Source of the DNA: an uncultured Desulfovibrio sp.
GTDB lineage: Bacteria > Desulfobacterota > Desulfovibrionia > Desulfovibrionales > Desulfovibrionaceae
Assembly (NCBI GenBank): GCA_913063155.1
Contig: CAJXYU010000008.1
Span: 124,001-188,000, forward strand
Reading direction: 5' to 3'
DNA: 64,000 nt
Shown here: positions 1 through 64,000 of the stretch, piece after piece
How the letters are laid out: each line of letters starts with the position of its first letter
Position numbering within the stretch: the first letter of the stretch is position 1
Notes under the pieces: generated by a model
Told to the model about the DNA's origin: nothing
The model's database searches: none
What the model saw: only the letters and a program-made list of their open reading frames with translations
Made by a program: the position numbers and the translations under genes

Positions 1-615
1 CGTTCGGTTTCTGCGGGCGAACCCGTGCAGCTGAACAACCCTTGGCGAGTCCGTCTGCCCGGCAATGGCCTGCGATAGCGCTGTGAAATAAGTGCCGTTC
101 AAATGGGCAAGATCCTGATTCAGCCTGACTTCCTTTTCAAAGACATACCGCTTTCCCGTATTGAGCGCCGTCAAAAGGAAACCACCTTGCTCCGCCAGCT
201 TGAGCGCAATACGGCCCGTCAACACATCCGTGAACGAATGGGGGGCCATGAGATACACCGGAGCAGATGCAGCACTGCAATGGATATAAAAACCTCGACC
301 GGTTTTCCTGTCGCTTTTCTCACGTATGATGGTCAGTTCATTGCCTCCGAGCCGTACAGGGAGCATTTCCATGTGGAGCGACTCAAGCGCATCGGCGAAT
401 GCCGCGGTATCCTTTTGCCCGGCAAGCAGAAGTTCAAAGAGTCGCTGGGCTTCGGCGAGTTCCCGCTGCGACGGCATGACGAATTCCCCATCGGAAGCAG
501 CCTCCCGAAAAAACGGTTCGAGAGATTGCCCCCGAGCAGAAGAGATGGAGCACGTCATACAGAAAACAAACACAAAATGCAGAGACACAACGTGAATCAT
601 GCTGCACAACTTCAC
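1..615 (-). CDS. Exported protein of unknown function, 5' part only
   Basis: An open frame starts at a GTG (615-613) preceded by an AAAGGAGT ribosome site and runs without a stop to the window edge, so at least 205 residues are present and the C-terminus is missing. Residues 1-28 look like a Sec signal: a lysine near the start, a hydrophobic stretch and an SSA-R type cleavage region. The mature part begins with a charged helix-rich section (about 30-75). A mixed alpha/beta section follows with an APHS...TGRIALKLAEQG segment near residues 113-132. I do not recognise a family; the APH motif near a Gly-rich turn is faintly like zinc-dependent amidohydrolases, but that is a weak guess. It is transcribed divergently from ilvD across a 256-bp gap. 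Confidence 0.6.
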   Translation of the reverse strand, partial: MKLCSMIHVVSLHFVFVFCMTCSISSARGQSLEPFFREAASDGEFVMPSQRELAEAQRLFELLLAGQKDTAAFADALESLHMEMLPVRLGGNELTIIREKSDRKTGRGFYIHCSAASAPVYLMAPHSFTDVLTGRIALKLAEQGGFLLTALNTGKRYVFEKEVRLNQDLAHLNGTYFTALSQAIAGQTDSPRVVQLHGFARRNRT

Positions 616-871
616 ATCCCAACTCCTTTGATGAAGACAACCGATTTCCACGCACGAACAAGGCCGAAAAAGGGAAACGCTTTTCAGCCGGACAACGATC
701 CCGGTTCGACACGACACGTTCCATCAAAGTAGCAGACTTCATGCCAACCGCCGCGACGGCCAAGGAGTTCGCCAACACAAAATCAATGTCGGCCGGCCCG
801 TATCTTGGCTTGACATCCACCCCGATCCCGATTCAACTCTGCACTTCAGAAATCGTAAGGAGAGGAATCCA

Positions 872-2533
<1,662 letters not shown>

Positions 2534-2538
2534 AAGAT

Positions 2539-2575
2539 GCGAAAGAAACACCTTTTGAAAAGGTGTTTCTTTCGC
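2539..2575 (+). terminator. Long perfect hairpin after ilvD
   Basis: Arms 2539-2556 and 2558-2575 are perfectly complementary over 18 nt, centred on CCTTTTGAAAAGG. No long T-run follows directly. The core and the trailing CC-AAACTTTT resemble the hairpin after nfnB at 41611, so this may be one copy of a dispersed terminator-like element. Confidence 0.7.
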
Positions 2576-2599
2576 ACGCTCTTCCGAAACTTTTAAACG

Positions 2600-2636
2600 A
2601 AAACGCCCGGCGGTTCTGCAGCCCGCCGGGCGTTTT
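2600..2636. terminator. GC-rich bidirectional terminator
   Basis: A 14-bp stem (2600-2613 with 2623-2636) has AAAA on one side and TTTT on the other of a CGCCCGGCGG core. It is a good intrinsic terminator for ilvD and could act on both strands. The same arms recur at 30584-30622. Confidence 0.8.
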
Positions 2637-2929
2637 GTCTCTCTTTTTCAAAACCTCCGCAAAGCCGAAGATGCGCTCACAATCCAGGGTTTTCAAAGGG
2701 GATCATCTCCTTTGACCGCCAAAGGCATCCTTCACCAATAAAAGGCATCCTTATCGACCGATTGTCGGCCCTTGTCAGACCCTCACAAATCAAATATTGA
2801 ACCGAGTGAACGTTGCGACTTCGCCAACTCGGCGGTTTTCCATGACCAAGCCGAAAAAACAGGCTCCCGCCAAACCGCAACCCTTCAAGCAAAAACACAT
2901 ATTATAATAAACAACGACACGAAGATCTT
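2637..2929. other. Intergenic stretch before the glycan island
   Basis: There is no convincing gene. It contains a palindromic element at 2694-2714 (see the repeat at 35574) and a 12-bp direct repeat, AAAGGCATCCTT, at 2721 and 2741. The last 60 bp before the next gene become AT-rich (ATATTATAATAAAC near 2900-2913), a likely promoter area for the gene at 2930. Confidence 0.5.
2694..2714 (-). repeat. Small palindromic intergenic repeat, copy 1
   Basis: This imperfect palindrome (CAAAGG...CCTTTG around GATCATC) with a flanking GGCGG reads, on the minus strand, almost the same as 35574-35601 on the plus strand. Confidence 0.45.
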
Positions 2930-4591
2930 ATGAATAACATATTGCTGACCACCCGTGGCTGGGCAAAAAGCGAAGAACAGGGCTGTACGGTCCAAGCCAA
3001 GGGATACGGATTCCGGGATGCCCGACTCCTCAAAGGAGACGATCTGGCCGCTCATGTGGCGCAACAAATGCGCCAAGGTATTCCTTTCGAAGCAATATTG
3101 AAAAAGCTCAAAGGGCACTTCGCACTCGTGGGCGAAGTTGATGACAAAGTCTATTTCGGCGCAGACACCGTACGCTCCTACCCTCTCTTATACCGCACCG
3201 ACAACAATTCCATCGCGGACGCCATTGCTTCATTGGTCTCCGAGGAAGACACCATGGACATGGACTCAATGGCCGAATTCAGTTGCGCAGGCTATGTCAC
3301 GGGCCAAAACACCATGTACGCAGGAATCAAATCCCTGCAGGGCGGCGAGTACGGCGTGGTGACTTCAGACGGCATTGTCGTTCACAGATACAAAACATAC
3401 ACCTGCACTTATTCCAACGACGATGAAGAAAGCCTGTGCCGAGCACTGGACACCGTGATTGAAAATATTTTCGCCAGATCCATCGAATGGTGCGACGGCA
3501 GACAGGTGATAGTTCCACTGAGCGCAGGTCTGGATTCACGCCTCATCGTCACCGCGCTCAAACGGTTCGGATATGAAAATGTCTTGTGCGTGGCCTATGG
3601 CCTGCCTGACAACTTCGAAGCCGTGAAAAGCAGGCAGGTGGCCGAAGAGCTCGGCTACGAATGGTTACAGGTGGAATACAAGCCCGAGGAAATGCGGCGC
3701 GTCTTCCGCAGTGAGGAAATGTACACCTACATGGAATACGCGCACAACGGAGTGTCGTTTCCGTTCATGGACGATTGGATGATGACCCGGGAGTTGAAAA
3801 ACAGAAAGCTCATTTCGGAAGATGCTGTGTTCATGCCCGGGCACACGGGAGATTTCATAGTAGGCAGCCATTTGAAGTATCTGCTGGACCCGGAATTCCA
3901 CGATGACGCCGAAGACGTCGAAGGCGCAATAATCGGGAAGCACTTTTCACTGTGGACGGATCTCATAAGCCAGCCGGCGATACGCCAAGCCATCCTCGAA
4001 CGGATCAGGGGCCAGTATACGCAGTGGCCGATGCAACACACGGAACAACGCGCCGCCGTGTATGAAAGCTGGGAGTGCAGCGAACGGCAGTTCAAATACT
4101 GCGTCAATGGGGCGAGAGTCTTTGAATATTTCGGATATGATTGGTGCCTTCCCCTGTGGGATGACGACATGGTGGAATTCTGGGAAAAGGTCTCGATCGG
4201 GCTCAAGATGGACAGCTATCTCTACCGCAAGTACTTGGCGACATACGACCTCTTCGGACTTTTCCAAAGCGACCTTCGAGACGAACGTTGGGACCGGGAG
4301 GCTGCGATCCGAGCCCGGCAGGAAAAACTGTCGTGCTCAAAAAGCCGGCGCTTGGAAGATTTTCTGAAAAACATCCGAGTACTTGACGCTGTTTTCAAGA
4401 CAAAACGTCTTCATCGCAGCCACAGGAAATTTTATGAAAAGCATGCTTCCGGATTCCCAAAACTATACGGCTACTGGCGGTACACATGGAGAGAGCTTCC
4501 CAAACGGCACCATATTTCCCTCTTTCTGAACGACGTCATCAAGGAACTCTACGGCGCCAGCGGGCATAAGCTGCTGGCGAGGCTGGACTGA
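2930..4591 (+). CDS. Asparagine-synthase-like ATP-dependent amidotransferase or ligase
   Basis: The 553-residue protein has the two-part layout of class B asparagine synthetases. An N-terminal Ntn-like half (about 1-160) contains the FALVGEVDDKVYFGADTVRSYPLLY segment in split form. A C-terminal ATP-pyrophosphatase half carries the PP-loop SAGLDS at residues 198-203. The residue after the initiator Met is Asn, not the catalytic Cys of a working glutaminase, so ammonia may come from elsewhere or another nucleophile may be acylated. Such degenerate asparagine-synthase homologues often sit in polysaccharide loci, where an amide or amidine is added to a sugar; that role is inferred here from context. 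It is convergent with the gene at 4700-6022, 108 bp away. The ribosome site is weak. Confidence 0.75.
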   Translation: MNNILLTTRGWAKSEEQGCTVQAKGYGFRDARLLKGDDLAAHVAQQMRQGIPFEAILKKLKGHFALVGEVDDKVYFGADTVRSYPLLYRTDNNSIADAIASLVSEEDTMDMDSMAEFSCAGYVTGQNTMYAGIKSLQGGEYGVVTSDGIVVHRYKTYTCTYSNDDEESLCRALDTVIENIFARSIEWCDGRQVIVPLSAGLDSRLIVTALKRFGYENVLCVAYGLPDNFEAVKSRQVAEELGYEWLQVEYKPEEMRRVFRSEEMYTYMEYAHNGVSFPFMDDWMMTRELKNRKLISEDAVFMPGHTGDFIVGSHLKYLLDPEFHDDAEDVEGAIIGKHFSLWTDLISQPAIRQAILERIRGQYTQWPMQHTEQRAAVYESWECSERQFKYCVNGARVFEYFGYDWCLPLWDDDMVEFWEKVSIGLKMDSYLYRKYLATYDLFGLFQSDLRDERWDREAAIRARQEKLSCSKSRRLEDFLKNIRVLDAVFKTKRLHRSHRKFYEKHASGFPKLYGYWRYTWRELPKRHHISLFLNDVIKELYGASGHKLLARLD

Positions 4592-4699
4592 CGGCAACGA
4601 CGCGCCGTACGGCCACTTCTTCGGGATAAACGGAAGTTTCGTGATGAAGGTAGCAGTGAAGCAGACTATCCTTATGTCCTCACTGTCGCGGCATGCCCC

Positions 4700-6022
4700 T
4701 CAGTTCGAGGCCAGCGCATTGATCCAGTCCACCCGCTTCTTGTCCAACAAAAAATAGTTGCTGGTTTCCTGCACCCTCCCCTTCTTTATGCGGCGAAGGA
4801 ATCGGCTGTTATACTTCCACTTGTAAAAACTGAATTTTCTTTTGGCGAGGTTCTTTTGAAATATGGAAACTCCCGTAGGATTTTCCTCCATTAATTTCAG
4901 GGCTATTTCTGCGAACTTGGTCAATGCATTCTGGGACTCCGGGAAATTTGCTTCCGCCTGAAGAATGTCCAGGGCTCTTTGAGGGATTGCCCTGTTATGG
5001 GTTTCGGAATCTCCATTCACGATTTCAATCAGCTCATCCATGCTCTTTGGCATGAGAAGCAAACTGTTCAATTCATTTCCGGCATCAAGCCAAGGAATGG
5101 TATGCCGCTCTCTCCTTTCGTCCATGTCTCTGAGACAAATCGGATATTTCCCGCAAGCCAAGCAATCATAAAAGCTGGTTGAGGGCGGTCCGACAACAAA
5201 ATCCATTTCACTTGCCCAATGCGCAAACGGCTGGTCCCATGGAGAAAATACGATAGGAACATCCTTCTCCTTCAGGAGTTTTTCCCAGCTTCTGTAATTT
5301 TCCCGGGGGTGGGATCTGACGTGAAGCTCGACATCTTCTCCCAATTTGGCAGCAAACTGGAAAAGAATCCGTAAATCTAAAGCTTGCGTGTAAAGGATGT
5401 CCTCCATCTCATATTCGTCACGAAGAAAGAAGCGCTGACAAGACGCTGCCATGCTGTGTACAACCTCCAACATGTCAGCACCATCAAACGGAATGATGGA
5501 AGAGAACTTTCCTATGTACCCGATCTTTTTTTTGCCGGAATTGTCCTTCTTCCTTCCGGATGAAAGACAGTGGCTGTCCATGCGCGGCTGGCCGATGACA
5601 TGGCACCGCTTGGCAATATCCGGCACCTTTTGTTCCAATATCTCTTTCTGTGCCTGCCCCCAAAGAAAAAAGGCGCTTATCCTGTCGGCCCAGCGAAAAT
5701 CGTTCTGCAGAGTATCCTTGCCACAGGTATTCCAGAGTACGTATTCCGGATCATTGGAAAGCACTCCGGCAGATTCTGTGAGTAGAGTCACTACCGGAGG
5801 AAACGTGCGCTCATGATCTTTGACGTAATGTTTAAAATAGGAGGTCTTTGGAAAAACAACCAAATCAAATGCATCTTGGCATCTGGGCAGAAACCACTCG
5901 GAAAACTTCTTGTTCCCGAAGCAGACCTCTACTCCATGGCGTTCAAACAACTTTTTGAGATTGGCCCCAACAACTGCGTCACGGGCAAGTTCGTCAATAT
6001 GAAAATATACGGTTCGTTTCAT
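4700..6022 (-). CDS. Surface carbohydrate biosynthesis protein, GT-B-like
   Basis: The 440-residue protein begins MKRTVYFHIDELARD and resembles surface-carbohydrate biosynthesis proteins that pair a Rossmann-like N-terminal half with a nucleotide-binding C-terminal half. Features are HVIGQPRMD near residue 148, the ELHVRSHPRENY segment, and a MDFVVGPPSTSFYDCLACGK segment that looks like the donor-binding loop of CDP-glycerol/GT-B type transferases. A basic tail (KRKFSFYKWKYNSRFLRR) suggests membrane association. It is the last gene of the minus-strand nonulosonate operon, 9 bp after the methyltransferase. A transferase that moves a sugar or polyol phosphate is the best reading, but the substrate cannot be told. 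Confidence 0.6.
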   Translation of the reverse strand: MKRTVYFHIDELARDAVVGANLKKLFERHGVEVCFGNKKFSEWFLPRCQDAFDLVVFPKTSYFKHYVKDHERTFPPVVTLLTESAGVLSNDPEYVLWNTCGKDTLQNDFRWADRISAFFLWGQAQKEILEQKVPDIAKRCHVIGQPRMDSHCLSSGRKKDNSGKKKIGYIGKFSSIIPFDGADMLEVVHSMAASCQRFFLRDEYEMEDILYTQALDLRILFQFAAKLGEDVELHVRSHPRENYRSWEKLLKEKDVPIVFSPWDQPFAHWASEMDFVVGPPSTSFYDCLACGKYPICLRDMDERRERHTIPWLDAGNELNSLLLMPKSMDELIEIVNGDSETHNRAIPQRALDILQAEANFPESQNALTKFAEIALKLMEENPTGVSIFQKNLAKRKFSFYKWKYNSRFLRRIKKGRVQETSNYFLLDKKRVDWINALASN

Positions 6023-6031
6023 AAAATATAC

Positions 6032-6904
6032 TTACTTTTTTAGCCCCATACGGATGTAAATGAAATCCGACCTGCCGGACTGTTCCAACACCTGTTTCCA
6101 GTGCTGGTCAAGAGGGCTGAACAACTTTGTTTTTCCGACGCCTGTTGGAGCCCCCTCTTTGATCCAATGCAGTGCGTTGGAGACATCGTATCTGGCTTTG
6201 AAAACGACCGATTCGATCTCGAGTCCGGCCATGTCGGCGAGCCTTTCCAACGAGGCAAGGTTGAAATACCAGCGGTGTGCCCTGCGGTAAAAAAAACGTC
6301 CGTACTGCTCGGGTAGAAATTCCAACAGCCAGTCGTCCGCATTGGGGGTGCTGAGCACCATGGCGCCACCTTCGGCCATGAGGGCCGCCGCATCCCTGAG
6401 CAGGGCCAATGGATCATCTACATGTTCGATGACCGCAAAACAGGTCAGCAGGTCCACCCCCCCCTTGCGGTCTTCAAGGGCGTCCGAGACATAAGAGTAG
6501 ACCTCATGGCGCTGGGCAAGGCTTTCCTGATAACTCCTGCAAGGCTCGATGGCGATGGTCTTTCCGGCAACGCCGTAAAGCATATCCAGAAACGACCCGC
6601 CTCCACAGCCGATATCGGCCACCACCTTCCCTCGCAACCCGGCCGTGCCGATTACGCCGACTTTTTCCAAGGATTCTGCGTCATGCAGCGAGTAAAAATG
6701 ATCGATTGTGCCACAGCCGTCGGTCTCTTCACGGTAATTATCGCCCTCATAGTCCTGCCGGGCGTCGGGCAGAAAGGCTGCCTGGCATTGGGAGCAGCCC
6801 CAGACGGTCTCTTCATGTTCGGACCAGTGTCCATGCCGCCCTTCGCGCACGAGCCCCAGGTAACGCGGTTCAAGCCTTTCGCTTCTACAAATGGGACAAA
6901 TCAT
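6032..6904 (-). CDS. Class I SAM methyltransferase with N-terminal zinc ribbon
   Basis: The 290-residue protein starts at the ATG that overlaps the stop of the upstream cytidylyltransferase gene (ATGA). A longer start 24 bp upstream is possible but less likely. C3-x2-C6 and C37-x2-C40 form a zinc-ribbon pair. The SAM-binding motif DIGCGGGSFLDML lies near residues 88-100, followed by an acidic strand end (AIEP) and CFAVIEHVDDP. This is the layout of the sugar C- or O-methyltransferases found in glycan loci. In this operon it probably methylates the nonulosonate or another residue of the same glycan; the substrate is inferred only from position. Confidence 0.8.
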   Translation of the reverse strand: MICPICRSERLEPRYLGLVREGRHGHWSEHEETVWGCSQCQAAFLPDARQDYEGDNYREETDGCGTIDHFYSLHDAESLEKVGVIGTAGLRGKVVADIGCGGGSFLDMLYGVAGKTIAIEPCRSYQESLAQRHEVYSYVSDALEDRKGGVDLLTCFAVIEHVDDPLALLRDAAALMAEGGAMVLSTPNADDWLLEFLPEQYGRFFYRRAHRWYFNLASLERLADMAGLEIESVVFKARYDVSNALHWIKEGAPTGVGKTKLFSPLDQHWKQVLEQSGRSDFIYIRMGLKK

Positions 6905-7608
6905 ACCGTTTCTCTTCCCAGCAGCCATTCGGCCATTTCTATTTCGAATTCATCATCTATGTTCACGACAGGCCTTTCCACGACAACGGCGCGACAGTCG
7001 TCTTCGATGATGGAGCCTTCCATGAGGGTGGAACGGCGAAGCGCATAACAAATGCCGTTTCGGTGGTAAAGATCGGGAATTCTCTGTCGGATGGCGTACT
7101 GCGCCCCCTGTTCCAGGAAAAAACCGATACGCTCGTCCTCCACAACAAGGCTCTTGTGCGGGGTGTAGTGGGCCGGGGTAGGACTGACCGTGGCGGCCGC
7201 CTTGGCTCCCGAGGAAATCAGTTCCTCCACGGTGCGCCCGATATCCCCGGCTCTGCGACAAGGGCTGGTTGGCTCCAGGTACAGGGTGATGTCTGCCATG
7301 ACACCAAAATGCTTTTCCGCCTCAAGCAGGGCGTGCTTCCAGGTATCCGCCGCAGTGGCCGTATCGTGGGCCAGCTCTTCCGGCCTCAGAAAGGGCGCGG
7401 CGATACCATACCGTTCAGCTTCGGCGGCGTATTCGGCGCTATCCGTGCTGATGACCGCGCCATCCAGCCAGGGCAATTTTTTGAGCACGAGCCCCACACG
7501 ACCAATGAGGGAATGCCCCAGAACCTTGCGCATGTTCTTGTGCCTGACCCCCTTGGACCCGGAACGAGCCGGAACCACTGCGAGCACGGTAAGCCCCTTG
7601 TACGCCAT
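6901..7608 (-). CDS. neuA: CMP-nonulosonate cytidylyltransferase, NeuA type
   Basis: Activates a nine-carbon 2-keto acid sugar with CTP to the CMP-sugar used by transferases. The 235-residue protein has the family's N-terminal nucleotide loop PARSGSKGVRHKN (residues 13-25), ISTDSAEYAAEA, LEPTSPCRRAGDI and a C-terminal VVNIDDEFEIEMAE metal/sugar segment. The ATG follows AGGAGGGAAC, a strong site. It lies between the Gfo/Idh gene (8 bp) and the methyltransferase (ATGA overlap). A second, clearly different paralogue is at 21978-22664, so this copy probably serves a different nonulosonate. The exact sugar cannot be read from the sequence. Confidence 0.88.
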   Translation of the reverse strand: MAYKGLTVLAVVPARSGSKGVRHKNMRKVLGHSLIGRVGLVLKKLPWLDGAVISTDSAEYAAEAERYGIAAPFLRPEELAHDTATAADTWKHALLEAEKHFGVMADITLYLEPTSPCRRAGDIGRTVEELISSGAKAAATVSPTPAHYTPHKSLVVEDERIGFFLEQGAQYAIRQRIPDLYHRNGICYALRRSTLMEGSIIEDDCRAVVVERPVVNIDDEFEIEMAEWLLGRETV

Positions 7609-7616
7609 GTTCCCTC

Positions 7617-8603
7617 CTAAAAAATTACCACAGCACCCGAGTCGGAGCTTTCACGCACTGCCTCGATAGTGCGCATGACCCTGAGTCCGTCGGCGATGGT
7701 GCAGCTCGGTTGAGCACCGTCCACAACGCCGAGAAACTCTCGGGCGACGTCCATGAACATGTCGTTGCGATCGTTGTCGAAAGCTTCCTCCCGCCACTCG
7801 CCTTCCATTGCGGCCGACCAGGTGATTCTGTCCACTTCCCAGCGCAGAGTGCCCTTCTCGCCCACAAAGGTGATGGATTTCTCGTGGGGGCGGGTATAAA
7901 GGTCCAGGTGGAGCATGACGCGCTTACCGTCTCCATATTCCGCAAAAACGTCCACATTGTCATCGGAGGAGATTTCCAGGTCGCTGATCTTCTCCACCCG
8001 GCCGAACAGAGACTCGGGCATGCCGAAGAAAAGCAGCATCAGATCGATCCAATGGCTTTCGTCCAGTAGCGCGCCACCGCCGAGACTTTGATCGGACATG
8101 AAGAAATCCTGATAACGCTCCCACGGATGCCAGTCGGCCAAGTGGGCGGCCATGACGAAGCGAACGCTGCGCAAAGAACCGACAATGCCCTGTTCCAGCA
8201 GTTCGCGCACCCGCATCAGAGCAGGCCACCAGCGCCAAGTATAGCCCAGCAGAAGCGGAGCTCTGCCCTTGGTCACCTCGGCCTCAAGGCGCTGGGCGTC
8301 GGCCAGGTCGATGGAAACCGGCTTTTCCAAAAGCACCGGCAGTCCCTTTCCCAAGGCTGCAATGCTCTGATCCACGTGGAAGGCCGTTGGCGAGGCCACT
8401 ACCACGCCGTCCAACTCCTCAATAGCCAAGGCCTCATCCAGCCCGGTACAGCCGTGAACTAAATCAACACCGCTTTTCCGCACGTCCGCAAGGCGGCTTT
8501 CCTGTGGATCCATACAGGAGATCCTGCACCCGAGCTGCTGGAGGTTGTGGGCGTGGCGTTTCCCCACACTGCCACCGCCGAGAATGAGAATGTGCTTGGG
8601 CAT
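7617..8603 (-). CDS. Gfo/Idh/MocA family NAD(P)-dependent sugar oxidoreductase
   Basis: The 328-residue protein starts at MPKHILILGGGSVGKRHAHN, a classic Rossmann loop; a longer in-frame extension upstream runs through the neuC gene and is rejected. GAAAGG lies 7 nt before the ATG. The family signature EKPVSIDL follows a VVVASPTAFHVDQSI strand, and GGALLDESHWIDLML holds the expected catalytic histidine region. These enzymes oxidise or reduce a sugar hydroxyl or ketone with NAD(P). It is 4 bp after neuC and 8 bp before neuA, so it likely modifies the nonulosonate or its precursor. A second family member sits in the other nonulosonate operon at 21067. Confidence 0.85.
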   Translation of the reverse strand: MPKHILILGGGSVGKRHAHNLQQLGCRISCMDPQESRLADVRKSGVDLVHGCTGLDEALAIEELDGVVVASPTAFHVDQSIAALGKGLPVLLEKPVSIDLADAQRLEAEVTKGRAPLLLGYTWRWWPALMRVRELLEQGIVGSLRSVRFVMAAHLADWHPWERYQDFFMSDQSLGGGALLDESHWIDLMLLFFGMPESLFGRVEKISDLEISSDDNVDVFAEYGDGKRVMLHLDLYTRPHEKSITFVGEKGTLRWEVDRITWSAAMEGEWREEAFDNDRNDMFMDVAREFLGVVDGAQPSCTIADGLRVMRTIEAVRESSDSGAVVIF

Positions 8604-8607
8604 GTGA

Positions 8608-9771
8608 CTACCTTTCGATGTAGAATTTTTTCTGGATATCCACTTCCGTGCCGGCCAGGATGTCGGCGATCTGCTTGCCGGCAGTGCCGTCGCCGTAGAT
8701 CGGGTCGGATTCATACCGGCCGTTCTCCAGGTGTTTACGGATGGCCGCAGCGATCTCGTCCCGAGAGTAGCCCACATCAATGACGTTCTTGCCGCGTTGG
8801 CGCCCAAACTGTCGGGTGCCTATATTCACGGCAGGCACGCCCAGGAACGCGCCTTCGCGGATACCGGAACTGGAGTTGCCCACCAAGCAGGCGCAGTTGG
8901 CAATGAGCCGAACATAGTCGTCGGGAGAAAAGTTTCTGTAGAAGTGAATGTTCTTGGGCTGATGCTTCTCACGATAGACACGCAGTCCCTTGGAGATCTC
9001 GTCGGAACCGGCATCCACGTTGGGCCACAGCCAGACCACCTGGTGGCCGCTGAACTGTTCGATGCCCTTAAGGGTTTCATAAATATGATCGAAGCCCTTG
9101 CCAAACTCGGTGGTCACCGGATGCTGCAGCACCACAATGTAGGGCTTGCTCTGGTCAACGGCTCCCCCCACGCCGCCGTAGCTTTCAAAAAAGCCTTCAG
9201 GTAAGGAGGTGTCCAGCCGGGCGCAGAGATCGATGGCCGGACAACCGGTCAGAAATACGGTTTCCGGGGCCTCGCCCATCTGGATGACACGATCGCGCGC
9301 ATCCGAGGAAGAGGGAAAATGAATGTGCGCCAGCTTGGTGATGGCATGGCGTACGGACTCGTCAATGGAGCCGGTCAGTTCGCCGCCTTGGGTGTGGGCC
9401 AGCACGATGTTCATATAGCTGGCGGCCACGGCCGTGGCCATGGTCTCAAAGCGATCGGCCACGGTAAGCACCACGTCCGGGCGCAAGTTCTCGAAATGCG
9501 TGGCCAGCTCCTGGATGGCCAGCCCGGTGGACTTGGCCATGGTGGTCAGATTCTCCCCTTCCACAATGGAATAAATGCATGCACTGGGGGTGAAACCGTC
9601 TTTTTCGATGATGTCGATGACTTTGCCGTAGCGGTACAGCAACGCCGATGCGCCAACGATCAGTTGCAATTCCAGGTCTTGGTGCCGGTCAACGGCCTCC
9701 AGCATGCTCTTGATGCGGCCGTAGTTGGCACGACTGTTGACGACCACGCATATTTTCTTCTTATTACTCAT
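8608..9771 (-). CDS. neuC: Hydrolysing UDP/GDP-HexNAc 2-epimerase, NeuC type (first paralogue)
   Basis: Releases the nucleotide and inverts C2 to give a free ManNAc-type sugar for the NeuB step. The 387 residues start at MSNKKKICVVVNSRANYGR, 8 bp inside the end of neuB; an upstream extension of 29 residues is rejected because it lies wholly in neuB. Family signatures are VADRFETMATAVAAS, AHTQGGELTGSIDESVRHAI and a C-terminal NSSSGIREGAFLGVPAVNIG. The paralogue at 18835 has the same layout but GDRYEAMACALAAS and HIHGGETTEGAVDE, so the two are well diverged. The nucleotide donor (UDP or GDP) cannot be decided here. Confidence 0.9.
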   Translation of the reverse strand: MSNKKKICVVVNSRANYGRIKSMLEAVDRHQDLELQLIVGASALLYRYGKVIDIIEKDGFTPSACIYSIVEGENLTTMAKSTGLAIQELATHFENLRPDVVLTVADRFETMATAVAASYMNIVLAHTQGGELTGSIDESVRHAITKLAHIHFPSSSDARDRVIQMGEAPETVFLTGCPAIDLCARLDTSLPEGFFESYGGVGGAVDQSKPYIVVLQHPVTTEFGKGFDHIYETLKGIEQFSGHQVVWLWPNVDAGSDEISKGLRVYREKHQPKNIHFYRNFSPDDYVRLIANCACLVGNSSSGIREGAFLGVPAVNIGTRQFGRQRGKNVIDVGYSRDEIAAAIRKHLENGRYESDPIYGDGTAGKQIADILAGTEVDIQKKFYIER

Positions 9772-10810
9772 CAATATCCTCCGGACGCAGCAGCCTGTCG
9801 CAGCGTACGTCGCGCACCAGCCGCTTGCCCACCAGCGCGGGAAGCTGGTCCGGGGCAAAGCCTTCGCCGGGTTTTTTCAGTGTCAACATCTCCCTGGTAA
9901 GCACCGTGCCTTCCGGCATGTCCTCACGCAGGGTGACGCTTTTGGAAAAAAGCTTTCTCATGGCCTTCATATCGCGGGCCACTGCATCCTTGTCCACGGG
10001 ATTGGAATCCATCTCCCAGAGAGCGTCGCGAAAACGCACCACCGATGCGAACCCATCCGGGGTCAGGGACGAAGGAGCGTCCGGCCCGAAGCACCGCTTG
10101 TCGAACACGATGTGGGCTTCAAGCATATCGGCCCCGCGGGCCAGCGCCGCAATGCCCGCGTGCACGCCGCCGGAATGGTCGGAAAGCCCAACAGGACACC
10201 GAAACCGCTCACGCATTTCCTGCATGACGTTAAGTCCCACCTTATCCAAAGAAACGGGGTAGCTGCTGGTGCACTGGAAAAGTGCGTATCCCAGGCCACA
10301 TCCCTCGATGACCTTCACAGCGTCCGCAATGTCCTGCCAAGACGACATGCCCGTGCTCAGCAGCACAGGTTTGTTCGTGGAGCGCATAGCCTCGAACAGG
10401 GAGTCGTTAAACACCTCACCGGAACCGACTTTCCAGGCCGGGACCCCGATGGCGTCGAGCATTTCCAGGGCGGCCACGGAAAAAGGCGTGCTCAAAAATT
10501 CCAGTCCCGCTTCGCGGGCGTGACCATACAACCCCTGCCACTGCTCGGGGGTAAACTCCATACGTTGCCAATAATCGTAACGGGTGGCGTCCTGGTAACT
10601 GAATTTGACCCGAAATTGCTCATCCCGGGTGGATTCCTCCCGGGCGATATGGGTTTGGAACTTGATGGCGTCGACCCCAACCTCGCGGGCCAGTTCGATA
10701 TAGGCATGGGCGGCCCCAAGAGATCCGTCGTGGGCCTGACCCACTTCGGCTATGATGAACGGGCGCGCACCAGGGCCGATGGCAGCTGCACCGAGAGACA
10801 ATTGTTTCAT
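9764..10810 (-). CDS. neuB: Nonulosonate synthase, NeuB type (first paralogue)
   Basis: Condenses phosphoenolpyruvate with a ManNAc-type sugar to make a nine-carbon keto acid. The 348 residues start at MKQLSLGAAAIG, 6 nt after AAGGACG. The TIM-barrel shows FIIAEVGQAHDGSLG, DAIKFQTH, FLSTPFS, KVGSGEVFN, LLSTGMSSWQDI and GLSDHSGG. A C-terminal antifreeze-like (SAF) domain (about 280-345) includes LREDMPEGTVLTREML. It overlaps neuC by 8 bp and follows the ThDP enzyme by 32 bp. No matching dehydratase, aminotransferase or acetyltransferase is present on this strand. The operon therefore either borrows the precursor from the leg operon or uses ManNAc directly. Confidence 0.92.
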   Translation of the reverse strand: MKQLSLGAAAIGPGARPFIIAEVGQAHDGSLGAAHAYIELAREVGVDAIKFQTHIAREESTRDEQFRVKFSYQDATRYDYWQRMEFTPEQWQGLYGHAREAGLEFLSTPFSVAALEMLDAIGVPAWKVGSGEVFNDSLFEAMRSTNKPVLLSTGMSSWQDIADAVKVIEGCGLGYALFQCTSSYPVSLDKVGLNVMQEMRERFRCPVGLSDHSGGVHAGIAALARGADMLEAHIVFDKRCFGPDAPSSLTPDGFASVVRFRDALWEMDSNPVDKDAVARDMKAMRKLFSKSVTLREDMPEGTVLTREMLTLKKPGEGFAPDQLPALVGKRLVRDVRCDRLLRPEDIDE

Positions 10811-10842
10811 TGGGCGTCCTTGCAAAAAATCCGCGGCATCCC

Positions 10843-12384
10843 CTAGCGGACGCCGCCTACCATATCCCTGTACGCTGCGGGATCAAAAAAGGTTTCAAGA
10901 AAAAGCGGACCTTTGCGGTCCCAGCCGGAAAGAGCTTTTTCCAATTCACCCTCGTTACGGGCGGATACGGACCGTACGCCAAAACCCTCCATGACCCCGA
11001 CCCACGACGGATCGGCAAGGGTAAGGGGAGCCAGGGACAGGGAATCCTTTTCCGCCCGAGGCCGCAGAGTCCCGAGCATGCCGTCGCTCATGAGCACCAC
11101 GACCAGAGGCAGGGCCTCCTTGACAGCCATCTTGATTTCTGCGGCATACATACCCAATCCGCCGTCACCGGTAAAGAGCATCGTAGGAACAGCCGGGTCA
11201 TACAAAGAAGCAGCAACGGCCTGGGGAAGACCGACGCCCATGGACCGGGCCTGTCCCGAAGCTACGTACAATTCGGAACTCTTTACCCGGCAAAGATGCT
11301 CGCCCACGACGCAAAAAAGCCCCGTGTCCAGCACCACGCGCAATTCTCCTCCCAAAAAATTTTCGGCGGAGGCAAAAACTCGGGCCGGGAGATACCCCTG
11401 CGCCAGTAAATGATCGCGCAACCGGGCATTGAGGGATTCCACAAGCCCCAAGCCCCACTCACGGTCGGACAGCCTTGCGGCAAGCTCCTTTCCCAGCGAT
11501 TCATCCCAACCGCCGAACTCATCCGGAGAAATACCGATCCAGACGCTCTCGTCCGCTTCGTCGAAAAGTACGCAGTCGCAGTTGAACGGCCCCACGCCGA
11601 GAATCTCGTTATGGCGCAACCCCAAGCCTATGACCAGGTCCGCCTGTTCGAGAATTGTGCCTTCAGGGGCAAGCTCTTGCCCCGCGCCCGTGTACACCCC
11701 CGCCGCCTGAGGAAGGGTTTCGTCCACCACGCCTTTGGCCGCAGCCGTAGTGAAGACGGGAATGCGAAGGCCGTTGAGCAAGGAGGAAAGCCCTTTGCGG
11801 TCCGCCCAGGAACCGGCGATAACTATCGGATGCGCGGCGGCGGCCACCATGTCCAGGGCCTTGGCCGAAAGCGACGATGCCGTCTCCTGTCTCCCCGGGC
11901 AAACGGACTCGCCCTCGGCACACGCGGCCAGGTCCAGTTGTACCGGCCCCGGCACTTCCGCCTCGGCAAAACGCGATATGGCGTCAAAAGAAAGTTCGTC
12001 GCCCAGGCAGAAGCGCCCCTTGCTCACGCCCGAAACCAACGCAGCGTGGTCCATCCGCTTATGGGCTTTCCAAAACGGAACATCCGGACCGTAAGCCTCG
12101 GAGACAGAAACCATGGGATGGGCATCCAGCAAACATTCGCCCATGCCCGCAACGGCATTATACAGACCGGGCCCCTTGATGCCGATGCTCACGCCCGCCT
12201 TTCCGCTCAGGCGCCCCACGACACCGGCCATGATTGCGGCCGAGCCCTCAAAGTGAGTCAAATGGAACCGCACGTCCTTCTGCATCAGGGAGTCAATGAC
12301 CGTCAGACTGGTGCCGCTGCCGGGAATGCCGAAAACATGTTTGACGCCGTTTTCAGCTATCTGACGGGCGAGCTCTTCAAGCAT
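10843..12384 (-). CDS. Thiamine-diphosphate-dependent enzyme, acetolactate-synthase-like
   Basis: The 513-residue protein has the three-domain order of the acetohydroxyacid-synthase/pyruvate-decarboxylase family. The PYR domain carries the cofactor-activating Glu at residue 46 (THFEGSAAIMAG). A central Rossmann domain (about 180-320) follows, then a PP domain with LFTGDGGLGMYAAE and a degenerate end (LMSDGMLG) in place of the usual NN. Its ATG directly follows the stop of the 2-hydroxyacid dehydrogenase, and neuB comes next. Housekeeping valine synthesis is unlikely given this setting. Related enzymes such as YerE add a two-carbon unit from pyruvate to a keto-sugar, so a branched-sugar role is possible. 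The alternative is making an acyl or hydroxy acid that decorates the nonulosonate. Both are inferences. Confidence 0.8.
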   Translation of the reverse strand: MLEELARQIAENGVKHVFGIPGSGTSLTVIDSLMQKDVRFHLTHFEGSAAIMAGVVGRLSGKAGVSIGIKGPGLYNAVAGMGECLLDAHPMVSVSEAYGPDVPFWKAHKRMDHAALVSGVSKGRFCLGDELSFDAISRFAEAEVPGPVQLDLAACAEGESVCPGRQETASSLSAKALDMVAAAAHPIVIAGSWADRKGLSSLLNGLRIPVFTTAAAKGVVDETLPQAAGVYTGAGQELAPEGTILEQADLVIGLGLRHNEILGVGPFNCDCVLFDEADESVWIGISPDEFGGWDESLGKELAARLSDREWGLGLVESLNARLRDHLLAQGYLPARVFASAENFLGGELRVVLDTGLFCVVGEHLCRVKSSELYVASGQARSMGVGLPQAVAASLYDPAVPTMLFTGDGGLGMYAAEIKMAVKEALPLVVVLMSDGMLGTLRPRAEKDSLSLAPLTLADPSWVGVMEGFGVRSVSARNEGELEKALSGWDRKGPLFLETFFDPAAYRDMVGGVR

Positions 12385-13323
12385 CTAGCCCTCCAGTTCC
12401 TTGAGAATTTTATTCATGGCGCAAGAACAGACCAGCTTGACCGAGTCCGGCGAAAACCCACCACAATGCGGGGTGATAAGCAGGTTGTCATTGGCGGCGG
12501 CGTATTTGACCAGTGGATGGTCGGCAACTTCAGGCTCGCCTTCAAGCACGTCCAGCCCCGCAGCGCCCACCTTGCCGGACTCCAGTCCGGCAAGCAGGGC
12601 ATCTTCATCAATGATGCCGCCCCGGGAGGTGTTGACCAGGATGACCCCGTCCTTCATGAGCTTGAATTCGTCCTCACCGAGAAGGCCGCGGGTTTCGTCC
12701 GAAAGATGGACGTGCACGGAAATGACATCGGCCTTCTGTGCAATGGCAGCCAGATCGGCAGCCTCCACACCTTCAGGGAGTTCGTCGAGATAGGGATCGA
12801 AGCCCAGCACGGTCATACCGAAAGCCCGCGCATAGCGGGACACCCAACCGCCGATGCGGCCGCACCCAACTAACCCCATGCACTTGCCGTTAAGCATGAC
12901 GCCGGGGAACTGTTCACGGTCCCATAGTCCCTGTCGGGTGTGCTCCACCGCTGAAACCAGCCTGCGGGCACAGGCCATGACCAGGGCCCAGGAAAGCTCG
13001 GCAGCCGGAGTCAGGTTGTTGAGCACATCCCGGTTCTCGCGCAGGGTACGCACGGAAATCCCCCTGCTGTCCAGCTCTCCCCGATCGATGTGATCCGAAC
13101 CGGTGGTGGCGCAGGAAATGATCTTCATGCCCGGACAGGCCGCGAACATGTCGTCCGTAAGTGCTGTCTTCATGGAAGCGTCCAAGACGGCATGAGCGCC
13201 CTTCATGGCCTCGCCGACCTCGGATGTGCCCGGCATCGGGGTCAGCAGTTCCACACTGGAAGGCAGTTCGGGGCGCAGGGCCTCGGCCGCGAATTCAGGT
13301 CCGAGAAATACTATTTTTTTCAT
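12385..13323 (-). CDS. D-2-hydroxyacid dehydrogenase family protein
   Basis: The 312-residue protein has the SerA/lactate-dehydrogenase fold. The NAD loop is GLVGCGRIGG near residues 150-159. The substrate arginine lies in VNTSRGGIIDEDAL, the acid in LEGEPEVADHPL, and the catalytic histidine in ITPHCGGFSPDS. There is no C-terminal ACT domain, so it is not a full SerA. It is the first gene of the minus-strand nonulosonate operon and is directly abutted by the ThDP enzyme. The pair could make or reduce a 2-keto acid whose hydroxy form is used for acylating a sugar. The substrate is not visible from sequence. Confidence 0.85.
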   Translation of the reverse strand: MKKIVFLGPEFAAEALRPELPSSVELLTPMPGTSEVGEAMKGAHAVLDASMKTALTDDMFAACPGMKIISCATTGSDHIDRGELDSRGISVRTLRENRDVLNNLTPAAELSWALVMACARRLVSAVEHTRQGLWDREQFPGVMLNGKCMGLVGCGRIGGWVSRYARAFGMTVLGFDPYLDELPEGVEAADLAAIAQKADVISVHVHLSDETRGLLGEDEFKLMKDGVILVNTSRGGIIDEDALLAGLESGKVGAAGLDVLEGEPEVADHPLVKYAAANDNLLITPHCGGFSPDSVKLVCSCAMNKILKELEG

Positions 13324-13706
13324 GATGTCACTTCGAATATGCTATAGATTGAATATTCTCAATATCTTTGCGCAACGCAAGCAATGCGTTACGGTGTGTT
13401 CCTCGTGCAAAAGCACCCGGCAGGAAATATTTTGTCTGCATAAAAATTAATGATCTGATTCGGAAACAATTTCCCGAAGAACTCGGATAGCCAAAAGGAC
13501 ACGAAAGGTAAAGCTCTCTGAGGACGAAACAACTTCGCGGGCGCCAACGGCAGCCGGTTGACGGGCCCTTCCCTGTGACGTAGTGACCTGTCGGCATGGA
13601 GCCGAAAACTTTTGCAATCATGAAAGACAACCATCCAGCACAATTCGCCGACAGCATGAAAGACATCTTCATACCCGAGCTCCCTGGCGAAATATAAAAA
13701 ACGACG
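13324..13706. other. Divergent promoter region between two glycan operons
   Basis: This 383-bp gap separates the minus-strand nonulosonate operon from the plus-strand glycosyltransferase. AT-rich patches at 13330-13370 and 13425-13470 are likely promoter areas. A 33-codon open frame at 13596-13697 has no ribosome site and is not called a gene. I see no other structure. Confidence 0.5.
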
Positions 13707-14906
13707 ATGACCGCACTGCGCACGATACTCTTCATCGAAACGGGGATTGTAGGCGGAGGCTCCTTTGAAAGCCTCTACCAGATGCTCCGCAAACTGGACC
13801 GGCAAAAATTCGATCCCCTGGTGTGCTTCCTGAACAAGACCCGATACATGGACTTGATCCCGAAGCTGGACATCGAAACCAGGCTGCTCTCCGATCTCGT
13901 CTATTCCGTCAAGATACCCAAATTCATCCGCAGGCGCATGGAAAAGCGCATAGACAGAGTTTTCCTTGAGCAGCCGGACAGGGCTGAACGAGTGTTCGGA
14001 TTCTGCCACGGCCCACTCATGAGGCAGCTGAAAAGAATCATTCGTGAAAAACATGTGGACCTGCTCTACTGCAACACCCAGGTCAACCGGGACATGTTCG
14101 GCTGTTTTGCGGCCAGGGACATGGGCATTCCCATGATCAGCCATCTGCGCAGCGTGGACGGAAAAACATTCGCCGGCGCAAAAAAGGACTTCGCAAACAA
14201 GTATGTCAGCGCCTACATCGCCAATTCCAGCCCGGTAAAGGACTATTGGCTGGAAAGGGGAATCTCCATGGAGAAGACGCATCTGGTTTTCAATGCCATC
14301 GACGATGCCAGACAGTTCCCCGTGGATGTCCGCAAGGAATTCGGATTGGCCGACGATGCGCAGGTGATCACCTGCACAGCCCGTTTGGTGCCGTTCAAGG
14401 GGCACACCTTTCTCCTGAATGCCTTTGCCCAGCTCAGGAAGACCAATGCAAAAGCGACACTCCTCCTTCTGGGGTCCGGCCCTGAGGAACAGAACCTGCG
14501 GCAACAGGCTGAACGGCTCGACATAACGGACTCCGTCCACTTTGCCGGTTTCGACACGAGAGGCCAAGCCGTTATGGCCGGGTCAGACCTTGCGGTGCTC
14601 CCTTCCGACTTCGAACCCTTCGGCAGGGTGGTCATCGAAGCGATGCTGGAGGAAACCCCGGTGATCGGCACTGCCAAGGGAGGGATTCTCGACATAATAA
14701 GAAATGAGGAGAACGGCCTGCTGGTGGAGTACGGCGACACAGACGGCCTGGCGACGGCCATGCGGCGCCTGCTCGAAGACGCATCCTTGCGTGACAAATG
14801 CATTGAAGGCGGAAGAAAAAGCGTCCGCACCACATTCAACCTTGAGGCCCGGACCAAAGATATCGAGGCCATCATGGAACGCGTCATTCACAGCTATCCG
14901 ACTTAA
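13707..14906 (+). CDS. Glycosyltransferase family 4
   Basis: The 399-residue GT-B enzyme has an N-terminal glycine-rich acceptor loop (IVGGGSFESLYQML), the mid-chain TARLVPFKGHTFLLNA and LLLGSGPEEQNL strands, and the donor-binding E-x7-E motif in EPFGRVVIEAM. It has no signal peptide, so it acts at the cytoplasmic face. It opens the plus-strand run 115 bp before legB and could build the glycan that receives legionaminate or transfer another sugar. The ribosome site is weak (AAAAAACGACG), and no better start is visible. The sugar specificity cannot be read. Confidence 0.85.
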   Translation: MTALRTILFIETGIVGGGSFESLYQMLRKLDRQKFDPLVCFLNKTRYMDLIPKLDIETRLLSDLVYSVKIPKFIRRRMEKRIDRVFLEQPDRAERVFGFCHGPLMRQLKRIIREKHVDLLYCNTQVNRDMFGCFAARDMGIPMISHLRSVDGKTFAGAKKDFANKYVSAYIANSSPVKDYWLERGISMEKTHLVFNAIDDARQFPVDVRKEFGLADDAQVITCTARLVPFKGHTFLLNAFAQLRKTNAKATLLLLGSGPEEQNLRQQAERLDITDSVHFAGFDTRGQAVMAGSDLAVLPSDFEPFGRVVIEAMLEETPVIGTAKGGILDIIRNEENGLLVEYGDTDGLATAMRRLLEDASLRDKCIEGGRKSVRTTFNLEARTKDIEAIMERVIHSYPT

Positions 14907-15021
14907 GTACCGGCTGGAAAGACGAAAGTGACATGCCGGACAGAGCCTGATAATACACGAGCAATACAAACGGCAGATGCATTCAAGCACTCCGGGCTAA
15001 ACCAAAGACCATTTCAAAACC

Positions 15022-16032
15022 ATGAAATTAGCAAATAAAAAAATACTGGTGACCGGCGCTGACGGCTTCATCGGCTCCCACCTGACCGAACATCTGGTAC
15101 GCATGGGCTGCGACGTCCGGGCCTTTGTCCTCTACAACTCATTCAATTCCTGGGGCTGGCTCGATGAAAGCCCGGACGAAATCCGTAGGGAACTGAACAT
15201 CTTTTCCGGCGATGTGCGCGACCCCAACGGCGTACGACAAGCCATGAAAGGTTGCGACGTGGTCCTGCACTTGGCCGCCCTCATCGCCATCCCGTATTCC
15301 TATCACTCCCCTGACACTTACGTGGACACCAACATCAAGGGAACCCTGAACATAGCTCAGGCCGCACGCGACCTGGATGTTGAGCGGGTAGTTCATACCT
15401 CCACCAGCGAGGTTTACGGCACGGCGCAGTTCGTCCCCATCACCGAGGAGCACCCCCTGCAGGGACAATCCCCCTACTCGGCCTCCAAAATCGGGGCCGA
15501 CCAGATCGCCATGAGCTTCTTCAATTCATTCGAAACGCCCGTATCCATCATCCGCCCCTTCAACACCTACGGCCCCCGGCAATCGGCCCGGGCGGTCATC
15601 CCGACCATCATCAGCCAGATCGCCAACGGGGCAACGAGCATCAAGTTGGGCGCACTGCACCCCACCCGCGACTTCAACTACGTCATGGACACGGTCCGCG
15701 GCTTTGTCGCCGTGGCCGAAGCGGACGCCTGCGTGGGGGAGGTCACCAACGTTGGCAGCGGCTTCGAGGTTTCCATCGGAGACACGGCAGCGCTTATCGC
15801 CGAAGTCATGGGTGCGAATATCGAAATCCAGTGCGAACAGGAACGACTGCGCCCTGAGAAAAGCGAAGTCGAGCGGCTCCTGGCGGACAACAGCAAGGTG
15901 GAGAAGCTGGCCGGTTGGGCTCCGGAGTTCGCTGGCATCGACGGATTCAAACGCGGCCTGAAGGAGACGGCCGACTGGTTCCGTAACCCGGAAAACCTCC
16001 GCCGCTACAAATCTGATATCTACAATATTTGA
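15022..16032 (+). CDS. legB: GDP-GlcNAc 4,6-dehydratase, LegB type
   Basis: First committed step of the GDP-linked legionaminate route: removes water from GDP-GlcNAc to give the 4-keto-6-deoxy sugar. The 336-residue SDR has the NAD loop TGADGFIGSHL (residues 11-21), HLAALIAIPYSYHSP, the serine of STSEVYGTA, and the YSASKIGAD catalytic Tyr-x3-Lys. The SYHSPDTYVDTN and PFNTYGPRQSARAVIPTI stretches are typical of LegB rather than of the UDP-sugar PseB group. It is followed at once by legC (stop and start 2 bp apart). The neighbour ptmE supports GDP as the nucleotide. Confidence 0.88.
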   Translation: MKLANKKILVTGADGFIGSHLTEHLVRMGCDVRAFVLYNSFNSWGWLDESPDEIRRELNIFSGDVRDPNGVRQAMKGCDVVLHLAALIAIPYSYHSPDTYVDTNIKGTLNIAQAARDLDVERVVHTSTSEVYGTAQFVPITEEHPLQGQSPYSASKIGADQIAMSFFNSFETPVSIIRPFNTYGPRQSARAVIPTIISQIANGATSIKLGALHPTRDFNYVMDTVRGFVAVAEADACVGEVTNVGSGFEVSIGDTAALIAEVMGANIEIQCEQERLRPEKSEVERLLADNSKVEKLAGWAPEFAGIDGFKRGLKETADWFRNPENLRRYKSDIYNI

Positions 16033-16034
16033 CC

Positions 16035-17186
16035 ATGATTGAAGAAATCATCGCCTTTATTCGGCAGGTGCACAAAGCTCCGGAAGAATTTCTTCCCCTT
16101 CACGCACCGGTTTTTTCCGGTAACGAGAAAAAATACCTTGCCGATTGCATTGACAGCACCTTTGTCTCCAGCGTCGGAGCCTATGTCGGCCAGTTCGAGG
16201 ACATGGTCCGAAAGCACACCGAAGCGGCAGAAGCCGTGGCCGTGGTCAACGGCACCTGCGCATTGAATGCGGCATTGTCGATCGTGGGCGCGGGGCAGGG
16301 CACCTGTGTCATCACCCAAGGCTTGACTTTCGTGGCCACGGCCAATGCCATCACCCATACCGGGGCGCATCCCGTCTTTCTCGACAGTGACAGGGATACC
16401 ATGGGCCTGAGTCCGGACGCCCTCCGCAGCTTCCTCCATGCTTCCGCAGAGCTTCGAAACGGAACGCCGTTTTTCAAAGAGACCGGCCAACGCATTGCCG
16501 CCTGTGTTCCCATGCATGTCTTTGGCCACGCCTGCCGTATCGAGGAACTGATCCGGATCTGCGACGAATGGAACGTCCCTCTGGTGGAAGACGCGGCCGA
16601 AGCTCTGGGCAGCACTTACAAGGGGCAAGCTCTCGGCACCTGGGGCAAGCTCGGTATTCTGAGCTTCAACGGCAACAAGACCATCACCACGGGCGGCGGA
16701 GGCATGATCCTCACCCGGGACCATGAACTGGGCAGGCAGGTCAAACACTTGGTCAACACCGCCAAGGAACCCCATGCATGGGAATTCTCCCACGATGCGA
16801 TAGGGTGGAACTACCGCATGCCGAACATCAACGCGGCCCTGGGCTGCGCTCAGATGGAACGGCTGGAGTCCGTGCTGGCCAGAAAACGCGAAACAGCCGA
16901 GGCGTATAAGGACTTCTTTTCGAAAATACCAGGCATGGAGTTCATGGCCGAACCAGACGATTGCCGTTCGAACTATTGGCTGTGTGCAGTCCTTTTCCCA
17001 ACCAAGAACCTGAGGGACGAATTCCTGCGATACTCCAACGACCACGATGTCATGACCCGTCCGGTGTGGAAACTGATGCCCGACCTGGATATATATTCGA
17101 AAGCAGTCAACGACGGCCTGAAAGTCGCACGGGAACTGGCCGATCGACTTGTCAATCTTCCGAGCGGCGTGGGAGGCGGCACATGA
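16035..17186 (+). CDS. legC: PLP aminotransferase, LegC type
   Basis: Adds an amino group at C4 of the 4-keto sugar made by LegB, using glutamate and PLP. The 383-residue DegT/DnrJ/EryC1 fold shows VNGTCALNAALSIVGAG (phosphate cup), EDAAEALGSTYKG and the Schiff-base lysine in SFNGNKTITTGGGG. An ATG at 16035 is preferred to a TTG 6 bp upstream that overlaps legB. There is no good ribosome site, so translation is probably coupled to legB. Its stop overlaps the legH start (ATGA). Confidence 0.88.
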   Translation: MIEEIIAFIRQVHKAPEEFLPLHAPVFSGNEKKYLADCIDSTFVSSVGAYVGQFEDMVRKHTEAAEAVAVVNGTCALNAALSIVGAGQGTCVITQGLTFVATANAITHTGAHPVFLDSDRDTMGLSPDALRSFLHASAELRNGTPFFKETGQRIAACVPMHVFGHACRIEELIRICDEWNVPLVEDAAEALGSTYKGQALGTWGKLGILSFNGNKTITTGGGGMILTRDHELGRQVKHLVNTAKEPHAWEFSHDAIGWNYRMPNINAALGCAQMERLESVLARKRETAEAYKDFFSKIPGMEFMAEPDDCRSNYWLCAVLFPTKNLRDEFLRYSNDHDVMTRPVWKLMPDLDIYSKAVNDGLKVARELADRLVNLPSGVGGGT

Positions 17187-17818
17187 TGGACATCCTGATT
17201 TTCGGAGCCTCCGGGCACGCCCTTGTGGTCATCGACGCCGTCGAAAAACAAGGCACATACCGCATTTCCGGCCTGCTGGACCCCAATGTGGCCGCAGGAG
17301 AAGAACGCATGGGATACCCCGTGCTGGGCAAAGACGAAGACTTACCCGCCGTCATGCGCACCACCGGCGCACAGGGCGCCATCGTGGCATTGGGCGACAA
17401 CAGACTGCGCAAAAGGGTGGCAGAGAACGCCGCAGCGCGCTGCCCCGACCTCGTTTTCGTCACGGTCATCCATCCAGCCGCGGTAATCGGCCGAACCGCC
17501 GGCATCGGTCCCGGCACCCTGGTCATGCCAGGAGCAGTCATCAATGCAGGGGCCCGGGTCGGCATGCACGCCATCGTCAATTCCCAGGCGGTCGTGGAAC
17601 ACGAATGCAGACTGAACGACTATTGTCACATCGCGCCCGGTGCGGTGCTGGGTGGCAACGTCACAGTGGGCGCCGGCGCCCTTGTGGGACTGGGCGCACG
17701 AGTACTCCCCGGCCTGCGAATCGGGGCATCGGCAGTGCTCGGCGCAGGGGGCATGGCGATATGCGGCATTCCGGACAACGACACCTGGACCGGCGTCCCG
17801 GCCAGGGCAAAAGGATAA
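17183..17818 (+). CDS. legH: Sugar N-acetyltransferase, NeuD/LegH type
   Basis: Acetylates the 4-amino group to give the GDP-2,4-diacetamido-6-deoxy sugar. The 211-residue protein has an N-terminal Rossmann-like cap (ILIFGASGHALVVIDA) and a left-handed beta-helix of hexapeptide repeats from about residue 105. Within the helix, VVEHECRLNDYCHIAPGAV holds the catalytic histidine region. The start ATG overlaps the legC stop and follows GGGAGGCGG; an ATG 3 bp later is equally possible. Position between legC and legI fits LegH. A related NeuD-type O-acetyltransferase remains possible. Confidence 0.85.
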   Translation: MMDILIFGASGHALVVIDAVEKQGTYRISGLLDPNVAAGEERMGYPVLGKDEDLPAVMRTTGAQGAIVALGDNRLRKRVAENAAARCPDLVFVTVIHPAAVIGRTAGIGPGTLVMPGAVINAGARVGMHAIVNSQAVVEHECRLNDYCHIAPGAVLGGNVTVGAGALVGLGARVLPGLRIGASAVLGAGGMAICGIPDNDTWTGVPARAKG

Positions 17819-17827
17819 AACAAGGGT

Positions 17828-18838
17828 ATGCGCAAAGTTTTCATCATCGCCGAAGCAGGCGTGAACCATAATGGCGACATGGAGATCGCCAAGGAATTGA
17901 TCGATGTTGCAGCCGCAGCTGGCGCCGATGCGGTCAAATTCCAAACCTTCAAGGCCGAACGGCTTGTCACCGAGCAGGCACAAAAGGCGACCTATCAGAA
18001 AGCAACAACCCAGGCTTCGGAAAGCCAGCTTGAGATGCTCAAACGCCTCGAGTTGGACACGACAGCCCATGAACTGCTCATGACTCACTGCGCTCAGAAA
18101 AAAATCGCCTTCCTTTCCACCCCGTTCGATGAACAGAGCGCAGACATGCTCGTGAGCATGGGACTGGGTATCATCAAGCTCCCTTCCGGCGAAATCACCA
18201 ACCTGCCCTACCTGCGCCATGCCGGAAAGCTCGGGAAAAAAATCATCCTGTCCACGGGCATGAGTACGCTGGAGGAAGTGGGAGACGCCGTCACTGCATT
18301 GGAAAAGGCCGGAGCGCAGACAGGCGACATAACCATTCTGCACTGCAACACCCAGTACCCCACCCCCTACGAACACGCCAACCTCAGGGCCATGGGCACC
18401 CTGCAAGAGGCCTTCCCCGACTGCGAAATCGGCTTTTCCGACCACACCCCGGGCATAGAATGCCCCATTGCCGCCGCCGCACTGGGCGCAAAGGTCATCG
18501 AAAAACATTTCACTCTGGACCGCACCATGGACGGGCCCGACCACAAGGCCTCCATCGAACCGGACGAACTCAAGGCGCTGGTGCAGGGGGTCAGGAACAT
18601 AGAATCCGCCATGGGCTCCGGACGAAAGGAACCCTCGCCTTCGGAGCGGGACAACATCATGATTGCGAGAAAATTCCTGGTAGCCCTCAGGTCCATCGCG
18701 AAAGGCGAACAGCTGACGCCGGAAAACACCGGCTGCCGCAGGACCGGCAGTGGCGGCATCTCGCCCATGCGTTGGGATGAAGTGCTGGGCACCGGGGCGA
18801 TACGCGACTTCGACCAAGGAGAAGGTATCGAAATATGA
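17828..18838 (+). CDS. legI: Legionaminate synthase, LegI (NeuB type, second paralogue)
   Basis: Condenses the free 2,4-diacetamido-6-deoxymannose with PEP to legionaminic acid. The 336 residues show FIIAEAGVNHNGDMEIA, ADAVKFQTFKAE, FLSTPFDEQSAD, IKLPSGEITN, STGMSTLEEVGD, HCNTQYPTP and GFSDHTPGIE, with a C-terminal SAF domain. The HCNTQYPTP and SGEITNLPYL forms are like LegI rather than sialate synthases. It lies 9 bp after legH and overlaps legG by ATGA. It differs clearly from the neuB copy at 9764, so the two probably have different substrates. Confidence 0.9.
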   Translation: MRKVFIIAEAGVNHNGDMEIAKELIDVAAAAGADAVKFQTFKAERLVTEQAQKATYQKATTQASESQLEMLKRLELDTTAHELLMTHCAQKKIAFLSTPFDEQSADMLVSMGLGIIKLPSGEITNLPYLRHAGKLGKKIILSTGMSTLEEVGDAVTALEKAGAQTGDITILHCNTQYPTPYEHANLRAMGTLQEAFPDCEIGFSDHTPGIECPIAAAALGAKVIEKHFTLDRTMDGPDHKASIEPDELKALVQGVRNIESAMGSGRKEPSPSERDNIMIARKFLVALRSIAKGEQLTPENTGCRRTGSGGISPMRWDEVLGTGAIRDFDQGEGIEI

Positions 18839-19989
18839 AAGTCTGCGTTTTCACGGGAACCCGGGCGGAATACGGATTGCTGCGCCCTGTGATCCAGCGG
18901 CTCGACAAGGATGACGAATTGACTCTCGACATCCTTGTCAGCGGTTCCCACCTCTCTCCCCATCACGGCATGACCGTGCGGGAAATCGAAAACGACGGCT
19001 TCACCTGCCTGGAACGGGCGCCCATCAACCTGAACGACGACAGCAGGCCCGGCGTATGCAAAAGCACGGGTCAGGCTGTGGAGACCCTGGGTGCTTCCTT
19101 GGACAAGTTACGACCGGACATGCTTGTGCTGTTGGGAGACCGTTACGAAGCCATGGCCTGTGCCCTGGCCGCCTCTCTGATCGGCATTCCCGTAGCCCAC
19201 ATACACGGGGGTGAAACAACGGAAGGAGCGGTGGATGAATTTTTCCGGCACAGCATCACCAAGATGAGCCATCTCCATTTCACAGCAACGGAGACTTATC
19301 GAAAACGAGTCATACAATTGGGGGAAGCTCCGGAACGAGTCTTCAATGTGGGGGCCCTCGGCGTGGAAAACATCAGGCAAGTGACCCTGGCCCCAAAAGT
19401 CGAACTTGCCCAGCAATTGAACTTTTCGCTGGACAGGCCCTATTTGCTGGTCACCTTCCACCCGGCCACCCTGGAAAACAACACGGCGGAAGACCAGTGC
19501 AGGGCAATGCTCAATGCATTGAAAGCCACTGGCCTTGCTGTCATTTTCACCAAGGCCAACGCCGATTCTCATGGAAGAATGATAAACACCCTGGTGGATG
19601 AGTTTTCTGCGGCGGAACCATCCAAATATCTTTCGGTTACTTCTCTGGGGCTGACCCGTTATCTCAGCGCCATGGCCAATTGCACGGCAGTGGTCGGCAA
19701 CTCCTCAAGCGGCATTATCGAAGCTCCCAGTATGCGCGTGCCCACCGTCAATATCGGCATACGCCAGCAAGGACGGGTCAGCGCCGAAAGCGTCATTCAT
19801 TGCGGCACTTCCTACGACGAAATCAGTGCAGCGTTGAAACAATGCCTCAACCCGGAATTCAGACGGATGTTGACAAAGCTCGACAACCCTTATGAAAAAG
19901 AAAACACGAGCGCCCACATAGTGGCGCAGATCAAACGATACTCGGGCGGGATCATCAAGTCATTCTATGATCTGCCCACTCTATTTTGA
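18835..19989 (+). CDS. legG: Hydrolysing GDP-sugar 2-epimerase, LegG (NeuC type, second paralogue)
   Basis: Cleaves GDP and epimerises C2 to give free 2,4-diacetamido-2,4,6-trideoxymannose for LegI. The 384 residues include TGTRAEYGLLRPV, LLGDRYEAMACALAAS, HIHGGETTEGAVDE, FHPATLENNTAEDQ and NSSSGIIEAPSMRVPTVNIG, all family marks. The ATG overlaps the legI stop. The next gene, ptmE, starts 10 bp downstream. The role is assigned from family plus the complete surrounding GDP-route gene set. Confidence 0.9.
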   Translation: MKVCVFTGTRAEYGLLRPVIQRLDKDDELTLDILVSGSHLSPHHGMTVREIENDGFTCLERAPINLNDDSRPGVCKSTGQAVETLGASLDKLRPDMLVLLGDRYEAMACALAASLIGIPVAHIHGGETTEGAVDEFFRHSITKMSHLHFTATETYRKRVIQLGEAPERVFNVGALGVENIRQVTLAPKVELAQQLNFSLDRPYLLVTFHPATLENNTAEDQCRAMLNALKATGLAVIFTKANADSHGRMINTLVDEFSAAEPSKYLSVTSLGLTRYLSAMANCTAVVGNSSSGIIEAPSMRVPTVNIGIRQQGRVSAESVIHCGTSYDEISAALKQCLNPEFRRMLTKLDNPYEKENTSAHIVAQIKRYSGGIIKSFYDLPTLF

Positions 19990-19999
19990 GGAATAATAC

Positions 20000-21064
20000 A
20001 TGAAAGACTGGAATTTGGCGAAACTTCCACTCGGAGCGACGATTCAGGACGCGGCAGAATCGCTCAACACGTCCACAATGCAGATAGCCCTCATCGTCAG
20101 GGAGGACAACACGCTGGTCGGCGTCGTCACGGACGGCGACATCAGGCGCGGGCTTCTCGCCGGACGCTCGTTGGATTCCGATGTCCAAACAATCATGAGC
20201 ACATCCTTTTCCATCGGGCATGACGACGATGACGATTCCGCACTGCTGGAAAAGATGAAACGCCTCAAGCTTCGCCAACTTCCCATTCTCGATATGCAAG
20301 GCAAGCTTGTGGGGCTCAAGACCTTGTTGCAATTGGTCACTCCTCCCAAATGGGACAACTGGGTCGTTCTCATGGCCGGCGGGCTCGGCAGCCGACTCAG
20401 GCCTCTGACGGAAAATTGCCCGAAACCCCTGTTGCACATTGGAGACAAGCCCATACTGGAAACCATCATCTGCCAGTTCGTTGAGCAGGGCTTCAGCAAC
20501 TTTTATATCTCCATCAACTATATGGGTAAAATGATCCAATCCTACCTGGGCGACGGCTCGCAATTTGGAGCCAACATCAGGTACCTCGAAGAAAAGGAAA
20601 AGCTTGGTACGGGCGGAGCGCTGGGGCTGCTTCCCGACAAACCGACTAAGCCTGTTTTCGTCATGAACGGAGACCTCCTGACCAACATCGACTTCAGAAA
20701 AATGCTCGCATTCCATTCGGAGCAAAATTCCTGCGCCACCATGGCCGTCCGGACCTTCGACATGCAGGTTCCCTTCGGAGTGGTCGGTGTCGAGAACAGC
20801 ATGATCACGAACATAGAGGAAAAACCCCATTACCAGTTCTTCGTCAATGCTGGAATCTATGTTCTTTCCCCCGAAGTGGTCAGCGGTATTCCCAACAACC
20901 GATTTCTGGACATGCCGACACTATTTCAGGGACTGCTAAAGGACCAAAAAAAGACGGCCGCCTTTCCCATTCACGAATACTGGATGGACATCGGCCAGAA
21001 GCAAGATTTTGACCAAGCCAATTCCGATTATTGCTTTCACTTCGCCCCAAGGGATGAGTCCTGA
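20000..21064 (+). CDS. ptmE: CBS-domain sugar-1-phosphate guanylyltransferase, PtmE type
   Basis: Makes the GDP-linked amino sugar that feeds LegB; in Campylobacter the equivalent PtmE activates glucosamine-1-phosphate with GTP. The 354 residues carry two CBS motifs (about 8-115) fused to a nucleotidyltransferase. The transferase loop is LMAGGLGSRLRPLTENCPKP near residues 125-144, with VMNGDLLTNIDF and WMDIGQKQDF. GAGGAATAATAC precedes the ATG. The CBS plus nucleotidyltransferase fusion in a leg operon is the strongest sign that this pathway is GDP-linked. CBS domains could sense a nucleotide. Confidence 0.88.
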   Translation: MKDWNLAKLPLGATIQDAAESLNTSTMQIALIVREDNTLVGVVTDGDIRRGLLAGRSLDSDVQTIMSTSFSIGHDDDDDSALLEKMKRLKLRQLPILDMQGKLVGLKTLLQLVTPPKWDNWVVLMAGGLGSRLRPLTENCPKPLLHIGDKPILETIICQFVEQGFSNFYISINYMGKMIQSYLGDGSQFGANIRYLEEKEKLGTGGALGLLPDKPTKPVFVMNGDLLTNIDFRKMLAFHSEQNSCATMAVRTFDMQVPFGVVGVENSMITNIEEKPHYQFFVNAGIYVLSPEVVSGIPNNRFLDMPTLFQGLLKDQKKTAAFPIHEYWMDIGQKQDFDQANSDYCFHFAPRDES

Positions 21065-21066
21065 CC

Positions 21067-21981
21067 ATGAACACTCTCATCATCGGGTATGGATCCATCG
21101 GTGCGCGACACGCAAAACTCATCCAAGATTTGGGGCACGACATATCCTGCGCCACAAGCAATCCGTCCTGTCCGTTCCGGCGGTTCAACTCCATCGCTCA
21201 AGCACTTTCTGACTGGCTTCCGGAACTTGTCATCGTCTCGACCCCTACGGCGGTCCATCACGCCAGTCTGACGTCACTGGACAAGGAAGGGTACCGAGGC
21301 ACCACCCTCGTGGAAAAGCCTCTCTTCCACAAATCCGAAACGAATACGCCACTGAAAAATCGCGACACCTTTGTTGCCTACAACCTTCGTTTCCACCCCA
21401 TAATAATCCGAACTCGCGAGCTCCTCAGAGGCAAAAAAATCCTCAACGCACGCTTCCATGTCGGCCAGTACCTGCCGGACTGGCGACCGGGAACGGACTA
21501 CAGAACCAGCTACTCCGCCGACAAATGCAAAGGTGGAGGCGTACTGCGTGATCTTTCCCACGAGCTGGACATGGCCACGTGGCTTCTGGGCTCCTGGAAG
21601 CGCGTCACTGCCATCGGAGGGAGGTTCAGCGAGCTTGAAATATCTTCGGACGATACCTATTCCCTGCTTTTGGAAACCGCCCACTGCCCCTGCGTCAGCG
21701 TCAGCCTCGACTACCTGTGTCGAAAAGCCTCGCGCGGCTTCACCATAAATGCCGAGGGGCTCACAGTGCATGGCAGCTTTACCCGCGGGACTCTTGCCGT
21801 CAACGACAGGGAAGAGACCTTTACGACATACCGGGATACAACCTATGAGGCACAGTTGAGGGCGCTTCTGGAAGGTCGGACAGAAAATATGTGTACGTAT
21901 GAGCAGGGCATGGATGTGGTTACCCTGATAGCCGCAGCGGAGAAAGCTGCGCAGCAGCAAACCTGGATCGAAAAAAAATGA
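21067..21981 (+). CDS. Gfo/Idh/MocA family oxidoreductase (second paralogue)
   Basis: The 304-residue protein starts with LIIGYGSIGARHAKL, a Rossmann loop. TLVEKPLFHKSE is a somewhat relaxed form of the family EKP motif, and GGVLRDLSHELDMATWLLG holds the usual active-site histidine. Its closest family look-alike in this window is the gene at 7617; both show GS(I/V)G-R-HA and a late ELDMATWLLG/ESHWIDLML block. It lies 2 bp after ptmE and overlaps legF by ATGA. The reaction is not known; oxidation or reduction of a legionaminate variant is an inference from the operon. Confidence 0.82.
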   Translation: MNTLIIGYGSIGARHAKLIQDLGHDISCATSNPSCPFRRFNSIAQALSDWLPELVIVSTPTAVHHASLTSLDKEGYRGTTLVEKPLFHKSETNTPLKNRDTFVAYNLRFHPIIIRTRELLRGKKILNARFHVGQYLPDWRPGTDYRTSYSADKCKGGGVLRDLSHELDMATWLLGSWKRVTAIGGRFSELEISSDDTYSLLLETAHCPCVSVSLDYLCRKASRGFTINAEGLTVHGSFTRGTLAVNDREETFTTYRDTTYEAQLRALLEGRTENMCTYEQGMDVVTLIAAAEKAAQQQTWIEKK

Positions 21982-22664
21982 AGATAATCGGATTTATTTT
22001 CGCACGGGGGGGCTCCAAAGGGCTTCCCGGGAAAAACATCATGAAACTCGGGGGGATTCCCCTCGTGGCACACGCAGTGCGCGCCGCAAAGGAATCAGGG
22101 CTCATCGACCGGGTTATCCTCTCCACCGACGACGAAGAGATAGCCGAGGTGGGCAGGGAATATGGCGCCGAGGTCCCCTTCATGCGCCCCAAGGAACTTG
22201 CATCGGACAAAACTCCCGAATGGCTTGCTTGGAGGCATGCCATCAACCAGCTCGATCCTTTCGACATATTCGTGTCTCTGCCCTGCACTTCTCCACTACG
22301 ATCCGGACTCGACGTCCGAAAATGCATTGAACTTTACCGGAAAGGCGGGTGCGACATGGTCGTTACCGTCCGCGAGGCGGAACGCCATCCTTCCTTCAAC
22401 ATGGTCACCTTGAATAAACAGGGATACGCCTCTTTAGTCATGCCCCCCGAAAAATCAGTATCCAGACGGCAGGATGCAGCGGAGGTTTTCGATATGACCA
22501 CAGTGGCCTATATCAGCAGCCCTCAATTCATCCTCAATCATGACAACATATTCCAGGGCCGGGTAAAAGCCGTGGAAATCCCAAAAGAACGCGCAGTGGA
22601 CATCGACACGGAATTCGATTTTAAATTCGCAGAATTTCTGCTTACCTACAAATCAAAGAGATAA
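21978..22664 (+). CDS. legF: CMP-legionaminate cytidylyltransferase, LegF
   Basis: Activates legionaminic acid with CTP. The 228 residues have the NeuA-family loop FARGGSKGLPGKN (residues 7-19), STDDEEIAEVGREYGAE, LPCTSPLRSGLDV and a C-terminal VDIDTEFDFKFAE metal-binding segment. The ATG overlaps the stop of the Gfo/Idh gene. Its partner at 6901 has PARSGSKGVRHKN and NIDDEFEIEMAE, so the two copies are separate lineages. With legB, C, H, I, G and ptmE this completes a CMP-legionaminate route from an amino-sugar phosphate. Confidence 0.9.
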   Translation: MKIIGFIFARGGSKGLPGKNIMKLGGIPLVAHAVRAAKESGLIDRVILSTDDEEIAEVGREYGAEVPFMRPKELASDKTPEWLAWRHAINQLDPFDIFVSLPCTSPLRSGLDVRKCIELYRKGGCDMVVTVREAERHPSFNMVTLNKQGYASLVMPPEKSVSRRQDAAEVFDMTTVAYISSPQFILNHDNIFQGRVKAVEIPKERAVDIDTEFDFKFAEFLLTYKSKR

Positions 22665-22667
22665 ATT

Positions 22668-23471
22668 ATGCGCTCCATTCAAGAACTCATGAATCTTTCA
22701 GGAAAAACAGCCCTGATAACCGGAGGCGCAGGCCACATCGGCAAGGCCGTTGCTGATGCACTGGCCGAAGCAGGATGTTCCATCGCCATTGCAGACATAG
22801 ACGCAAGAAGCGCGGAAGAAGTCGCGATGGCACTCAAGGAAAAGTTCCAGATCAAAACAGCGGGATACGATGTCGACCTAGCTGAAGAATCACAGGTAAG
22901 AGAACTCCCCGAGAAAGCCGTCACGGACTTTGGCTCCTTGGACATACTGGTCAACTGTGCCGCCTTTGTCGGGACCTCCGATCTTGAAGGCTGGGTGACT
23001 CCCTTCAAGGAGCAGAGGACAGAAGCGTGGCGCGCGGCCTTCGAAGTCAACCTGACGGCATGCTTCGCCCTGATCCAATCGGCAACCCCCTTTCTGGAAA
23101 GGACGGGCCACGGCTCAATCATAAACATAGCTTCCATGTACGGCTGCACAGGCCCGGACTGGAGGCTCTACGACGACACCCAAATGGGCAACCCGGCAGC
23201 CTATGCAGCCAGCAAGGGCGGCCTCATCCAGCTAACGACGTGGCTGGCGACGACCCTGGCTCCCAATATACGGGTCAATGCCATCAGTCCTGGCGGAATC
23301 TGGCGCAATCAGCCGCAGCGATTCGTCGAACGATACGAAAAGAAAACGCCATTGGGACGCATGGGAATCGAGGAGGACATGAAAGGTGCGGCACTGTATT
23401 TCGCAAGCGACCTTTCTGCCTACGTAACGGGCCAGAACCTTCTGGTAGACGGTGGCTGGACTGCGTGGTGA
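22668..23471 (+). CDS. ptmA: Short-chain dehydrogenase/reductase, PtmA-like
   Basis: The 267-residue SDR has the cofactor loop TGGAGHIGKAVAD (residues 19-31), VNCAAFVG, IINIASMYG, the catalytic YAASKGG (Tyr-x3-Lys) and a closing LLVDGGWTAW. A PtmA-like SDR is a regular member of legionaminate operons, where its exact job is less certain than the other steps. It lies 3 bp after legF and is the last gene of the operon, convergent with the gene at 23490 (18 bp). The general SDR call is firm; the symbol rests on context. Confidence 0.72.
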   Translation: MRSIQELMNLSGKTALITGGAGHIGKAVADALAEAGCSIAIADIDARSAEEVAMALKEKFQIKTAGYDVDLAEESQVRELPEKAVTDFGSLDILVNCAAFVGTSDLEGWVTPFKEQRTEAWRAAFEVNLTACFALIQSATPFLERTGHGSIINIASMYGCTGPDWRLYDDTQMGNPAAYAASKGGLIQLTTWLATTLAPNIRVNAISPGGIWRNQPQRFVERYEKKTPLGRMGIEEDMKGAALYFASDLSAYVTGQNLLVDGGWTAW

Positions 23472-23489
23472 CCTCCTCTTTTTCCCCGC

Positions 23490-24698
23490 CTAGCCGTCCG
23501 TCAGCAAACCCTCCAGCTGCGGCAACAACTGCTCCCAAAAGGTAAGCTCCATATTGACTCCGGGCGGAACGACATATTCCTCCAGAAACCGCCTATACCG
23601 TTCGGCATCGACCTTCATGTCCATTCCCGGATCCAGATCGTATTCTCCGCTGATATTGATCAACCGGGTGCCGAACAATTCTGCGTAATGCCTGATGATT
23701 CCTCCCAAACGATAGGTCTCGAATTCATCAGTGGTTACGGTCAGTATCGCCTTTCCCAACAAAGCGGCAAAACTGATCGCCGTGCTGTACATATTAACAA
23801 CCAGATCGGCTTCAGAGGTCAGCGGCAATGTCTTTCCCTGCACCAGTTCAAAACCGTCATAATACTCCAGCCAGCCTTCCCTCTGGGCTCGGGGATGAGC
23901 AGCGACAACAACGCGCATCCCCAAGTTTTTAAACTTTTCAAGCAGCTTGCGGACGTGAGGATACAGACCCTCTTCTGTTATGGGTCGACGATGGCCGGGG
24001 CGTCGAAGATAGTCTGGATGACGAGGGGAAAAGCTGTCGATGTACGCCACCAAAGGCCGTCCGTCAGGGACAATCCCCGATCCAGGAGACCCGCTCCTTC
24101 TCCAACGCACAAACTCATCGTAGTCCATACTCGGAACCATGATCATCCGAGTCTTCGGGCCAATGGGATAACAAGACTTGCGAGGCCTCACGCTGTTGAC
24201 GACCAAAGCATTCACACTGCGAACACCAACCAACTCCGCAGGACTGGAGGAAGACAGGGCTACCGTCTTTTTTATCTTGTTCAATGAACCGAAATTCTTG
24301 CGCAACGCCCTGAGGCTGAAATCCCGTGAATACATGTTCCGCAGAGAATCTTCAGGCAACGGACAGTTCTTGGGATGAAAAGAAATCATGACGCCATCGA
24401 ACTTCCTGCACGCTTTGTAAAACGCATGAGTACACTTGTCATAATGCAACAGATTGATGACCAGCACATCTTTTCCCACTTGACCGATGGCCCGGCTCAA
24501 AGACTCCAGCCTGGCAAAGCTCTTCCAGGGGCAGGCGCCCGCCGGTGCGTCCGGCCGGTACTTCTTTGCAGACACCGGGGTAAAAATATCCATAGTCTCC
24601 CACACTTCCACCTCATGCCCGGCGGACAAAGCCGGGGCAACATATGTGGCATGAAACTTGAGATCGTATCTGGCACCTATGATATACAAACACTTCAA
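23490..24698 (-). CDS. Glycan-locus protein with GT-B-like C-terminal half
   Basis: The 402-residue protein begins MKCLYIIGARYDLKFHATYV, with a Rossmann-like first strand. A later VVAAHPRAQREGWLEYY strand-loop and a LTSEADLVVNMYSTAISFAAL segment look like the nucleotide-sugar loop of GT-B or glycerophosphotransferase-like proteins. No family-level signature is clear. It stands alone on the minus strand between two plus-strand units and is divergent from the glycosyltransferase at 24975. A transferase role is likely but not proven. Confidence 0.55.
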   Translation of the reverse strand: MKCLYIIGARYDLKFHATYVAPALSAGHEVEVWETMDIFTPVSAKKYRPDAPAGACPWKSFARLESLSRAIGQVGKDVLVINLLHYDKCTHAFYKACRKFDGVMISFHPKNCPLPEDSLRNMYSRDFSLRALRKNFGSLNKIKKTVALSSSSPAELVGVRSVNALVVNSVRPRKSCYPIGPKTRMIMVPSMDYDEFVRWRRSGSPGSGIVPDGRPLVAYIDSFSPRHPDYLRRPGHRRPITEEGLYPHVRKLLEKFKNLGMRVVVAAHPRAQREGWLEYYDGFELVQGKTLPLTSEADLVVNMYSTAISFAALLGKAILTVTTDEFETYRLGGIIRHYAELFGTRLINISGEYDLDPGMDMKVDAERYRRFLEEYVVPPGVNMELTFWEQLLPQLEGLLTDG

Positions 24699-24727
24699 AA
24701 GGAAAACTCCATCTCAGGCTTTTCGAA

Positions 24728-24757
24728 ACAGACCAAACCAACACAGACCAAACCAAC
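24728..24757. repeat. Perfect 15-bp tandem duplication
   Basis: The unit ACAGACCAAACCAAC occurs twice in direct tandem (24728-24742 and 24743-24757), just upstream of the minus-strand gene start at 24698. It could be a doubled regulatory site or a slippage product. Confidence 0.75.
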
Positions 24758-24974
24758 TGTTGAAACACTTATATGGGGCATCCCCAATCTTCAACGACGA
24801 TATCTGTTCACCAAAAGCTGTAGTCATGCCCAACAAATGAAGCAAGCCCAAAGCGCCTGCTTCAACCGGCTCAAGCGTGGTAGCTTTCTCCGCTCCGGAA
24901 TGCTACTTTTTCATCCGGCACATACCAAAAAGATGTGGCGTTTCTCATAACTGAGGCACATTACAGGTAACACC

Positions 24975-26216
24975 ATGAACATAGCCAGCATCATCTCGGA
25001 ATCTCTGCTCAAGGCGGGCGGATACGAAATATTCACCTACAACCTGCTGAACGCCCTTGCTCGCAAAGGGCACCAGGTAACGCTTTACATCTCAGACCGT
25101 GAAGCCCGGAAAAATGGAAATTTTTACAAGCAGGCCCCGTTCAACTATCGCCCACTGCCATGGAAAAGCATGTCCGTGTTCAAACGGTGTCCATCGCTTC
25201 TTCGTCGATGGTTCGAGCGGCAACAGAGACGGCACGGATACGATGTCTGGCAAGTCATGGGAGCTTACCCCGAAGGAGAGCTGGTTTCCAATCTGAGCGG
25301 AAAGGTTCCCCTGGTGCTGCGCACCCATGGCGACGACATTCAGGCAATGCCTGAAATCAGCTATGGCATGCGTCTCGACCCGGTGCTTGACAAAAAAATC
25401 CGGGCAGTCCTCGGCCGCATGGACCGAGTCATAGCGCTCACGGACAGCGTCACCGATGAACTGCTGGGACTCGGAGTTCCACAGGAACGCATCAAGGTCA
25501 TCCCCAACGGTATCAATGCCGACCACTTTGCCAAAGAACGCGACATCCCCTCATGCCGAGGCGGGTATGGCATCAAACCCGATGATTTCCTCATAGTCAC
25601 CGTAGGGCGCAATCACCCCAAAAAAGGCTTCGATCTCATTCCAACCGTAGCTGCGGCGCTTGTAAGGCAAGGGATGAACTTCAAATGGCTCGTAGTGGGC
25701 CAGAATTCCGAGGCGCTCAGGCCGCAACTGAAAGAAAAGCAACTTCTCGACCGGGTGCGGACTGTGCCCAGCATCACTCCGAAGGCCGAAAATGGCGTCC
25801 TCGATTTCGAGCACATGCCGCCCGAGGAACTCGTCGAAATCTACGCCATGGCTGACCTGTTCTTCTTTCCTTCGCGGATTGAAACCTTCGGTCGGGTGCT
25901 CCTGGAATCCATGGCTGCGGGTACGCCGGTCGTCACCACCGATTGTCTCGGCTGCCGCGATGTGGTCGCACACGGAAAATACGGAGTCATGGTCCCCGTA
26001 GACGACACGGATGAGATGATCCGCGCGCTTGCCACACTTACCCGAGACCGAAAGTCCCTCCAAGCCCTGCGCAAAGCAGGACTTGAACGCGCCAGGCAGT
26101 TCTCCTGGGACATCGTCGCCGACCAATACCTGGTCCTTTACTCCTCACTCAAGGAATCTCTCAAAACGGGGAAAGAGGGTGGAACATCCAGGCAGGCACA
26201 TACCATCACGGCATAA
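24975..26216 (+). CDS. Glycosyltransferase family 4
   Basis: The 413-residue GT-B protein has SESLLKAGGYEIFTYNLLNAL as acceptor loop, VLRTHGDDIQAMPE, IPNGINADHF, VGRNHPKKGFDLIP and the donor E-x7-E motif in ETFGRVLLESMAAGTPVV. It retains the features of a retaining hexosyltransferase. A short AGGTAACACC lies before the ATG. It stands alone between a divergent gene and a 222-bp AT-rich gap. It likely adds one sugar of the surface glycan; the donor is unknown. Confidence 0.87.
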   Translation: MNIASIISESLLKAGGYEIFTYNLLNALARKGHQVTLYISDREARKNGNFYKQAPFNYRPLPWKSMSVFKRCPSLLRRWFERQQRRHGYDVWQVMGAYPEGELVSNLSGKVPLVLRTHGDDIQAMPEISYGMRLDPVLDKKIRAVLGRMDRVIALTDSVTDELLGLGVPQERIKVIPNGINADHFAKERDIPSCRGGYGIKPDDFLIVTVGRNHPKKGFDLIPTVAAALVRQGMNFKWLVVGQNSEALRPQLKEKQLLDRVRTVPSITPKAENGVLDFEHMPPEELVEIYAMADLFFFPSRIETFGRVLLESMAAGTPVVTTDCLGCRDVVAHGKYGVMVPVDDTDEMIRALATLTRDRKSLQALRKAGLERARQFSWDIVADQYLVLYSSLKESLKTGKEGGTSRQAHTITA

Positions 26217-26438
26217 CCAAATATCCTCCCCGCCCCTATACAGCACCACTGTGGCGCGGCTTGGGTGGTCGACAAGGAGAACTCTTTTTGATAAAGTATT
26301 TTACGTTTAACTTGATCTATAGTTGGTCATTAATCGCAAGACCATCCATTAAAATAAGAGTAAAAAATTTCTTCTAAATACAAATCCAGATTGTGACATA
26401 ATCAATCACGCCCAGCAGCTTTGCTCCTGCCCCTGTAG

Positions 26439-27908
26439 ATGGAAAAGGCACGCTCCAAGTCAAGCCCCCATCCATCTGACTCGCCAAACAACGAAAACCA
26501 TTCAGTCAAAGTCAGTATGAAAGAAATAATTCTCGTCCATTGCGTTGATACCGAGGGCCCTCTTTATGAATCATTAACCGCCACCTTCGAAAGAGTGAAG
26601 GCCACGTTCGGACTTGAGTTCAAACCCTCGAGAGAACAGTTGGCCCGCCTCAAACGAGGAGAAGACATCCCTGACCAACTCAAGGACGTGGTCATGGATT
26701 TTGTCTCCGACGAACGGCTGAGCTACAACAGCACATGGACGGAAGTCGATGCCATGCTGGACGAACTGATGTCGGAGGAATGGAGAAAAACGCATGTCGA
26801 CGACTTCGGTAACGGCTATACCTTCTCATGGTTCGTCATGGATCACGTCGGTTTTGAGACCAACCCACGCCAGCGGGCTCTGGGCTTCCATTCCATTTAC
26901 GAACATTACCTGGAAATGTTCAACCGCCACTCCCCCCGGCAGGACGCCCTTTACTGGCATTTTCATCCGGTTCCCTTTTCCCGTGCGGCCAACAGGGCCG
27001 CATGTAACTACAGCTTCACAAACCTTCATATTGAATCCATAAGCCGCCGCCTGATCGATCATCTGGATTTCCCCGCGGCTTTTCGGCCCGGGCTCCATTG
27101 CGAACGCCCGGATATCAACCTTTTTCTTGAAATGTGGATTCCTGTGGACTATGGGAATCAGGCGATCCGGGAAAGGGCTGAAGATGCTCTGCAAAAAGAC
27201 GTCTGCGACGGCAGGTTCGGAGACTGGCGTCGTGCTCCGGCCCAGTGGGGGACCTACCATCCGGACTGGTACGACTACCAAACCCCGGGGACCATGAAGC
27301 GGTACATCGCGCGCTGCCTGAACCTCGATGCCCGCGTCCGCCCCATAACGAGGGAGGAAATACGTGAAGCATTCGAACAGACCGGGGGAAATTGTCCCAC
27401 CATACTTTCGGTTACAAACCATGACCAAAAGGAAATGCGTCCCCAGATAGCCTCCTACATGGACATGATACGCGAAATACAGCGGGACTACCCGGACGTG
27501 AAGATCCGCCACGCCAATGCGGTGGACGCCATCCGTCGTGTTGAAACGCTACACGCCGAGCCCCCTGTCCATTTCGACATATCCTGGAGCGGCAACAGGC
27601 TGGATATCAAAACGGACAAACCAGTTTGGGGGCCTCAGCCATGGCTCTGCTTCAAAACACTTGACGGCCGGTACCTCCATGAGAACCTGGACCGCCAGGG
27701 ACGTACCCACTGGAGCTTTATATTCGATATCGACTCGATCCCACTCAACACTCTTGAGGCGATCGGTCTGGCGACGAACGATGATTATTTCAACACGACC
27801 GCCTGCCGGATTTCTGTCGAAAACGGCGTTCCCGGAGAAGCGTCGATACGTTTCCGCAATACTCGAAGTGAGGACAGCCAAAGCCAGCCCGAAAAGCAGG
27901 ACCGTTGA
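26439..27908 (+). CDS. Polysaccharide-deacetylase-like protein, first gene of acyl-ACP cassette
   Basis: The 489-residue protein carries an early ILVHCVDTEGP segment (about residues 31-41), the type of aspartate-bearing strand that opens NodB/CE4-like metal-dependent deacetylases. Histidine-rich parts such as WHFHPVPFSR and a late DVKIRHANAVDAIRR fit a TIM-barrel. The C-terminal 110 residues look like a beta-sandwich. An ATG at 26517 is a good alternative start, just before the conserved part; neither start has a strong ribosome site. The stop overlaps the next start (TGATG). If it deacetylates an N-acetyl sugar, the next gene could re-acylate the amine; this is inference. Confidence 0.5.
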   Translation: MEKARSKSSPHPSDSPNNENHSVKVSMKEIILVHCVDTEGPLYESLTATFERVKATFGLEFKPSREQLARLKRGEDIPDQLKDVVMDFVSDERLSYNSTWTEVDAMLDELMSEEWRKTHVDDFGNGYTFSWFVMDHVGFETNPRQRALGFHSIYEHYLEMFNRHSPRQDALYWHFHPVPFSRAANRAACNYSFTNLHIESISRRLIDHLDFPAAFRPGLHCERPDINLFLEMWIPVDYGNQAIRERAEDALQKDVCDGRFGDWRRAPAQWGTYHPDWYDYQTPGTMKRYIARCLNLDARVRPITREEIREAFEQTGGNCPTILSVTNHDQKEMRPQIASYMDMIREIQRDYPDVKIRHANAVDAIRRVETLHAEPPVHFDISWSGNRLDIKTDKPVWGPQPWLCFKTLDGRYLHENLDRQGRTHWSFIFDIDSIPLNTLEAIGLATNDDYFNTTACRISVENGVPGEASIRFRNTRSEDSQSQPEKQDR

Positions 27909-28690
27909 TGTATTCCTACAATGACATTCAAAATACCCTGACGCAGCTGGGCATAAAAAAGGGTGACACCGTCCTTGTACGCGCCGACCTGCGCTATTTG
28001 GGAACCTACGACAAGGGATTCAGGCAGCTCCCACAAGACTGGTACAACGCCCTGGCATCTGTTGTAGGGCATGCAGAGGGAACCATCGTCACCCCGACGT
28101 CGAACATCAGCTTCTGCAACACGGACAAGGTCTTCGACCCGGCCACCACTCCCAGCGAGTTGGGGGTGCTGGCGGAACACATCCGCAAACTGCCTGGAAC
28201 GATCAGAAGCTTTCACCCCTTTCTTTCATACACGGCCATTGGGAAAAACGCTGCGACCATCTGCAAGGAAGTAGCTCGGCATGGCTTTGGACCGGAAACC
28301 CCCAAAGCCCGCATGATCGACATGGGGGCCAAGCTCGTCAGTATCGGAATACCGCCTAACTACAGCTGCACCACTGTACATCATGTTGAATTCATGATGG
28401 GAGTCCCTTATCGCTATGTGAAAGAATTCATGCAGCCTGTGACGAGAGACGGCGAAATCAAAATTGAGCCGTTCTATCTCTATGTTTGGTATCGCGAATG
28501 CGAATTGAAAAAAAACCTGAACAAAAAGACTATGGGCAGCTTTACAGGTCTTCAGGAAGTCGAACTGGGAAGGGGCAAGGTGGCCGCATACAACCTCGCC
28601 GACTTTTACAAACATTGCGTAAAAATGTATTCGCAAGACATCTATTGCTGGCTGGACACCCCCCCCAAGACCCGCCCGTACAGAAAATGA
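27908..28690 (+). CDS. AAC(3)-type N-acyltransferase in a glycan locus
   Basis: The 260-residue protein matches the aminoglycoside 3-N-acetyltransferase/YokD fold. It begins with the KKGDTVLVRADLRYLG strand and has SELGVLAEHIRKLPGTIRSFHPFLSYTAIG split across residues 78-108. The RS-HP block is the family's most conserved part and includes the active-site His region. Antibiotic resistance is unlikely here: homologues in glycan loci acylate amino sugars. Coupled KAS III-like and ACP genes suggest its donor may be an acyl-ACP rather than acetyl-CoA. The start ATG overlaps the upstream stop and the stop overlaps the next start. Confidence 0.75.
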   Translation: MYSYNDIQNTLTQLGIKKGDTVLVRADLRYLGTYDKGFRQLPQDWYNALASVVGHAEGTIVTPTSNISFCNTDKVFDPATTPSELGVLAEHIRKLPGTIRSFHPFLSYTAIGKNAATICKEVARHGFGPETPKARMIDMGAKLVSIGIPPNYSCTTVHHVEFMMGVPYRYVKEFMQPVTRDGEIKIEPFYLYVWYRECELKKNLNKKTMGSFTGLQEVELGRGKVAAYNLADFYKHCVKMYSQDIYCWLDTPPKTRPYRK

Positions 28691-29310
28691 CCGCTATGAG
28701 CAAAATGCACACCAATCTCCCATTCTGGGGTAGTAGAACCTACCTTCAAAGTTCACAATTGATTGATGAATTAGGGCGGATTCTTCCCCACTTCTCGCAG
28801 GAAGAATGTCATTCACTGAATGTCAAATTCCGTTCTTTCCTCCGTTCACAGGGCGAATTTTATCTCCTCGACAAGGATCGCGTCGAGCAGGCTCATCAGG
28901 GGATATTCACCCTCAGGACGGATGGGGGCAAAATCACTCTCGGCCTCAGGGAAACCGATATTCCCGTCGCCTCCCGCATCGACGACGACGAGAAGCAGCT
29001 CATGGAACCTTGCGAAATCCTGCCCAACGAGAAAACAGGCCGCATCAACGAATACGACCCAAAACGTTTTTTCGCCGTCACCGTCGCACTGAACAAACGG
29101 CTCATACAGGAACTTTCCCCCCCGGAGAAAGGTCAGGCGTGGATTCTTGCCGCACTGGATATGGATAACCCCTTTGCTCAAGCCGACTGCAAGCCAGAAA
29201 TACAATGCAGGGTGATCAGTGTCATCGCCAACAAAATGATCAAGACGCAACTTTTGATGAACGGAGTGAAAGCCGGGAGTACGGTCTTCACAAAGGTTGA
29301 AAAGCCATGA
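28687..29310 (+). CDS. Protein of unknown function inside the acyl-ACP cassette
   Basis: The 207-residue protein starts at the ATG overlapping the stop of the acyltransferase (ATGA) and ends overlapping the KAS III-like gene the same way. I recognise no family. It has no signal peptide or membrane span. It has a helical first third, a beta-rich middle with GKITLGLRETDIPVAS, and a conserved-looking NEKTGRINEYDPKRFFAV. The strict coupling on both sides argues it works with the acyl-transfer genes, perhaps as a dehydratase, thioesterase or acyltransferase partner. That is a guess. Confidence 0.75.
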   Translation: MTAMSKMHTNLPFWGSRTYLQSSQLIDELGRILPHFSQEECHSLNVKFRSFLRSQGEFYLLDKDRVEQAHQGIFTLRTDGGKITLGLRETDIPVASRIDDDEKQLMEPCEILPNEKTGRINEYDPKRFFAVTVALNKRLIQELSPPEKGQAWILAALDMDNPFAQADCKPEIQCRVISVIANKMIKTQLLMNGVKAGSTVFTKVEKP

Positions 29311-30227
29311 TTGGAATCACTGACATAGGACTCTATCTGCCCGCTGAAAGAATAGATACGGCGAGCCTCAAAAGCAGATTCGACGTCGATGACGCGTTTA
29401 TTCAGCGCAAGACGGGATTTTCCTCTCTGGCGCGAAAGAATGCGGATGAAAGCGTAGTCGACATGTGTGCCGGTGCTTTCGCGGATCTGGAGAAAAGCCA
29501 CTCTGCCGATATTGATAATATTGATGTCGTTTGCGTTTGCACACAAAATGGAGACAAGGCCCTTCCCCAAGCCAGTGCAATGCTGCAGGAACGACTCGGC
29601 CTTTCCGAGAGTTGCGCCAGTTTCGACATCGCTTTGGGCTGTTCGGGATACGTATATTCCCTGACTCTTGTTGAAGCCTTCATGGAGCGTAACGGCTTGA
29701 CGTCAGGTCTCGTCTTTACCTGTGACCCATACTCACCGCACTTAGAAGCCAAAGACAAAAATACACAACTTTTGTTCGGAGATGGCGCGACAGTCACCTA
29801 TCTCTCCAAAGCTCCCGTATTCACCATGCACAAGGCGACTTTTGCAACCATCGGAAGAAAAGCTGACGCACTCACAAAAGAACCTTGCGGCACGATTCAT
29901 ATGGACGGCAGGGAAATCTTCAACTTCTCCATGCGCAATGTTCCGAAAACATTAAAACAGTGCCTCAAGGCCAACAACTGCTCCTTTGAAGACGTTGACC
30001 TGTTCATTCTGCATCAGGGAAGCAGGTTCATGCTGGATAGCTTGCGGAAATCTCTGTCCATAAAACCTGAAGCACTGCCTTTTTTTGCAGGAAGCTACGG
30101 AAACACCGTCTCTTCGAGCATTCCCTTCGGACTCAAACAGTACCTTGACGGCGACCAAGACACCATTGCACTCTGCGGGTTTGGAGTGGGCCTCAGTATC
30201 GCCTCAGTAATTATCAGGAGAACATGA
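29307..30227 (+). CDS. 3-oxoacyl-ACP synthase III-like enzyme
   Basis: The 306-residue thiolase-fold protein keeps the full KAS III triad: Cys112 in DIALGCSGYVYSL, His236 in FILHQGS, and Asn266 in GSYGNTVSSS. The FabH loop GFGVGLSIASVII closes the chain. FabH proteins start fatty-acid chains by joining acyl-CoA to malonyl-ACP. Related stand-alone copies move an acyl group between ACP and another acceptor. Here it sits between an unknown gene and an ACP gene, both with ATGA overlaps, in a surface-glycan cassette rather than a fab cluster. A dedicated short acyl-ACP supply is the likely use. Confidence 0.85.
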   Translation: MIGITDIGLYLPAERIDTASLKSRFDVDDAFIQRKTGFSSLARKNADESVVDMCAGAFADLEKSHSADIDNIDVVCVCTQNGDKALPQASAMLQERLGLSESCASFDIALGCSGYVYSLTLVEAFMERNGLTSGLVFTCDPYSPHLEAKDKNTQLLFGDGATVTYLSKAPVFTMHKATFATIGRKADALTKEPCGTIHMDGREIFNFSMRNVPKTLKQCLKANNCSFEDVDLFILHQGSRFMLDSLRKSLSIKPEALPFFAGSYGNTVSSSIPFGLKQYLDGDQDTIALCGFGVGLSIASVIIRRT

Positions 30228-30475
30228 CCATGGTAGATTATCGAAAAGAAATATTTGAAGTTTTGGAAGAAATGGAAGCCGAGGGACTCGATGTGCAAGC
30301 TCTCGATGAGAACAAAAGCCTGTTGGAACAAGGCCTTGATTCTCTTGATATGATGGATCTCTATTTCAAACTCGAAGAGCGATTCAACAAGAAAATCAAA
30401 TTCGATGACAACGCTACACAGCATGCTCAGTGGTCGACTATCACCGATATTGCTGAGGGGCTCAGCAAGCTGTAG
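30224..30475 (+). CDS. Acyl carrier protein, specialised
   Basis: The 83-residue acidic four-helix protein has the phosphopantetheine serine at residue 40 in the QGLDSLDMMDLYFKLE motif. The start ATG overlaps the stop of the KAS III-like gene; a second ATG lies 6 bp downstream. It is not beside fab genes, so it is probably a pathway-specific carrier for the acyl group used in the cassette. A bidirectional terminator at 30584 ends the unit. The ACP call is firm; the cargo is unknown. Confidence 0.9.
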   Translation: MTMVDYRKEIFEVLEEMEAEGLDVQALDENKSLLEQGLDSLDMMDLYFKLEERFNKKIKFDDNATQHAQWSTITDIAEGLSKL

Positions 30476-30583
30476 AATTTGCCCACGCCAGGAAGCATCG
30501 TACGGCTCTAACGCTTGCGCTCAGGTACGACACGTCTTCGCCCTTGTCTTGAGCGTATCGTAGTACATGCTGAGATTTATCCG

Positions 30584-30622
30584 GAAAACGCCCGGCGGAC
30601 CATCAGGCCGCCGGGCGTTTTC
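30584..30622. terminator. GC-rich bidirectional terminator closing the island
   Basis: A 15-bp stem (30584-30598 with 30608-30622) has GAAAA/TTTTC ends around a CGCCCGGCGG core and a 9-nt loop. It can terminate both the ACP cassette and the convergent sensor kinase. Its arms are identical to those at 2600-2636. Confidence 0.85.
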
Positions 30623-30654
30623 AATTCCATGCTCCAAAGTCGCCGGAGACGTTC

Positions 30655-33600
30655 CTATTCATAAATGACTTGGACTTTATCCAGATAACGATAAACGTCA
30701 GCCAAGCACAAACGCAGGCTCGACTCGTCCTTGGCGTCGGCGAGAAGTTCAATCTCCTTGCACAGGCGGCCGAGCCCCTTGAGCCCGAAGCCGTAGGCTG
30801 CGCCGCCCACCTTGTGGCCGAGTCGCCGCACCACCGGGAAATCGAGCTGTATGAGTGCATCCTCCATGTCCTTGCAATCGTCCCGGGTATGCTCGATAAA
30901 CGGCCCTATGAGCTCTCGGAAAGTTTCGTTGACCTTTTCCTGTGGCCGGGCGTCGGCCGTCAAGGCGTCCCCTCCGGCATGCTTGGCCAGGGCGTCCAGC
31001 AGAGTCATCTTCTTGACCGGCTTGACCAGGTAATCGTCGCACCCAACCCGGCGACAACGCTCGCGATGCTCGGCAAAGGAGTGGGCAGTCAGGGCGATAA
31101 TGGGCGTATGCTTCCTCCCGACCTCCTTTTCCATGGCCCGCATGGCCTCGGTGGCCGCATAACCGTCCAGCACCGGCATTTCCATGTCCATAAGCACAAT
31201 GTCGTATTCGTTTTCCCTGAACAGATTCACCGCCTGTTCGCCATCTTCGGACATGTCCAGCTTCACTGGGGAATTCATGAGGTAAAGCCTGACGATCTCA
31301 CGGTTGGATGGATTGTCTTCGGCCAGAAGAATACGTAACGGCGGCAAAAGCTTCTCCAAATGATGGGCATTTGCCGCTCCTGTGATATTGCCTTCGCCGG
31401 TAGCCTCGAACACGGCCCGAATCAACTCCCTGCGCTTCAGGGGTTTCTGGCAGCAGCTGTTGATACCCAGCTGCGGGAACATATCCTGGCAATCCACATA
31501 CCCCTGCGTGAGCATGACTATGGGGGTCATCATCCCCTCGAATTCGGCACGAATTCTCTTGGCAAGGCTCAAACCGTCCATACCGGCCATCAGTTGATCG
31601 ATGAACAACAGGGAATAGGCGTCCAAACCGTGCTGGCGCAACAGTTCCAGAGCCGTCTCGCCGTCCCTGGCCCCATCAGCCTTTGCCCCCCATGCGGCCA
31701 GGCATTCGGAAAGCACATTGCGGCTGCTGTTATTGTCGTCCACCACCAGCACCCTGCTGCCGGAAAGCTCGGGCGCAGGCTGCGACTTGGAGTCGGATGC
31801 CTTGGGCATGACAGCCGTGAAGTGGAAATCCGCCCCTTTGCCGGGCTCGCTTTCCACCCAGATACGGCCGCCCATGAGCTTGACCAGCTGGCGACAAATG
31901 GCCAGCCCCAAACCGGTTCCGCCATAACGGCGGGTGGTGGAGCTGTCGGCCTGCAGGAACGGATCGAACACGGCTTCGAGCTTCTTGGCGTCAATCCCAA
32001 CCCCGGTGTCGCGCACGGAGAACAACAGGGTGTCGACGCCCATGGAAGCCGGGGCAGGCTCCACGGAAAGTTGCACCTCCCCCGTTTCCGTGAACTTCAC
32101 GGCATTGGCGAGCAGGTTGAGCAGAATCTGGCGCAGACGAGTGGGATCGCCCACCACGTTTTCGGACACCCCCGGAGCCACACGGCATATGAGTTCCAGG
32201 CCCTTTGCGTGTGCCTGGGAAGCCAGGGTTGCGGCTGCGCTTTCCACCTCGTCCCGCAGGGGGAAGCGGATGTTTTCCAGCTCGATCTGGCCCGCTTCAA
32301 TCTTGGAAAAATCGAGAATGTCGTTGATAATGGCCAGGAGGGTCTCACCTGAGCTCTGCAGCAGTTCCACATAGCGCATCTGCTGGCTGGTGATCTGGGT
32401 CTCACCCAGCAGGTCGGCGGTGCCGATGATGGCATTGAGCGGCGTGCGGATCTCATGGCTCATGGTTGAAAGGAACACACTCTTGGAGGCGTTGGCCTCT
32501 TCGGCGGCCACTTTGGCCACCCGAAGCTGTTCCGAGGTGTTCTTGTGTTCCTCCACTTCGAGACGAAGGTCTTCGGTTCTACTTTCCACAAGTTCGCCCA
32601 AGGTCTTTTTCTGAGCCTCGGTGGCGCGCAGACGCAACTTGATGCCCAGCCAGATGCCCACCACGAAAACCAGTATGACCAACGATCTGAACCACCAGGT
32701 TTTCCAGAAGGGAGGCGTGATGATCACCCGGACGGAAGCGCCCTCTTCATTCCAGACACCGTCGCTGTTGGATGCGCGCACCCGGAAGGTGTACGTACCA
32801 TGGTCGAAGTTGGTGTAGGTCGCGGTCTGAACCGTGCCCGAATCGACCCACTCCTTGTCGAAACCTTCAAGCATGTACTGGAAGCGGTTCTCCGAAGGAT
32901 TGTTGTAATCCAGCGCCGCAAAGGCGAAGGCAAAGAAGCGGTCCTTGTAGGAGAGAGTGATCTCCTTTGTTTCGGTGATGTTCTCTGCCAACTCGGCAGG
33001 TTTGTTCATGACCTTGAGCCCGGTGATGACCACGGGCGGCGGTACCGTGTTCAGCTTTATCTTTTCAGGGTCGAAAACCGTGACCCCCTGGGTGCCTCCG
33101 AAAACCACTTCACCCTTCTCGGTGCGGGTGTAGCCGTTCATCCAGAATTCATTGCCCTGCAGTCCGTCCTTGACATCGAAATCGAGCACCTCGCCGGTCG
33201 CCGGGTTCATCTTGAAAATACCCTTGTAGGTGCTGGCCCAAAGCGTACCGCGTCTGTCCACCACCAATCCCTGGATGGAGTCGTTCCTGAGCCCGTCTTT
33301 GACCGTATACCGCTTGAAGGTGCCGGCGGCCACATCGAAACGGTTCAGTCCCTTGTCCGTGCCCACCCAAATGCCGCCGTCCGGAGTTTCCACTATGGGC
33401 GTGGCCCGGTCATTGGAAATGCTGTTGGGGTCGGACGGGTCGTGCTCCCAGTGCCGTGCTTTTCCCGTGGCGCGGTCAAAGAGATTCAGCCCGGCATTGG
33501 TGCCGATCCAGAAATTCCCCTTACTGTCCTCGAAGATGTTGCGGATGCGGTTGTGGCTGAGGCTTTCCGGATCGTCATCGTGATGCAGGTAACGGGTGAA

Positions 33601-35085
33601 CGTCTCGGCTTCCGGGTTGAATTTGTTCAGTCCGCGCTTGCTGGTGCCCACCCACAGGGTTCCTTCCCTGTCTTCATAGATATACCAGACATTGTCCATG
33701 CTCAGGCTGGTGTCGTCCTCGGGGTCGTGGCGGTAGACCTTGACCACCTTGGCCGTGGCCCTGTCCATGGCCACCAGGCCGGAATTCTGTGTCCCTACCC
33801 AGAGCATGCCCCTGGAGTCGCCGAACACGTAGTTGATCTTGTTGCTGGGCAGGCCGCCGTTTTCCTCGTTGAAACGGGTAATTTCGCCTGTGGAACGGTC
33901 CACCCGGTTGAGGCCGTTGTTCAGGTTGCCGACCCATAAAATATCCCCTTCGCTCCAGACAAAGGGAGCCACCGGACCGGCCAGACTGTTTACGTTCCAT
34001 GGCTCGTGCCGATAGAGGCCGAAGGACTGAACCTTGGGCGAAAGCCTGGAAGCGCCGTTGGCATAGGTCCCCACCCAAAGCACTCCGGAGAGGTCCTCGA
34101 AAATCACCCGCACTTCGTTGTTGCTCAGACTGCGGTCATCAAACGGATTGTTGCGGTAGAACTCGAAATCCCACTTGCCGGAACCGTCCTTACGCGGCTT
34201 GCGCAAGGCCAGTCCGTCTTCGGTGCCCACCCAGAAAAAATTACGGCTGTCCTTGTAGATGGCGTCCACTTCAAGGGGATCCAAAGAGGGTTCAAAGACG
34301 CCGGATTCGATGTCCATGAGATGCAGCCCGCCTTCCTCCGTCCCCACCCAAAGTTCACCGGGCCGTTCCGCAAAAAGGCTCAAAACAAGATCGTGACGGA
34401 GCCCTTTGGCCCCATTCTCGCCCGCCATGTATCGGGTGAAGCTTCCTGTGCCCGGATCGAATCTGTTCAGGCCGTGTTCGGTTCCCACCCACAGGGTTCC
34501 GGAAAGGTCCTCTGCAATGACCCGAATTTCGTTGTTGCTGATGCTGTCCGGATTACCGGGGTCATTCCTGTAGCTGGTGAAGGTCTCGGTGTCAGGATCG
34601 AACCGGTTCAGTCCGTTGAATGTGCCTACCCAGAGAGTTCCCTTGCCGTCCTCGTACAGGGCGCGCACGGAGTTGCCGGAAATGCTGCCGGGATTTGTGG
34701 GATCGTGTTTGTAGGCCTTGAATGTGCCGGTTTTCCGGTCATACCGGTTCAGTCCTCCGGTTTTGGTGCCCACCCACAGGGCGCCTTTGGAATCCTCGAG
34801 CAGCGCACGGATGTTGTTGTCGGAAAGAGAGCGGGGATCGTCGAGGATGTTCCTGAACACCACCACTTCATTGCCGTCGTAGCGGTTGAGGCCCGAATAG
34901 TTGCCGATCCAGATGAATCCCTTGGAATCCTGAATCATGCACAGCACATGGGACTGGGAAAGACCGTCCTCGGTGGTCAGCCGGTCAAAACGGAGGGTCT
35001 GGCTGACCGCATGGGCGAAACCGGCGTTCGCTATAAAGGCAAGCACCACAACCAAAGCCGCAAGGGTCCTGACAATACGTCGCAT
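30655..35085 (-). CDS. Hybrid sensor kinase with periplasmic beta-propellers, two receivers and Hpt
   Basis: The 1476-residue protein starts at an ATG after GGGAGAGAG; 48 upstream in-frame codons are rejected. Residues 1-28 are a signal sequence. About 30-740 hold more than a dozen repeats of the WVGT--GLNRFD type, which build two seven-bladed propellers. A Y_Y_Y domain follows (about 720-790), then a membrane span near 797-818 and a HisKA domain with phospho-His877 in [12 protein letters not shown]. An HATPase (about 990-1105), receiver 1 (Asp1163), receiver 2 (Asp1300) and an Hpt domain with His1424 complete it. All phosphorelay residues are present. Unlike Bacteroidetes relatives, it has no AraC output, so an outside regulator must receive the phosphate. 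The signal is unknown. Confidence 0.93.
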
Positions 35086-35336
35086 CAACTCTCTCCCGAA
35101 ACCGGAAAAAAATGCCTTACCCCCGCCTTCGTGCTTTTGTGGATCGCCCTTTCCACCATATGCATGAACACATACCACGAAAACGTACCTATTTTTAATC
35201 CTTGACCAAAGATGACCGAAAGTAAGCATAAAAGCCAGCGAAGATCTAATATATTATATTCTTGCCGCAATCGGCATATAACTTGAAGGGATTTCCAGAG
35301 CGTCAAATAGATGAACACCCCCTGGAGGTCACTGTC

Positions 35337-35552
35337 ATGAAAAAAAACTGTTGCTTATGCGGCGAACGCATCCACCAAGACGATTTCTTCATGGACCACG
35401 GTCAGGGAACCATGTGCAGCGCCTGCCTTGTGGGCCTGGAGACCCCGACCATGGACATCTCAAGCCTGTTCAGGGAAAAACGTTTCTCCGAACGCCCCAA
35501 AGAGGAACCCACCGAGCAGATCGTTCTGGATGCAGTGCTCGCAATATCATAG
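35337..35552 (+). CDS. Small zinc-ribbon-like protein
   Basis: The 71-residue protein has two cysteine pairs, C5/C8 (with C6) in NCCLCGERI and C27/C30 in MCSACLVGL, spaced like a zinc ribbon or rubredoxin-like knuckle. The tail is charged and probably helical. CTGGAGGTCACTGTC precedes the ATG, so a longer in-frame start at 35262 is not needed. It is divergent from the sensor kinase by 251 bp. The function is not known; a small metal-binding or regulatory protein is the limit of what can be said. Confidence 0.7.
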   Translation: MKKNCCLCGERIHQDDFFMDHGQGTMCSACLVGLETPTMDISSLFREKRFSERPKEEPTEQIVLDAVLAIS

Positions 35553-35573
35553 GGATTTCAAAGAAACGTCTCC

Positions 35574-35601
35574 GGCGGCCAAAGGGGATCATCCTCTTTG
35601 G
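35574..35601 (+). repeat. Small palindromic intergenic repeat, copy 2
   Basis: GGCGG followed by the palindrome 35579-35589/35591-35601 (CCAAAGGGGAT and ATCCTCTTTGG). The same element lies inverted at 2694-2720. It fits a dispersed palindromic repeat family. Confidence 0.5.
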
Positions 35602-35657
35602 AAGCCTTTGCCTGTTGAACAATGTGAAACTCCGTATGCCGTTTTTTTATTTTCATG

Positions 35658-35691
35658 AAAAAAGCGGCCAGGTTTGCCCGACCGCTTTTTT
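35658..35691. terminator. Bidirectional intrinsic terminator
   Basis: A 10-bp stem (35658-35667 with 35682-35691) has A6 on one side and T6 on the other of GCGG/CCGC. It serves the zinc-ribbon gene on plus and copZ on minus. Confidence 0.85.
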
Positions 35692-35764
35692 ATCCTCGTG
35701 GAAACGCCAGAATTCAAGAGAACTTGGCCCATTGACGAAATGCAGGGACAACGCCCCGGCAAAA

Positions 35765-35965
35765 CTATCCTTCCACGTCGAATCCGATTTTTTTGATCGC
35801 CTCTTTCACAATGTCCTGTGAGACCGGTTTTTCTTCGTCATACTTGGCGATGCCGCTGTCCAGATCCACGTTGACATTGACCACGCCATCCAGACCGCCG
35901 AGGGCGTCGGTCACGGACTTCACGCAATGCTGGCAGCTCATGCCTTTCACTTTCACTTCAGCCAT
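35765..35965 (-). CDS. copZ: Copper chaperone, CopZ-like HMA protein
   Basis: The 66-residue heavy-metal-associated domain has the copper-binding motif GMSCQHC near residues 8-14 and the beta-alpha-beta pattern VKVKG...SVTDALGGLDGVVNVNVDL...KIGFDV. It starts at the ATG after AGGAGATATGAG; a 25-residue upstream extension is rejected. It delivers Cu(I) to the P-type ATPase encoded 72 bp upstream on the same strand. It is probably in the same operon, second after copA. Confidence 0.92.
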   Translation of the reverse strand: MAEVKVKGMSCQHCVKSVTDALGGLDGVVNVNVDLDSGIAKYDEEKPVSQDIVKEAIKKIGFDVEG

Positions 35966-36036
35966 CTCATATCTCCTATGTTTAATCCTTATCAAATTCC
36001 TTGAAACAAAAGTCGCAGCCGGAAGGAAATCTCCCG

Positions 36037-38508
36037 TCACTCGGCGCCGTAGAACCGCAGCCGCAGGGCATTGGACACCACGGTCACCGAACTCAGGGCC
36101 ATGGCCGTTCCCGCCATCATGGGGTTGAGCGTGGGACCGCCGAACGCGTGCAGCACCCCGGCGGCGACCGGAATGCCTATGGTATTGAAAGCGAACGCCC
36201 AGAACAGGTTCTGCCTGATGTTGTTCATGGTGGTCCGGCTCAGGCCTAAGGCCGTGAGCAGCGCGGTCAGATCGCCCTTCATGAGCACCACGTCCCCGGA
36301 GTCCACGGCCACATCGATGCCGGAGCCCATGGCCATGCCCAGGTCGGCCAAGGCCAAGGCCGGAGCGTCGTTGATGCCGTCTCCAACCATGGCGGTCTTG
36401 AGGCCCTCGGCCTGGAGCTTTTCCACTTCCTCGGCCTTACGGTCCGGCAACACCTGGGCGATGACCCGGTCAATGCCCGCCTGTCGAGCCACAGCCTCTG
36501 CCGTGGCCCGATTGTCGCCGGTGAGCATAATGACCTTGAGACCCATGTCGTGCAACCGGGAAACGACCCCCGGCGCTTCATCACGCAACTTGTCGGCGAT
36601 GCCGAACACCGCGGCCATACTCCCGTCCACAGCCATGTACAGGGCGGTCATACCCCTGGCCGACAGAGGGTCGGCCGCCTGGACGGCCGCGTCCACGGTG
36701 TCTGCGACGTTACTTTCTTCCATGAATTCACGGTTGCCCATGAGCACCTGTCGGCCACCGGCAACGGCGCGCAGCCCCCGGCCGGGAACGGCCTCGAAGG
36801 AATCCGGCGCGCCCGCCTGTATTCCTTCCTGAGCCGCCGCTCGCAGCAGGGCCTGGGCCAGAGGGTGCTCGGACTGGGCCTCGGCCATGGCCGCCAGATG
36901 CAGAGCCTCCGCCCGGTCCATGCCGCGAAAGGTGACGGTTTCCAGCAACTCGGGCCGGCCATGGGTCAAGGTACCGGTCTTGTCGAAAACCACGGCGTCG
37001 ATCTTTCCGGCCTCCTGAAGGGCGCGCCCGCTTTTGATGAGTACGCCCAGTTGCGCCCCCCTCCCGGTTCCCACCATGATGGACACCGGCGTGGCCAACC
37101 CCATGGCGCAAGGGCAGGCGATGACCATGACGGCCACGAAAATGCGCAGGCTGAACGGAAAACTCTCACCGCCCAGGAAATACCAGAGCAGCCCGGAAAC
37201 AAGAGCCACAGCAATGACCGAGGGCACGAAATAGTAGCTGATGCGGTCGGCCAGGTTGGCGATGGGAGCCTTGGAGCCCTGCGCTTCCTGAACCAAACGG
37301 ATGATGCGCGCCAGCATGGTGTCCTGGCCCACTAGGTCGGCGCGCACGGTCAGCGCCCCCGTGGTATTCAGGGTGCCGCCGGCAACAGCGTCGCCCTCGT
37401 CCTTGGACACGGGAACGGACTCGCCCGTAAGCATGGACTCGTCCACATGGGAACGGCCCGAAAGCACCACCGCGTCCACGGGAACGCGTTCGCCTGGGCG
37501 TACCAGCAGGGTGTCTCCCGGCTCCACGTCATCCACCGGAATCTCCAGATCGCCTTCTTCGGTCACCAGGGTGGCCGTGTCCGGGGCCAGCTTCATGAGC
37601 GACCGGATGGCGTCCGAAGTCTTGAGCTTGGACCGGGCCTCGAAATACTTGCCCAAAGAAATCATGGCGATGAGCACGGCAGCGGATTCGAAATAAAGAT
37701 CAAAGGCCCGCTCCACGGGTTCCACGTCAAGAGCGATCTCCAGGGTGTTCCACAGAGAATAGGCCAGGGCCGCGCCCGTGCCCACGGCGACCAGGGAATC
37801 CATATTCGGCCCGCCCCGCAGCAGGGCCGGGATGCCTTGGGTATAAAACCTCCTGCCCGACCAGACCACGGGCAGGGTCAGGCCCAGTTGAACCAGGGCG
37901 AAAGTGAGCGGCTGCATGAAGGGATCGATCCAGGACGGCAGCGGCATGCCCCACATATGCCCCATGCTGAGAACCAACAGCGGGAGGGCGAAAAGAAAAG
38001 CGGGAACAAGTTCCGTCCTCTGACGGCGCAGCCGTTCCTCCGCCTCTTTACGTCTGGCCTCGAAACGCGACGTCCCGGCGCTCTGCGTTTCCGTGGTGAA
38101 GCCTGCGTCATGAATGGCCTTGCGAATGTCCCGGCGGCTGATAACGGACGGGTCGAACGTGAAGGAGCCGGTTTCGGCCGCCAGATTCACACCGGCGTTT
38201 TCCACACCGTCCAGGCCGGAAACGATTCGCTCGATGCGCGCGGAGCAGGCCGCACAGTGCATGCCGCCGATGGCCAGATCCAGGGTCGATCTGTCGGAAA
38301 GGAATTCCGCCTCGAACCCAAGGCCCTTGATGCGGTCGCCCACCTGTTCCAGACCGAGCTGCTCCGGGTCGAAACTCAGATTCATGCTCTCTGCGGCCAA
38401 ATTGACGTTCACGGCTTCGACGCCGTCCATGCCGCCAACCACCCGTTCAATACGGGAGGAACATGCGGCGCAATGCATTCCTTTTATATTCGCTTGAACC
38501 CTGTTCAT
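36037..38508 (-). CDS. copA: Copper-exporting P-type ATPase
   Basis: The 823-residue P1B-type ATPase pumps Cu(I) out of the cytoplasm. Two N-terminal HMA domains carry GMHCAAC (Cys13/Cys16 and Cys85/Cys88). Eight membrane spans follow, with the CPC motif at 465-467, TGESVPV in the actuator, the phosphorylated Asp509 in DKTGTLT, and TGDN and [10 protein letters not shown] in the ATP domain. Length and layout are those of CopA. A 9-bp inverted repeat sits 18 bp before the start and may be the operator. copZ follows, giving a copA-copZ unit. Confidence 0.95.
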
Positions 38509-38525
38509 GCCGAACTCCAGTGTAA

Positions 38526-38551
38526 ATTTTCAACGCGACACAGTTGAAAAT
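38526..38551 (-). promoter_or_regulatory. Inverted-repeat operator candidate before copA
   Basis: ATTTTCAAC (38526-38534) and GTTGAAAAT (38543-38551) form a perfect 9-bp inverted repeat with an 8-nt spacer, 18 bp upstream of the copA start. Dyads of this size and place often bind a dimeric repressor or activator. It could instead fold in the mRNA. Confidence 0.5.
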
Positions 38552-38649
38552 AATTATCACCAGGCAAAAGGCAAGACAAGGGAGCAACTGAATTTTTTTG
38601 GAATTTCACGGAAAACTTCAACGAAAACCCTTTCAGGTCTTTCGCGGGC

Positions 38650-39063
38650 TCAGACTGCGGCCTGAAAAAGGGTGCCCGGAAGAGGGGATTCAGGCTGGGC
38701 GCTGTTGTTGTAGGCGGCCATGCCCCGGCGGAATACGGATGTCGAGCTGGTTTCGGCGCTTCCAAGAGCGGCCTGCCGGGAAGCCACGGCCTGCCGGGCA
38801 ACCTGGGCGCGCAAGCTACCCACCTGACGCTCCGCGTCAAAAGCGTTGGCCTTGCGGCGGGTCTCGACGGCTTCGGGAGAAAGAGAAGAGTCCAGTTCCA
38901 CGTCGCTGGAAGACAGTTCGATGCCGAGCTTGCCAAGGGAAAGGCCCATGGTGCGGCGCTTGATCCGCGCCTGGGGCGCGTCCCGCCCATCGGCGACGCC
39001 ATTTCCTCTTTCCTGGGGAATGGACTGGGTGTATTGGTACTGCCGGATGGCATCGACGTTCAT
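38650..39063 (-). CDS. Small protein of unknown function
   Basis: The 137-residue protein begins MNVDAIRQYQYTQSIPQE, with GAGG 8 nt before the ATG. It is rich in Ala, Gln, Arg and Ser, with no signal peptide or membrane span. The middle (about 55-110) looks helical or coiled. No family is recognised. It is divergent from nfnA by 266 bp and 141 bp upstream of copA on the same strand; neither neighbour explains it. The good ribosome site and typical codon use support a real gene. Confidence 0.6.
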   Translation of the reverse strand: MNVDAIRQYQYTQSIPQERGNGVADGRDAPQARIKRRTMGLSLGKLGIELSSSDVELDSSLSPEAVETRRKANAFDAERQVGSLRAQVARQAVASRQAALGSAETSSTSVFRRGMAAYNNSAQPESPLPGTLFQAAV

Positions 39064-39241
39064 GGTTGAACCTCAATCCTCTGGCCCGGTTTCTGAAAAG
39101 AAACCAAGGCGCGGCCTGTGAAGCCCGGCAGTCCCTGCGGCTGGCGCCGCCCTCACTCCAGAAGGGACTTGCGGTCACCTTTCCGGTCCATCGGAAAGGC
39201 TGATGCATCAGTTGCAAATATCATAGCCATCCAGGAGCCAT

Positions 39242-39270
39242 TTGACAAGAGGCATTTGAGTTTGTACCAA
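39242..39270 (+). promoter_or_regulatory. Sigma-70-like promoter candidate for nfnAB
   Basis: TTGACA at 39242-39247 is followed 17 bp later by TACCAA at 39265-39270. The -35 box is perfect and the -10 weak. It lies 60 bp before the nfnA start. Confidence 0.35.
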
Positions 39271-39329
39271 ACAACCCCGGCCTTCCGGTCGGCACTTTTC
39301 AACCCCCAATTTCAGGACAGGCAAACAGC

Positions 39330-40181
39330 ATGGGATACAAGATCTTGCAAAAAAAGGAGCTCATCCCCGGCCAGACATCGCTCTTGGTCATCGACGCTCC
39401 GCAAATCGCGAAAAAAGCTCAACCCGGCAACTTCGTTATCCTTCGCATCGACGAACAGGGTGAACGCGTTCCCCTGACGATCGCCGACAAGGACCGTGAA
39501 GCAGGCACCATTACCATAGTCTATCTGGTGGTGGGCAAATCCACGGCACAGCTCAACGACCTCTCCGAGGGCGACGAAATCCTGGACGTCTGCGGCCCGC
39601 TGGGCAAAGCCACCCACATCGAAAAGCAGGGCACCGTCATCTGTGTGGGCGGCGGCACCGGCATCGCCGCCATGCACCACATCGCCAAGGGACACCATGA
39701 AGCGGGCAACCACGTGGTGGCCATCATCGGCGCGCGCACCGAGGACCTGCTTCTGTTTCAATGCGAACTGGACGGCTTCTGCCCCGAGGTCCTGGTCGCC
39801 ACGGACGACGGTTCAGTGGGGCACAAGGGCTTCGTCACCGAGGTGCTCCAAAAGCGCCTGGAAGAGGACAAGACCGTTTCCGAAGTGGTCGCCATCGGCC
39901 CCGTGCCCATGATGGAAGCCGTCGCCAAGGTCACCAAGCCCTTCGGCGTCAAGACCACCGTCAGCCTCAACTCCATCATGGTGGACGGCATCGGCATGTG
40001 CGGCGCCTGTCGCTGCACCGTGGGCGGCGAGACCAAATTCGCCTGTGTGGACGGTCCCGAATTCGACGGCCAGAAAGTCGATTTCGGCGAACTCAAGTCC
40101 CGCCTCTGGCAGTTCCGCGGCCAAGAGGAAAAATCCATGGATCACTATAAAAACGGAGGCTGTCGCTGTCATGGCCACTAA
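39330..40181 (+). CDS. nfnA: NfnA, FAD and [2Fe-2S] subunit of NADH-dependent ferredoxin:NADP+ oxidoreductase
   Basis: The small subunit of the electron-bifurcating transhydrogenase joins NADH to the FAD that splits electrons. The 283-residue ferredoxin-NADP reductase fold has RVPLTIADKDREAGT (FAD site), VGGGTGIAAMHHIA (NAD loop) and a C-terminal [2Fe-2S] knot with Cys224, Cys227 and Cys239 in MCGACRCTV...FACVDG. The last 11 bp overlap nfnB, which is the usual coupling. SudB and HydG-like paralogues look similar, but the size and partner fit NfnA. Common in sulfate reducers and other anaerobes. Confidence 0.88.
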   Translation: MGYKILQKKELIPGQTSLLVIDAPQIAKKAQPGNFVILRIDEQGERVPLTIADKDREAGTITIVYLVVGKSTAQLNDLSEGDEILDVCGPLGKATHIEKQGTVICVGGGTGIAAMHHIAKGHHEAGNHVVAIIGARTEDLLLFQCELDGFCPEVLVATDDGSVGHKGFVTEVLQKRLEEDKTVSEVVAIGPVPMMEAVAKVTKPFGVKTTVSLNSIMVDGIGMCGACRCTVGGETKFACVDGPEFDGQKVDFGELKSRLWQFRGQEEKSMDHYKNGGCRCHGH

Positions 40182-41604
40182 CGCTCCCAAGAAGCCGTCG
40201 GCAGTGGGCCCGCGCGTGGCCATGCCCGAGCAACCGGCGGCCGAACGCATCAGGAATTTCACGGAAGTCGCCCTTGGCTACACCAAGGAGCAGGCCATGG
40301 AAGAGGCCCGACGCTGCCTGCAGTGCAAAAAACCCCTGTGCCAGCAGGGCTGCCCCGTGTCGATCGACATCAAGACCTTCATCGCCAAGATATGCGAGGA
40401 CGACCTGGAAGGCGCGTACAGCACCATCCTGGGCACCAACGCCCTGCCCGCAGTCTGCGGACGCGTCTGCCCGCAGGAAAACCAGTGCGAAGGCAAGTGC
40501 ATTCTCGGCAAAAAGCACGAGCCGGTGGCCATCGGCCGTCTGGAGCGCTTCGTGGCCGACACCTTCATCGCCGCCGACTCCTGTGAGGAAGTCACCGGCG
40601 CCAACGCCTGCGTCGTGGAACGCAACGACCTCCAGGTGGCCTGTATCGGCGCCGGTCCGGCTTCCCTGACCGTGGCCGGATACCTGGCCTCCAGAGGGAT
40701 CAAGGTCAAGGTCTTCGAAGCCCTGCACGAGCCGGGCGGCGTGCTCATCTACGGTATCCCCGAATTCCGCCTGCCCAAGAACATCGTGGCCAAGGAAGTG
40801 TCCGCACTCAAGGACCTGGGCGTGGAAATCGTCACCAACTGGGTGGGCGGCAAGACCATCACCATTCAGGACCTGCTGGACGAAGGCTACGACGCCATCT
40901 TCATCGGCGTGGGCGCAGGCCTGCCCCGCTTCCTGAACATCCCGGGCGAAAACCTGGTGGGCGTGTTCTCGGCCAACGAGTACCTGACCCGCGTCAACCT
41001 CGGCCGGGCCTACAACTTCCCCAATTTCGACACCCCCACCTACATGGGCAGGAACGTGGTCGTGCTCGGCGGCGGCAACGTAGCCATGGACGCCGCGCGC
41101 ACCGCCCAGCGCATGGGGGCGGACAAAGTCTCCATCGTCTACCGCCGCACGCAGGATGAAATGCCCGCACGCGCGGAAGAACTGCACCACGCCATCGAGG
41201 AAGGCATCGAGATCAAGGCCCTGTGCGGCCCGCTGGCCTTCAACGGCGACGACCAGGGCAACTTGGTGTCCATGACCGTGCAGAAGATGGAACTGGGCGA
41301 GCCCGACGAGTCCGGCCGCCGCAGTCCTATCTGCATCGAAGGGGCCACCGAAGAGGTGCCGTGCGACATGGCCATCATCGCCGTGGGCACGCGCCCGAAC
41401 CCGATCCTGCTGGACGCCACGCCGGACATGGAGCTCAACAAGTGGGGCTACATCAAGGCGAACGAGGAAACCGGAGAGACCTCCATTCCCAACGTCTTCG
41501 CCGGAGGCGACATCGTCACCGGATCGGCCACGGTCATCTCCGCCATGGGGGCCGGACGCCGCGCCGCCATGGAGATCGCCGACCGCCTGCTGCTCTGCAA
41601 TTAA
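40171..41604 (+). CDS. nfnB: NfnB, large subunit of NADH-dependent ferredoxin:NADP+ oxidoreductase
   Basis: Holds the bifurcating FAD, two [4Fe-4S] clusters and the NADPH site. The 477 residues start at the ATG (40171) after AAACGGAGGC; a 42-codon extension upstream lies inside nfnA and is rejected. The N-terminal cysteine block ARRCLQCKKPLCQQGCP and VCGRVCPQENQCEGKC binds the clusters. IGAGPASLTVAGYLA is the FAD loop and GGGNVAMDAARTA the NADPH loop. It resembles GltD/GltA-type glutamate-synthase subunits, but the adjacent NfnA makes NfnB the better call. A strong hairpin follows. Confidence 0.9.
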   Translation: MATNAPKKPSAVGPRVAMPEQPAAERIRNFTEVALGYTKEQAMEEARRCLQCKKPLCQQGCPVSIDIKTFIAKICEDDLEGAYSTILGTNALPAVCGRVCPQENQCEGKCILGKKHEPVAIGRLERFVADTFIAADSCEEVTGANACVVERNDLQVACIGAGPASLTVAGYLASRGIKVKVFEALHEPGGVLIYGIPEFRLPKNIVAKEVSALKDLGVEIVTNWVGGKTITIQDLLDEGYDAIFIGVGAGLPRFLNIPGENLVGVFSANEYLTRVNLGRAYNFPNFDTPTYMGRNVVVLGGGNVAMDAARTAQRMGADKVSIVYRRTQDEMPARAEELHHAIEEGIEIKALCGPLAFNGDDQGNLVSMTVQKMELGEPDESGRRSPICIEGATEEVPCDMAIIAVGTRPNPILLDATPDMELNKWGYIKANEETGETSIPNVFAGGDIVTGSATVISAMGAGRRAAMEIADRLLLCN

Positions 41605-41610
41605 TGAAAA

Positions 41611-41646
41611 AACAGGGGGAACCTTTTGAAACAGGTTCCCCCTGTT
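41611..41646 (+). terminator. Hairpin terminator after nfnB
   Basis: A perfect 14-bp stem (41611-41624 with 41633-41646) surrounds TTTTGAAAC; CC-AAAACTTTT follows at about 41651-41663. Core and tail match the style of the element after ilvD. Confidence 0.75.
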
Positions 41647-41873
41647 CCCCCACCAAAACTTTTCAGCAATCATGCCTTCCGACGTGTTTTTTTGTGTGCT
41701 CGCTCTCTCCTTTTATCTCTTCCCTCAACTGGCCCTTGAAACAGATAAAACCATCGTACTTGCTTGATTCGGTTGGAGGTCGGCGAGCCTTTTAACCCAA
41801 CAAACTCATTCCCTTCCACCCAACTTTCCGGTACTAGACGCCTCGTCAGGATATCCATACAATCACCCCCACA

Positions 41874-42701
41874 ATGAACGCACCCAAGAAAATCAGAAAA
41901 GCCCGCAAACGCCTGTTCATCGGCCTGATCAGCGCAGCCTGCTTCGTGGTCTGCCTGCTGCTCGCCCTGCTCTGGATCATTCCCTACATCGGCCTGGACG
42001 CCATCCACCCGGTGGCGAAATGGATACTGGGCGGACTGGTCATATTCCTCGGTGGACTGGTCTGCTGCGCATACTGGGGTTTTTTCTTCAATATCGTCCT
42101 CAAACGGCACATCCCGGGCGCGCAGCGCTTCCGGGGCCTGACCGTCAAACTATTTCTGCCCCTCATGGTCCTGCTGGGCAAGGCTCTGGGCATAGACAAG
42201 AAATCCATCCTGCTCTCGTTCATCAGCGTCAACAACGAGTTGGTGCTGGCCGAGGCCGGACGTTACGATCCCAAGGACATCCTGCTGCTCATGCCCCACT
42301 GCCTGCAGTGCAGCACCTGCGACAAGCGGCTGACCTACGACATCAACAACTGCGCCCGCTGCGGCAAATGTCCCATCGCCGGGCTCCTGGACCTGCACGA
42401 CAAATACGGCGTGCACCTGGCCGTGGCCACGGGCGGCACCATCGCCCGGCGTATCGTGGTCCAGCTGCGGCCCAAGCTGATCATCGCCGTAGCCTGCCAG
42501 CGCGACCTGGCCAGCGGCATTCAGGACACCTACCCCCTGCCCGTGTACGGCGTACTCAACGAACGGCCCCACGGCCCCTGCCTGGACACCACCGTGGCCC
42601 TGGACGTGGTGGAAGAGTCCCTGCACCGCTTCCTCAAGAAGGACGCCCGCTCCAGGCCCAAGGGAGTGGCCATCGGCACGGGAGAAGCCGTCCGGCTCTA
42701 G
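41874..42701 (+). CDS. DUF116 family membrane protein with cysteine-rich domain
   Basis: The 275-residue protein has two membrane spans (about 17-37 and 48-70) and a cytoplasmic C-terminal part of the DUF116 type. A cysteine block HCLQCSTCDKR and NCARCGKC suggests a metal or Fe-S site, and ACQRDL and HGPCLDTTV add two more cysteines. Family members are frequent in anaerobes; their role is unknown. The ribosome site is weak (ACCCCCACA). It stands alone, 269 bp after nfnB and 204 bp before the WD40 protein. Confidence 0.82.
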   Translation: MNAPKKIRKARKRLFIGLISAACFVVCLLLALLWIIPYIGLDAIHPVAKWILGGLVIFLGGLVCCAYWGFFFNIVLKRHIPGAQRFRGLTVKLFLPLMVLLGKALGIDKKSILLSFISVNNELVLAEAGRYDPKDILLLMPHCLQCSTCDKRLTYDINNCARCGKCPIAGLLDLHDKYGVHLAVATGGTIARRIVVQLRPKLIIAVACQRDLASGIQDTYPLPVYGVLNERPHGPCLDTTVALDVVEESLHRFLKKDARSRPKGVAIGTGEAVRL

Positions 42702-42905
42702 GCCTGCTCCGAACAGACGGCGCTCCCTTGTGAGGAAGTGGGATTGCCGCAAGCGTTTAACGCCGTCGAGTCAACCGGGGCTTGCAGTATTTCCCAAAGA
42801 TTTCTATTGTCCAAATCATCCGGAATGATGGCACGGGCCGCCCCTGCTCGCTGAGAGCGAGGAGGCCCAGGAATCGCGAAGAACCTTTACGGCCAGGAGG
42901 TCGAC

Positions 42906-44522
42906 ATGCATCAGGTTCCGGAAAACGGAGGCCTTTCCTGCCCTTATTGCGGCCGGGAACCCATGGAGCCGCCCCACGAATACCGGCTTTACGGGCGATT
43001 CTTCATGCCCAGCGACCTGACCGCCTGCCATTGTGAACAATGCGGCCGAACGGTTTCGCGCTTCACACGCTCCGGCCTGGTGACCAACGGCGTCATGGGT
43101 ATGGCTTCGACGGCGACCGCAGCCATCCTGCTGTACCATGCGGTCAACATGATTCATGCGGAACTCAGCGGGGAACCGACTTTGTCCCGGCTGCTCTTCG
43201 CCGGGGCGCTGCTGGTGCTGGCCCTGCCCTTTGCCGCCTATGTGCGGGCCACGATCCGCGTGCTCATGGACACCCTGTACCACGGCATTTCCCAATCCGT
43301 TCCCAGCCGGCCCTCACGTTGGGAGTTGCTGCGCGGCGTGCTCTTCAGCACCCTGTTCATCCTGCTGGCCCTGTCCGTGATTTTCCTGTCCGACCATTTC
43401 GACATCCACATCAGCGGATTCGTGGAGCTGCTCACGGGCAGCCTGTTCCTGCTGACGCTCATGACCGCCCGATATTTCGACACCCGTATGCGCGTCACCA
43501 ACTCGCTCCTGCTGGTCTGGCTGGCGGTATTCCTGTTGGCAGCGGCGCTGCTTACGGACAGGCATCATCCCCTGTCCATGACCCTGCGTGACATCAGTTG
43601 GCGCTTCGAAGGCGGCGACGGCCCAGCCCCCGGACTGCTCATGACCGAAGACGACCACTGGGGGCCGGTCAACGCCGTGGCGGTCTCACCGAACGGCCGC
43701 ATCCTGGCCTCGGCTTCCCAAGACGGCACGATCAAACTCTGGAGCGCCAAGGATTTCACCCTGTACGCCACCTTCCAATGCGACAACCCGGCCCGGGACG
43801 TACAGTTTTCCAACGACGGCCAAACCCTGGCCGGACGCACCGACGCGGGCGACATTTTTCTCTGGGACGTGCTCCGGTCCACGCAGCTCACCAAGCTTAA
43901 GGGCACGGAATATTCAGCCATGGCCTTCCAGCCCGGCACAGACAGTCTGCTGACCGTGCGCGACAAAAGCATGGCCCTGCATCCGTTGCCTTACACGGTT
44001 GCCCGATGGAACGCCGACGCCCCCTATGCCGTACGCGATGTGCGCTTTTCCCGGGACGGCCGGTCACTCATGGCTTCGTTCATCGACGATGACGAGCGCG
44101 GTCTGGCGGTCTGGCGGATCAGGGACGGCAACCCCGAAGGCAGCCCCGAATTCATCGGCGGCCGGATCAGGGCCTTTGCGCCCCTGGGCGACGACCTGGT
44201 GGTCATGGTGGGCCGAACCTCGGGCTCGCCCCTGCTGCTCTGGGCCCGGGAAAGCGGAACCATGCTCGGCGAACTGGGCCTCACCACCGGTTTTGTGGAC
44301 ACCATTGCGACGGCCCCCCGGCACCGGCTGCTGAGTATCGGCGGCGAAAACGTCACACCGGCCATTTGGGACGGCTCCACAGGCCTGAGCGTACAAATGA
44401 CCGGCCACAAGGGAAGCGTTCGCGGCGTGGCCTTCATGCCCGACGGGCAACGGATGGTCACCGGCGACGACAGCGGGGCCGTCCGAATCTGGAATATTCA
44501 AGAAATCTTCAGGAGAAAATAA
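42906..44522 (+). CDS. Membrane protein with zinc ribbon and WD40-like propeller
   Basis: The 538-residue protein is a fusion of three parts. An N-terminal zinc ribbon has CPYC (12-15) and HCEQC (near 42-46). About five membrane spans follow (about 60-205). A C-terminal propeller (about 225-535) has WD-type repeats such as VAVSPNGRILASASQDGTIKLW and VAFMPDGQRMVTGDDSGAVRIW. AGGAGGTCGAC precedes the ATG. The stop abuts the rRNA methyltransferase start. No close family is recognised; the propeller probably serves as a binding platform on one side of the membrane. Confidence 0.8.
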   Translation: MHQVPENGGLSCPYCGREPMEPPHEYRLYGRFFMPSDLTACHCEQCGRTVSRFTRSGLVTNGVMGMASTATAAILLYHAVNMIHAELSGEPTLSRLLFAGALLVLALPFAAYVRATIRVLMDTLYHGISQSVPSRPSRWELLRGVLFSTLFILLALSVIFLSDHFDIHISGFVELLTGSLFLLTLMTARYFDTRMRVTNSLLLVWLAVFLLAAALLTDRHHPLSMTLRDISWRFEGGDGPAPGLLMTEDDHWGPVNAVAVSPNGRILASASQDGTIKLWSAKDFTLYATFQCDNPARDVQFSNDGQTLAGRTDAGDIFLWDVLRSTQLTKLKGTEYSAMAFQPGTDSLLTVRDKSMALHPLPYTVARWNADAPYAVRDVRFSRDGRSLMASFIDDDERGLAVWRIRDGNPEGSPEFIGGRIRAFAPLGDDLVVMVGRTSGSPLLLWARESGTMLGELGLTTGFVDTIATAPRHRLLSIGGENVTPAIWDGSTGLSVQMTGHKGSVRGVAFMPDGQRMVTGDDSGAVRIWNIQEIFRRK

Positions 44523-45803
44523 ATGCCTTCCCCCAAAAACACCGTGAAACGACTTCCCCCGGCGCGAGAAGCCGCCCTCGAGGCCCTGCACCGCTGCCTG
44601 GGGTCGGGCGTCGACATCCAGGGCGCTCTGGACCGCGCCATCTCCAGCCGCAGCAACATGGACCCACGCGACGTGGGGCTGGCCACGGAGCTGTGCTACG
44701 GCTACCTGCGCCTCAAGGGCAGGCTGGAATACATCCTGTCCCGCTACCTCAAGGACCCGTCCAAACTGCCGCCCAAAATGCGGCTGGCCATGGGAGTGGC
44801 CGCCTACGAGTTGCTCCATCTGGAGCGCATCCCGGCCTATTCCACGGTAAACTGGGCCGTGGACTTCGCCAAGACCAAGCCCAAGGCACGGCTCACCGGC
44901 CTGTTCAATGCCGTGCTGCGCCGCGTTTCCGAGTTGGGGGACGAGGTAAACGACTTGGACTGGTACCGGGAGGGGGCCACGGACATTGAACACCTGAGCC
45001 GCTACTATGCCTGCCCGGAATGGATCATCGAACTGTGGCACAACGGCTACGGCGAAGAGACCACCCGCCATTACCTGGAAGCCCAGGTTCAAGCTCCCGC
45101 CATCGGCCTGAACCTCTACCGCCACCCGGATGCGGACGTGCTCTACAACGAGCTTGCCGCCAACCCGAACATCATCGATATCGACGGCATGAGCTTCGCG
45201 CTCAAGGCCGGAACCCAGCTGCCCGACGCGGCCCCGCCCATGGCCCGCCAGAGCTTCGCGGCTCGGCAGGCCGTGGAAATGCTCAGCCCCAAGCAGTGGC
45301 CCACGCCCATTTGGGACGCCTGCGCCGGACGCGGCGGCAAAAGCAGGGTGCTCAAGGAAATGGGCATCGACGACATCTTCGCCAGCGACGTGCACATGGG
45401 CCGATTGTCCGCGCTGCACCGCGAGTTGCCCAAGGTACCGGCCTTTGCGGCCCGGGCCGATCTGGAGCCGCCCATCAAGGGCGCAGGGACCATTCTGCTG
45501 GACCTGCCCTGCTCGGGACTCGGCGTACTCTCCCGCAGGCCGGACACCAAGTGGCGGCGCACCAGGCACGAAGTGGCCGAACTGGAGCAGCTCCAGGCAC
45601 GCATTCTGAACAATGCAGTCGATGCGCTCAAGCCCGGCGGCGTCATCGCCATCATCACCTGCACCCTGAACCCGGACGAAAACGAACACCAGCTCGACCG
45701 GCTGCTCAAAGCACACGACAGGATCAAGAAAGGCCCCACCTGGACGACGCCCGCCGACTCCCCGCTCAATGAGTTCTTTTGGGGCGCCGTGGTAAAAGTT
45801 TAA
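44523..45803 (+). CDS. RsmB/NOP-type 16S rRNA cytosine-C5 methyltransferase
   Basis: Methylates a cytosine in rRNA using SAM. The 426 residues have an N-terminal NusB-like helical domain (about 1-150) and a C-terminal NOP2/Sun catalytic domain. Motif IV LDLPCSGLGVLSRRPD holds Cys330, and motif VI ITCTLNPDENEHQ holds the catalytic Cys380. DACAGRGGKSRVL is the SAM loop. The ATG directly follows the stop of the WD40 gene. RsmB is the likeliest identity, though the NusB part is somewhat short and other Fmu-type enzymes are possible, so no symbol is given. Confidence 0.85.
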   Translation: MPSPKNTVKRLPPAREAALEALHRCLGSGVDIQGALDRAISSRSNMDPRDVGLATELCYGYLRLKGRLEYILSRYLKDPSKLPPKMRLAMGVAAYELLHLERIPAYSTVNWAVDFAKTKPKARLTGLFNAVLRRVSELGDEVNDLDWYREGATDIEHLSRYYACPEWIIELWHNGYGEETTRHYLEAQVQAPAIGLNLYRHPDADVLYNELAANPNIIDIDGMSFALKAGTQLPDAAPPMARQSFAARQAVEMLSPKQWPTPIWDACAGRGGKSRVLKEMGIDDIFASDVHMGRLSALHRELPKVPAFAARADLEPPIKGAGTILLDLPCSGLGVLSRRPDTKWRRTRHEVAELEQLQARILNNAVDALKPGGVIAIITCTLNPDENEHQLDRLLKAHDRIKKGPTWTTPADSPLNEFFWGAVVKV

Positions 45804-45926
45804 GGCTGCCGATAAAGGCACGTCTACTTTGTTGCTGCAAGCAAGCCGATTCCTCACGTATTTGAAAATACGCTGCGGACCGGCTTGCTTTTGCGCCGCG
45901 TATCCGCTCCCCTTCTCGGCAGCCTT
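45802..45926. repeat. Nested inverted repeat after the rRNA methyltransferase gene
   Basis: Outer arms 45802-45812 and 45916-45926 (AAGGCTGCCGA/TCGGCAGCCTT) are perfect 11-mers. Middle arms 45839-45848 and 45881-45890 (AAGCAAGCCG/CGGCTTGCTT) are perfect 10-mers. A 6-bp hairpin 45857-45872 (CGTATT/AATACG) sits at the centre. It could be a terminator, a small RNA or a REP-like element. Confidence 0.7.
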
Positions 45927-46085
45927 AAATTATTCGGAAATACAAAATGTTTTGCCCCGGTTTGAACGGATTCCCTCAGAACGGGGCCAATCGCAAAGAC
46001 ACGCTGACAAGTCAGGGGGCAGGGGGATTATATCCCTTGTCCGCCGAAGGCCGACTCAACCCAGCAAAAACATGGGGAACAGTAG

Positions 46086-46553
46086 CTAATCCTCTTTCCA
46101 GCGGTACAGAAAATCACAATGAGGCGCGCCTTCGGCAATGGTCTGAGTGCGTATGAGTTCGATACGGCTGCTGTAGCCGTGAGCGAACGGCTCGTCGCGA
46201 CAGCAGGAGATGGTCCGCACCAACTCGTCGGGCAGCCCCATTTCCCGATACGCCTTGACGTATCCGCACCAGGTGATGTTCAGCCGAAGAATGCCGGCCC
46301 CCGCTTCAAACACTTGATGCTCCACGGCGCCGCCTGCGGCCCACTGGCCCACCACGTTACTGAAATGCTCCAGGCAAGGGCCGTCGGGCGCGGTGCGCGC
46401 AAAGGCCTGCCCGGCCTTGAAGGCCGTCTTTTCCAGACCGGACCGGACCACGCCCAAAGCGACCTCGGGCGGCATGGCTTCACACATCTGCGCATAGAGC
46501 AACCCGATCATATCCGCTTCGATTTCTCTGCGTTCCAACTGGGTGATCCTCAT
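46086..46553 (-). CDS. L-2-amino-thiazoline-4-carboxylate hydrolase-like protein
   Basis: The 155-residue protein has the ATC-hydrolase family layout: helical first half, then TWCGYVKAYREMGLPDELVRTISCCRDEPFAHGY, given here only as position 99-132. It ends in TIAEGAPHCDFLY, with the family-type GxxHCDF motif. An ATG at 46553 after CAGGA is preferred over one 43 codons upstream that lacks a ribosome site. Members hydrolyse a cyclic cysteine precursor in Pseudomonas, but most homologues are uncharacterised. It is convergent with the gene before it. The family call is likely; the reaction is not shown. Confidence 0.55.
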   Translation of the reverse strand: MRITQLERREIEADMIGLLYAQMCEAMPPEVALGVVRSGLEKTAFKAGQAFARTAPDGPCLEHFSNVVGQWAAGGAVEHQVFEAGAGILRLNITWCGYVKAYREMGLPDELVRTISCCRDEPFAHGYSSRIELIRTQTIAEGAPHCDFLYRWKED

Positions 46554-46763
46554 GAATTCCTGAGTAGCACAAGAAATTTTCCCCAGCCAGTTCAAAAGCT
46601 TCCGCCACCGCTCGACAGGTGAATCATCAAAAAAAATCACCCAACGCGCGAAAATGTCTAGATAAAATCTATTCCTTGTCATTTCGAGAGGATGCAGTAA
46701 TTTTGTGCCGAAGGGAAAACAGCAGCCGAGTTGTTCTTTTCCCTGTAATTGAGTAATAATCGC

Positions 46764-46790
46764 TTAACTAAATAAACAGACCGCCGATAA
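46764..46790 (+). promoter_or_regulatory. Candidate sigma-28 (FliA) promoter before yggS and the motor genes
   Basis: TTAA (46764-46767) is followed by exactly 15 bp and then GCCGATAA (46783-46790), a perfect match to the sigma-28 -10 box. The start site would lie near 46798, about 30 bp before yggS. Confidence 0.6.
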
Positions 46791-46827
46791 GGGTTTTACG
46801 CCCCTAAGGCATGGATATGACGAGATT

Positions 46828-47535
46828 ATGACCGATCTGGAAAAAGAATTGGCCGAACGCATGGCTCGCGTGAAGGAAGAAGTGGCCGAGGCGGCCAGGG
46901 GCTGCGGCAGGAACCCGGAGGATGTGACCATCGTGGCCGTGTCCAAAATCCATCCCGCCGCCTCCATCCGTGCACTGCACGCCTCGGGCCAGCTCGACTT
47001 CGGCGAAAATTACGTCCAGGAAGCACAGGCCAAGCAGGAAACGCTCGCCGACCTGGAGCTTCGTTGGCACTTCATCGGCGGCCTGCAGAGCAACAAGGCC
47101 AAGTTCGTGGCCGGAAAATTCGCTCTAGTGCATAGCGTGGACTCTCTCAAGCTGGCGAAGATGCTGCATAAAAAAGCGTCGGAACGGGGAAAAGTGCAGG
47201 ACATTCTGGTGCAGGTCAACATAGCCGAGGAAGAGCAGAAATCCGGCATCCATGAAAACAACCTCTTTGAAATGATGGACGAGGTCATCGGCCTGGATGC
47301 GTTACGGATTGTCGGACTCATGACCATGCCCCCGTTTTTCGACGAGCCGGAACGGGCCCGCCCCGTATTCGCGCGGCTCCGCGAACTTCGGGACAAGCTG
47401 GAACCCAAGCTGAACATGAAATTGCCCCACCTGTCCATGGGCATGACCGGCGACTTTGTTCCGGCCGTGGAAGAGGGCGCGACCCTGGTGCGCATAGGGA
47501 CGAAGATATTCGGACCGCGGCCTTATAAGAAATAA
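46828..47535 (+). CDS. yggS: PLP-homeostasis protein, YggS/PLPBP family
   Basis: The 235-residue alanine-racemase-like TIM-barrel binds pyridoxal phosphate through Lys40 in VAVSKIHP and has HFIGGLQSNKAKFV, GLMTMPP and the late SMGMTGDFVPAVEEGATLVRIG (residues 205-226, given by position). The family keeps free PLP and amino-acid pools in balance. It stands 145 bp before motA on the same strand. The sigma-28-like box upstream suggests it may share the flagellar transcript, which is unusual but seen in some genomes. Confidence 0.93.
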   Translation: MTDLEKELAERMARVKEEVAEAARGCGRNPEDVTIVAVSKIHPAASIRALHASGQLDFGENYVQEAQAKQETLADLELRWHFIGGLQSNKAKFVAGKFALVHSVDSLKLAKMLHKKASERGKVQDILVQVNIAEEEQKSGIHENNLFEMMDEVIGLDALRIVGLMTMPPFFDEPERARPVFARLRELRDKLEPKLNMKLPHLSMGMTGDFVPAVEEGATLVRIGTKIFGPRPYKK

Positions 47536-47548
47536 TCGCAAAAAAACG

Positions 47549-47669
47549 CAGGTTGTTCATGAATGTCCAAGGACATGAAGCCGAAGTAAAGCAAGGTCGA
47601 AGCGTGCTCTCATGACACGCGGGGAGCTGCTTGCTACGGCAAAACGGACGGACGTTTAGGGACAACCTG
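47549..47669 (+). ncRNA. Structured 5' leader of motA, possible RNA element
   Basis: The yggS-motA gap folds strongly on paper. P1 is 10 bp: 47549-47558 with 47660-47669 (one G-U pair). P2 is a small hairpin: ATGTC/GACAT at 47563-47576. P3 is AGCAAG/CTTGCT at 47590-47595 and 47630-47635, enclosing GCGTG/CACGC at 47602-47620. The motA ribosome site lies just after P1. I do not recognise a known riboswitch class; the c-di-GMP-I core is absent. Confidence 0.45.
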
Positions 47670-47680
47670 AAGAGGGCGGT

Positions 47681-48442
47681 ATGGATCTCGGAACCGTAAT
47701 CGGCATAGTACTTTCATTCGGACTGGTTCTGGCGGCGATCATGACCGGCAGCAGCCTGCTGATCTTCATTTCCGTACCGTCCGCGCTCATTGTTCTCGGC
47801 GGGACCATCGGCGCATCCCTGGTGAACTACCCCATGAACTACGTCATCGGGGTCATCGGGGTCATCAAGAACACCTTCTTTTCCTCCCTGGACAGCCCGT
47901 CCATGGTCATCGACCGTTTCAAGGACTACGCCAACCGCGCCCGCCGCGAAGGCATCCTCTCCCTGGAGCCGCTGCTCAAGGAAATCGACGACGATTACAT
48001 GCGCAAGGGCCTCCAGCTCACGGTGGACGGCTTGGAGCCGCAGACCATCCAGGAAATTCTGGAGACCGAAATATCCTACCTGCAGGAACGCCACGAGACC
48101 GGCGCGGACGTGGTGGCGGTCATGGGTACCCTGGCTCCGGCCATGGGCATGATCGGCACGGTCATCGGCCTGGTGCAGATGCTCCAGACCATGAGCGACC
48201 CCAGCACCATTGGTCCGGCCATGGCCGTGGCCCTGCTGACCACCCTGTACGGCGCAATCCTGGCCAACCTCGTCCTCAACCCCATGGCCGGAAAGCTCAA
48301 GGCGCGCAGCAAGGAGGAAGTGCTGCTGCGCGAAATGATCCTGGAAGGCATCCTGGCCATCTCCAAAGGCGAAAACCCGCGCATCATCGAGGAAAAGCTC
48401 AACAGCTACCTGCCGCCCAAAGACCGGGTGACCGAAGGCTAG
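47681..48442 (+). CDS. motA: Flagellar stator protein MotA/PomA type
   Basis: Inner-membrane ion-channel subunit that turns the flagellar rotor. The 253 residues have four membrane spans (about 3-24, 28-50, 148-170, 180-205), the conserved proline in GTLAPAMGMIGTVIG, and LLTTLYGAILANLV. A cytoplasmic loop between spans 2 and 3 is charged. GAAGAGGGCGGT precedes the ATG. It is followed by two different motB genes, so the stator may have two kinds of B partner. The ion (H+ or Na+) is not decided here. Confidence 0.95.
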   Translation: MDLGTVIGIVLSFGLVLAAIMTGSSLLIFISVPSALIVLGGTIGASLVNYPMNYVIGVIGVIKNTFFSSLDSPSMVIDRFKDYANRARREGILSLEPLLKEIDDDYMRKGLQLTVDGLEPQTIQEILETEISYLQERHETGADVVAVMGTLAPAMGMIGTVIGLVQMLQTMSDPSTIGPAMAVALLTTLYGAILANLVLNPMAGKLKARSKEEVLLREMILEGILAISKGENPRIIEEKLNSYLPPKDRVTEG

Positions 48443-48469
48443 CCCGCGCAGGCGGGCCTGGAGCGAGGC

Positions 48470-49291
48470 ATGGCCAAGAAAAAGAAAAAGCAGAAATGCG
48501 AAGAAATGGCGCCGTGGCTGATCACATTCACTGACGTCATGACCCTCATGCTGACCTTTTTCGTGCTGCTCGTTTCCATGGCCAAGGTGGACGAACGCCG
48601 AAAACTCATAGCCCTGGGCTCCATCATCGGCACCTTCGGCTGGCACGACCAGTCCTACGAAGTCTTTTCCAAGAAGGATACGCGCCGTACCGTGGAACCG
48701 GGCCCCATCGACACCGGCGATATCATGCCCTTGCAACCCCTCCTGTGGGACTACGCCGATGACGACCTGAACTTCCAGTCCAGCCGCTTCGTACAGGTTC
48801 TTTCAGTCAATGCGGACGTCCTTTTCGAATCGGGCAGCACCACCCTTTCCCCGGAAGGCGTCCGGTTCATGCAGACCGTGCTGCCCACCATACGAAACGT
48901 GCAGTATCCGCTGCTCCTGGCCGGGCACACTTCGGAGATGCGCGACGAACTGGGACAACTCTACAAGCCCGGCGACGAAGACAGAGTCCCCGATCTCTCC
49001 TGGAAGATTTCACTGGCCCGCTCATTGGCTGCTTATCGCTGGCTTATCGATAATGGAATGGACCCGGAAAAACTGAAAATGGAAGGCTACGGCAAATTCG
49101 CTCCGCACTATACCATGGACACGCCCGAGGGACGGCGCATGAACCGGAGGGTGGACTTTGTTCTGGACAAGCGTTCATCCATCGAACGTGACCGCATCGA
49201 AGAACTGCCAGAACGCACTCCGGAAGATCCGGGCGTCATTGACATAGACGGCTTTATCTTCGACGTGCGCGATCAGACGCCGGAGCCTTAG
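48470..49291 (+). CDS. motB: Flagellar stator protein MotB, first paralogue
   Basis: Partner of MotA that anchors the stator to peptidoglycan. The 273 residues have a short basic N-tail, a single span (about 15-37) with the channel Asp22 in PWLITFTDVMTLMLTFF, and a periplasmic OmpA-like domain (about 110-235). The domain has DVLFESGSTTLSPEG and GYGKFAPHYTMDTPEGRRMNRRVDF. A C-terminal acidic tail of 35 residues is extra. GGAGCGAGGC precedes the ATG. The second motB starts 2 bp after its stop. Confidence 0.93.
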   Translation: MAKKKKKQKCEEMAPWLITFTDVMTLMLTFFVLLVSMAKVDERRKLIALGSIIGTFGWHDQSYEVFSKKDTRRTVEPGPIDTGDIMPLQPLLWDYADDDLNFQSSRFVQVLSVNADVLFESGSTTLSPEGVRFMQTVLPTIRNVQYPLLLAGHTSEMRDELGQLYKPGDEDRVPDLSWKISLARSLAAYRWLIDNGMDPEKLKMEGYGKFAPHYTMDTPEGRRMNRRVDFVLDKRSSIERDRIEELPERTPEDPGVIDIDGFIFDVRDQTPEP

Positions 49292-49293
49292 CC

Positions 49294-50019
49294 ATGGCCA
49301 AAAAGAAAAAAGAAAAAAAATGCGCTCCCCTGGCGCTCTGGCTGGTCACCTTTTCGGACCTGACGACCCTGCTGCTGACCTTCTTCGTGCTCCTGCTGAC
49401 CATGTCGTCCATGGACAACAGCATCCTGACCACCGTGACCCTGACCACGGCGGACCTGGGCCTTCTGGAACGACGCGGCTCAGGCAAGGTCACGGCCTCG
49501 GAACGGCTGGTGGTCGAACTCATGGACAAGCCGTGGGAGGTGCTGGACAAGAAAAACCGCATCAAGGACCTCCTCTATCCCGAAGACGTCATGCCGCCCG
49601 AGTTGAACAGGGCAACCTTGGATGAGAACGTGGAAATCCTGGCCCGCCATGACGGCGTGGCTCTGGTCATCACCGACGGCTTGCTGTTCAAGGAGGGCCA
49701 GCGGGAGCTTTCCCCGGCCGGCGAATTCGTGGTCGAGCGACTGGTGCCGGTGGTCGGCTACATGACCGCGCCCGTAAACGTCATCGGCTACACCGATATT
49801 CAGGAGGCGGGCGTGGACCCTTATGACGTCTCCGAAGACCGCGCCCTGTCCGTGCTCGGCTTCATGGTGAAAAAAGGCATAAGCCAGAAACGCTTCACCC
49901 TGTCGGCCTACGGCAATGACCGTCCCCGCTACGAGGGCGACGATCCGACGCTGCGGGCCAAGAACCGCAGGGTGGAAATCCTGCTCAAGACCAATCGGCC
50001 CGTAGGGGGCTATCCCTAG
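49294..50019 (+). CDS. Flagellar stator protein MotB, second paralogue
   Basis: The 241-residue MotB-like protein has the same N-tail (MAKKKKEKKC), a span with Asp22 in WLVTFSDLTTLLLTFF, and an OmpA-like domain (about 115-235) with GLLFKEGQRELSPAG and LRAKNRRVEILLK. It lacks the conserved proline before Trp16 that the first copy has, and its linker is different in sequence. It keeps the key channel residue, so it is likely functional. It may form mixed or alternative stators with the one MotA encoded here. Confidence 0.9.
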   Translation: MAKKKKEKKCAPLALWLVTFSDLTTLLLTFFVLLLTMSSMDNSILTTVTLTTADLGLLERRGSGKVTASERLVVELMDKPWEVLDKKNRIKDLLYPEDVMPPELNRATLDENVEILARHDGVALVITDGLLFKEGQRELSPAGEFVVERLVPVVGYMTAPVNVIGYTDIQEAGVDPYDVSEDRALSVLGFMVKKGISQKRFTLSAYGNDRPRYEGDDPTLRAKNRRVEILLKTNRPVGGYP

Positions 50020-50080
50020 TGGATAATCCCGGAATTTCAGGGTAGGGAAGAATATATCAACGAAAACAAAGGTGGTAACC

Positions 50081-50578
50081 GTGGCAGACGAAGAACTCCA
50101 AGACCAAAGCGCAGGCGCCAAGAAAGGCGGCAAACTCAAGTGGATCATTCTGATCGTGCTGCTGCTCGGGCTGGCCGGCGGGGGCTACTTCGCATACACC
50201 AAATTCTTTGCGGCCCCGGCCGAGGAAAGCCAGGCCGAAGCCGAGCCCGCGGACCAACAGATGGCGGAAGAGGCCGAAGGCACCTTGGTGCCCCTGCCCC
50301 TGTTCCTGGTCAACCTGGCGGACCCCCTGGGCCGGCGCTACCTCAAGCTCGGCCTTGAGGTGGAGGTTCGCGACGAAAAGGTCACCGAAGCCCTGAACAA
50401 GAACGAGGCCAAGATCAAGGACACCATGCTCCTGCTGCTTTCCAGCAAGACCTTCGACCAGCTCTCCACGCTCAAGGACAAGGTGGAGCTCAAACAGGAG
50501 ATCGTCCGGAGGCTCAACCAGATTCTGGGGAACGGCGCCATTCTTCGCGTGTACATCACGGAGATGGTCATCCAGTAG
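50081..50578 (+). CDS. fliL: Flagellar basal-body protein FliL
   Basis: Single-pass membrane protein that encloses and tunes the stator. The 165 residues have an N-terminal cytoplasmic stretch, a span at about 22-42 (WIILIVLLLGLAGGGYFAY), an acidic linker and a SPFH-like periplasmic domain with PLPLFLVNLADPLGRRYLKLGLEVEV given by position 71-96. The GTG at 50081 after AAAGGTGG is preferred over a GTG 9 bp upstream. It follows the second motB by 61 bp. Confidence 0.9.
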   Translation: MADEELQDQSAGAKKGGKLKWIILIVLLLGLAGGGYFAYTKFFAAPAEESQAEAEPADQQMAEEAEGTLVPLPLFLVNLADPLGRRYLKLGLEVEVRDEKVTEALNKNEAKIKDTMLLLLSSKTFDQLSTLKDKVELKQEIVRRLNQILGNGAILRVYITEMVIQ

Positions 50579-50663
50579 CACGGTTATTGCAAAAGCACTT
50601 TCGGACCGATCCGGAAACGGACCGTAAACGAAAGAAACCATTTTCGAAATGAGGTAAGGCACC

Positions 50664-51212
50664 ATGTCTGACGATCAAGACAAACTCGCTGAAGAATGGG
50701 CCGCAGCATTGGGCGGAGACGAAGATATAGAGAACGCCGACAACGGCGATATGGCTGCCATGGCCGCTGACGCCGAGGCTTCGGAAGGTTCGGACGAGGC
50801 TCTGGCCGACGAATGGGCCGCAGCTCTGGCCGATTCCGAAGCCGACGATGTACGCGACGAAAAGGAACAGGCCTTCCTGGCCACCCAGGCGCACCCGGCC
50901 CAGTTCGAGGACATGACCGCAGAAGCCAAGGCGGGCGCCGGCGAAGGCGGCAAGCGCGACCTGGAGTTCATCCTGGATATCCCGCTGGACGTCTCTGCGG
51001 AGCTGGGCCGCACCAAACTGCTCATCAACGAACTGCTGCAGTTGGGCCAGGGGTCTGTGGTGGAGCTGAACAAACTGGCCGGCGAGCCGCTGGAAATATA
51101 CGTCAACGGCAAGCTGGTGGCGCGCGGCGAGGCTGTGGTCATCAACGAAAAATTCGGTATCCGCCTGACCGATATCATCAGCCCCATCGAACGGGTGAAG
51201 CAACTTGGCTAG
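50664..51212 (+). CDS. fliN: Flagellar motor switch protein FliN
   Basis: C-ring component that binds CheY-P and the export apparatus. The 182 residues end in a SpoA domain (about 100-180) with LDIPLDVSAELGRTK, GSVVELNKLAGEPLEIYVN and ITDIISPIERVKQ-like ending (TDIISPIERVKQLG). The first 70 residues are very acidic and carry the EEWAAAL motif twice (at about 10-16 and 48-54), where the family usually has one copy. The ribosome site is GAGGTAAGGC. No fliM is present in the window. Confidence 0.93.
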   Translation: MSDDQDKLAEEWAAALGGDEDIENADNGDMAAMAADAEASEGSDEALADEWAAALADSEADDVRDEKEQAFLATQAHPAQFEDMTAEAKAGAGEGGKRDLEFILDIPLDVSAELGRTKLLINELLQLGQGSVVELNKLAGEPLEIYVNGKLVARGEAVVINEKFGIRLTDIISPIERVKQLG

Positions 51213-51219
51213 TCCGACC

Positions 51220-51597
51220 ATGGCGGGAAACGCCACGGCCATGGGGCCGTTGGTGGATACGGGAACCAGCATCTTCACCACCGCCGGTTACCTGTTTCTC
51301 ATTCTGGGTGTCATTTTTCTGGCTTATTGGGTGCTCAGGCGCTACGGCCCTTATGGGGCGACCCCGGCCGGAAGCGGTGGAAACACCCCAAAACTCCTGG
51401 GACGGCTCCTGCTCGGCAGCAGGCAGAGCGTAACGGTGGTGCGCTACAGACACAAAACCCTGGTGCTGGGCGTCACCGAGGAAAACATCAATTTGCTCAC
51501 GGAGTTGGAGGGCGAGGAAGAGGACGAAGAGGAAGACTCCCTGTCCCTGAATTTCGCCAACCTGCTCAAAAGGAAAGTCGATGGCACGGATTCGTGA
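51220..51597 (+). CDS. fliO: Flagellar export protein FliO
   Basis: Small membrane protein that helps FliP assemble. The 125 residues have one span (about 20-40, TAGYLFLILGVIFLAYWVLR), a basic segment, and the FliO domain GRLLLGSRQSVTVVRYRHKTLVLGVTEENI given by position 60-89. The tail is strongly acidic. An ATG at 51220 is preferred over a TTG 15 bp upstream that overlaps fliN. It overlaps fliP by 17 bp, so translation is coupled. Confidence 0.85.
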   Translation: MAGNATAMGPLVDTGTSIFTTAGYLFLILGVIFLAYWVLRRYGPYGATPAGSGGNTPKLLGRLLLGSRQSVTVVRYRHKTLVLGVTEENINLLTELEGEEEDEEEDSLSLNFANLLKRKVDGTDS

Positions 51598-52360
51598 TTG
51601 TTTCTGCATGAAACCCATCATGGCTCTTGCGGCGGCAACGGGTCTGCTGGTCCTTGCCACAACCGCTTTCGCGCAAGATCCGGTCATCCCTAAACTGACG
51701 CTCAACCTTGCCGCGGGACAGGCCGAACCCAAAGAGATCTCCACCCTGCTGGAGGTCCTGTTCCTGTTCACTGTACTGACCATGGCTCCGGCCATCATGC
51801 TGACCATGACCTCGTTCACGCGCATCATCATCGTCTTCCACTTCCTGCGCCAAGCCATGGGCACGCAGCAAATGCCGCCGAACCAGATCATCGCCAGTCT
51901 GGCCATCTTCATGACCATGGTAATCATGTGGCCCGTAGGCTCCCAAATAAACAATCTCGCGCTCCAGCCCTACCTGGAGGAAGAGATCCCCTTCGACGAA
52001 GCGCTCAAGAGGGCCCAGGACCCCATCAGAACCTTCATGTTCAAGCACACCAGGGAAAAGGACCTGTCCATTTTCTATTCCATTTCCAAAATGGAACGGC
52101 CCAAGAACAAGGAGGAAGTCCCCCTGATGATGCTGGTGGCGGCCTACACCATCAGCGAACTCAAAACCGGTTTCACCATCGGGTTCCTGATATACATCCC
52201 GTTCCTGATTCTGGACATGGTGGTGGCCAGCATCCTGCTCTCCATGGGCATGATGATGTTGCCTCCGGTCATGGTCTCCTTGCCGTTCAAAATTTTGCTG
52301 TTCATCCTGGTGGACGGCTGGAACCTGGTCATCGGCTCGTTGGTGAACACCTTCCAGTGA
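51581..52360 (+). CDS. fliP: Flagellar export gate protein FliP
   Basis: Core of the type III export gate. The 259 residues begin with a cleavable signal (LAAATGLLVLATTAFAQ) and then four spans with LTMTSFTRIIIVFHFLRQA, PPNQIIASLAIFMT, and VPLMMLVAAYTISELKTGF, all diagnostic. The C-terminal DMVVASILLSMGMMMLPP is the family's most conserved stretch. An internal ATG 27 bp downstream is also possible. It overlaps fliO and is followed by fliQ after 34 bp. Confidence 0.95.
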   Translation: MARIRDCFCMKPIMALAAATGLLVLATTAFAQDPVIPKLTLNLAAGQAEPKEISTLLEVLFLFTVLTMAPAIMLTMTSFTRIIIVFHFLRQAMGTQQMPPNQIIASLAIFMTMVIMWPVGSQINNLALQPYLEEEIPFDEALKRAQDPIRTFMFKHTREKDLSIFYSISKMERPKNKEEVPLMMLVAAYTISELKTGFTIGFLIYIPFLILDMVVASILLSMGMMMLPPVMVSLPFKILLFILVDGWNLVIGSLVNTFQ

Positions 52361-52394
52361 CGTAATCCAGGCAACATCCGAGGAGTAGTCCGTC

Positions 52395-52664
52395 ATGACA
52401 CCGGAATTCGTCATCGGCTTCGCACGGGAAGCCATTGAAACAACCCTCATGATCGCCCTGCCCATGCTTGCGGTGGGCATGATCGTGGGCCTGACCGTCA
52501 GCATCTTTCAGGCGGCCACTCAGTTGCAGGAAATGACCCTGACCATCGTGCCCAAGATCATCGCCATTTTTCTGGCTCTTCTCGTCGCCTTCCCATGGAT
52601 CATGGACAAGATGATCTCCTATACGACCAATCTCTTTCTGAACCTGCCCAACTACATAAAATAA
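52395..52664 (+). CDS. fliQ: Flagellar export gate protein FliQ
   Basis: The 89-residue protein has two membrane spans (about 15-38 and 50-75) and the family motif FQAATQLQEMTLTIVPKI. GAGGAGTAGTCC precedes the ATG. It ends the flagellar operon, followed by a terminator. fliR, which often comes next, is not here. Confidence 0.95.
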   Translation: MTPEFVIGFAREAIETTLMIALPMLAVGMIVGLTVSIFQAATQLQEMTLTIVPKIIAIFLALLVAFPWIMDKMISYTTNLFLNLPNYIK

Positions 52665-52670
52665 CTCATC

Positions 52671-52728
52671 TTCATAAAGGGCCTCCCGGCCAAGCCTCGG
52701 CCGTCCCGCCCTTTGTGAACTTTTTCTT
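52671..52728 (+). terminator. Terminator of the flagellar operon
   Basis: TTCATAAAGGGC (52671-52682) pairs with GCCCTTTGTGAA (52708-52719) over 12 bp with one G-T pair, and TTTTTCTTTT follows. It contains a small inner GGCC pairing. Confidence 0.75.
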
Positions 52729-52800
52729 TTGCAGAACCCCCCTTGACGAAATCCGTCCGAAGTATATGTTCCCGCAAACATACCTGCGGAGAATAGAAAT

Positions 52801-53010
52801 ATGACGATGGAATTATACTTTGTTTGCGGCCTGTTGGCCTTTGCCCTGACCAAAGTGCTTATTGGCTTGGAGCACTTCGTGGCCACCCACTGGCTCCACA
52901 AACATTCCCTTTTCCGCAAAAAACTTAGAAATTTTGAGAAAAAACATCCCCACCTCTGCGACAATCAGGACGTTTTCTACTGCTTCTTCAAACGGGATTC
53001 CTTTCATTAA
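52801..53010 (+). CDS. Possible small membrane protein
   Basis: A 69-codon frame begins with a hydrophobic N-terminus (MELYFVCGLLAFALTKVLIG from codon 3). GGAG lies 11 nt before the ATG. The rest is basic and His-rich. A 79-codon frame on the opposite strand over the same DNA is also open but has no ribosome site. Neither matches a family I know, so this is tentative. Confidence 0.35.
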   Translation: MTMELYFVCGLLAFALTKVLIGLEHFVATHWLHKHSLFRKKLRNFEKKHPHLCDNQDVFYCFFKRDSFH

Positions 53011-53122
53011 AGCCACGGCGCAATCCTCGGCTCCGCCCATGAGCATGGACAAGACAACGGCTCACATTCACATTATTTCTCTCAGTTTTCCCAAGCAGAT
53101 ACCATAGAACAGTCCCACATCT

Positions 53123-53146
53123 TCACAGGGGGCGTCTCCCCTGTGA
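53123..53146. repeat. Short hairpin with TCACAGGGG arms
   Basis: A 9-bp stem (53123-53131 with 53138-53146) has a 6-nt loop. Its TTCACAGGG/CCCTGTGA core matches the hairpin at 59625-59658. Confidence 0.5.
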
Positions 53147-53283
53147 GGCCCCGGGATGAGCGTGTACTTTTGGGCGCACCGCTCATCTGTCAAACGCCTC
53201 ATTACAGGTCAGGCCGCCAAACTTCCTTTTCCAGCCGGCAGCGGCTATACTGAGCCATTCAACAGCCGTCACAAGGAAGGACG

Positions 53284-54888
53284 ATGAGCGAACACTCGCA
53301 AGATGCCCTGCTCAAAAAAATAGAGGAACTCGAACGGGAACTGGCCCAGACACGCAACGGTTTCGCCGAGCGGGAAAAAAGCTGCCAGCTGGCCTGGGAG
53401 AAAAGCAGACGCAACGAAGAGCGGCTGCAAATCGCCAACATCATCATCAACAAAAGTCCGGTCATTCTCTTCCGTCGCCGCGCGGGCGAGGACGCCACGC
53501 TGGAATTCGTCTCGGAAAACATCAGCCAGTTCGGATACAGGGCCCGGGACTTTCTGGACGGCGCCATCTCTTTCAGGGATATCGTCCACCCGGAGGACGC
53601 GGAGCGGGTTGGACGAGAGGTCGAGTTTCACACCGAAAGGGACGCCGACGAATATCTGCAGGAATACCGCATTCTGACCAAGGGCCGGGAAGTCCGGTGG
53701 CTGACGGACAAGACCGTGGTGATGCGCGACAAGGCGGGCAACAAACTCTTCCACCAAGGCATATTGGCGGATATCACGGCCCGCAAAAAAGCGGAAGACC
53801 AGCTCCAGGCGGAAAAAGACAAACTGAACCGCATCCTGGAGACTGCCGCCCAAGGGTTCATACTCATGGACCTGGACCTGCGATACGTGGAAATCAACGA
53901 AAGTTACTGTACCATGTTGGGCTACACCAGAGAGGAACTTCTCGGCAAACGGCCCTATGACGTAGCCACCCCGGAATTCAAACTTTATTTGAGGACCCAC
54001 GGAGAACAGCTGCTGCGCCGGGAAAAACGCAAGTTCGAGGGCAGCCTGATTCACAAGGACGGACACACCGTGCCGGTCATGATCCACGCCAACACCCTGC
54101 GCGACGAGAACGGGATTCCCATCGGCAACGTGGCCTTCGTCTCGGACCTCACCGAACAGAAAAAAGCTCTGCAACTGGCGGAAGAAGTGCAAAAAAGCCT
54201 CCTGCCGACACAGGCGCCGACCTACCCCGGCCTGGACATTGCCGGGCGCAGCCTGTCCAGCGACGTCGTGGGGGGCGATTATTTCGATTACCTGGAAGGC
54301 GTCGACGGCCTGAACATCGCGGTGGGGGACATTGCCGGACACGGCGTGGACGCCGCCCTGCTCATGACCTCGGCCCGGGCCTTCATGCGCATGCGCGCTT
54401 CCCAGCCGGGATCCCCGGCCCAGATCGTGGATGAGATGAACCGCCACCTGGCGGCGGACCTCTTCGGCACAGGAAGATTCATGACCCTGTTCCTGGTGCG
54501 CTTCGACCCGGAAAACGGCAGGGCCAGTTGGGTGCGAGCAGGACACGATCCCGCTCTGATCTATTGTCCGGTGCAAGACACTTTCGAAGAAATGGGCGGC
54601 TCGGGGCTGCCCCTGGGCGTGGACGAGGACATCAACTATGAGGAACAGTTCTCGGAGATGTATCCCGGCCAGATCATCGCCATCGGTACGGACGGCATCT
54701 GGGAGGCGGAATCGCCGGACCGCGAGATGTTCGGGAAGGAGCGCTTCCGCGACCTGATCAGGAGAAACGCGGAAAAGCCTTCGGCAGCCATCCTGGACGC
54801 CATCTACCGGGAAATCCAGCATTTCACGGGCGAACTCAGACAGCGGGACGACATCACCCTGGTGATCATCAAGTACCGTTCCGAATAA
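53284..54888 (+). CDS. PAS-PAS-PP2C (RsbU/SpoIIE type) serine phosphatase
   Basis: A soluble 534-residue signalling protein: a coiled-coil start (1-50), PAS 1 (about 50-165, with FRDIVHPEDAERVGRE), PAS 2 (about 178-295) and a C-terminal PP2C/SpoIIE domain (about 310-532). The phosphatase shows VVGGDYFDY, VGDIAGHGVDAALLM, IGTDGIWEAE and RQRDDITLVIIK, with metal-binding aspartates in place. AAGGAAGGACG precedes the ATG. It probably dephosphorylates an anti-sigma-factor antagonist or similar protein in response to a small molecule or redox cue bound by the PAS units. No such partner is adjacent. Confidence 0.9.
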   Translation: MSEHSQDALLKKIEELERELAQTRNGFAEREKSCQLAWEKSRRNEERLQIANIIINKSPVILFRRRAGEDATLEFVSENISQFGYRARDFLDGAISFRDIVHPEDAERVGREVEFHTERDADEYLQEYRILTKGREVRWLTDKTVVMRDKAGNKLFHQGILADITARKKAEDQLQAEKDKLNRILETAAQGFILMDLDLRYVEINESYCTMLGYTREELLGKRPYDVATPEFKLYLRTHGEQLLRREKRKFEGSLIHKDGHTVPVMIHANTLRDENGIPIGNVAFVSDLTEQKKALQLAEEVQKSLLPTQAPTYPGLDIAGRSLSSDVVGGDYFDYLEGVDGLNIAVGDIAGHGVDAALLMTSARAFMRMRASQPGSPAQIVDEMNRHLAADLFGTGRFMTLFLVRFDPENGRASWVRAGHDPALIYCPVQDTFEEMGGSGLPLGVDEDINYEEQFSEMYPGQIIAIGTDGIWEAESPDREMFGKERFRDLIRRNAEKPSAAILDAIYREIQHFTGELRQRDDITLVIIKYRSE

Positions 54889-55023
54889 ACACCGACATTC
54901 CCGCAGGTTGGCGAAATCCCGAATTCGACGCGCTCATCGGGTTGCCCTTTTGTGCGCGAGCATGTAGAGAAAGCCACTGACCGCAGGCGCTGCGGGCTGT
55001 ATTTTACTCAGGAGGATTAGAAC

Positions 55024-55305
55024 GTGGCTGCCACAGTAGACGAAATCACCATCAACTATACCGAGGACGACCAGCTCATCGTCCAGGAACTGGACAAAGT
55101 CGTGCTCTCCAAGGGCGCATGGACCACCATCCTGTTCCGATATCAGGAATGGAACCGCGCCAAAGAAGAGTACGGTCCGGAAAAATATTCCATTCGCCGC
55201 TACCAGAAGGTCAGCGGAACCTACCGGCCCAAATCCAAATTCAACATCTCCAGCAAGGCCCAGGCGGAAAAGATCGTCGAAGCGCTTAACAGCTGGATTC
55301 AGTAG
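55024..55305 (+). CDS. Small conserved protein of unknown function
   Basis: The 93-residue protein starts at GTG after AGGAGGATTAGAAC. It has VQELDKVVLSKGAWTTILFRY, YGPEKYSIRRYQKV and FNISSKAQAEKIVEAL blocks. It is soluble and charged. I believe similar proteins occur in sulfate-reducing Deltaproteobacteria, but I cannot name a family. It is closed by a clean terminator, so it is a single-gene unit. Confidence 0.8.
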   Translation: MAATVDEITINYTEDDQLIVQELDKVVLSKGAWTTILFRYQEWNRAKEEYGPEKYSIRRYQKVSGTYRPKSKFNISSKAQAEKIVEALNSWIQ

Positions 55306-55311
55306 TGATAC

Positions 55312-55336
55312 AAGGGAGACTTGGTCTCCCTTTTTT
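55312..55336 (+). terminator. Intrinsic terminator
   Basis: AAGGGAGAC (55312-55320) pairs with GTCTCCCTT (55324-55332) with a 3-nt loop, and T continues to 55336. It lies 7 bp after the preceding gene. Confidence 0.85.
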
Positions 55337-55367
55337 GTTCTCCAGACCCGAAGCGTTCGGAGCCCTC

Positions 55368-55745
55368 ATGGACAAAACACTCTTTTCCGCTCTCGCCTTC
55401 GTGCTCTTGCTCAGTGGAATGGCCTTTGCCGGTTCCCTCAACACCACGGACATAGGTCCGGGCATGGACTGGAAGACCCACGCCTGCATCAAACCGGCTC
55501 CGCCTCCGGTGCCATCCATCACCGACGCCAAAAGCTACGGCACGGCCATCAAGGTCTACAACGCCTATGTGAAAATGGTGAACGAATACATCAAGTGCGT
55601 GAACAACGAGGCCCAGCAGGACGCCAAAAGCGTTATCGAATCCATCAATCAGGGCTCGAAGGACACGGTTCGCTCCATCACCAAGGACGCCAGGAAGCTG
55701 CTGCAAAACATCGAGGCCAAACACCCCGATAACAAGACACTGTAA
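55368..55745 (+). CDS. Small exported protein of unknown function
   Basis: The 125-residue protein starts at MDKTLFSALAFVLLLSGMAF with a Sec signal ending in AFA-G. The mature part has two cysteines (in THACIKP and YIKCVNNEA), which could form a disulfide, a Pro-rich turn, and a helical C-terminal half. The start at 55368 is chosen over one 21 codons upstream because that one lies in the terminator. No family is recognised. It is convergent with the methyltransferase at 55750. Confidence 0.7.
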   Translation: MDKTLFSALAFVLLLSGMAFAGSLNTTDIGPGMDWKTHACIKPAPPPVPSITDAKSYGTAIKVYNAYVKMVNEYIKCVNNEAQQDAKSVIESINQGSKDTVRSITKDARKLLQNIEAKHPDNKTL

Positions 55746-55749
55746 GGAT

Positions 55750-56322
55750 CTACTTCTGAAGCAATCCGGCAATGCGCAGTGCGTCGTCTCCCATGTAGGC
55801 GATGATGGAGCGCGCGTTGGGATAAATGAAGGACGGCTTCTCTCCTTGAAAATCCTCCTCCTTCCAGGAGGAAAGATGCCGTTCATGTTCATTGCCGAAG
55901 GCAGCCCCCTGCGCGGCGACGTTCCTGGGCACGGACACAAGCACGTTGCGACTCACACGCCGGCACTGGCGGAGCACCCCCTCGCCCTGCTCGCGGGTAA
56001 AGTGCTCCAGCACATCGGACATGACCAGCAGGTCATAGACGGCATCGGCCATGCCCGGCAGCAATTCCGCCGCATCACCTAAGTATATATTGTCATAGAT
56101 GAACTCGTGCACCGGGGTCAGGTATTGTTCAAAGACCTCGATGCCGTCGATGCGCACCTTCCAGTCGTGGTAGCGTTCCTCCTCACCCCACAATTCCAGG
56201 TATTCCCGAGCCAGGAAGCCGAACTTGCCAAACCCCACCCCCACGTCGAGCATACTCTCGGGCCGGGTCATCATGATCATGGTCACGATTTCGTTGAGTT
56301 GTGCAGGATGGCTTGTAGGCAT
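55750..56322 (-). CDS. Class I SAM-dependent methyltransferase
   Basis: The 190-residue protein has MLDVGVGFGKFGFLARE as the SAM loop, IDGIEVFEQYLTP as the acidic strand, and YDLLVMSDVLEHF as the post-I motif. It starts at MPTSHPAQLNEIV; 27 codons upstream lie in the rlmB end and are rejected. GGAGACGCC is just ahead of the ATG. It is 22 bp after rlmB and probably on the same transcript. Its substrate is unknown. Confidence 0.85.
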   Translation of the reverse strand: MPTSHPAQLNEIVTMIMMTRPESMLDVGVGFGKFGFLAREYLELWGEEERYHDWKVRIDGIEVFEQYLTPVHEFIYDNIYLGDAAELLPGMADAVYDLLVMSDVLEHFTREQGEGVLRQCRRVSRNVLVSVPRNVAAQGAAFGNEHERHLSSWKEEDFQGEKPSFIYPNARSIIAYMGDDALRIAGLLQK

Positions 56323-56344
56323 GGCGTCTCCGGAGGAAAAGGTG

Positions 56345-57112
56345 TCAACCGAGAATTCCCTTGGCGAACTGGGCGATGAGAATGGCGCCGGCCTGGGCCA
56401 CATTCAGGGAGTCGAATTCACGGGCGAACGGAATGGCCAAGGACAGATCGCAATGCTTGGCCACGCCGGGCCGAATGCCTTTTTCCTCGTTACCCAACAC
56501 CAACACGGCAGGCAGACGCAGGGGCGAGGTATATGCGTTTTCCGCTCCCTCGCCCGCTCCCGCGCCGTAAATGGTATATCCGGCCTTGATGCACTCTTCC
56601 AGGGCGCGGCTGATGTTGCCGACCTTGGCCACGGGCATTTTGTTCAGTGCACCTGCGCTGGCCTTGACCGCCCCGGTCCCCAAGTAGGCCCCGTGATGAC
56701 GACCCACCACCAGCCCGGCTCCGCCCAATGCATAGAGCGTACGAGCCAGCACGCCCACGTTGCCCGGGTCCTGCACCTGGTCCAGCACCACCACCAGCGG
56801 CAGGGGCGCGTCCGGCGCATCATTCAGAATCCGGTCCAGTTCCACGTATTCCAGGGCCGCGGCCTGGGCGATGACTCCCTGGTGATTGCCCCGGTACATG
56901 CGGTCCAGACTCTGACCGGGCAAGGACTTGAAAGGCACACGAACCTTCTTGCACAGGTCGATGATCTTATCCAGAGCCTTGTCGTGACGGCCCTTCTTGA
57001 AATAGACAAAGTCCACGCGGGACGGGGAATCCTCGAGCAATTCAAGTACTGGTTTGTTGCCAATGACGAACGTTTTGCCCCCTTCCGAGGGCCTGTCGTC
57101 TCTTTTTTTCAT
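56345..57112 (-). CDS. rlmB: 23S rRNA 2'-O-methyltransferase of the RlmB/TrmH (SpoU) family
   Basis: Methylates a ribose in 23S rRNA, most likely G2251. The 255 residues have an N-terminal substrate-binding domain (KTFVIGNKPVLELLED) and a SPOUT knot with VVVLDQVQDPGNVGVLARTL, LVLGNEEKGIRPGV and PFAREFDSLNVAQAGAI. These are the three family motifs. It is divergent from the lytic transglycosylase by 190 bp. A sister SpoU enzyme cannot be excluded. Confidence 0.85.
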   Translation of the reverse strand: MKKRDDRPSEGGKTFVIGNKPVLELLEDSPSRVDFVYFKKGRHDKALDKIIDLCKKVRVPFKSLPGQSLDRMYRGNHQGVIAQAAALEYVELDRILNDAPDAPLPLVVVLDQVQDPGNVGVLARTLYALGGAGLVVGRHHGAYLGTGAVKASAGALNKMPVAKVGNISRALEECIKAGYTIYGAGAGEGAENAYTSPLRLPAVLVLGNEEKGIRPGVAKHCDLSLAIPFAREFDSLNVAQAGAILIAQFAKGILG

Positions 57113-57302
57113 TTTTTCTCCGAAATCTGAGGTAATCGACGCTCACGCGTTATGCGCCTGAGTAGCCCTTTCGGGCAGCTATTGCAATCCATCAAAAGGT
57201 AGGATAGCACGTTATCACGGACGACCATTACCCTTAAGACATTCTCTAGACTTTCCACGAACGCGCACTTCTGGTAAGTTAAGCGCAATTTTGGAGGTTT
57301 TT

Positions 57303-59087
57303 TTGCATATTTTCAAATATTTTCGGACAACTACACTAGCGCTGACCTTTTTGGCGCTTCTGGCGGCCTGTACTCCGAAAAACGTTACACCGGACCAGAC
57401 CGCTGCAGAAGGCGAGCTCTTCGGCCCGCAGACGGCCGAGGAAAAGCTTGATCCCGAACTTCAGGCCGAACCCGAAACCGGCGAGGCCAAACTTACCGAA
57501 GCGGAAAAAACCGTACTGCGGGCCAAATTCGGTCTGCTCTTCGACCTGGAACCCCACGAAAGCAGGGAGGTGGAGCAATACTTCACCTACTTCACTCACA
57601 AGGCGCGCAAGACGTTCGCCCGTTGGCTGAAGCGCTCCGAACCTTACCTGCCCTATGTCCGCAAGACCCTGACCCGCTTCGGCCTTCCCCAGGACCTGGT
57701 GCTGCTGCCCTTCACCGAATCCGGCTACAATGCACACGCATATTCCTGGGCCGGCGCCGGCGGCATGTGGCAGTTCATGCCTTACACGGGCCGCAAGTTC
57801 GGCCTCAAAGTGGACTGGTGGATCGATGAACGCCGCGATCCGTACAAAGCCACGGAAGCGGCAGCCAAATACCTCAAGGCACTCCATGACGAATTCGGCG
57901 ACTGGTATCTGGCCCTGGCTGCATACAACGCGGGTGAAGGTAAAATAGCCCGCGCCCTCAAGGGAACCAAATCCAAGGACTTCTTCGAACTCTGCGCCAA
58001 GAACAACCGGCTGTCCCGCCGGGCCCGCCTGAGAAAGGAAACCAGGCACTACGTTCCAAAATTCATCGCCATCTCCAAGATTTTCCAGAACCTTGAGGCG
58101 TTGGGCTTCGAACCGGTCCGATGGGACCAGGGCAACGAAATCATCAAGGTGGACGTACCGGGCGGCACCGATCTGCTGGCTCTTGCCCGCGCAGGCAAGC
58201 TGAGTTGGAAGAAGTTCCATGCCATGAACCCGGCTTTCCGCCGCCAGGTCAGCCCTCCGGGCGCGACCGCCACCGCCTATCTGCCCGTGGAAAACGCGGA
58301 CAGAATGATCGCCTACCTGGCCGATCCGTCCTCGCGCCCCTATGCCGGCTATATCCGTCACCGCGTGCGCAACGGCGACTCCTGGTGGCGCATCTCTCGC
58401 AAATACGGCGTGCCCATGGCCGTACTCAAAAAGGTCAACAACCAGCGCTCAAACACTCTGCGTCCCGGCCAGCACGTTATGGTTCCGGGCAGGGGAGCCT
58501 CCCGTTCCCTGGCTGCCTCCGCGACCAAGCCCGTGCCCACCTCGGGCAAGTACAAGGTGCGCAGAGGCGACTCCTGGTGGACCATTTCCCAGAAATTCGG
58601 CACCACCGTGACCAAGCTGAAGCGGGCCAACGGGCAGTATTCCAACACGCTGCGCGTAGGCCAGACCGTCGCCATTCCGGGTACTCGCGCCGCGAAAGCC
58701 GCACGGGCGAACGTCAAGACCAGGGCAATCGCCGAACAGCGTTCCAACTACGTCGTCAAATCCGGCGACTCGCTGTGGTCCATTTCCAAACGGTTCAAAC
58801 TCAGCGTGAACACCATCAAGAAAGCCAACGGCCTGGGTTCAAATGCGCTCAAGCCGGGCATGAAGCTGTTCATTCCCAACAACACCGGTGCAGCCACCCG
58901 TACGGCAGCCAAGCAGGCCGAAAAAACCAAGGAACAGCTTGTGCGCTACAAGGTGCGCCGGGGCGACACCCTGTCCAAAATCGCCAGAAAGTTCAGCGTC
59001 AGCATCAGCGACCTCCGTCGCTGGAACAGCCTGAACAGCAGAGGCACCATCTACGCGGGACAGCGGCTCAAGGTCTACGTCCGCTAG
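57303..59087 (+). CDS. mltD: Lipoprotein lytic transglycosylase with four LysM domains, MltD type
   Basis: Cleaves peptidoglycan glycan strands and binds the wall. The 594 residues start at a TTG 6 nt after GGAGG. Residues 1-23 are a lipoprotein signal with LLAAC. The SLT domain (about 110-240) has catalytic Glu139 in PFTESGYNAHAYSWAGAGG and GMWQFMPYTG. Four LysM repeats fill the C-terminal half at about 358-400, 418-460, 483-525 and 548-592. The first two have GDSWW instead of the usual GDTLW. A UUCG-loop terminator follows. Confidence 0.92.
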   Translation: MHIFKYFRTTTLALTFLALLAACTPKNVTPDQTAAEGELFGPQTAEEKLDPELQAEPETGEAKLTEAEKTVLRAKFGLLFDLEPHESREVEQYFTYFTHKARKTFARWLKRSEPYLPYVRKTLTRFGLPQDLVLLPFTESGYNAHAYSWAGAGGMWQFMPYTGRKFGLKVDWWIDERRDPYKATEAAAKYLKALHDEFGDWYLALAAYNAGEGKIARALKGTKSKDFFELCAKNNRLSRRARLRKETRHYVPKFIAISKIFQNLEALGFEPVRWDQGNEIIKVDVPGGTDLLALARAGKLSWKKFHAMNPAFRRQVSPPGATATAYLPVENADRMIAYLADPSSRPYAGYIRHRVRNGDSWWRISRKYGVPMAVLKKVNNQRSNTLRPGQHVMVPGRGASRSLAASATKPVPTSGKYKVRRGDSWWTISQKFGTTVTKLKRANGQYSNTLRVGQTVAIPGTRAAKAARANVKTRAIAEQRSNYVVKSGDSLWSISKRFKLSVNTIKKANGLGSNALKPGMKLFIPNNTGAATRTAAKQAEKTKEQLVRYKVRRGDTLSKIARKFSVSISDLRRWNSLNSRGTIYAGQRLKVYVR

Positions 59088-59113
59088 GCGAGGGACACTC
59101 TCCCAGACAACAG

Positions 59114-59142
59114 ACGGCCACCTTCGGGTGGCCGTTTTTTTT
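59114..59142 (+). terminator. UUCG-loop intrinsic terminator
   Basis: ACGGCCACC (59114-59122) and GGTGGCCGT (59127-59135) close on TTCG, followed by eight T. Textbook terminator for mltD. Confidence 0.95.
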
Positions 59143-59219
59143 GCAGGGAAAAATATCACCGCATTGCTGAAAGGCGAATTTCCGTATTATGGGGAAAGAA
59201 ACCCAACAAAGGAGTCCCC

Positions 59220-59528
59220 ATGCGCATTCTCCTTTCCTGCACCCTGGCCGTCCTCCTCTTGCTGGCCGCGGGGTGCTCAAGCGGCCCCAGGATCGACGGT
59301 TCTTCGCCCGAGGCCTTTGCATCGTCGCTGAAACATGCCGCAGCCGAGCTTGCCCCAAAGGAAAAAGCGCGATTCAATGCGGCCATTGCGCTCATCACAT
59401 TGAACATCGGCGGAAAGGCCGCCATGGAGGGCAAGGACCCCGTGAAGGCCCTCGGCGACGAACTCGACGGCCTGACCGCAGAGGAAATCATCGGGTTGGG
59501 CGACAGGATGGCCAAATCAAAACAATGA
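59220..59528 (+). CDS. Small lipoprotein of unknown function
   Basis: The 102-residue protein has a lipoprotein signal (LAVLLLLAAGCSS, lipid Cys19). A helical mature part follows with GSSPEAFASSLKHAAAEL and EGKDPVKALGDELDGLTAEEII. The layout resembles small periplasmic lipoproteins in which a conserved start-helix is followed by a LDGLTAEEI-type motif. AAGGAGTCCCC precedes the ATG. It is a single-gene unit. Confidence 0.8.
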   Translation: MRILLSCTLAVLLLLAAGCSSGPRIDGSSPEAFASSLKHAAAELAPKEKARFNAAIALITLNIGGKAAMEGKDPVKALGDELDGLTAEEIIGLGDRMAKSKQ

Positions 59529-59553
59529 GTTGAGCACATGGCCGGAAACAGGA

Positions 59554-59584
59554 AAAGGCGGCCTGTTTGGGGATGGCCGCCTTT
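59554..59584. terminator. Hairpin terminator, AAAGGCGGCC arms
   Basis: 10-bp stem, 59554-59563 with 59575-59584, 11-nt loop, A/T ends. It ends the lipoprotein gene on the plus strand. Confidence 0.7.
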
Positions 59585-59593
59585 ACCAAGCGA

Positions 59594-59685
59594 AAGGCTT
59601 CGGGTGGGGAGAAGCCTTCCGCGGTTCACAGGGCCTGCGGAGGGCGCAACCCTGTGAAGCCAGTGAAACCGTTGCTCAAAGCAAC
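59594..59685. repeat. Three consecutive hairpins
   Basis: Stems: 59594-59601/59611-59618 (8 bp), 59625-59633/59650-59658 (9 bp, TTCACAGGG arms), and 59671-59676/59680-59685 (6 bp). They lie between two terminators and may be a dispersed intergenic element. Confidence 0.6.
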
Positions 59686-59737
59686 CTTCACGTCACTTGT
59701 CGTCACACTCCATTATAATCATCCTTCGAGATAAAAA

Positions 59738-59762
59738 AAGCGGCGTTGGGGAAACGCCGCTT
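59738..59762 (-). terminator. Intrinsic terminator of aroE
   Basis: AAGCGGCGT (59738-59746) and ACGCCGCTT (59754-59762) form a 9-bp stem; on the minus strand seven T follow. Confidence 0.88.
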
Positions 59763-59794
59763 CCGCAGGGAACAGAAGAAGAGAAAGCAAAGAA

Positions 59795-60598
59795 TCAGCC
59801 AAGAGCCTCCAACAGAACCTTGCGCGCCTTGCCCGCGTCGTATTTCCGTCCGGTCCAAAGTCGGAATTGCGCCAACCCCTGGTGCAAAAACATCTCAATG
59901 CCCTCAATGACGGTGCAGCCGGCCTGTTCAGCTTCGTTCAACAAACGGGTACGCAGGGGGTTGTAGACGATGTCGTAAACAATGGATCCGGTCGGGAAAT
60001 CCCCTTCCCACGGAGTCAGCCCGACCATATCGCCGGACATTCCCAAAGGGGTGGTGTTGAGAATTATTCCCGGGGATAGTTCATGACGCTTTTCCCAGTC
60101 CACCACCCGGATATTGAAATCGTGCCCCAGGATTTCCGCTTTGCTGCGGGTGCGGTTGGCGACGATGATTTCACCGACTTCCAACTCGCGAAGTCCCACG
60201 ACGGCGGCCCGGGCGGCCCCGCCCGCACCCAACACAAGGGCGCTTTCAGGCAGTTTCTTCAGCAGCCTCAGCGGTTCGATGAGGCCGTCTACGTCGGTGT
60301 TTTCGCCCCAAACCACTCCTTCCCGCCAGAAAATCGTATTCACAGCACCCACGGATTTCGCCCGAAAAGTCATCTCGTCCAAAAACCGCATGACCGTCCT
60401 TTTGTGGGGAATGGTCACGCTCAAGCCCTGCACTTTGTCGTCGCGAAATCGCTGCATGAAATCGGAAAGTCCGACGGGCTCCAGGGGCCAGGCAACGTAC
60501 TCCGCGTCAATCCCAAGCCGTTTAAACCCGGAATTATGCAGTGTCGGACTCAAGGTATGCCCCAAAGGCCAGCCGATTATTCCGTATTTTTGCGTCAT
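59795..60598 (-). CDS. aroE: Shikimate dehydrogenase
   Basis: Reduces 3-dehydroshikimate to shikimate with NADPH in aromatic amino-acid synthesis. The 267 residues show GWPLGHTLSPTLHN, the catalytic Lys66 in TIPHKRTVM, Asp102 in ENTDVDGL, and the NADP loop LGAGGAARAAVVGL with NRTRSKAE. Length is typical. It stands alone with its own terminator, 206 bp downstream of fabI on the same strand. Confidence 0.96.
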   Translation of the reverse strand: MTQKYGIIGWPLGHTLSPTLHNSGFKRLGIDAEYVAWPLEPVGLSDFMQRFRDDKVQGLSVTIPHKRTVMRFLDEMTFRAKSVGAVNTIFWREGVVWGENTDVDGLIEPLRLLKKLPESALVLGAGGAARAAVVGLRELEVGEIIVANRTRSKAEILGHDFNIRVVDWEKRHELSPGIILNTTPLGMSGDMVGLTPWEGDFPTGSIVYDIVYNPLRTRLLNEAEQAGCTVIEGIEMFLHQGLAQFRLWTGRKYDAGKARKVLLEALG

Positions 60599-60735
60599 GA
60601 CGGTCCCGCTTTTTGCTATTTTATAAAGGATAAATCAGGCAAGGAAACCAGATCGAACCTTTTCAATCGTTCAATACGATGCATTCTTAAACAATTCCCT
60701 CTGGTTGTTCAAATGGGTCAGGCCGCGGCACAAAA

Positions 60736-60762
60736 AAAGCCAGTTCCGCAGGAACTGGCTTT
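60736..60762 (-). terminator. Intrinsic terminator of fabI
   Basis: AAAGCCAGTTCC (60736-60747) pairs with GGAACTGGCTTT (60751-60762) with a 3-nt loop; the minus strand then has a run of T. Confidence 0.92.
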
Positions 60763-60804
60763 CTTGAAGTGACAAAATAACCGGGCCCGCTTGGGCGACA
60801 CGGA

Positions 60805-61569
60805 TTAAATGCCCATGATGTTGTATCCGGAATCCACGAAAAGGACCTCGCCGGTGGTGCCGGTCGAAAGGTCCGAGGCGAGATACACGGAAGTTTTACC
60901 CACATCGTCGATGGTGATGTTCCGATGCATGGGGGCGCGCTCCTCGATCTTGGCGAGGATGGTCTTGAAACCGCTGATGGCCGAAGAGGCCATGGTCTTG
61001 ACCGGCCCGGCGCTGATGGCGTTGATGCGCACGCCCTTTTGGCCGAGATCCACGGACAGGTAACGCACACAGGCTTCCAGGGCGGCCTTGGCCACGCCCA
61101 TGGTGTTGTAGTTGTCCACGACTTTGGTCGCACCGTAGTAGGTGAGCGTCTGCACGGAGCCGCCTTCGTTAAGCAGGTCCTCGTAGGCCCTGCACAGGGC
61201 CACCAGGGAGAAGGAAGAGATGTCCAGAGCCAGCTTGTAGCCGTCACGGCTGGTGTCGATGAACCGACCTTTGAGGTCCTCACGGTTGGCAAAGGCCACG
61301 GCGTGCACGAGGATGTCCACGTCGCCCCATTTCTCCTTGACCAGATCCACGCCCTGAGCGATTTCCTCGTCCGAAGTCACGTCACATTTGAACATGAACT
61401 CGCCGTCCAGCTCCTCACAGATGGGTTCGAGCCGCTTGGCGATGGGCTCACCGGCATAGCTGAATGCCAGACGGGCACCCTGCTCCTTGAACTGCTTGGC
61501 GATTCCATAGGCGATGCTTCTATCGTTAACAACTCCGAATATCAGTGCTTTCTTACCTTCAAGTAACAT
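60805..61569 (-). CDS. fabI: Enoyl-ACP reductase
   Basis: Last reduction step of each fatty-acid elongation cycle. The 254-residue SDR has the divergent NADH loop FGVVNDRSIAYGIAK, Tyr144 in LTYYGATKV, and the FabI catalytic Tyr154-x6-Lys161. The C-terminus VLFVDSGYNIMGI is standard. It stands alone with its own terminator and is likely the general-purpose enzyme; no link to the ACP cassette at 30 kb is visible. Confidence 0.96.
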   Translation of the reverse strand: MLLEGKKALIFGVVNDRSIAYGIAKQFKEQGARLAFSYAGEPIAKRLEPICEELDGEFMFKCDVTSDEEIAQGVDLVKEKWGDVDILVHAVAFANREDLKGRFIDTSRDGYKLALDISSFSLVALCRAYEDLLNEGGSVQTLTYYGATKVVDNYNTMGVAKAALEACVRYLSVDLGQKGVRINAISAGPVKTMASSAISGFKTILAKIEERAPMHRNITIDDVGKTSVYLASDLSTGTTGEVLFVDSGYNIMGI

Positions 61570-61727
61570 TCATTTCTCCTTTGCTGGGGCGCAGTATAGC
61601 ATAAAACGCGCTAAGCTAAAGACTTTTTCACTTCCCCTGCATTTCCCGGCACTTGCGAATTATTGAACAAAAAGAAACAGGGATTATTGCACCTTTTTCG
61701 GCTTTCATTCCATGTGAGCATGCAAAA

Positions 61728-61750
61728 AAGGGGAGCCGTCTCCTCCCCTT
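61728..61750 (-). terminator. Intrinsic terminator of the acyl-CoA synthetase gene
   Basis: AAGGGGAG (61728-61735) pairs with CTCCCCTT (61743-61750); the minus strand then has TTTTTT. Confidence 0.85.
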
Positions 61751-61771
61751 CCGTGCGGACGGCATCCCGTT

Positions 61772-63427
61772 CTAATTATATTTGGTTTCGTCGGCCTTGC
61801 GGATCTCGGCGCGCTTGATCTTGCCGGAGATGGTCTTGGGAAGCTCGGCCACGTACTCGATGATGCGCGGGTACTTGTACGGCGCGGTGATCTTCTTGAC
61901 GTGATCCTGAAGTTCCTTGGTCAGTTCGTCGGTTCCCGCATATCCCTGCGCAAGCACCAGAGTGGCTTTGATGGCCTGGCCGCGCACCGGATCGGGCACG
62001 CCCGTGACCGCTGCTTCAACCACGGCGTCGTGGGAAACCAGAGCGGATTCCACCTCGAACGGTCCCACGCGATAGCCGGAGCTCTTGATCAAATCGTCGG
62101 TACGCCCCATAAACCAAAAATAGCCTTCCTCGTCCTCCCAGACTTTGTCGCCGGTGTGGTAATGCCCGCCCGCCTTGACCTCGGCCGTCTTTTCCGACTC
62201 GTCCAGGTAGCTGGCGAACAGGCCCATGACACCATTATTGCCGGTTTCCGTATGCAGCCTGATGCAGATTTCACCCTCTTCGCCTTTGGGAACAGGCGCG
62301 CCATCCTGGCCCAGCAGAACGATATCCCAGCCAGGAACCGGGCGGCCGATGGACGACGGCTTGGGTTCCATGAATTTGAAGGTGGCCACCTGCAAGGTGG
62401 TTTCGGTCTGGCCGTAGCCCTCGTACAGGGAGAGTCCCGTGGCCTCCTTCCAGGCGTGAAACACCGAGTCGTTGAGCAGTTCGCCCGCAGTGGTGCAGTG
62501 CCGGAGGTTGGACAAATCGTACCGTGTCAGGTCTTCGCGTACCAGAAAACGATACACCGTGGGGGGCGCGCAAAAGGTGGTCACATTATGTCCGGCCAGC
62601 ATTTCCAGGAGCTCCGCAGGAACGAACTTGCCCCGAAAATCCCAGACAAAAATGACGGCCCCGGCCATCCACTGGCCATAGAACTTGCCCCAGACGCACT
62701 TGCCCCAGCCCGTGTCGGACAGGGTCAGGTGAATGTCTCCGGGCTCCAGGTCGTGCCAATAGGCGGCCGTTGTGTAGTGGCTGTAGGCGTAAGTGTAGGT
62801 ATGCAACACCATCTTGGGCATGCCCGTGGTGCCGGAGGAAAAAAAGATCAGGAACGGATCCTCGCCGCCCGGCGCACCTTCCGGCCGGGGGTAGTCGGCC
62901 GCGCCGCTCTGAACCACGTCGTCCCAGGCTTCCCAGTCCTGGTTCAATTCGCCGTCCACCTGCACCAAGGTCCTGAGCCCCGGGCATTCCTTGCGGGCCT
63001 TGTCCACGCGACCGCATATGGAATCCTCGCAGATGAGGCCGGTGATGTCGGCATAGTTGACGCGTTCGCGGATGTCCTTGTCGGTGAGCAGGGACGGGGA
63101 CGGGATGGGCATCGCACCCAACCGGTGCAGGGCGAGCATGGCGATCCAGAACTCAACGCGGCGGTAGAGGATGAGCATGACCCGGTCGCCCTTCTGCACA
63201 CCTCTGTCTTTCAGGGCGTTGGCCAGGCGGCAGGACTGCTCTTTGAAGTACCCGAAGGTATAATCGCGGCGGCCCCCTTCGGGGTCGATATGGATCATGG
63301 CCAACCGCTCGGGCTCCCTGGCCAGTTCATCCAGAGTATCGAAGGAAAAGTTGTAGTTTTCCGGGATGTTCAGTTCATAATTTTCAACGAAATCCTCGTA
63401 GGACTCGAATTTCTTTTTCGTTTCCAT
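61772..63427 (-). CDS. AMP-forming acyl-CoA synthetase
   Basis: Activates a carboxylic acid with ATP and CoA via an acyl-AMP. The 551 residues have FFSSGTTGMPKMV (AMP loop), YEGYGQTETT, HYHTGDKVWEDEEGYFWFMGR and the C-terminal catalytic Lys region ELPKTISGKIKRAEIR. The layout is close to medium-chain or benzoate-type synthetases (AcsM/BclM group) rather than acetyl-CoA synthetase. It follows the XRE-cupin regulator by 101 bp. That pairing is frequent and suggests regulation by an aromatic or short-chain acid. Confidence 0.9.
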   Translation of the reverse strand: METKKKFESYEDFVENYELNIPENYNFSFDTLDELAREPERLAMIHIDPEGGRRDYTFGYFKEQSCRLANALKDRGVQKGDRVMLILYRRVEFWIAMLALHRLGAMPIPSPSLLTDKDIRERVNYADITGLICEDSICGRVDKARKECPGLRTLVQVDGELNQDWEAWDDVVQSGAADYPRPEGAPGGEDPFLIFFSSGTTGMPKMVLHTYTYAYSHYTTAAYWHDLEPGDIHLTLSDTGWGKCVWGKFYGQWMAGAVIFVWDFRGKFVPAELLEMLAGHNVTTFCAPPTVYRFLVREDLTRYDLSNLRHCTTAGELLNDSVFHAWKEATGLSLYEGYGQTETTLQVATFKFMEPKPSSIGRPVPGWDIVLLGQDGAPVPKGEEGEICIRLHTETGNNGVMGLFASYLDESEKTAEVKAGGHYHTGDKVWEDEEGYFWFMGRTDDLIKSSGYRVGPFEVESALVSHDAVVEAAVTGVPDPVRGQAIKATLVLAQGYAGTDELTKELQDHVKKITAPYKYPRIIEYVAELPKTISGKIKRAEIRKADETKYN

Positions 63428-63528
63428 CGGTCGATTCTCCGTGGTTCTCTCAGGGTTGACGTTCCATTGTCCGAATGTCGCAAACTGTGGGGTTTGTAAC
63501 GGGCGGACCGGCGGATTTCCGGTCAGCC

Positions 63529-64000
63529 CTAGAGAATCACGTCGATAAAAACGGCGTCGCGGCCATCCAGCCCGCGCAGGGCGTGAGGCGCTTCGGAATT
63601 GAAATAAATACTGTCTCCGGGCTCGAGGATGAGCGGCTCGCCGCTGATGCGCAGCTCCAGGCGGCCTTCGAGCATGTAGATGAATTCCTGGCCCTGATGG
63701 CTGGTCTCGGCCATCTCTTCTCCGGCCTTGGAGGGCACGCGGATGAAGAAAGGCTCCATATCTCGCCCGGCGAACTTGTAGCCGAGGCTCTTGTAGTCAT
63801 AATCCTTGCGGCGGTCCACGGCGAAGCCCTCGTCCCTGCGCACCACGGCATAAGATTTGAGGTGCGGCTCCCGGCCCGAGATGAGCGTGGTCAGGTCCAC
63901 CCGACACAGGCGGGAGACGTCGAGCATGTAGCCCACCGGAATCTCCACGCTGCCGGACTCGAACTGCACCACTTCCTCGGCAGTACGCCCGAGCTGTCGG
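63529..64000 (-). CDS. XRE-family regulator with C-terminal cupin, N-terminal part missing
   Basis: The frame enters from the window edge and ends at 63529, giving 157 codons. The first residues (RQLGRTAEEVVQFESGSVEI) are the end of a helix-turn-helix domain. The cupin domain (about 85-157) has HQGQEFIYMLEGRLELRI and EPGDSIYFNSEAPHALRG. Such regulators sense a small molecule through the cupin and control the next gene. Here that gene is the acyl-CoA synthetase. The start and the first helices lie outside the window. Confidence 0.85.
   Translation of the reverse strand, partial: RQLGRTAEEVVQFESGSVEIPVGYMLDVSRLCRVDLTTLISGREPHLKSYAVVRRDEGFAVDRRKDYDYKSLGYKFAGRDMEPFFIRVPSKAGEEMAETSHQGQEFIYMLEGRLELRISGEPLILEPGDSIYFNSEAPHALRGLDGRDAVFIDVIL

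Follow-up and report, generated by a model that had tools for sequence, protein, structure and literature searches.

In the viosamine island (vioA-M-T-S-B-R-acp), a flagellin-glycan island of Pseudomonas syringae pv. tabaci 6605, and in the homologous genes of P. aeruginosa PAK, genes for an acyl carrier protein (ACP) and a KAS III enzyme lie beside an N-acyltransferase gene, as they do in the locus reported here. Flagellin of the vioR mutant was found to lack N-(3-hydroxybutyryl)-viosamine, and the accessible part of the source refers to earlier work with the same outcome for vioA, vioB and vioT; in that part no vioS or acp mutant is described (PMC3927599). As far as that text goes, the sugar of the island is dTDP-viosamine rather than a nonulosonic acid, and VioB is a protein of 213 amino acids that is not described as AAC(3) type, unlike the AAC(3)-type gene B of the present locus. 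The seven ORFs described there include the island's own ketoreductase and neither a hydrolase nor a double-hotdog protein, whereas the five-gene block considered below has a hydrolase candidate and a predicted double-hotdog protein and contains no ketoreductase.

Other precedents involve proteins of the DUF4910-DUF2172 type. In 2010 the genes behind pseudaminic acid variants were called uncharacterised; in the accessible portion of the same work, 5-(2,3-di-O-methylglyceroyl)amino pseudaminic acid requires Cj1295, for which the authors suggested that the C5 acetamido group is cleaved (PMC3068675). Cj1295 is described in available text as a DUF2172, putative M28-type protein (PMC6321876). CA_C2195 lies in a nonulosonic-acid locus together with spsE, 'aminosugar N-acetyltransferase' genes and acpA, with gene fusions on record (PMC4000134), and the usual metallopeptidase residues are reported, in the text available, to be absent from DUF4910 (Das et al.). 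The accessible portions of the Cj1295 and CA_C2195 papers propose no acyl-ACP exchange cassette (PMC3068675, PMC4000134). Compared with these loci, the present one has an unrelated gene (A) instead, plus a KAS III loader. Flagellin islands of Aeromonas (group II) and Enterobacteriaceae encode ACP, ketoreductase, AMP or CoA ligase, LuxE and LuxC, and in Aeromonas the fatty-acid-type genes sit between pse genes; a liposugar was suggested by the authors, and the available text names no AAC(3)-type enzyme (PMC7874193, PMC4875605). The first-pass annotation of the present DNA considered a private ACP and ketoacyl synthase for glycan acylation to be no common textbook set, a view to be tempered by the precedents that these partly accessible sources contain (PMC3927599, PMC7874193, PMC4875605). 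In the literature covered, mostly outside subscription journals and partly accessible, the cassette is nowhere described as an acyl-exchange system.

The window, a 64,000-nucleotide stretch from an uncultured Desulfovibrio sp., carries upstream of the block a predicted legionaminic-acid pathway, in keeping with the surface-glycan island first assumed; all of its genes named here lie on the forward strand. By sequence family, the pathway comprises a LegB-like 4,6-dehydratase (15022..16032; TIGR04180 above cut-off), a LegC-like aminotransferase (16029..17186; TIGR04181 above cut-off), a PglD-type hexapeptide transferase in the LegH position (17183..17818), a NeuB-type synthase in the LegI position (17828..18838; TIGR03569 above cut-off), a NeuC-type epimerase in the LegG position (18835..19989; TIGR03568 above cut-off), a PtmE-like protein with CBS and nucleotidyltransferase domains (20000..21064) and a cytidylyltransferase in the LegF position (21978..22664). 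A Gfo/Idh/MocA oxidoreductase (21067..21981) is encoded within this series. Further downstream lie an SDR oxidoreductase (22668..23471), PtmA-like or possibly a ketoreductase, which reaches the cut-off of none of the 25 listed NCBIfam models, and a family 4 glycosyltransferase (24975..26216). Since a LegH-type transferase is already present, gene B is not needed for ordinary acetylation.

The block itself consists of five ORFs, A to E, which overlap at all four junctions (TGATG between A and B, ATGA at the other three), so that the five genes do run stop to start without gaps, as had been stated. Promoter and terminator scans gave signal at the level of shuffled sequence.

Gene A (26439..27908) encodes a protein of 489 amino acids, proposed to be a nonulosonic-acid N-deacylase. 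It had been called deacetylase-like, a description which its predicted fold supports weakly and its sequence does not. The structural model is poor (mean pLDDT 69.5) and suggests an N-terminal domain at about residues 26-374, with hints of a NodB-like fold, followed by a C-terminal beta-sandwich at about 373-464. NodB-type matches of this model were 3qbu (Z 7.9, rmsd 4.8, 199 aligned), 1z7a (Z 7.4, rmsd 4.1, 162 aligned) and 3s6o (Z 7.3, rmsd 5.0, 189 aligned); all three span the N-terminal domain, and Z values below 8 may, as the tool warns, reflect a common arrangement. At E 0.1 gene A matches no model in Pfam or NCBIfam, no Pfam deacetylase was found in eight members of its family, and assignment to the CE4 deacetylases by sequence was rejected at an hhalign probability of 0.6% against 11 PF01522 proteins. 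Influenza hemagglutinin, the best of four PDB-sequence rows for the A profile (E 0.00085, 21 bits), was taken as a chance match of a helical stretch, and a plasmid search with gene A gave no match. Asp37, His174 and His176 of A are invariant residues. We regard A as somewhat favoured to be a deacylase.

Gene C (28687..29310; 207 amino acids from the ATG at 28687) was at first listed as an unknown protein. Sequence searches still place it in no family, with no hit at E 0.1 in either Pfam or NCBIfam and nothing convincing for its relatives (Pfam on 12 members; PDB sequences, best E 0.16), while its confident model (pLDDT 91.3) predicts two fused hotdog domains, with fold matches to 4r9z_B (Z 12.7, rmsd 3.5, 176 aligned) and 3kg8_B (Z 11.6, rmsd 3.8, 180 aligned). 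A plasmid search with a relative of C found no match. The motif R-x-Y-x-H occurs in 12 of the 13 family sequences that reach the N-terminal motif, and the window's C has Gln21 in place of the His. The protein is proposed to act on acyl- or hydroxyacyl-ACP; that it is a dehydratase-type enzyme is less likely than not.

Further comparison drew on loci found through B. Of 40 stretches scanned with two peptide patterns, 16 were retained, so that the set favours close relatives. Profiles for A to E and DUF4910 were iterative and built on the same loci that were counted, those for the ligase and SDR came from members of these loci plus the window proteins, and gene distances are those between stop-to-stop frames. 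An ACP gene was found in all 16 loci, within 2 kb of B in 13 (the L028 match is weak, E 0.007, although the protein carries a WDSL motif and its gene lies directly next to B). Each locus also has a possible ACP loader: KAS III in five, an AMP ligase within 2 kb in nine and LuxE in two, L040 being counted under KAS III despite an additional AMP ligase gene at a distance of 5.2 kb from B. The double-hotdog protein is present in 12 loci, namely in 10/10 of those with KAS III or a linked SDR versus 2/6 of the others (Fisher 0.008, with related loci unthinned).

Two unrelated hydrolase families divide 15 of these loci between them. Homologues of gene A occur in seven and DUF4910 proteins in eight, never both together, and one locus (L035) shows neither in the DNA fetched; the lack of overlap has a hypergeometric P of 7e-4 that ignores relatedness, and both P values are rough because related loci were not thinned. 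The hydrolase lies within 2 kb of B in 9 of 15 cases and 3.5 to 9.4 kb away in the remainder, which include the gene A homologue of L033 (8.1 kb) and the DUF4910 proteins of L026 (8.3 kb, within a fusion) and L039 (9.4 kb, cut by the locus end). At three loci DUF4910 is fused to an AAC(3)-like domain in one ORF, and the DUF4910/DUF2172 proteins at L009 and L029 are Cj1295-like. The window's source genome gave no DUF4910 (PF16254) match at E 0.001. Contig ends shorten L025, L027, L028, L029, L037 and L038, so absences there carry less weight.

As a fixed unit, the five-gene block of the first-pass annotation proved rare: all five parts occur together in 2/16 loci and B-C-D-E in 5/16. Its glycan setting held for most of the set, with NeuB or NeuC in 12 loci and neither in the fetched DNA of L026, L033, L035 and L040; across these 16 loci the homologues do not lie mainly beside secondary-metabolite or fatty-acid genes.

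As controls, 12 loci were annotated out of 15 distant AAC(3) places; L016 (contig edge) and L022 (on the contig of L026) were omitted, L024 falls inside L045, and L045 and L055 share one contig. L053, which has no B, and L054, with a broken B, were fetched alongside and are not controls. NeuB or NeuC was found in one control locus, DUF4910 in two, and C and A in none. An ACP was present in the fetched DNA of 8/12, five of these at about 1 kb or less, and the ACP link is therefore not special to the B subfamily.

We propose, at a probability of roughly 0.6, that A to E form a cassette which exchanges an N-acyl group on a nonulosonic acid, in this case most likely legionaminic acid. In this scheme A would take the N-acyl (acetyl) group off the finished or CMP-activated sugar, and D would combine a short acyl-CoA with malonyl-ACP to give a 3-oxoacyl thioester on the carrier E. 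A ketoreductase, either the housekeeping enzyme FabG or the SDR encoded from 22668, would then tailor the E-bound acyl group together with C, and B would transfer it from E to the freed amine. We infer every one of these reactions from what is observed, namely gene order, families, residues and co-occurrence. The outline of the earlier scheme, in which an amine would be freed, an acyl-ACP built and the acyl group transferred within a glycan locus, fits the 16-locus comparison, and the scheme is partly supported. The acceptor is likely to be a nonulosonic acid; a 3-hydroxybutyryl-like acyl group has a little less than an even chance. The weakest links are the identity of the hydrolase, gene C with its His to Gln change, the acyl group and the ACP link. 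The viosamine island and the DUF4910 neighbourhoods are precedents for a cassette of this kind. The same logic is found in Nod factor synthesis, where NodB, NodA, NodE and NodF are a deacetylase, an N-acyltransferase, a dedicated ketosynthase and a dedicated ACP. The acyltransferase fold, ketosynthase class and sugar all differ from those of A to E, and the resemblance is one of analogy only.

It is unlikely that there is no exchange at all, with B acylating a newly made 4-amino sugar in the manner of VioB of the viosamine island, while A performs an unrelated job. The seven ORFs of that island, in the accessible description, contain no deacylase, and at L053 a DegT aminotransferase, ACP, C and a hexapeptide transferase occur together without B, both as this arrangement would have it. 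However, the window already encodes a transferase of the PglD type to serve the 4-amino step, 15 of the 16 B loci have one of the two unrelated hydrolases, and three ORFs join hydrolase and AAC(3)-like domains. Less probable still is a target other than legionaminic acid, either a different surface sugar or an O-antigen unit, with the linkage to the nonulosonic genes reflecting a shared island. The four loci whose fetched DNA shows neither NeuB nor NeuC would agree with this, as would the reading of DUF4910 loci by Das et al., in the portion available, as general modified-carbohydrate loci; yet NeuB or NeuC accompanies 12/16 B loci against 1/12 controls, and a gene A homologue accompanies NeuB even in a locus without B (L082).

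In the exchange proposal D would be a source of acyl thioesters. Gene D (29307..30227) encodes a KAS III-like protein of 306 amino acids (PF08541/PF08545), and gene E (30224..30475) a private ACP of 83 amino acids (PF00550, 32.3 bits vs 20.8). The Cys112/His236/Asn266 triad of D and Ser40 of E, noted earlier as intact, are all present, the latter as the DSL serine within EQGLDSLDMMD. D scores below the FabH cut-offs (NF006829, 193 vs 249; TIGR00747, 167 vs 292), as might be expected of an acyl shuttle of the CerJ/ChlB3 type, passing acyl groups between carrier and acceptor, instead of a condensing enzyme; but the triad is conserved in D and in five orthologues from B loci, and an AMP ligase or LuxE replaces D in the 11 other loci, which fits an acyl-thioester source and leaves the shuttle improbable. 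A separate FabH/ACP pair is encoded elsewhere in the source genome, where the other KAS III passes both FabH cut-offs (408, 397) and PP-binding matches number four in the whole 4.3 Mb, against an ACP gene at every one of the 16 B loci. C. jejuni genes include acpP2 and fabH2.

Gene B (27908..28690; 260 amino acids from the ATG, with an alternative TTG 3 bases upstream) is the proposed acyl-ACP:amino-sugar N-acyltransferase. Its AAC(3)-type assignment was confirmed by PF02522 (E 1.9e-30, 106.6 bits vs a cut-off of 25), the one point in favour of an aminoglycoside resistance acetyltransferase, a role rejected on the cut-offs of all five NCBIfam AAC(3) models matched (general model NF033082, 93.6 vs 270) and made highly improbable also by the overlapping run with ACP and KAS III genes in a sugar locus. 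A plasmid search with B returned 3,273 records, all below 60% identity, and the 20 listed are annotated as AAC(3) family. We hold with good confidence that B uses acyl-ACP.

A wider possibility, which we consider unlikely as a whole, joins two claims: that acyl-ACP-dependent exchange on nonulosonic acids is modular, with two unrelated hydrolases (the gene A family and DUF4910) and three unrelated loaders (KAS III, AMP ligase and LuxE) interchangeable around an AAC(3)-fold transferase and an ACP, and that a large share of the AAC(3) family natively performs acyl-ACP:amino-sugar transfer rather than drug acetylation, the resistance enzymes having been recruited from it. Surface nonulosonic acids bear many N-acyl groups, and the pattern described here points to candidates for the enzymes that remove, make and transfer them and offers a proposed function for the families of genes A and C, both uncharacterised. 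Relatives elsewhere retain the logic of the kit and exchange its parts. These results suggest that 'aminoglycoside acetyltransferase' labels in sugar loci may flag ACP-dependent sugar acyltransferases.

The first-pass annotation had placed five overlapping genes at 26439-30475, and this was borne out by the open frames, all on the plus strand, and by the four junctions, one TGATG and three ATGA, all of which overlap. The block consists of gene A (26439-27908, a proposed N-deacylase), gene B (27908-28690, AAC(3)-like, PF02522), gene C (28687-29310, a predicted double-hotdog protein), gene D (29307-30227, KAS III) and gene E (30224-30475, an ACP with a PP-binding match). For A and C a scan of Pfam and NCBIfam at E 0.1 returned no family. 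The KAS III residues described as intact in D (Cys112, His236 and Asn266) and the ACP serine of E (Ser40) are indeed present. G+C content drops along the block: it is 0.54 in A, then 0.52, 0.51 and 0.49 in B, C and D, and 0.43 in E. Across the whole region, 2-kb windows range from 0.49 to 0.64. Between E and the convergent gene lies a G+C-rich hairpin (30585-30621, left arm from 30589) with a 9-base loop and runs of A and T on its flanks; the terminator scan had a loop limit of 8 and therefore did not list it. The convergent gene (30655-35229, minus strand) encodes a 1524-aa protein that looks like a two-component sensor of the hybrid type.

The source genome has two KAS III and four PP-binding matches. 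By eye from the translations, the other KAS III sits in the order plsX-like, fabH, fabG-like, acpP, fabF-like. It clears both of the cut-offs for FabH (408 against 249 and 397 against 292), whereas D falls under both (193 against 249 and 167 against 292). These scores and this gene order mark D and E as a second, private KAS III/ACP set. The remaining genes are rare: with the source counted, searches located A in 2 of 297 genomes and C in 3 of the 247 from the order, with no other genome of the source's genus among those searched. At E 1e-3, B has matches in 16 of 395 genomes from the phylum, and in four (source counted, one of them partial) at 48% identity or more.

Upstream of the block are found, in order, LegB, LegC, a PglD-type hexapeptide transferase in the LegH position, NeuB and NeuC, followed by a PtmE-like CBS-nucleotidyltransferase, a Gfo/Idh oxidoreductase, a cytidylyltransferase, an SDR and a glycosyltransferase. 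Based on the gene set from LegB to the SDR, the island should make legionaminic acid, and the PglD-type transferase is a candidate for ordinary N-acetylation already within it. A second nonulosonic-acid set occupies 6032-13323 on the minus strand, with a PseF-like gene (6901-7608, below cut-off), Gfo/Idh (7617-8807), a NeuC-type gene (8608-9858, above cut-off), a NeuB paralogue (9764-10825), a TPP enzyme (10843-12384), a 2-hydroxyacid dehydrogenase (12385-13323) and a methyltransferase. The sfm flagellin-modification operon of Shewanella also includes a TPP enzyme (PMC3765264). Near the island, a 553-aa protein (2930-4591) matches an asparagine-synthase domain at 31 bits against a cut-off of 21. 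Elsewhere in the source genome, two MptE-like (PF01973) proteins (G000:C2:150922 and G000:C1:939305) are candidate Maf-type nonulosonic-acid transferases.

A profile built from four B proteins gave 16 loci in one scan of a collection of 84,980 species. Their hosts are Desulfarculus, Desulfospira, Desulfovibrionales and other deltaproteobacterial bins, as well as Rhodospirillales, magnetospirilla, a Pelagibacteraceae bin, Thiofilum, Thalassotalea and Woeseiaceae. All 16 carry an ACP gene, within 2 kb of B in 13, and all have an enzyme that could charge it with an acyl group: KAS III in five (L025, L027, L032, L037, L040), an AMP ligase within 2 kb of B in nine (L028-L031, L034-L036, L038, L039) and LuxE in two (L026, L033). 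NeuB or NeuC is present in 12, C in 12, a linked SDR in five, A in seven and DUF4910, a hydrolase family unrelated to A, in eight. B, C, D and E occur together in five loci and the full complement in two (L025, L032). In L032, B and C are separated by genes (10846-12462) for an HMG-CoA-synthase-like protein and for a MaoC-like dehydratase, which may make a branched acyl group. In L033 (10869-12990) B is directly followed by LuxC, an acyl-CoA reductase, and then an IS transposase, with LuxE farther along. Among loci outside the 16, L082 has A and NeuB without B, C, D or E; in L054 (9593-10078) a B homologue adjoins DUF4910 and departs from frame after about residue 124, near the contig end. L053 (9361-11538) has consecutive genes for a DegT aminotransferase, an ACP, a C homologue and a hexapeptide transferase, with a ligase about 1.5 kb and a KAS III about 4 kb from C; it resembles the viosamine cassette but has C and not B.

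As controls, twelve loci whose AAC(3) genes are more distant relatives received the same annotation. The fetched DNA of eight holds an ACP (L042-L046, L048, L051, L055) and that of four does not (L047, L049, L050, L052), which makes a special ACP linkage of B harder to claim but suggests that the AAC(3) fold is linked to ACPs more widely. Neither A nor C was found in any control; DUF4910 was found in two (L042, L044), NeuB or NeuC in one (L052), an AMP ligase in four (L044-L046, L048) and KAS III in three (L046, L051, L055). Three ACP-less controls (L047, L049, L050) read VPYL-x-x-PY where the four B profile proteins read VPYRY-x-KEF.

The model of C is of good quality (pLDDT 91.3) and is a double hotdog, with fold matches to a TesB-type thioesterase (Z 12.7) and polyketide dehydratases (Z 11.6 and lower); another fold search returned FatA and TesB. 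C occurs in all 10 loci with KAS III or a linked SDR compared to 2 of the 6 others, an association that links it with 3-oxo or 3-hydroxy acyl chemistry. The motif R-x-Y-x-H is found in 12 of the 13 C sequences that reach it, and only the window's C reads R-x-Y-x-Q, a glutamine that would speak against a plain dehydratase.

A and DUF4910 never share a B locus (0 of 16), and only L035 has neither. This lack of overlap between seven and eight loci has P 7e-4 if the loci were independent, and 9 of the 15 A or DUF4910 genes are no more than 2 kb from B; the two appear to be alternatives for a single slot. The source genome has no DUF4910. Single frames join an AAC(3)-like domain to DUF4910 in L026 (2-1690, its AAC(3) half cut by the locus edge), L042 (7989-9779) and L044 (9313-11322), and DUF4910 occurs together with DUF2172 in proteins of L009 and L029. 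Cj1295 is listed as a DUF2172, putative M28-type protein (PMC6321876). Hitchen et al. (PMC3068675) showed that the 5-(2,3-di-O-methylglyceroyl)amino form of pseudaminic acid depends on it, and suggested that the acetamido group at C5 is cleaved. CA_C2195 was placed with spsE, aminosugar N-acetyltransferases and acpA, gene fusions were also pointed out, and transacylation or deacylation was discussed, although DUF4910 was found to lack the usual metallopeptidase residues (Das et al., PMC4000134). If A fills the DUF4910 slot, a deacylase role for A would gain support from it; the sequence of A itself gives none, as Pfam and hhalign were both negative for deacetylases. NodB-type fold matches of A (Z 7.3-7.9) come from a poor model. 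The C. jejuni parallel is counted against by Table 1 of PMC3068675, where Cj1296/7 is out of frame, and by a legend in PMC13317340. The C. coli core phasome includes a 3-oxoacyl-ACP synthase, PJ17_06935 (PMC6321876, Table 1), which could be another gene for glycan acylation under phase variation.

Flagellin islands that contain ACP and fatty-acid-type genes (PMC7874193, PMC4875605, PMC3927599) and the DUF4910-acetyltransferase-ACP neighborhood (PMC4000134) have already been published. The portions of the literature searched contained neither an exchange cassette as a modular system, nor the A family standing in for DUF4910, nor the three loaders (KAS III, AMP ligase, LuxE), nor the double-hotdog partner.

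The five-gene block is best read as a system for N-acyl exchange on legionaminic acid. A would free an amine of the sugar and D would charge E with a short 3-oxoacyl group; this would be tailored by reduction, perhaps also by C, before B would transfer it from E to the freed amine. The logic of A-B-D-E resembles that of NodB-NodA-NodE-NodF. A fair guess for the acyl group is 3-hydroxybutyryl, since this group is found on nonulosonic acids (PMC3210612, and a title among the references of PMC12053666) and, through an island with vioS, vioR, vioB and acp, on viosamine (PMC3927599).
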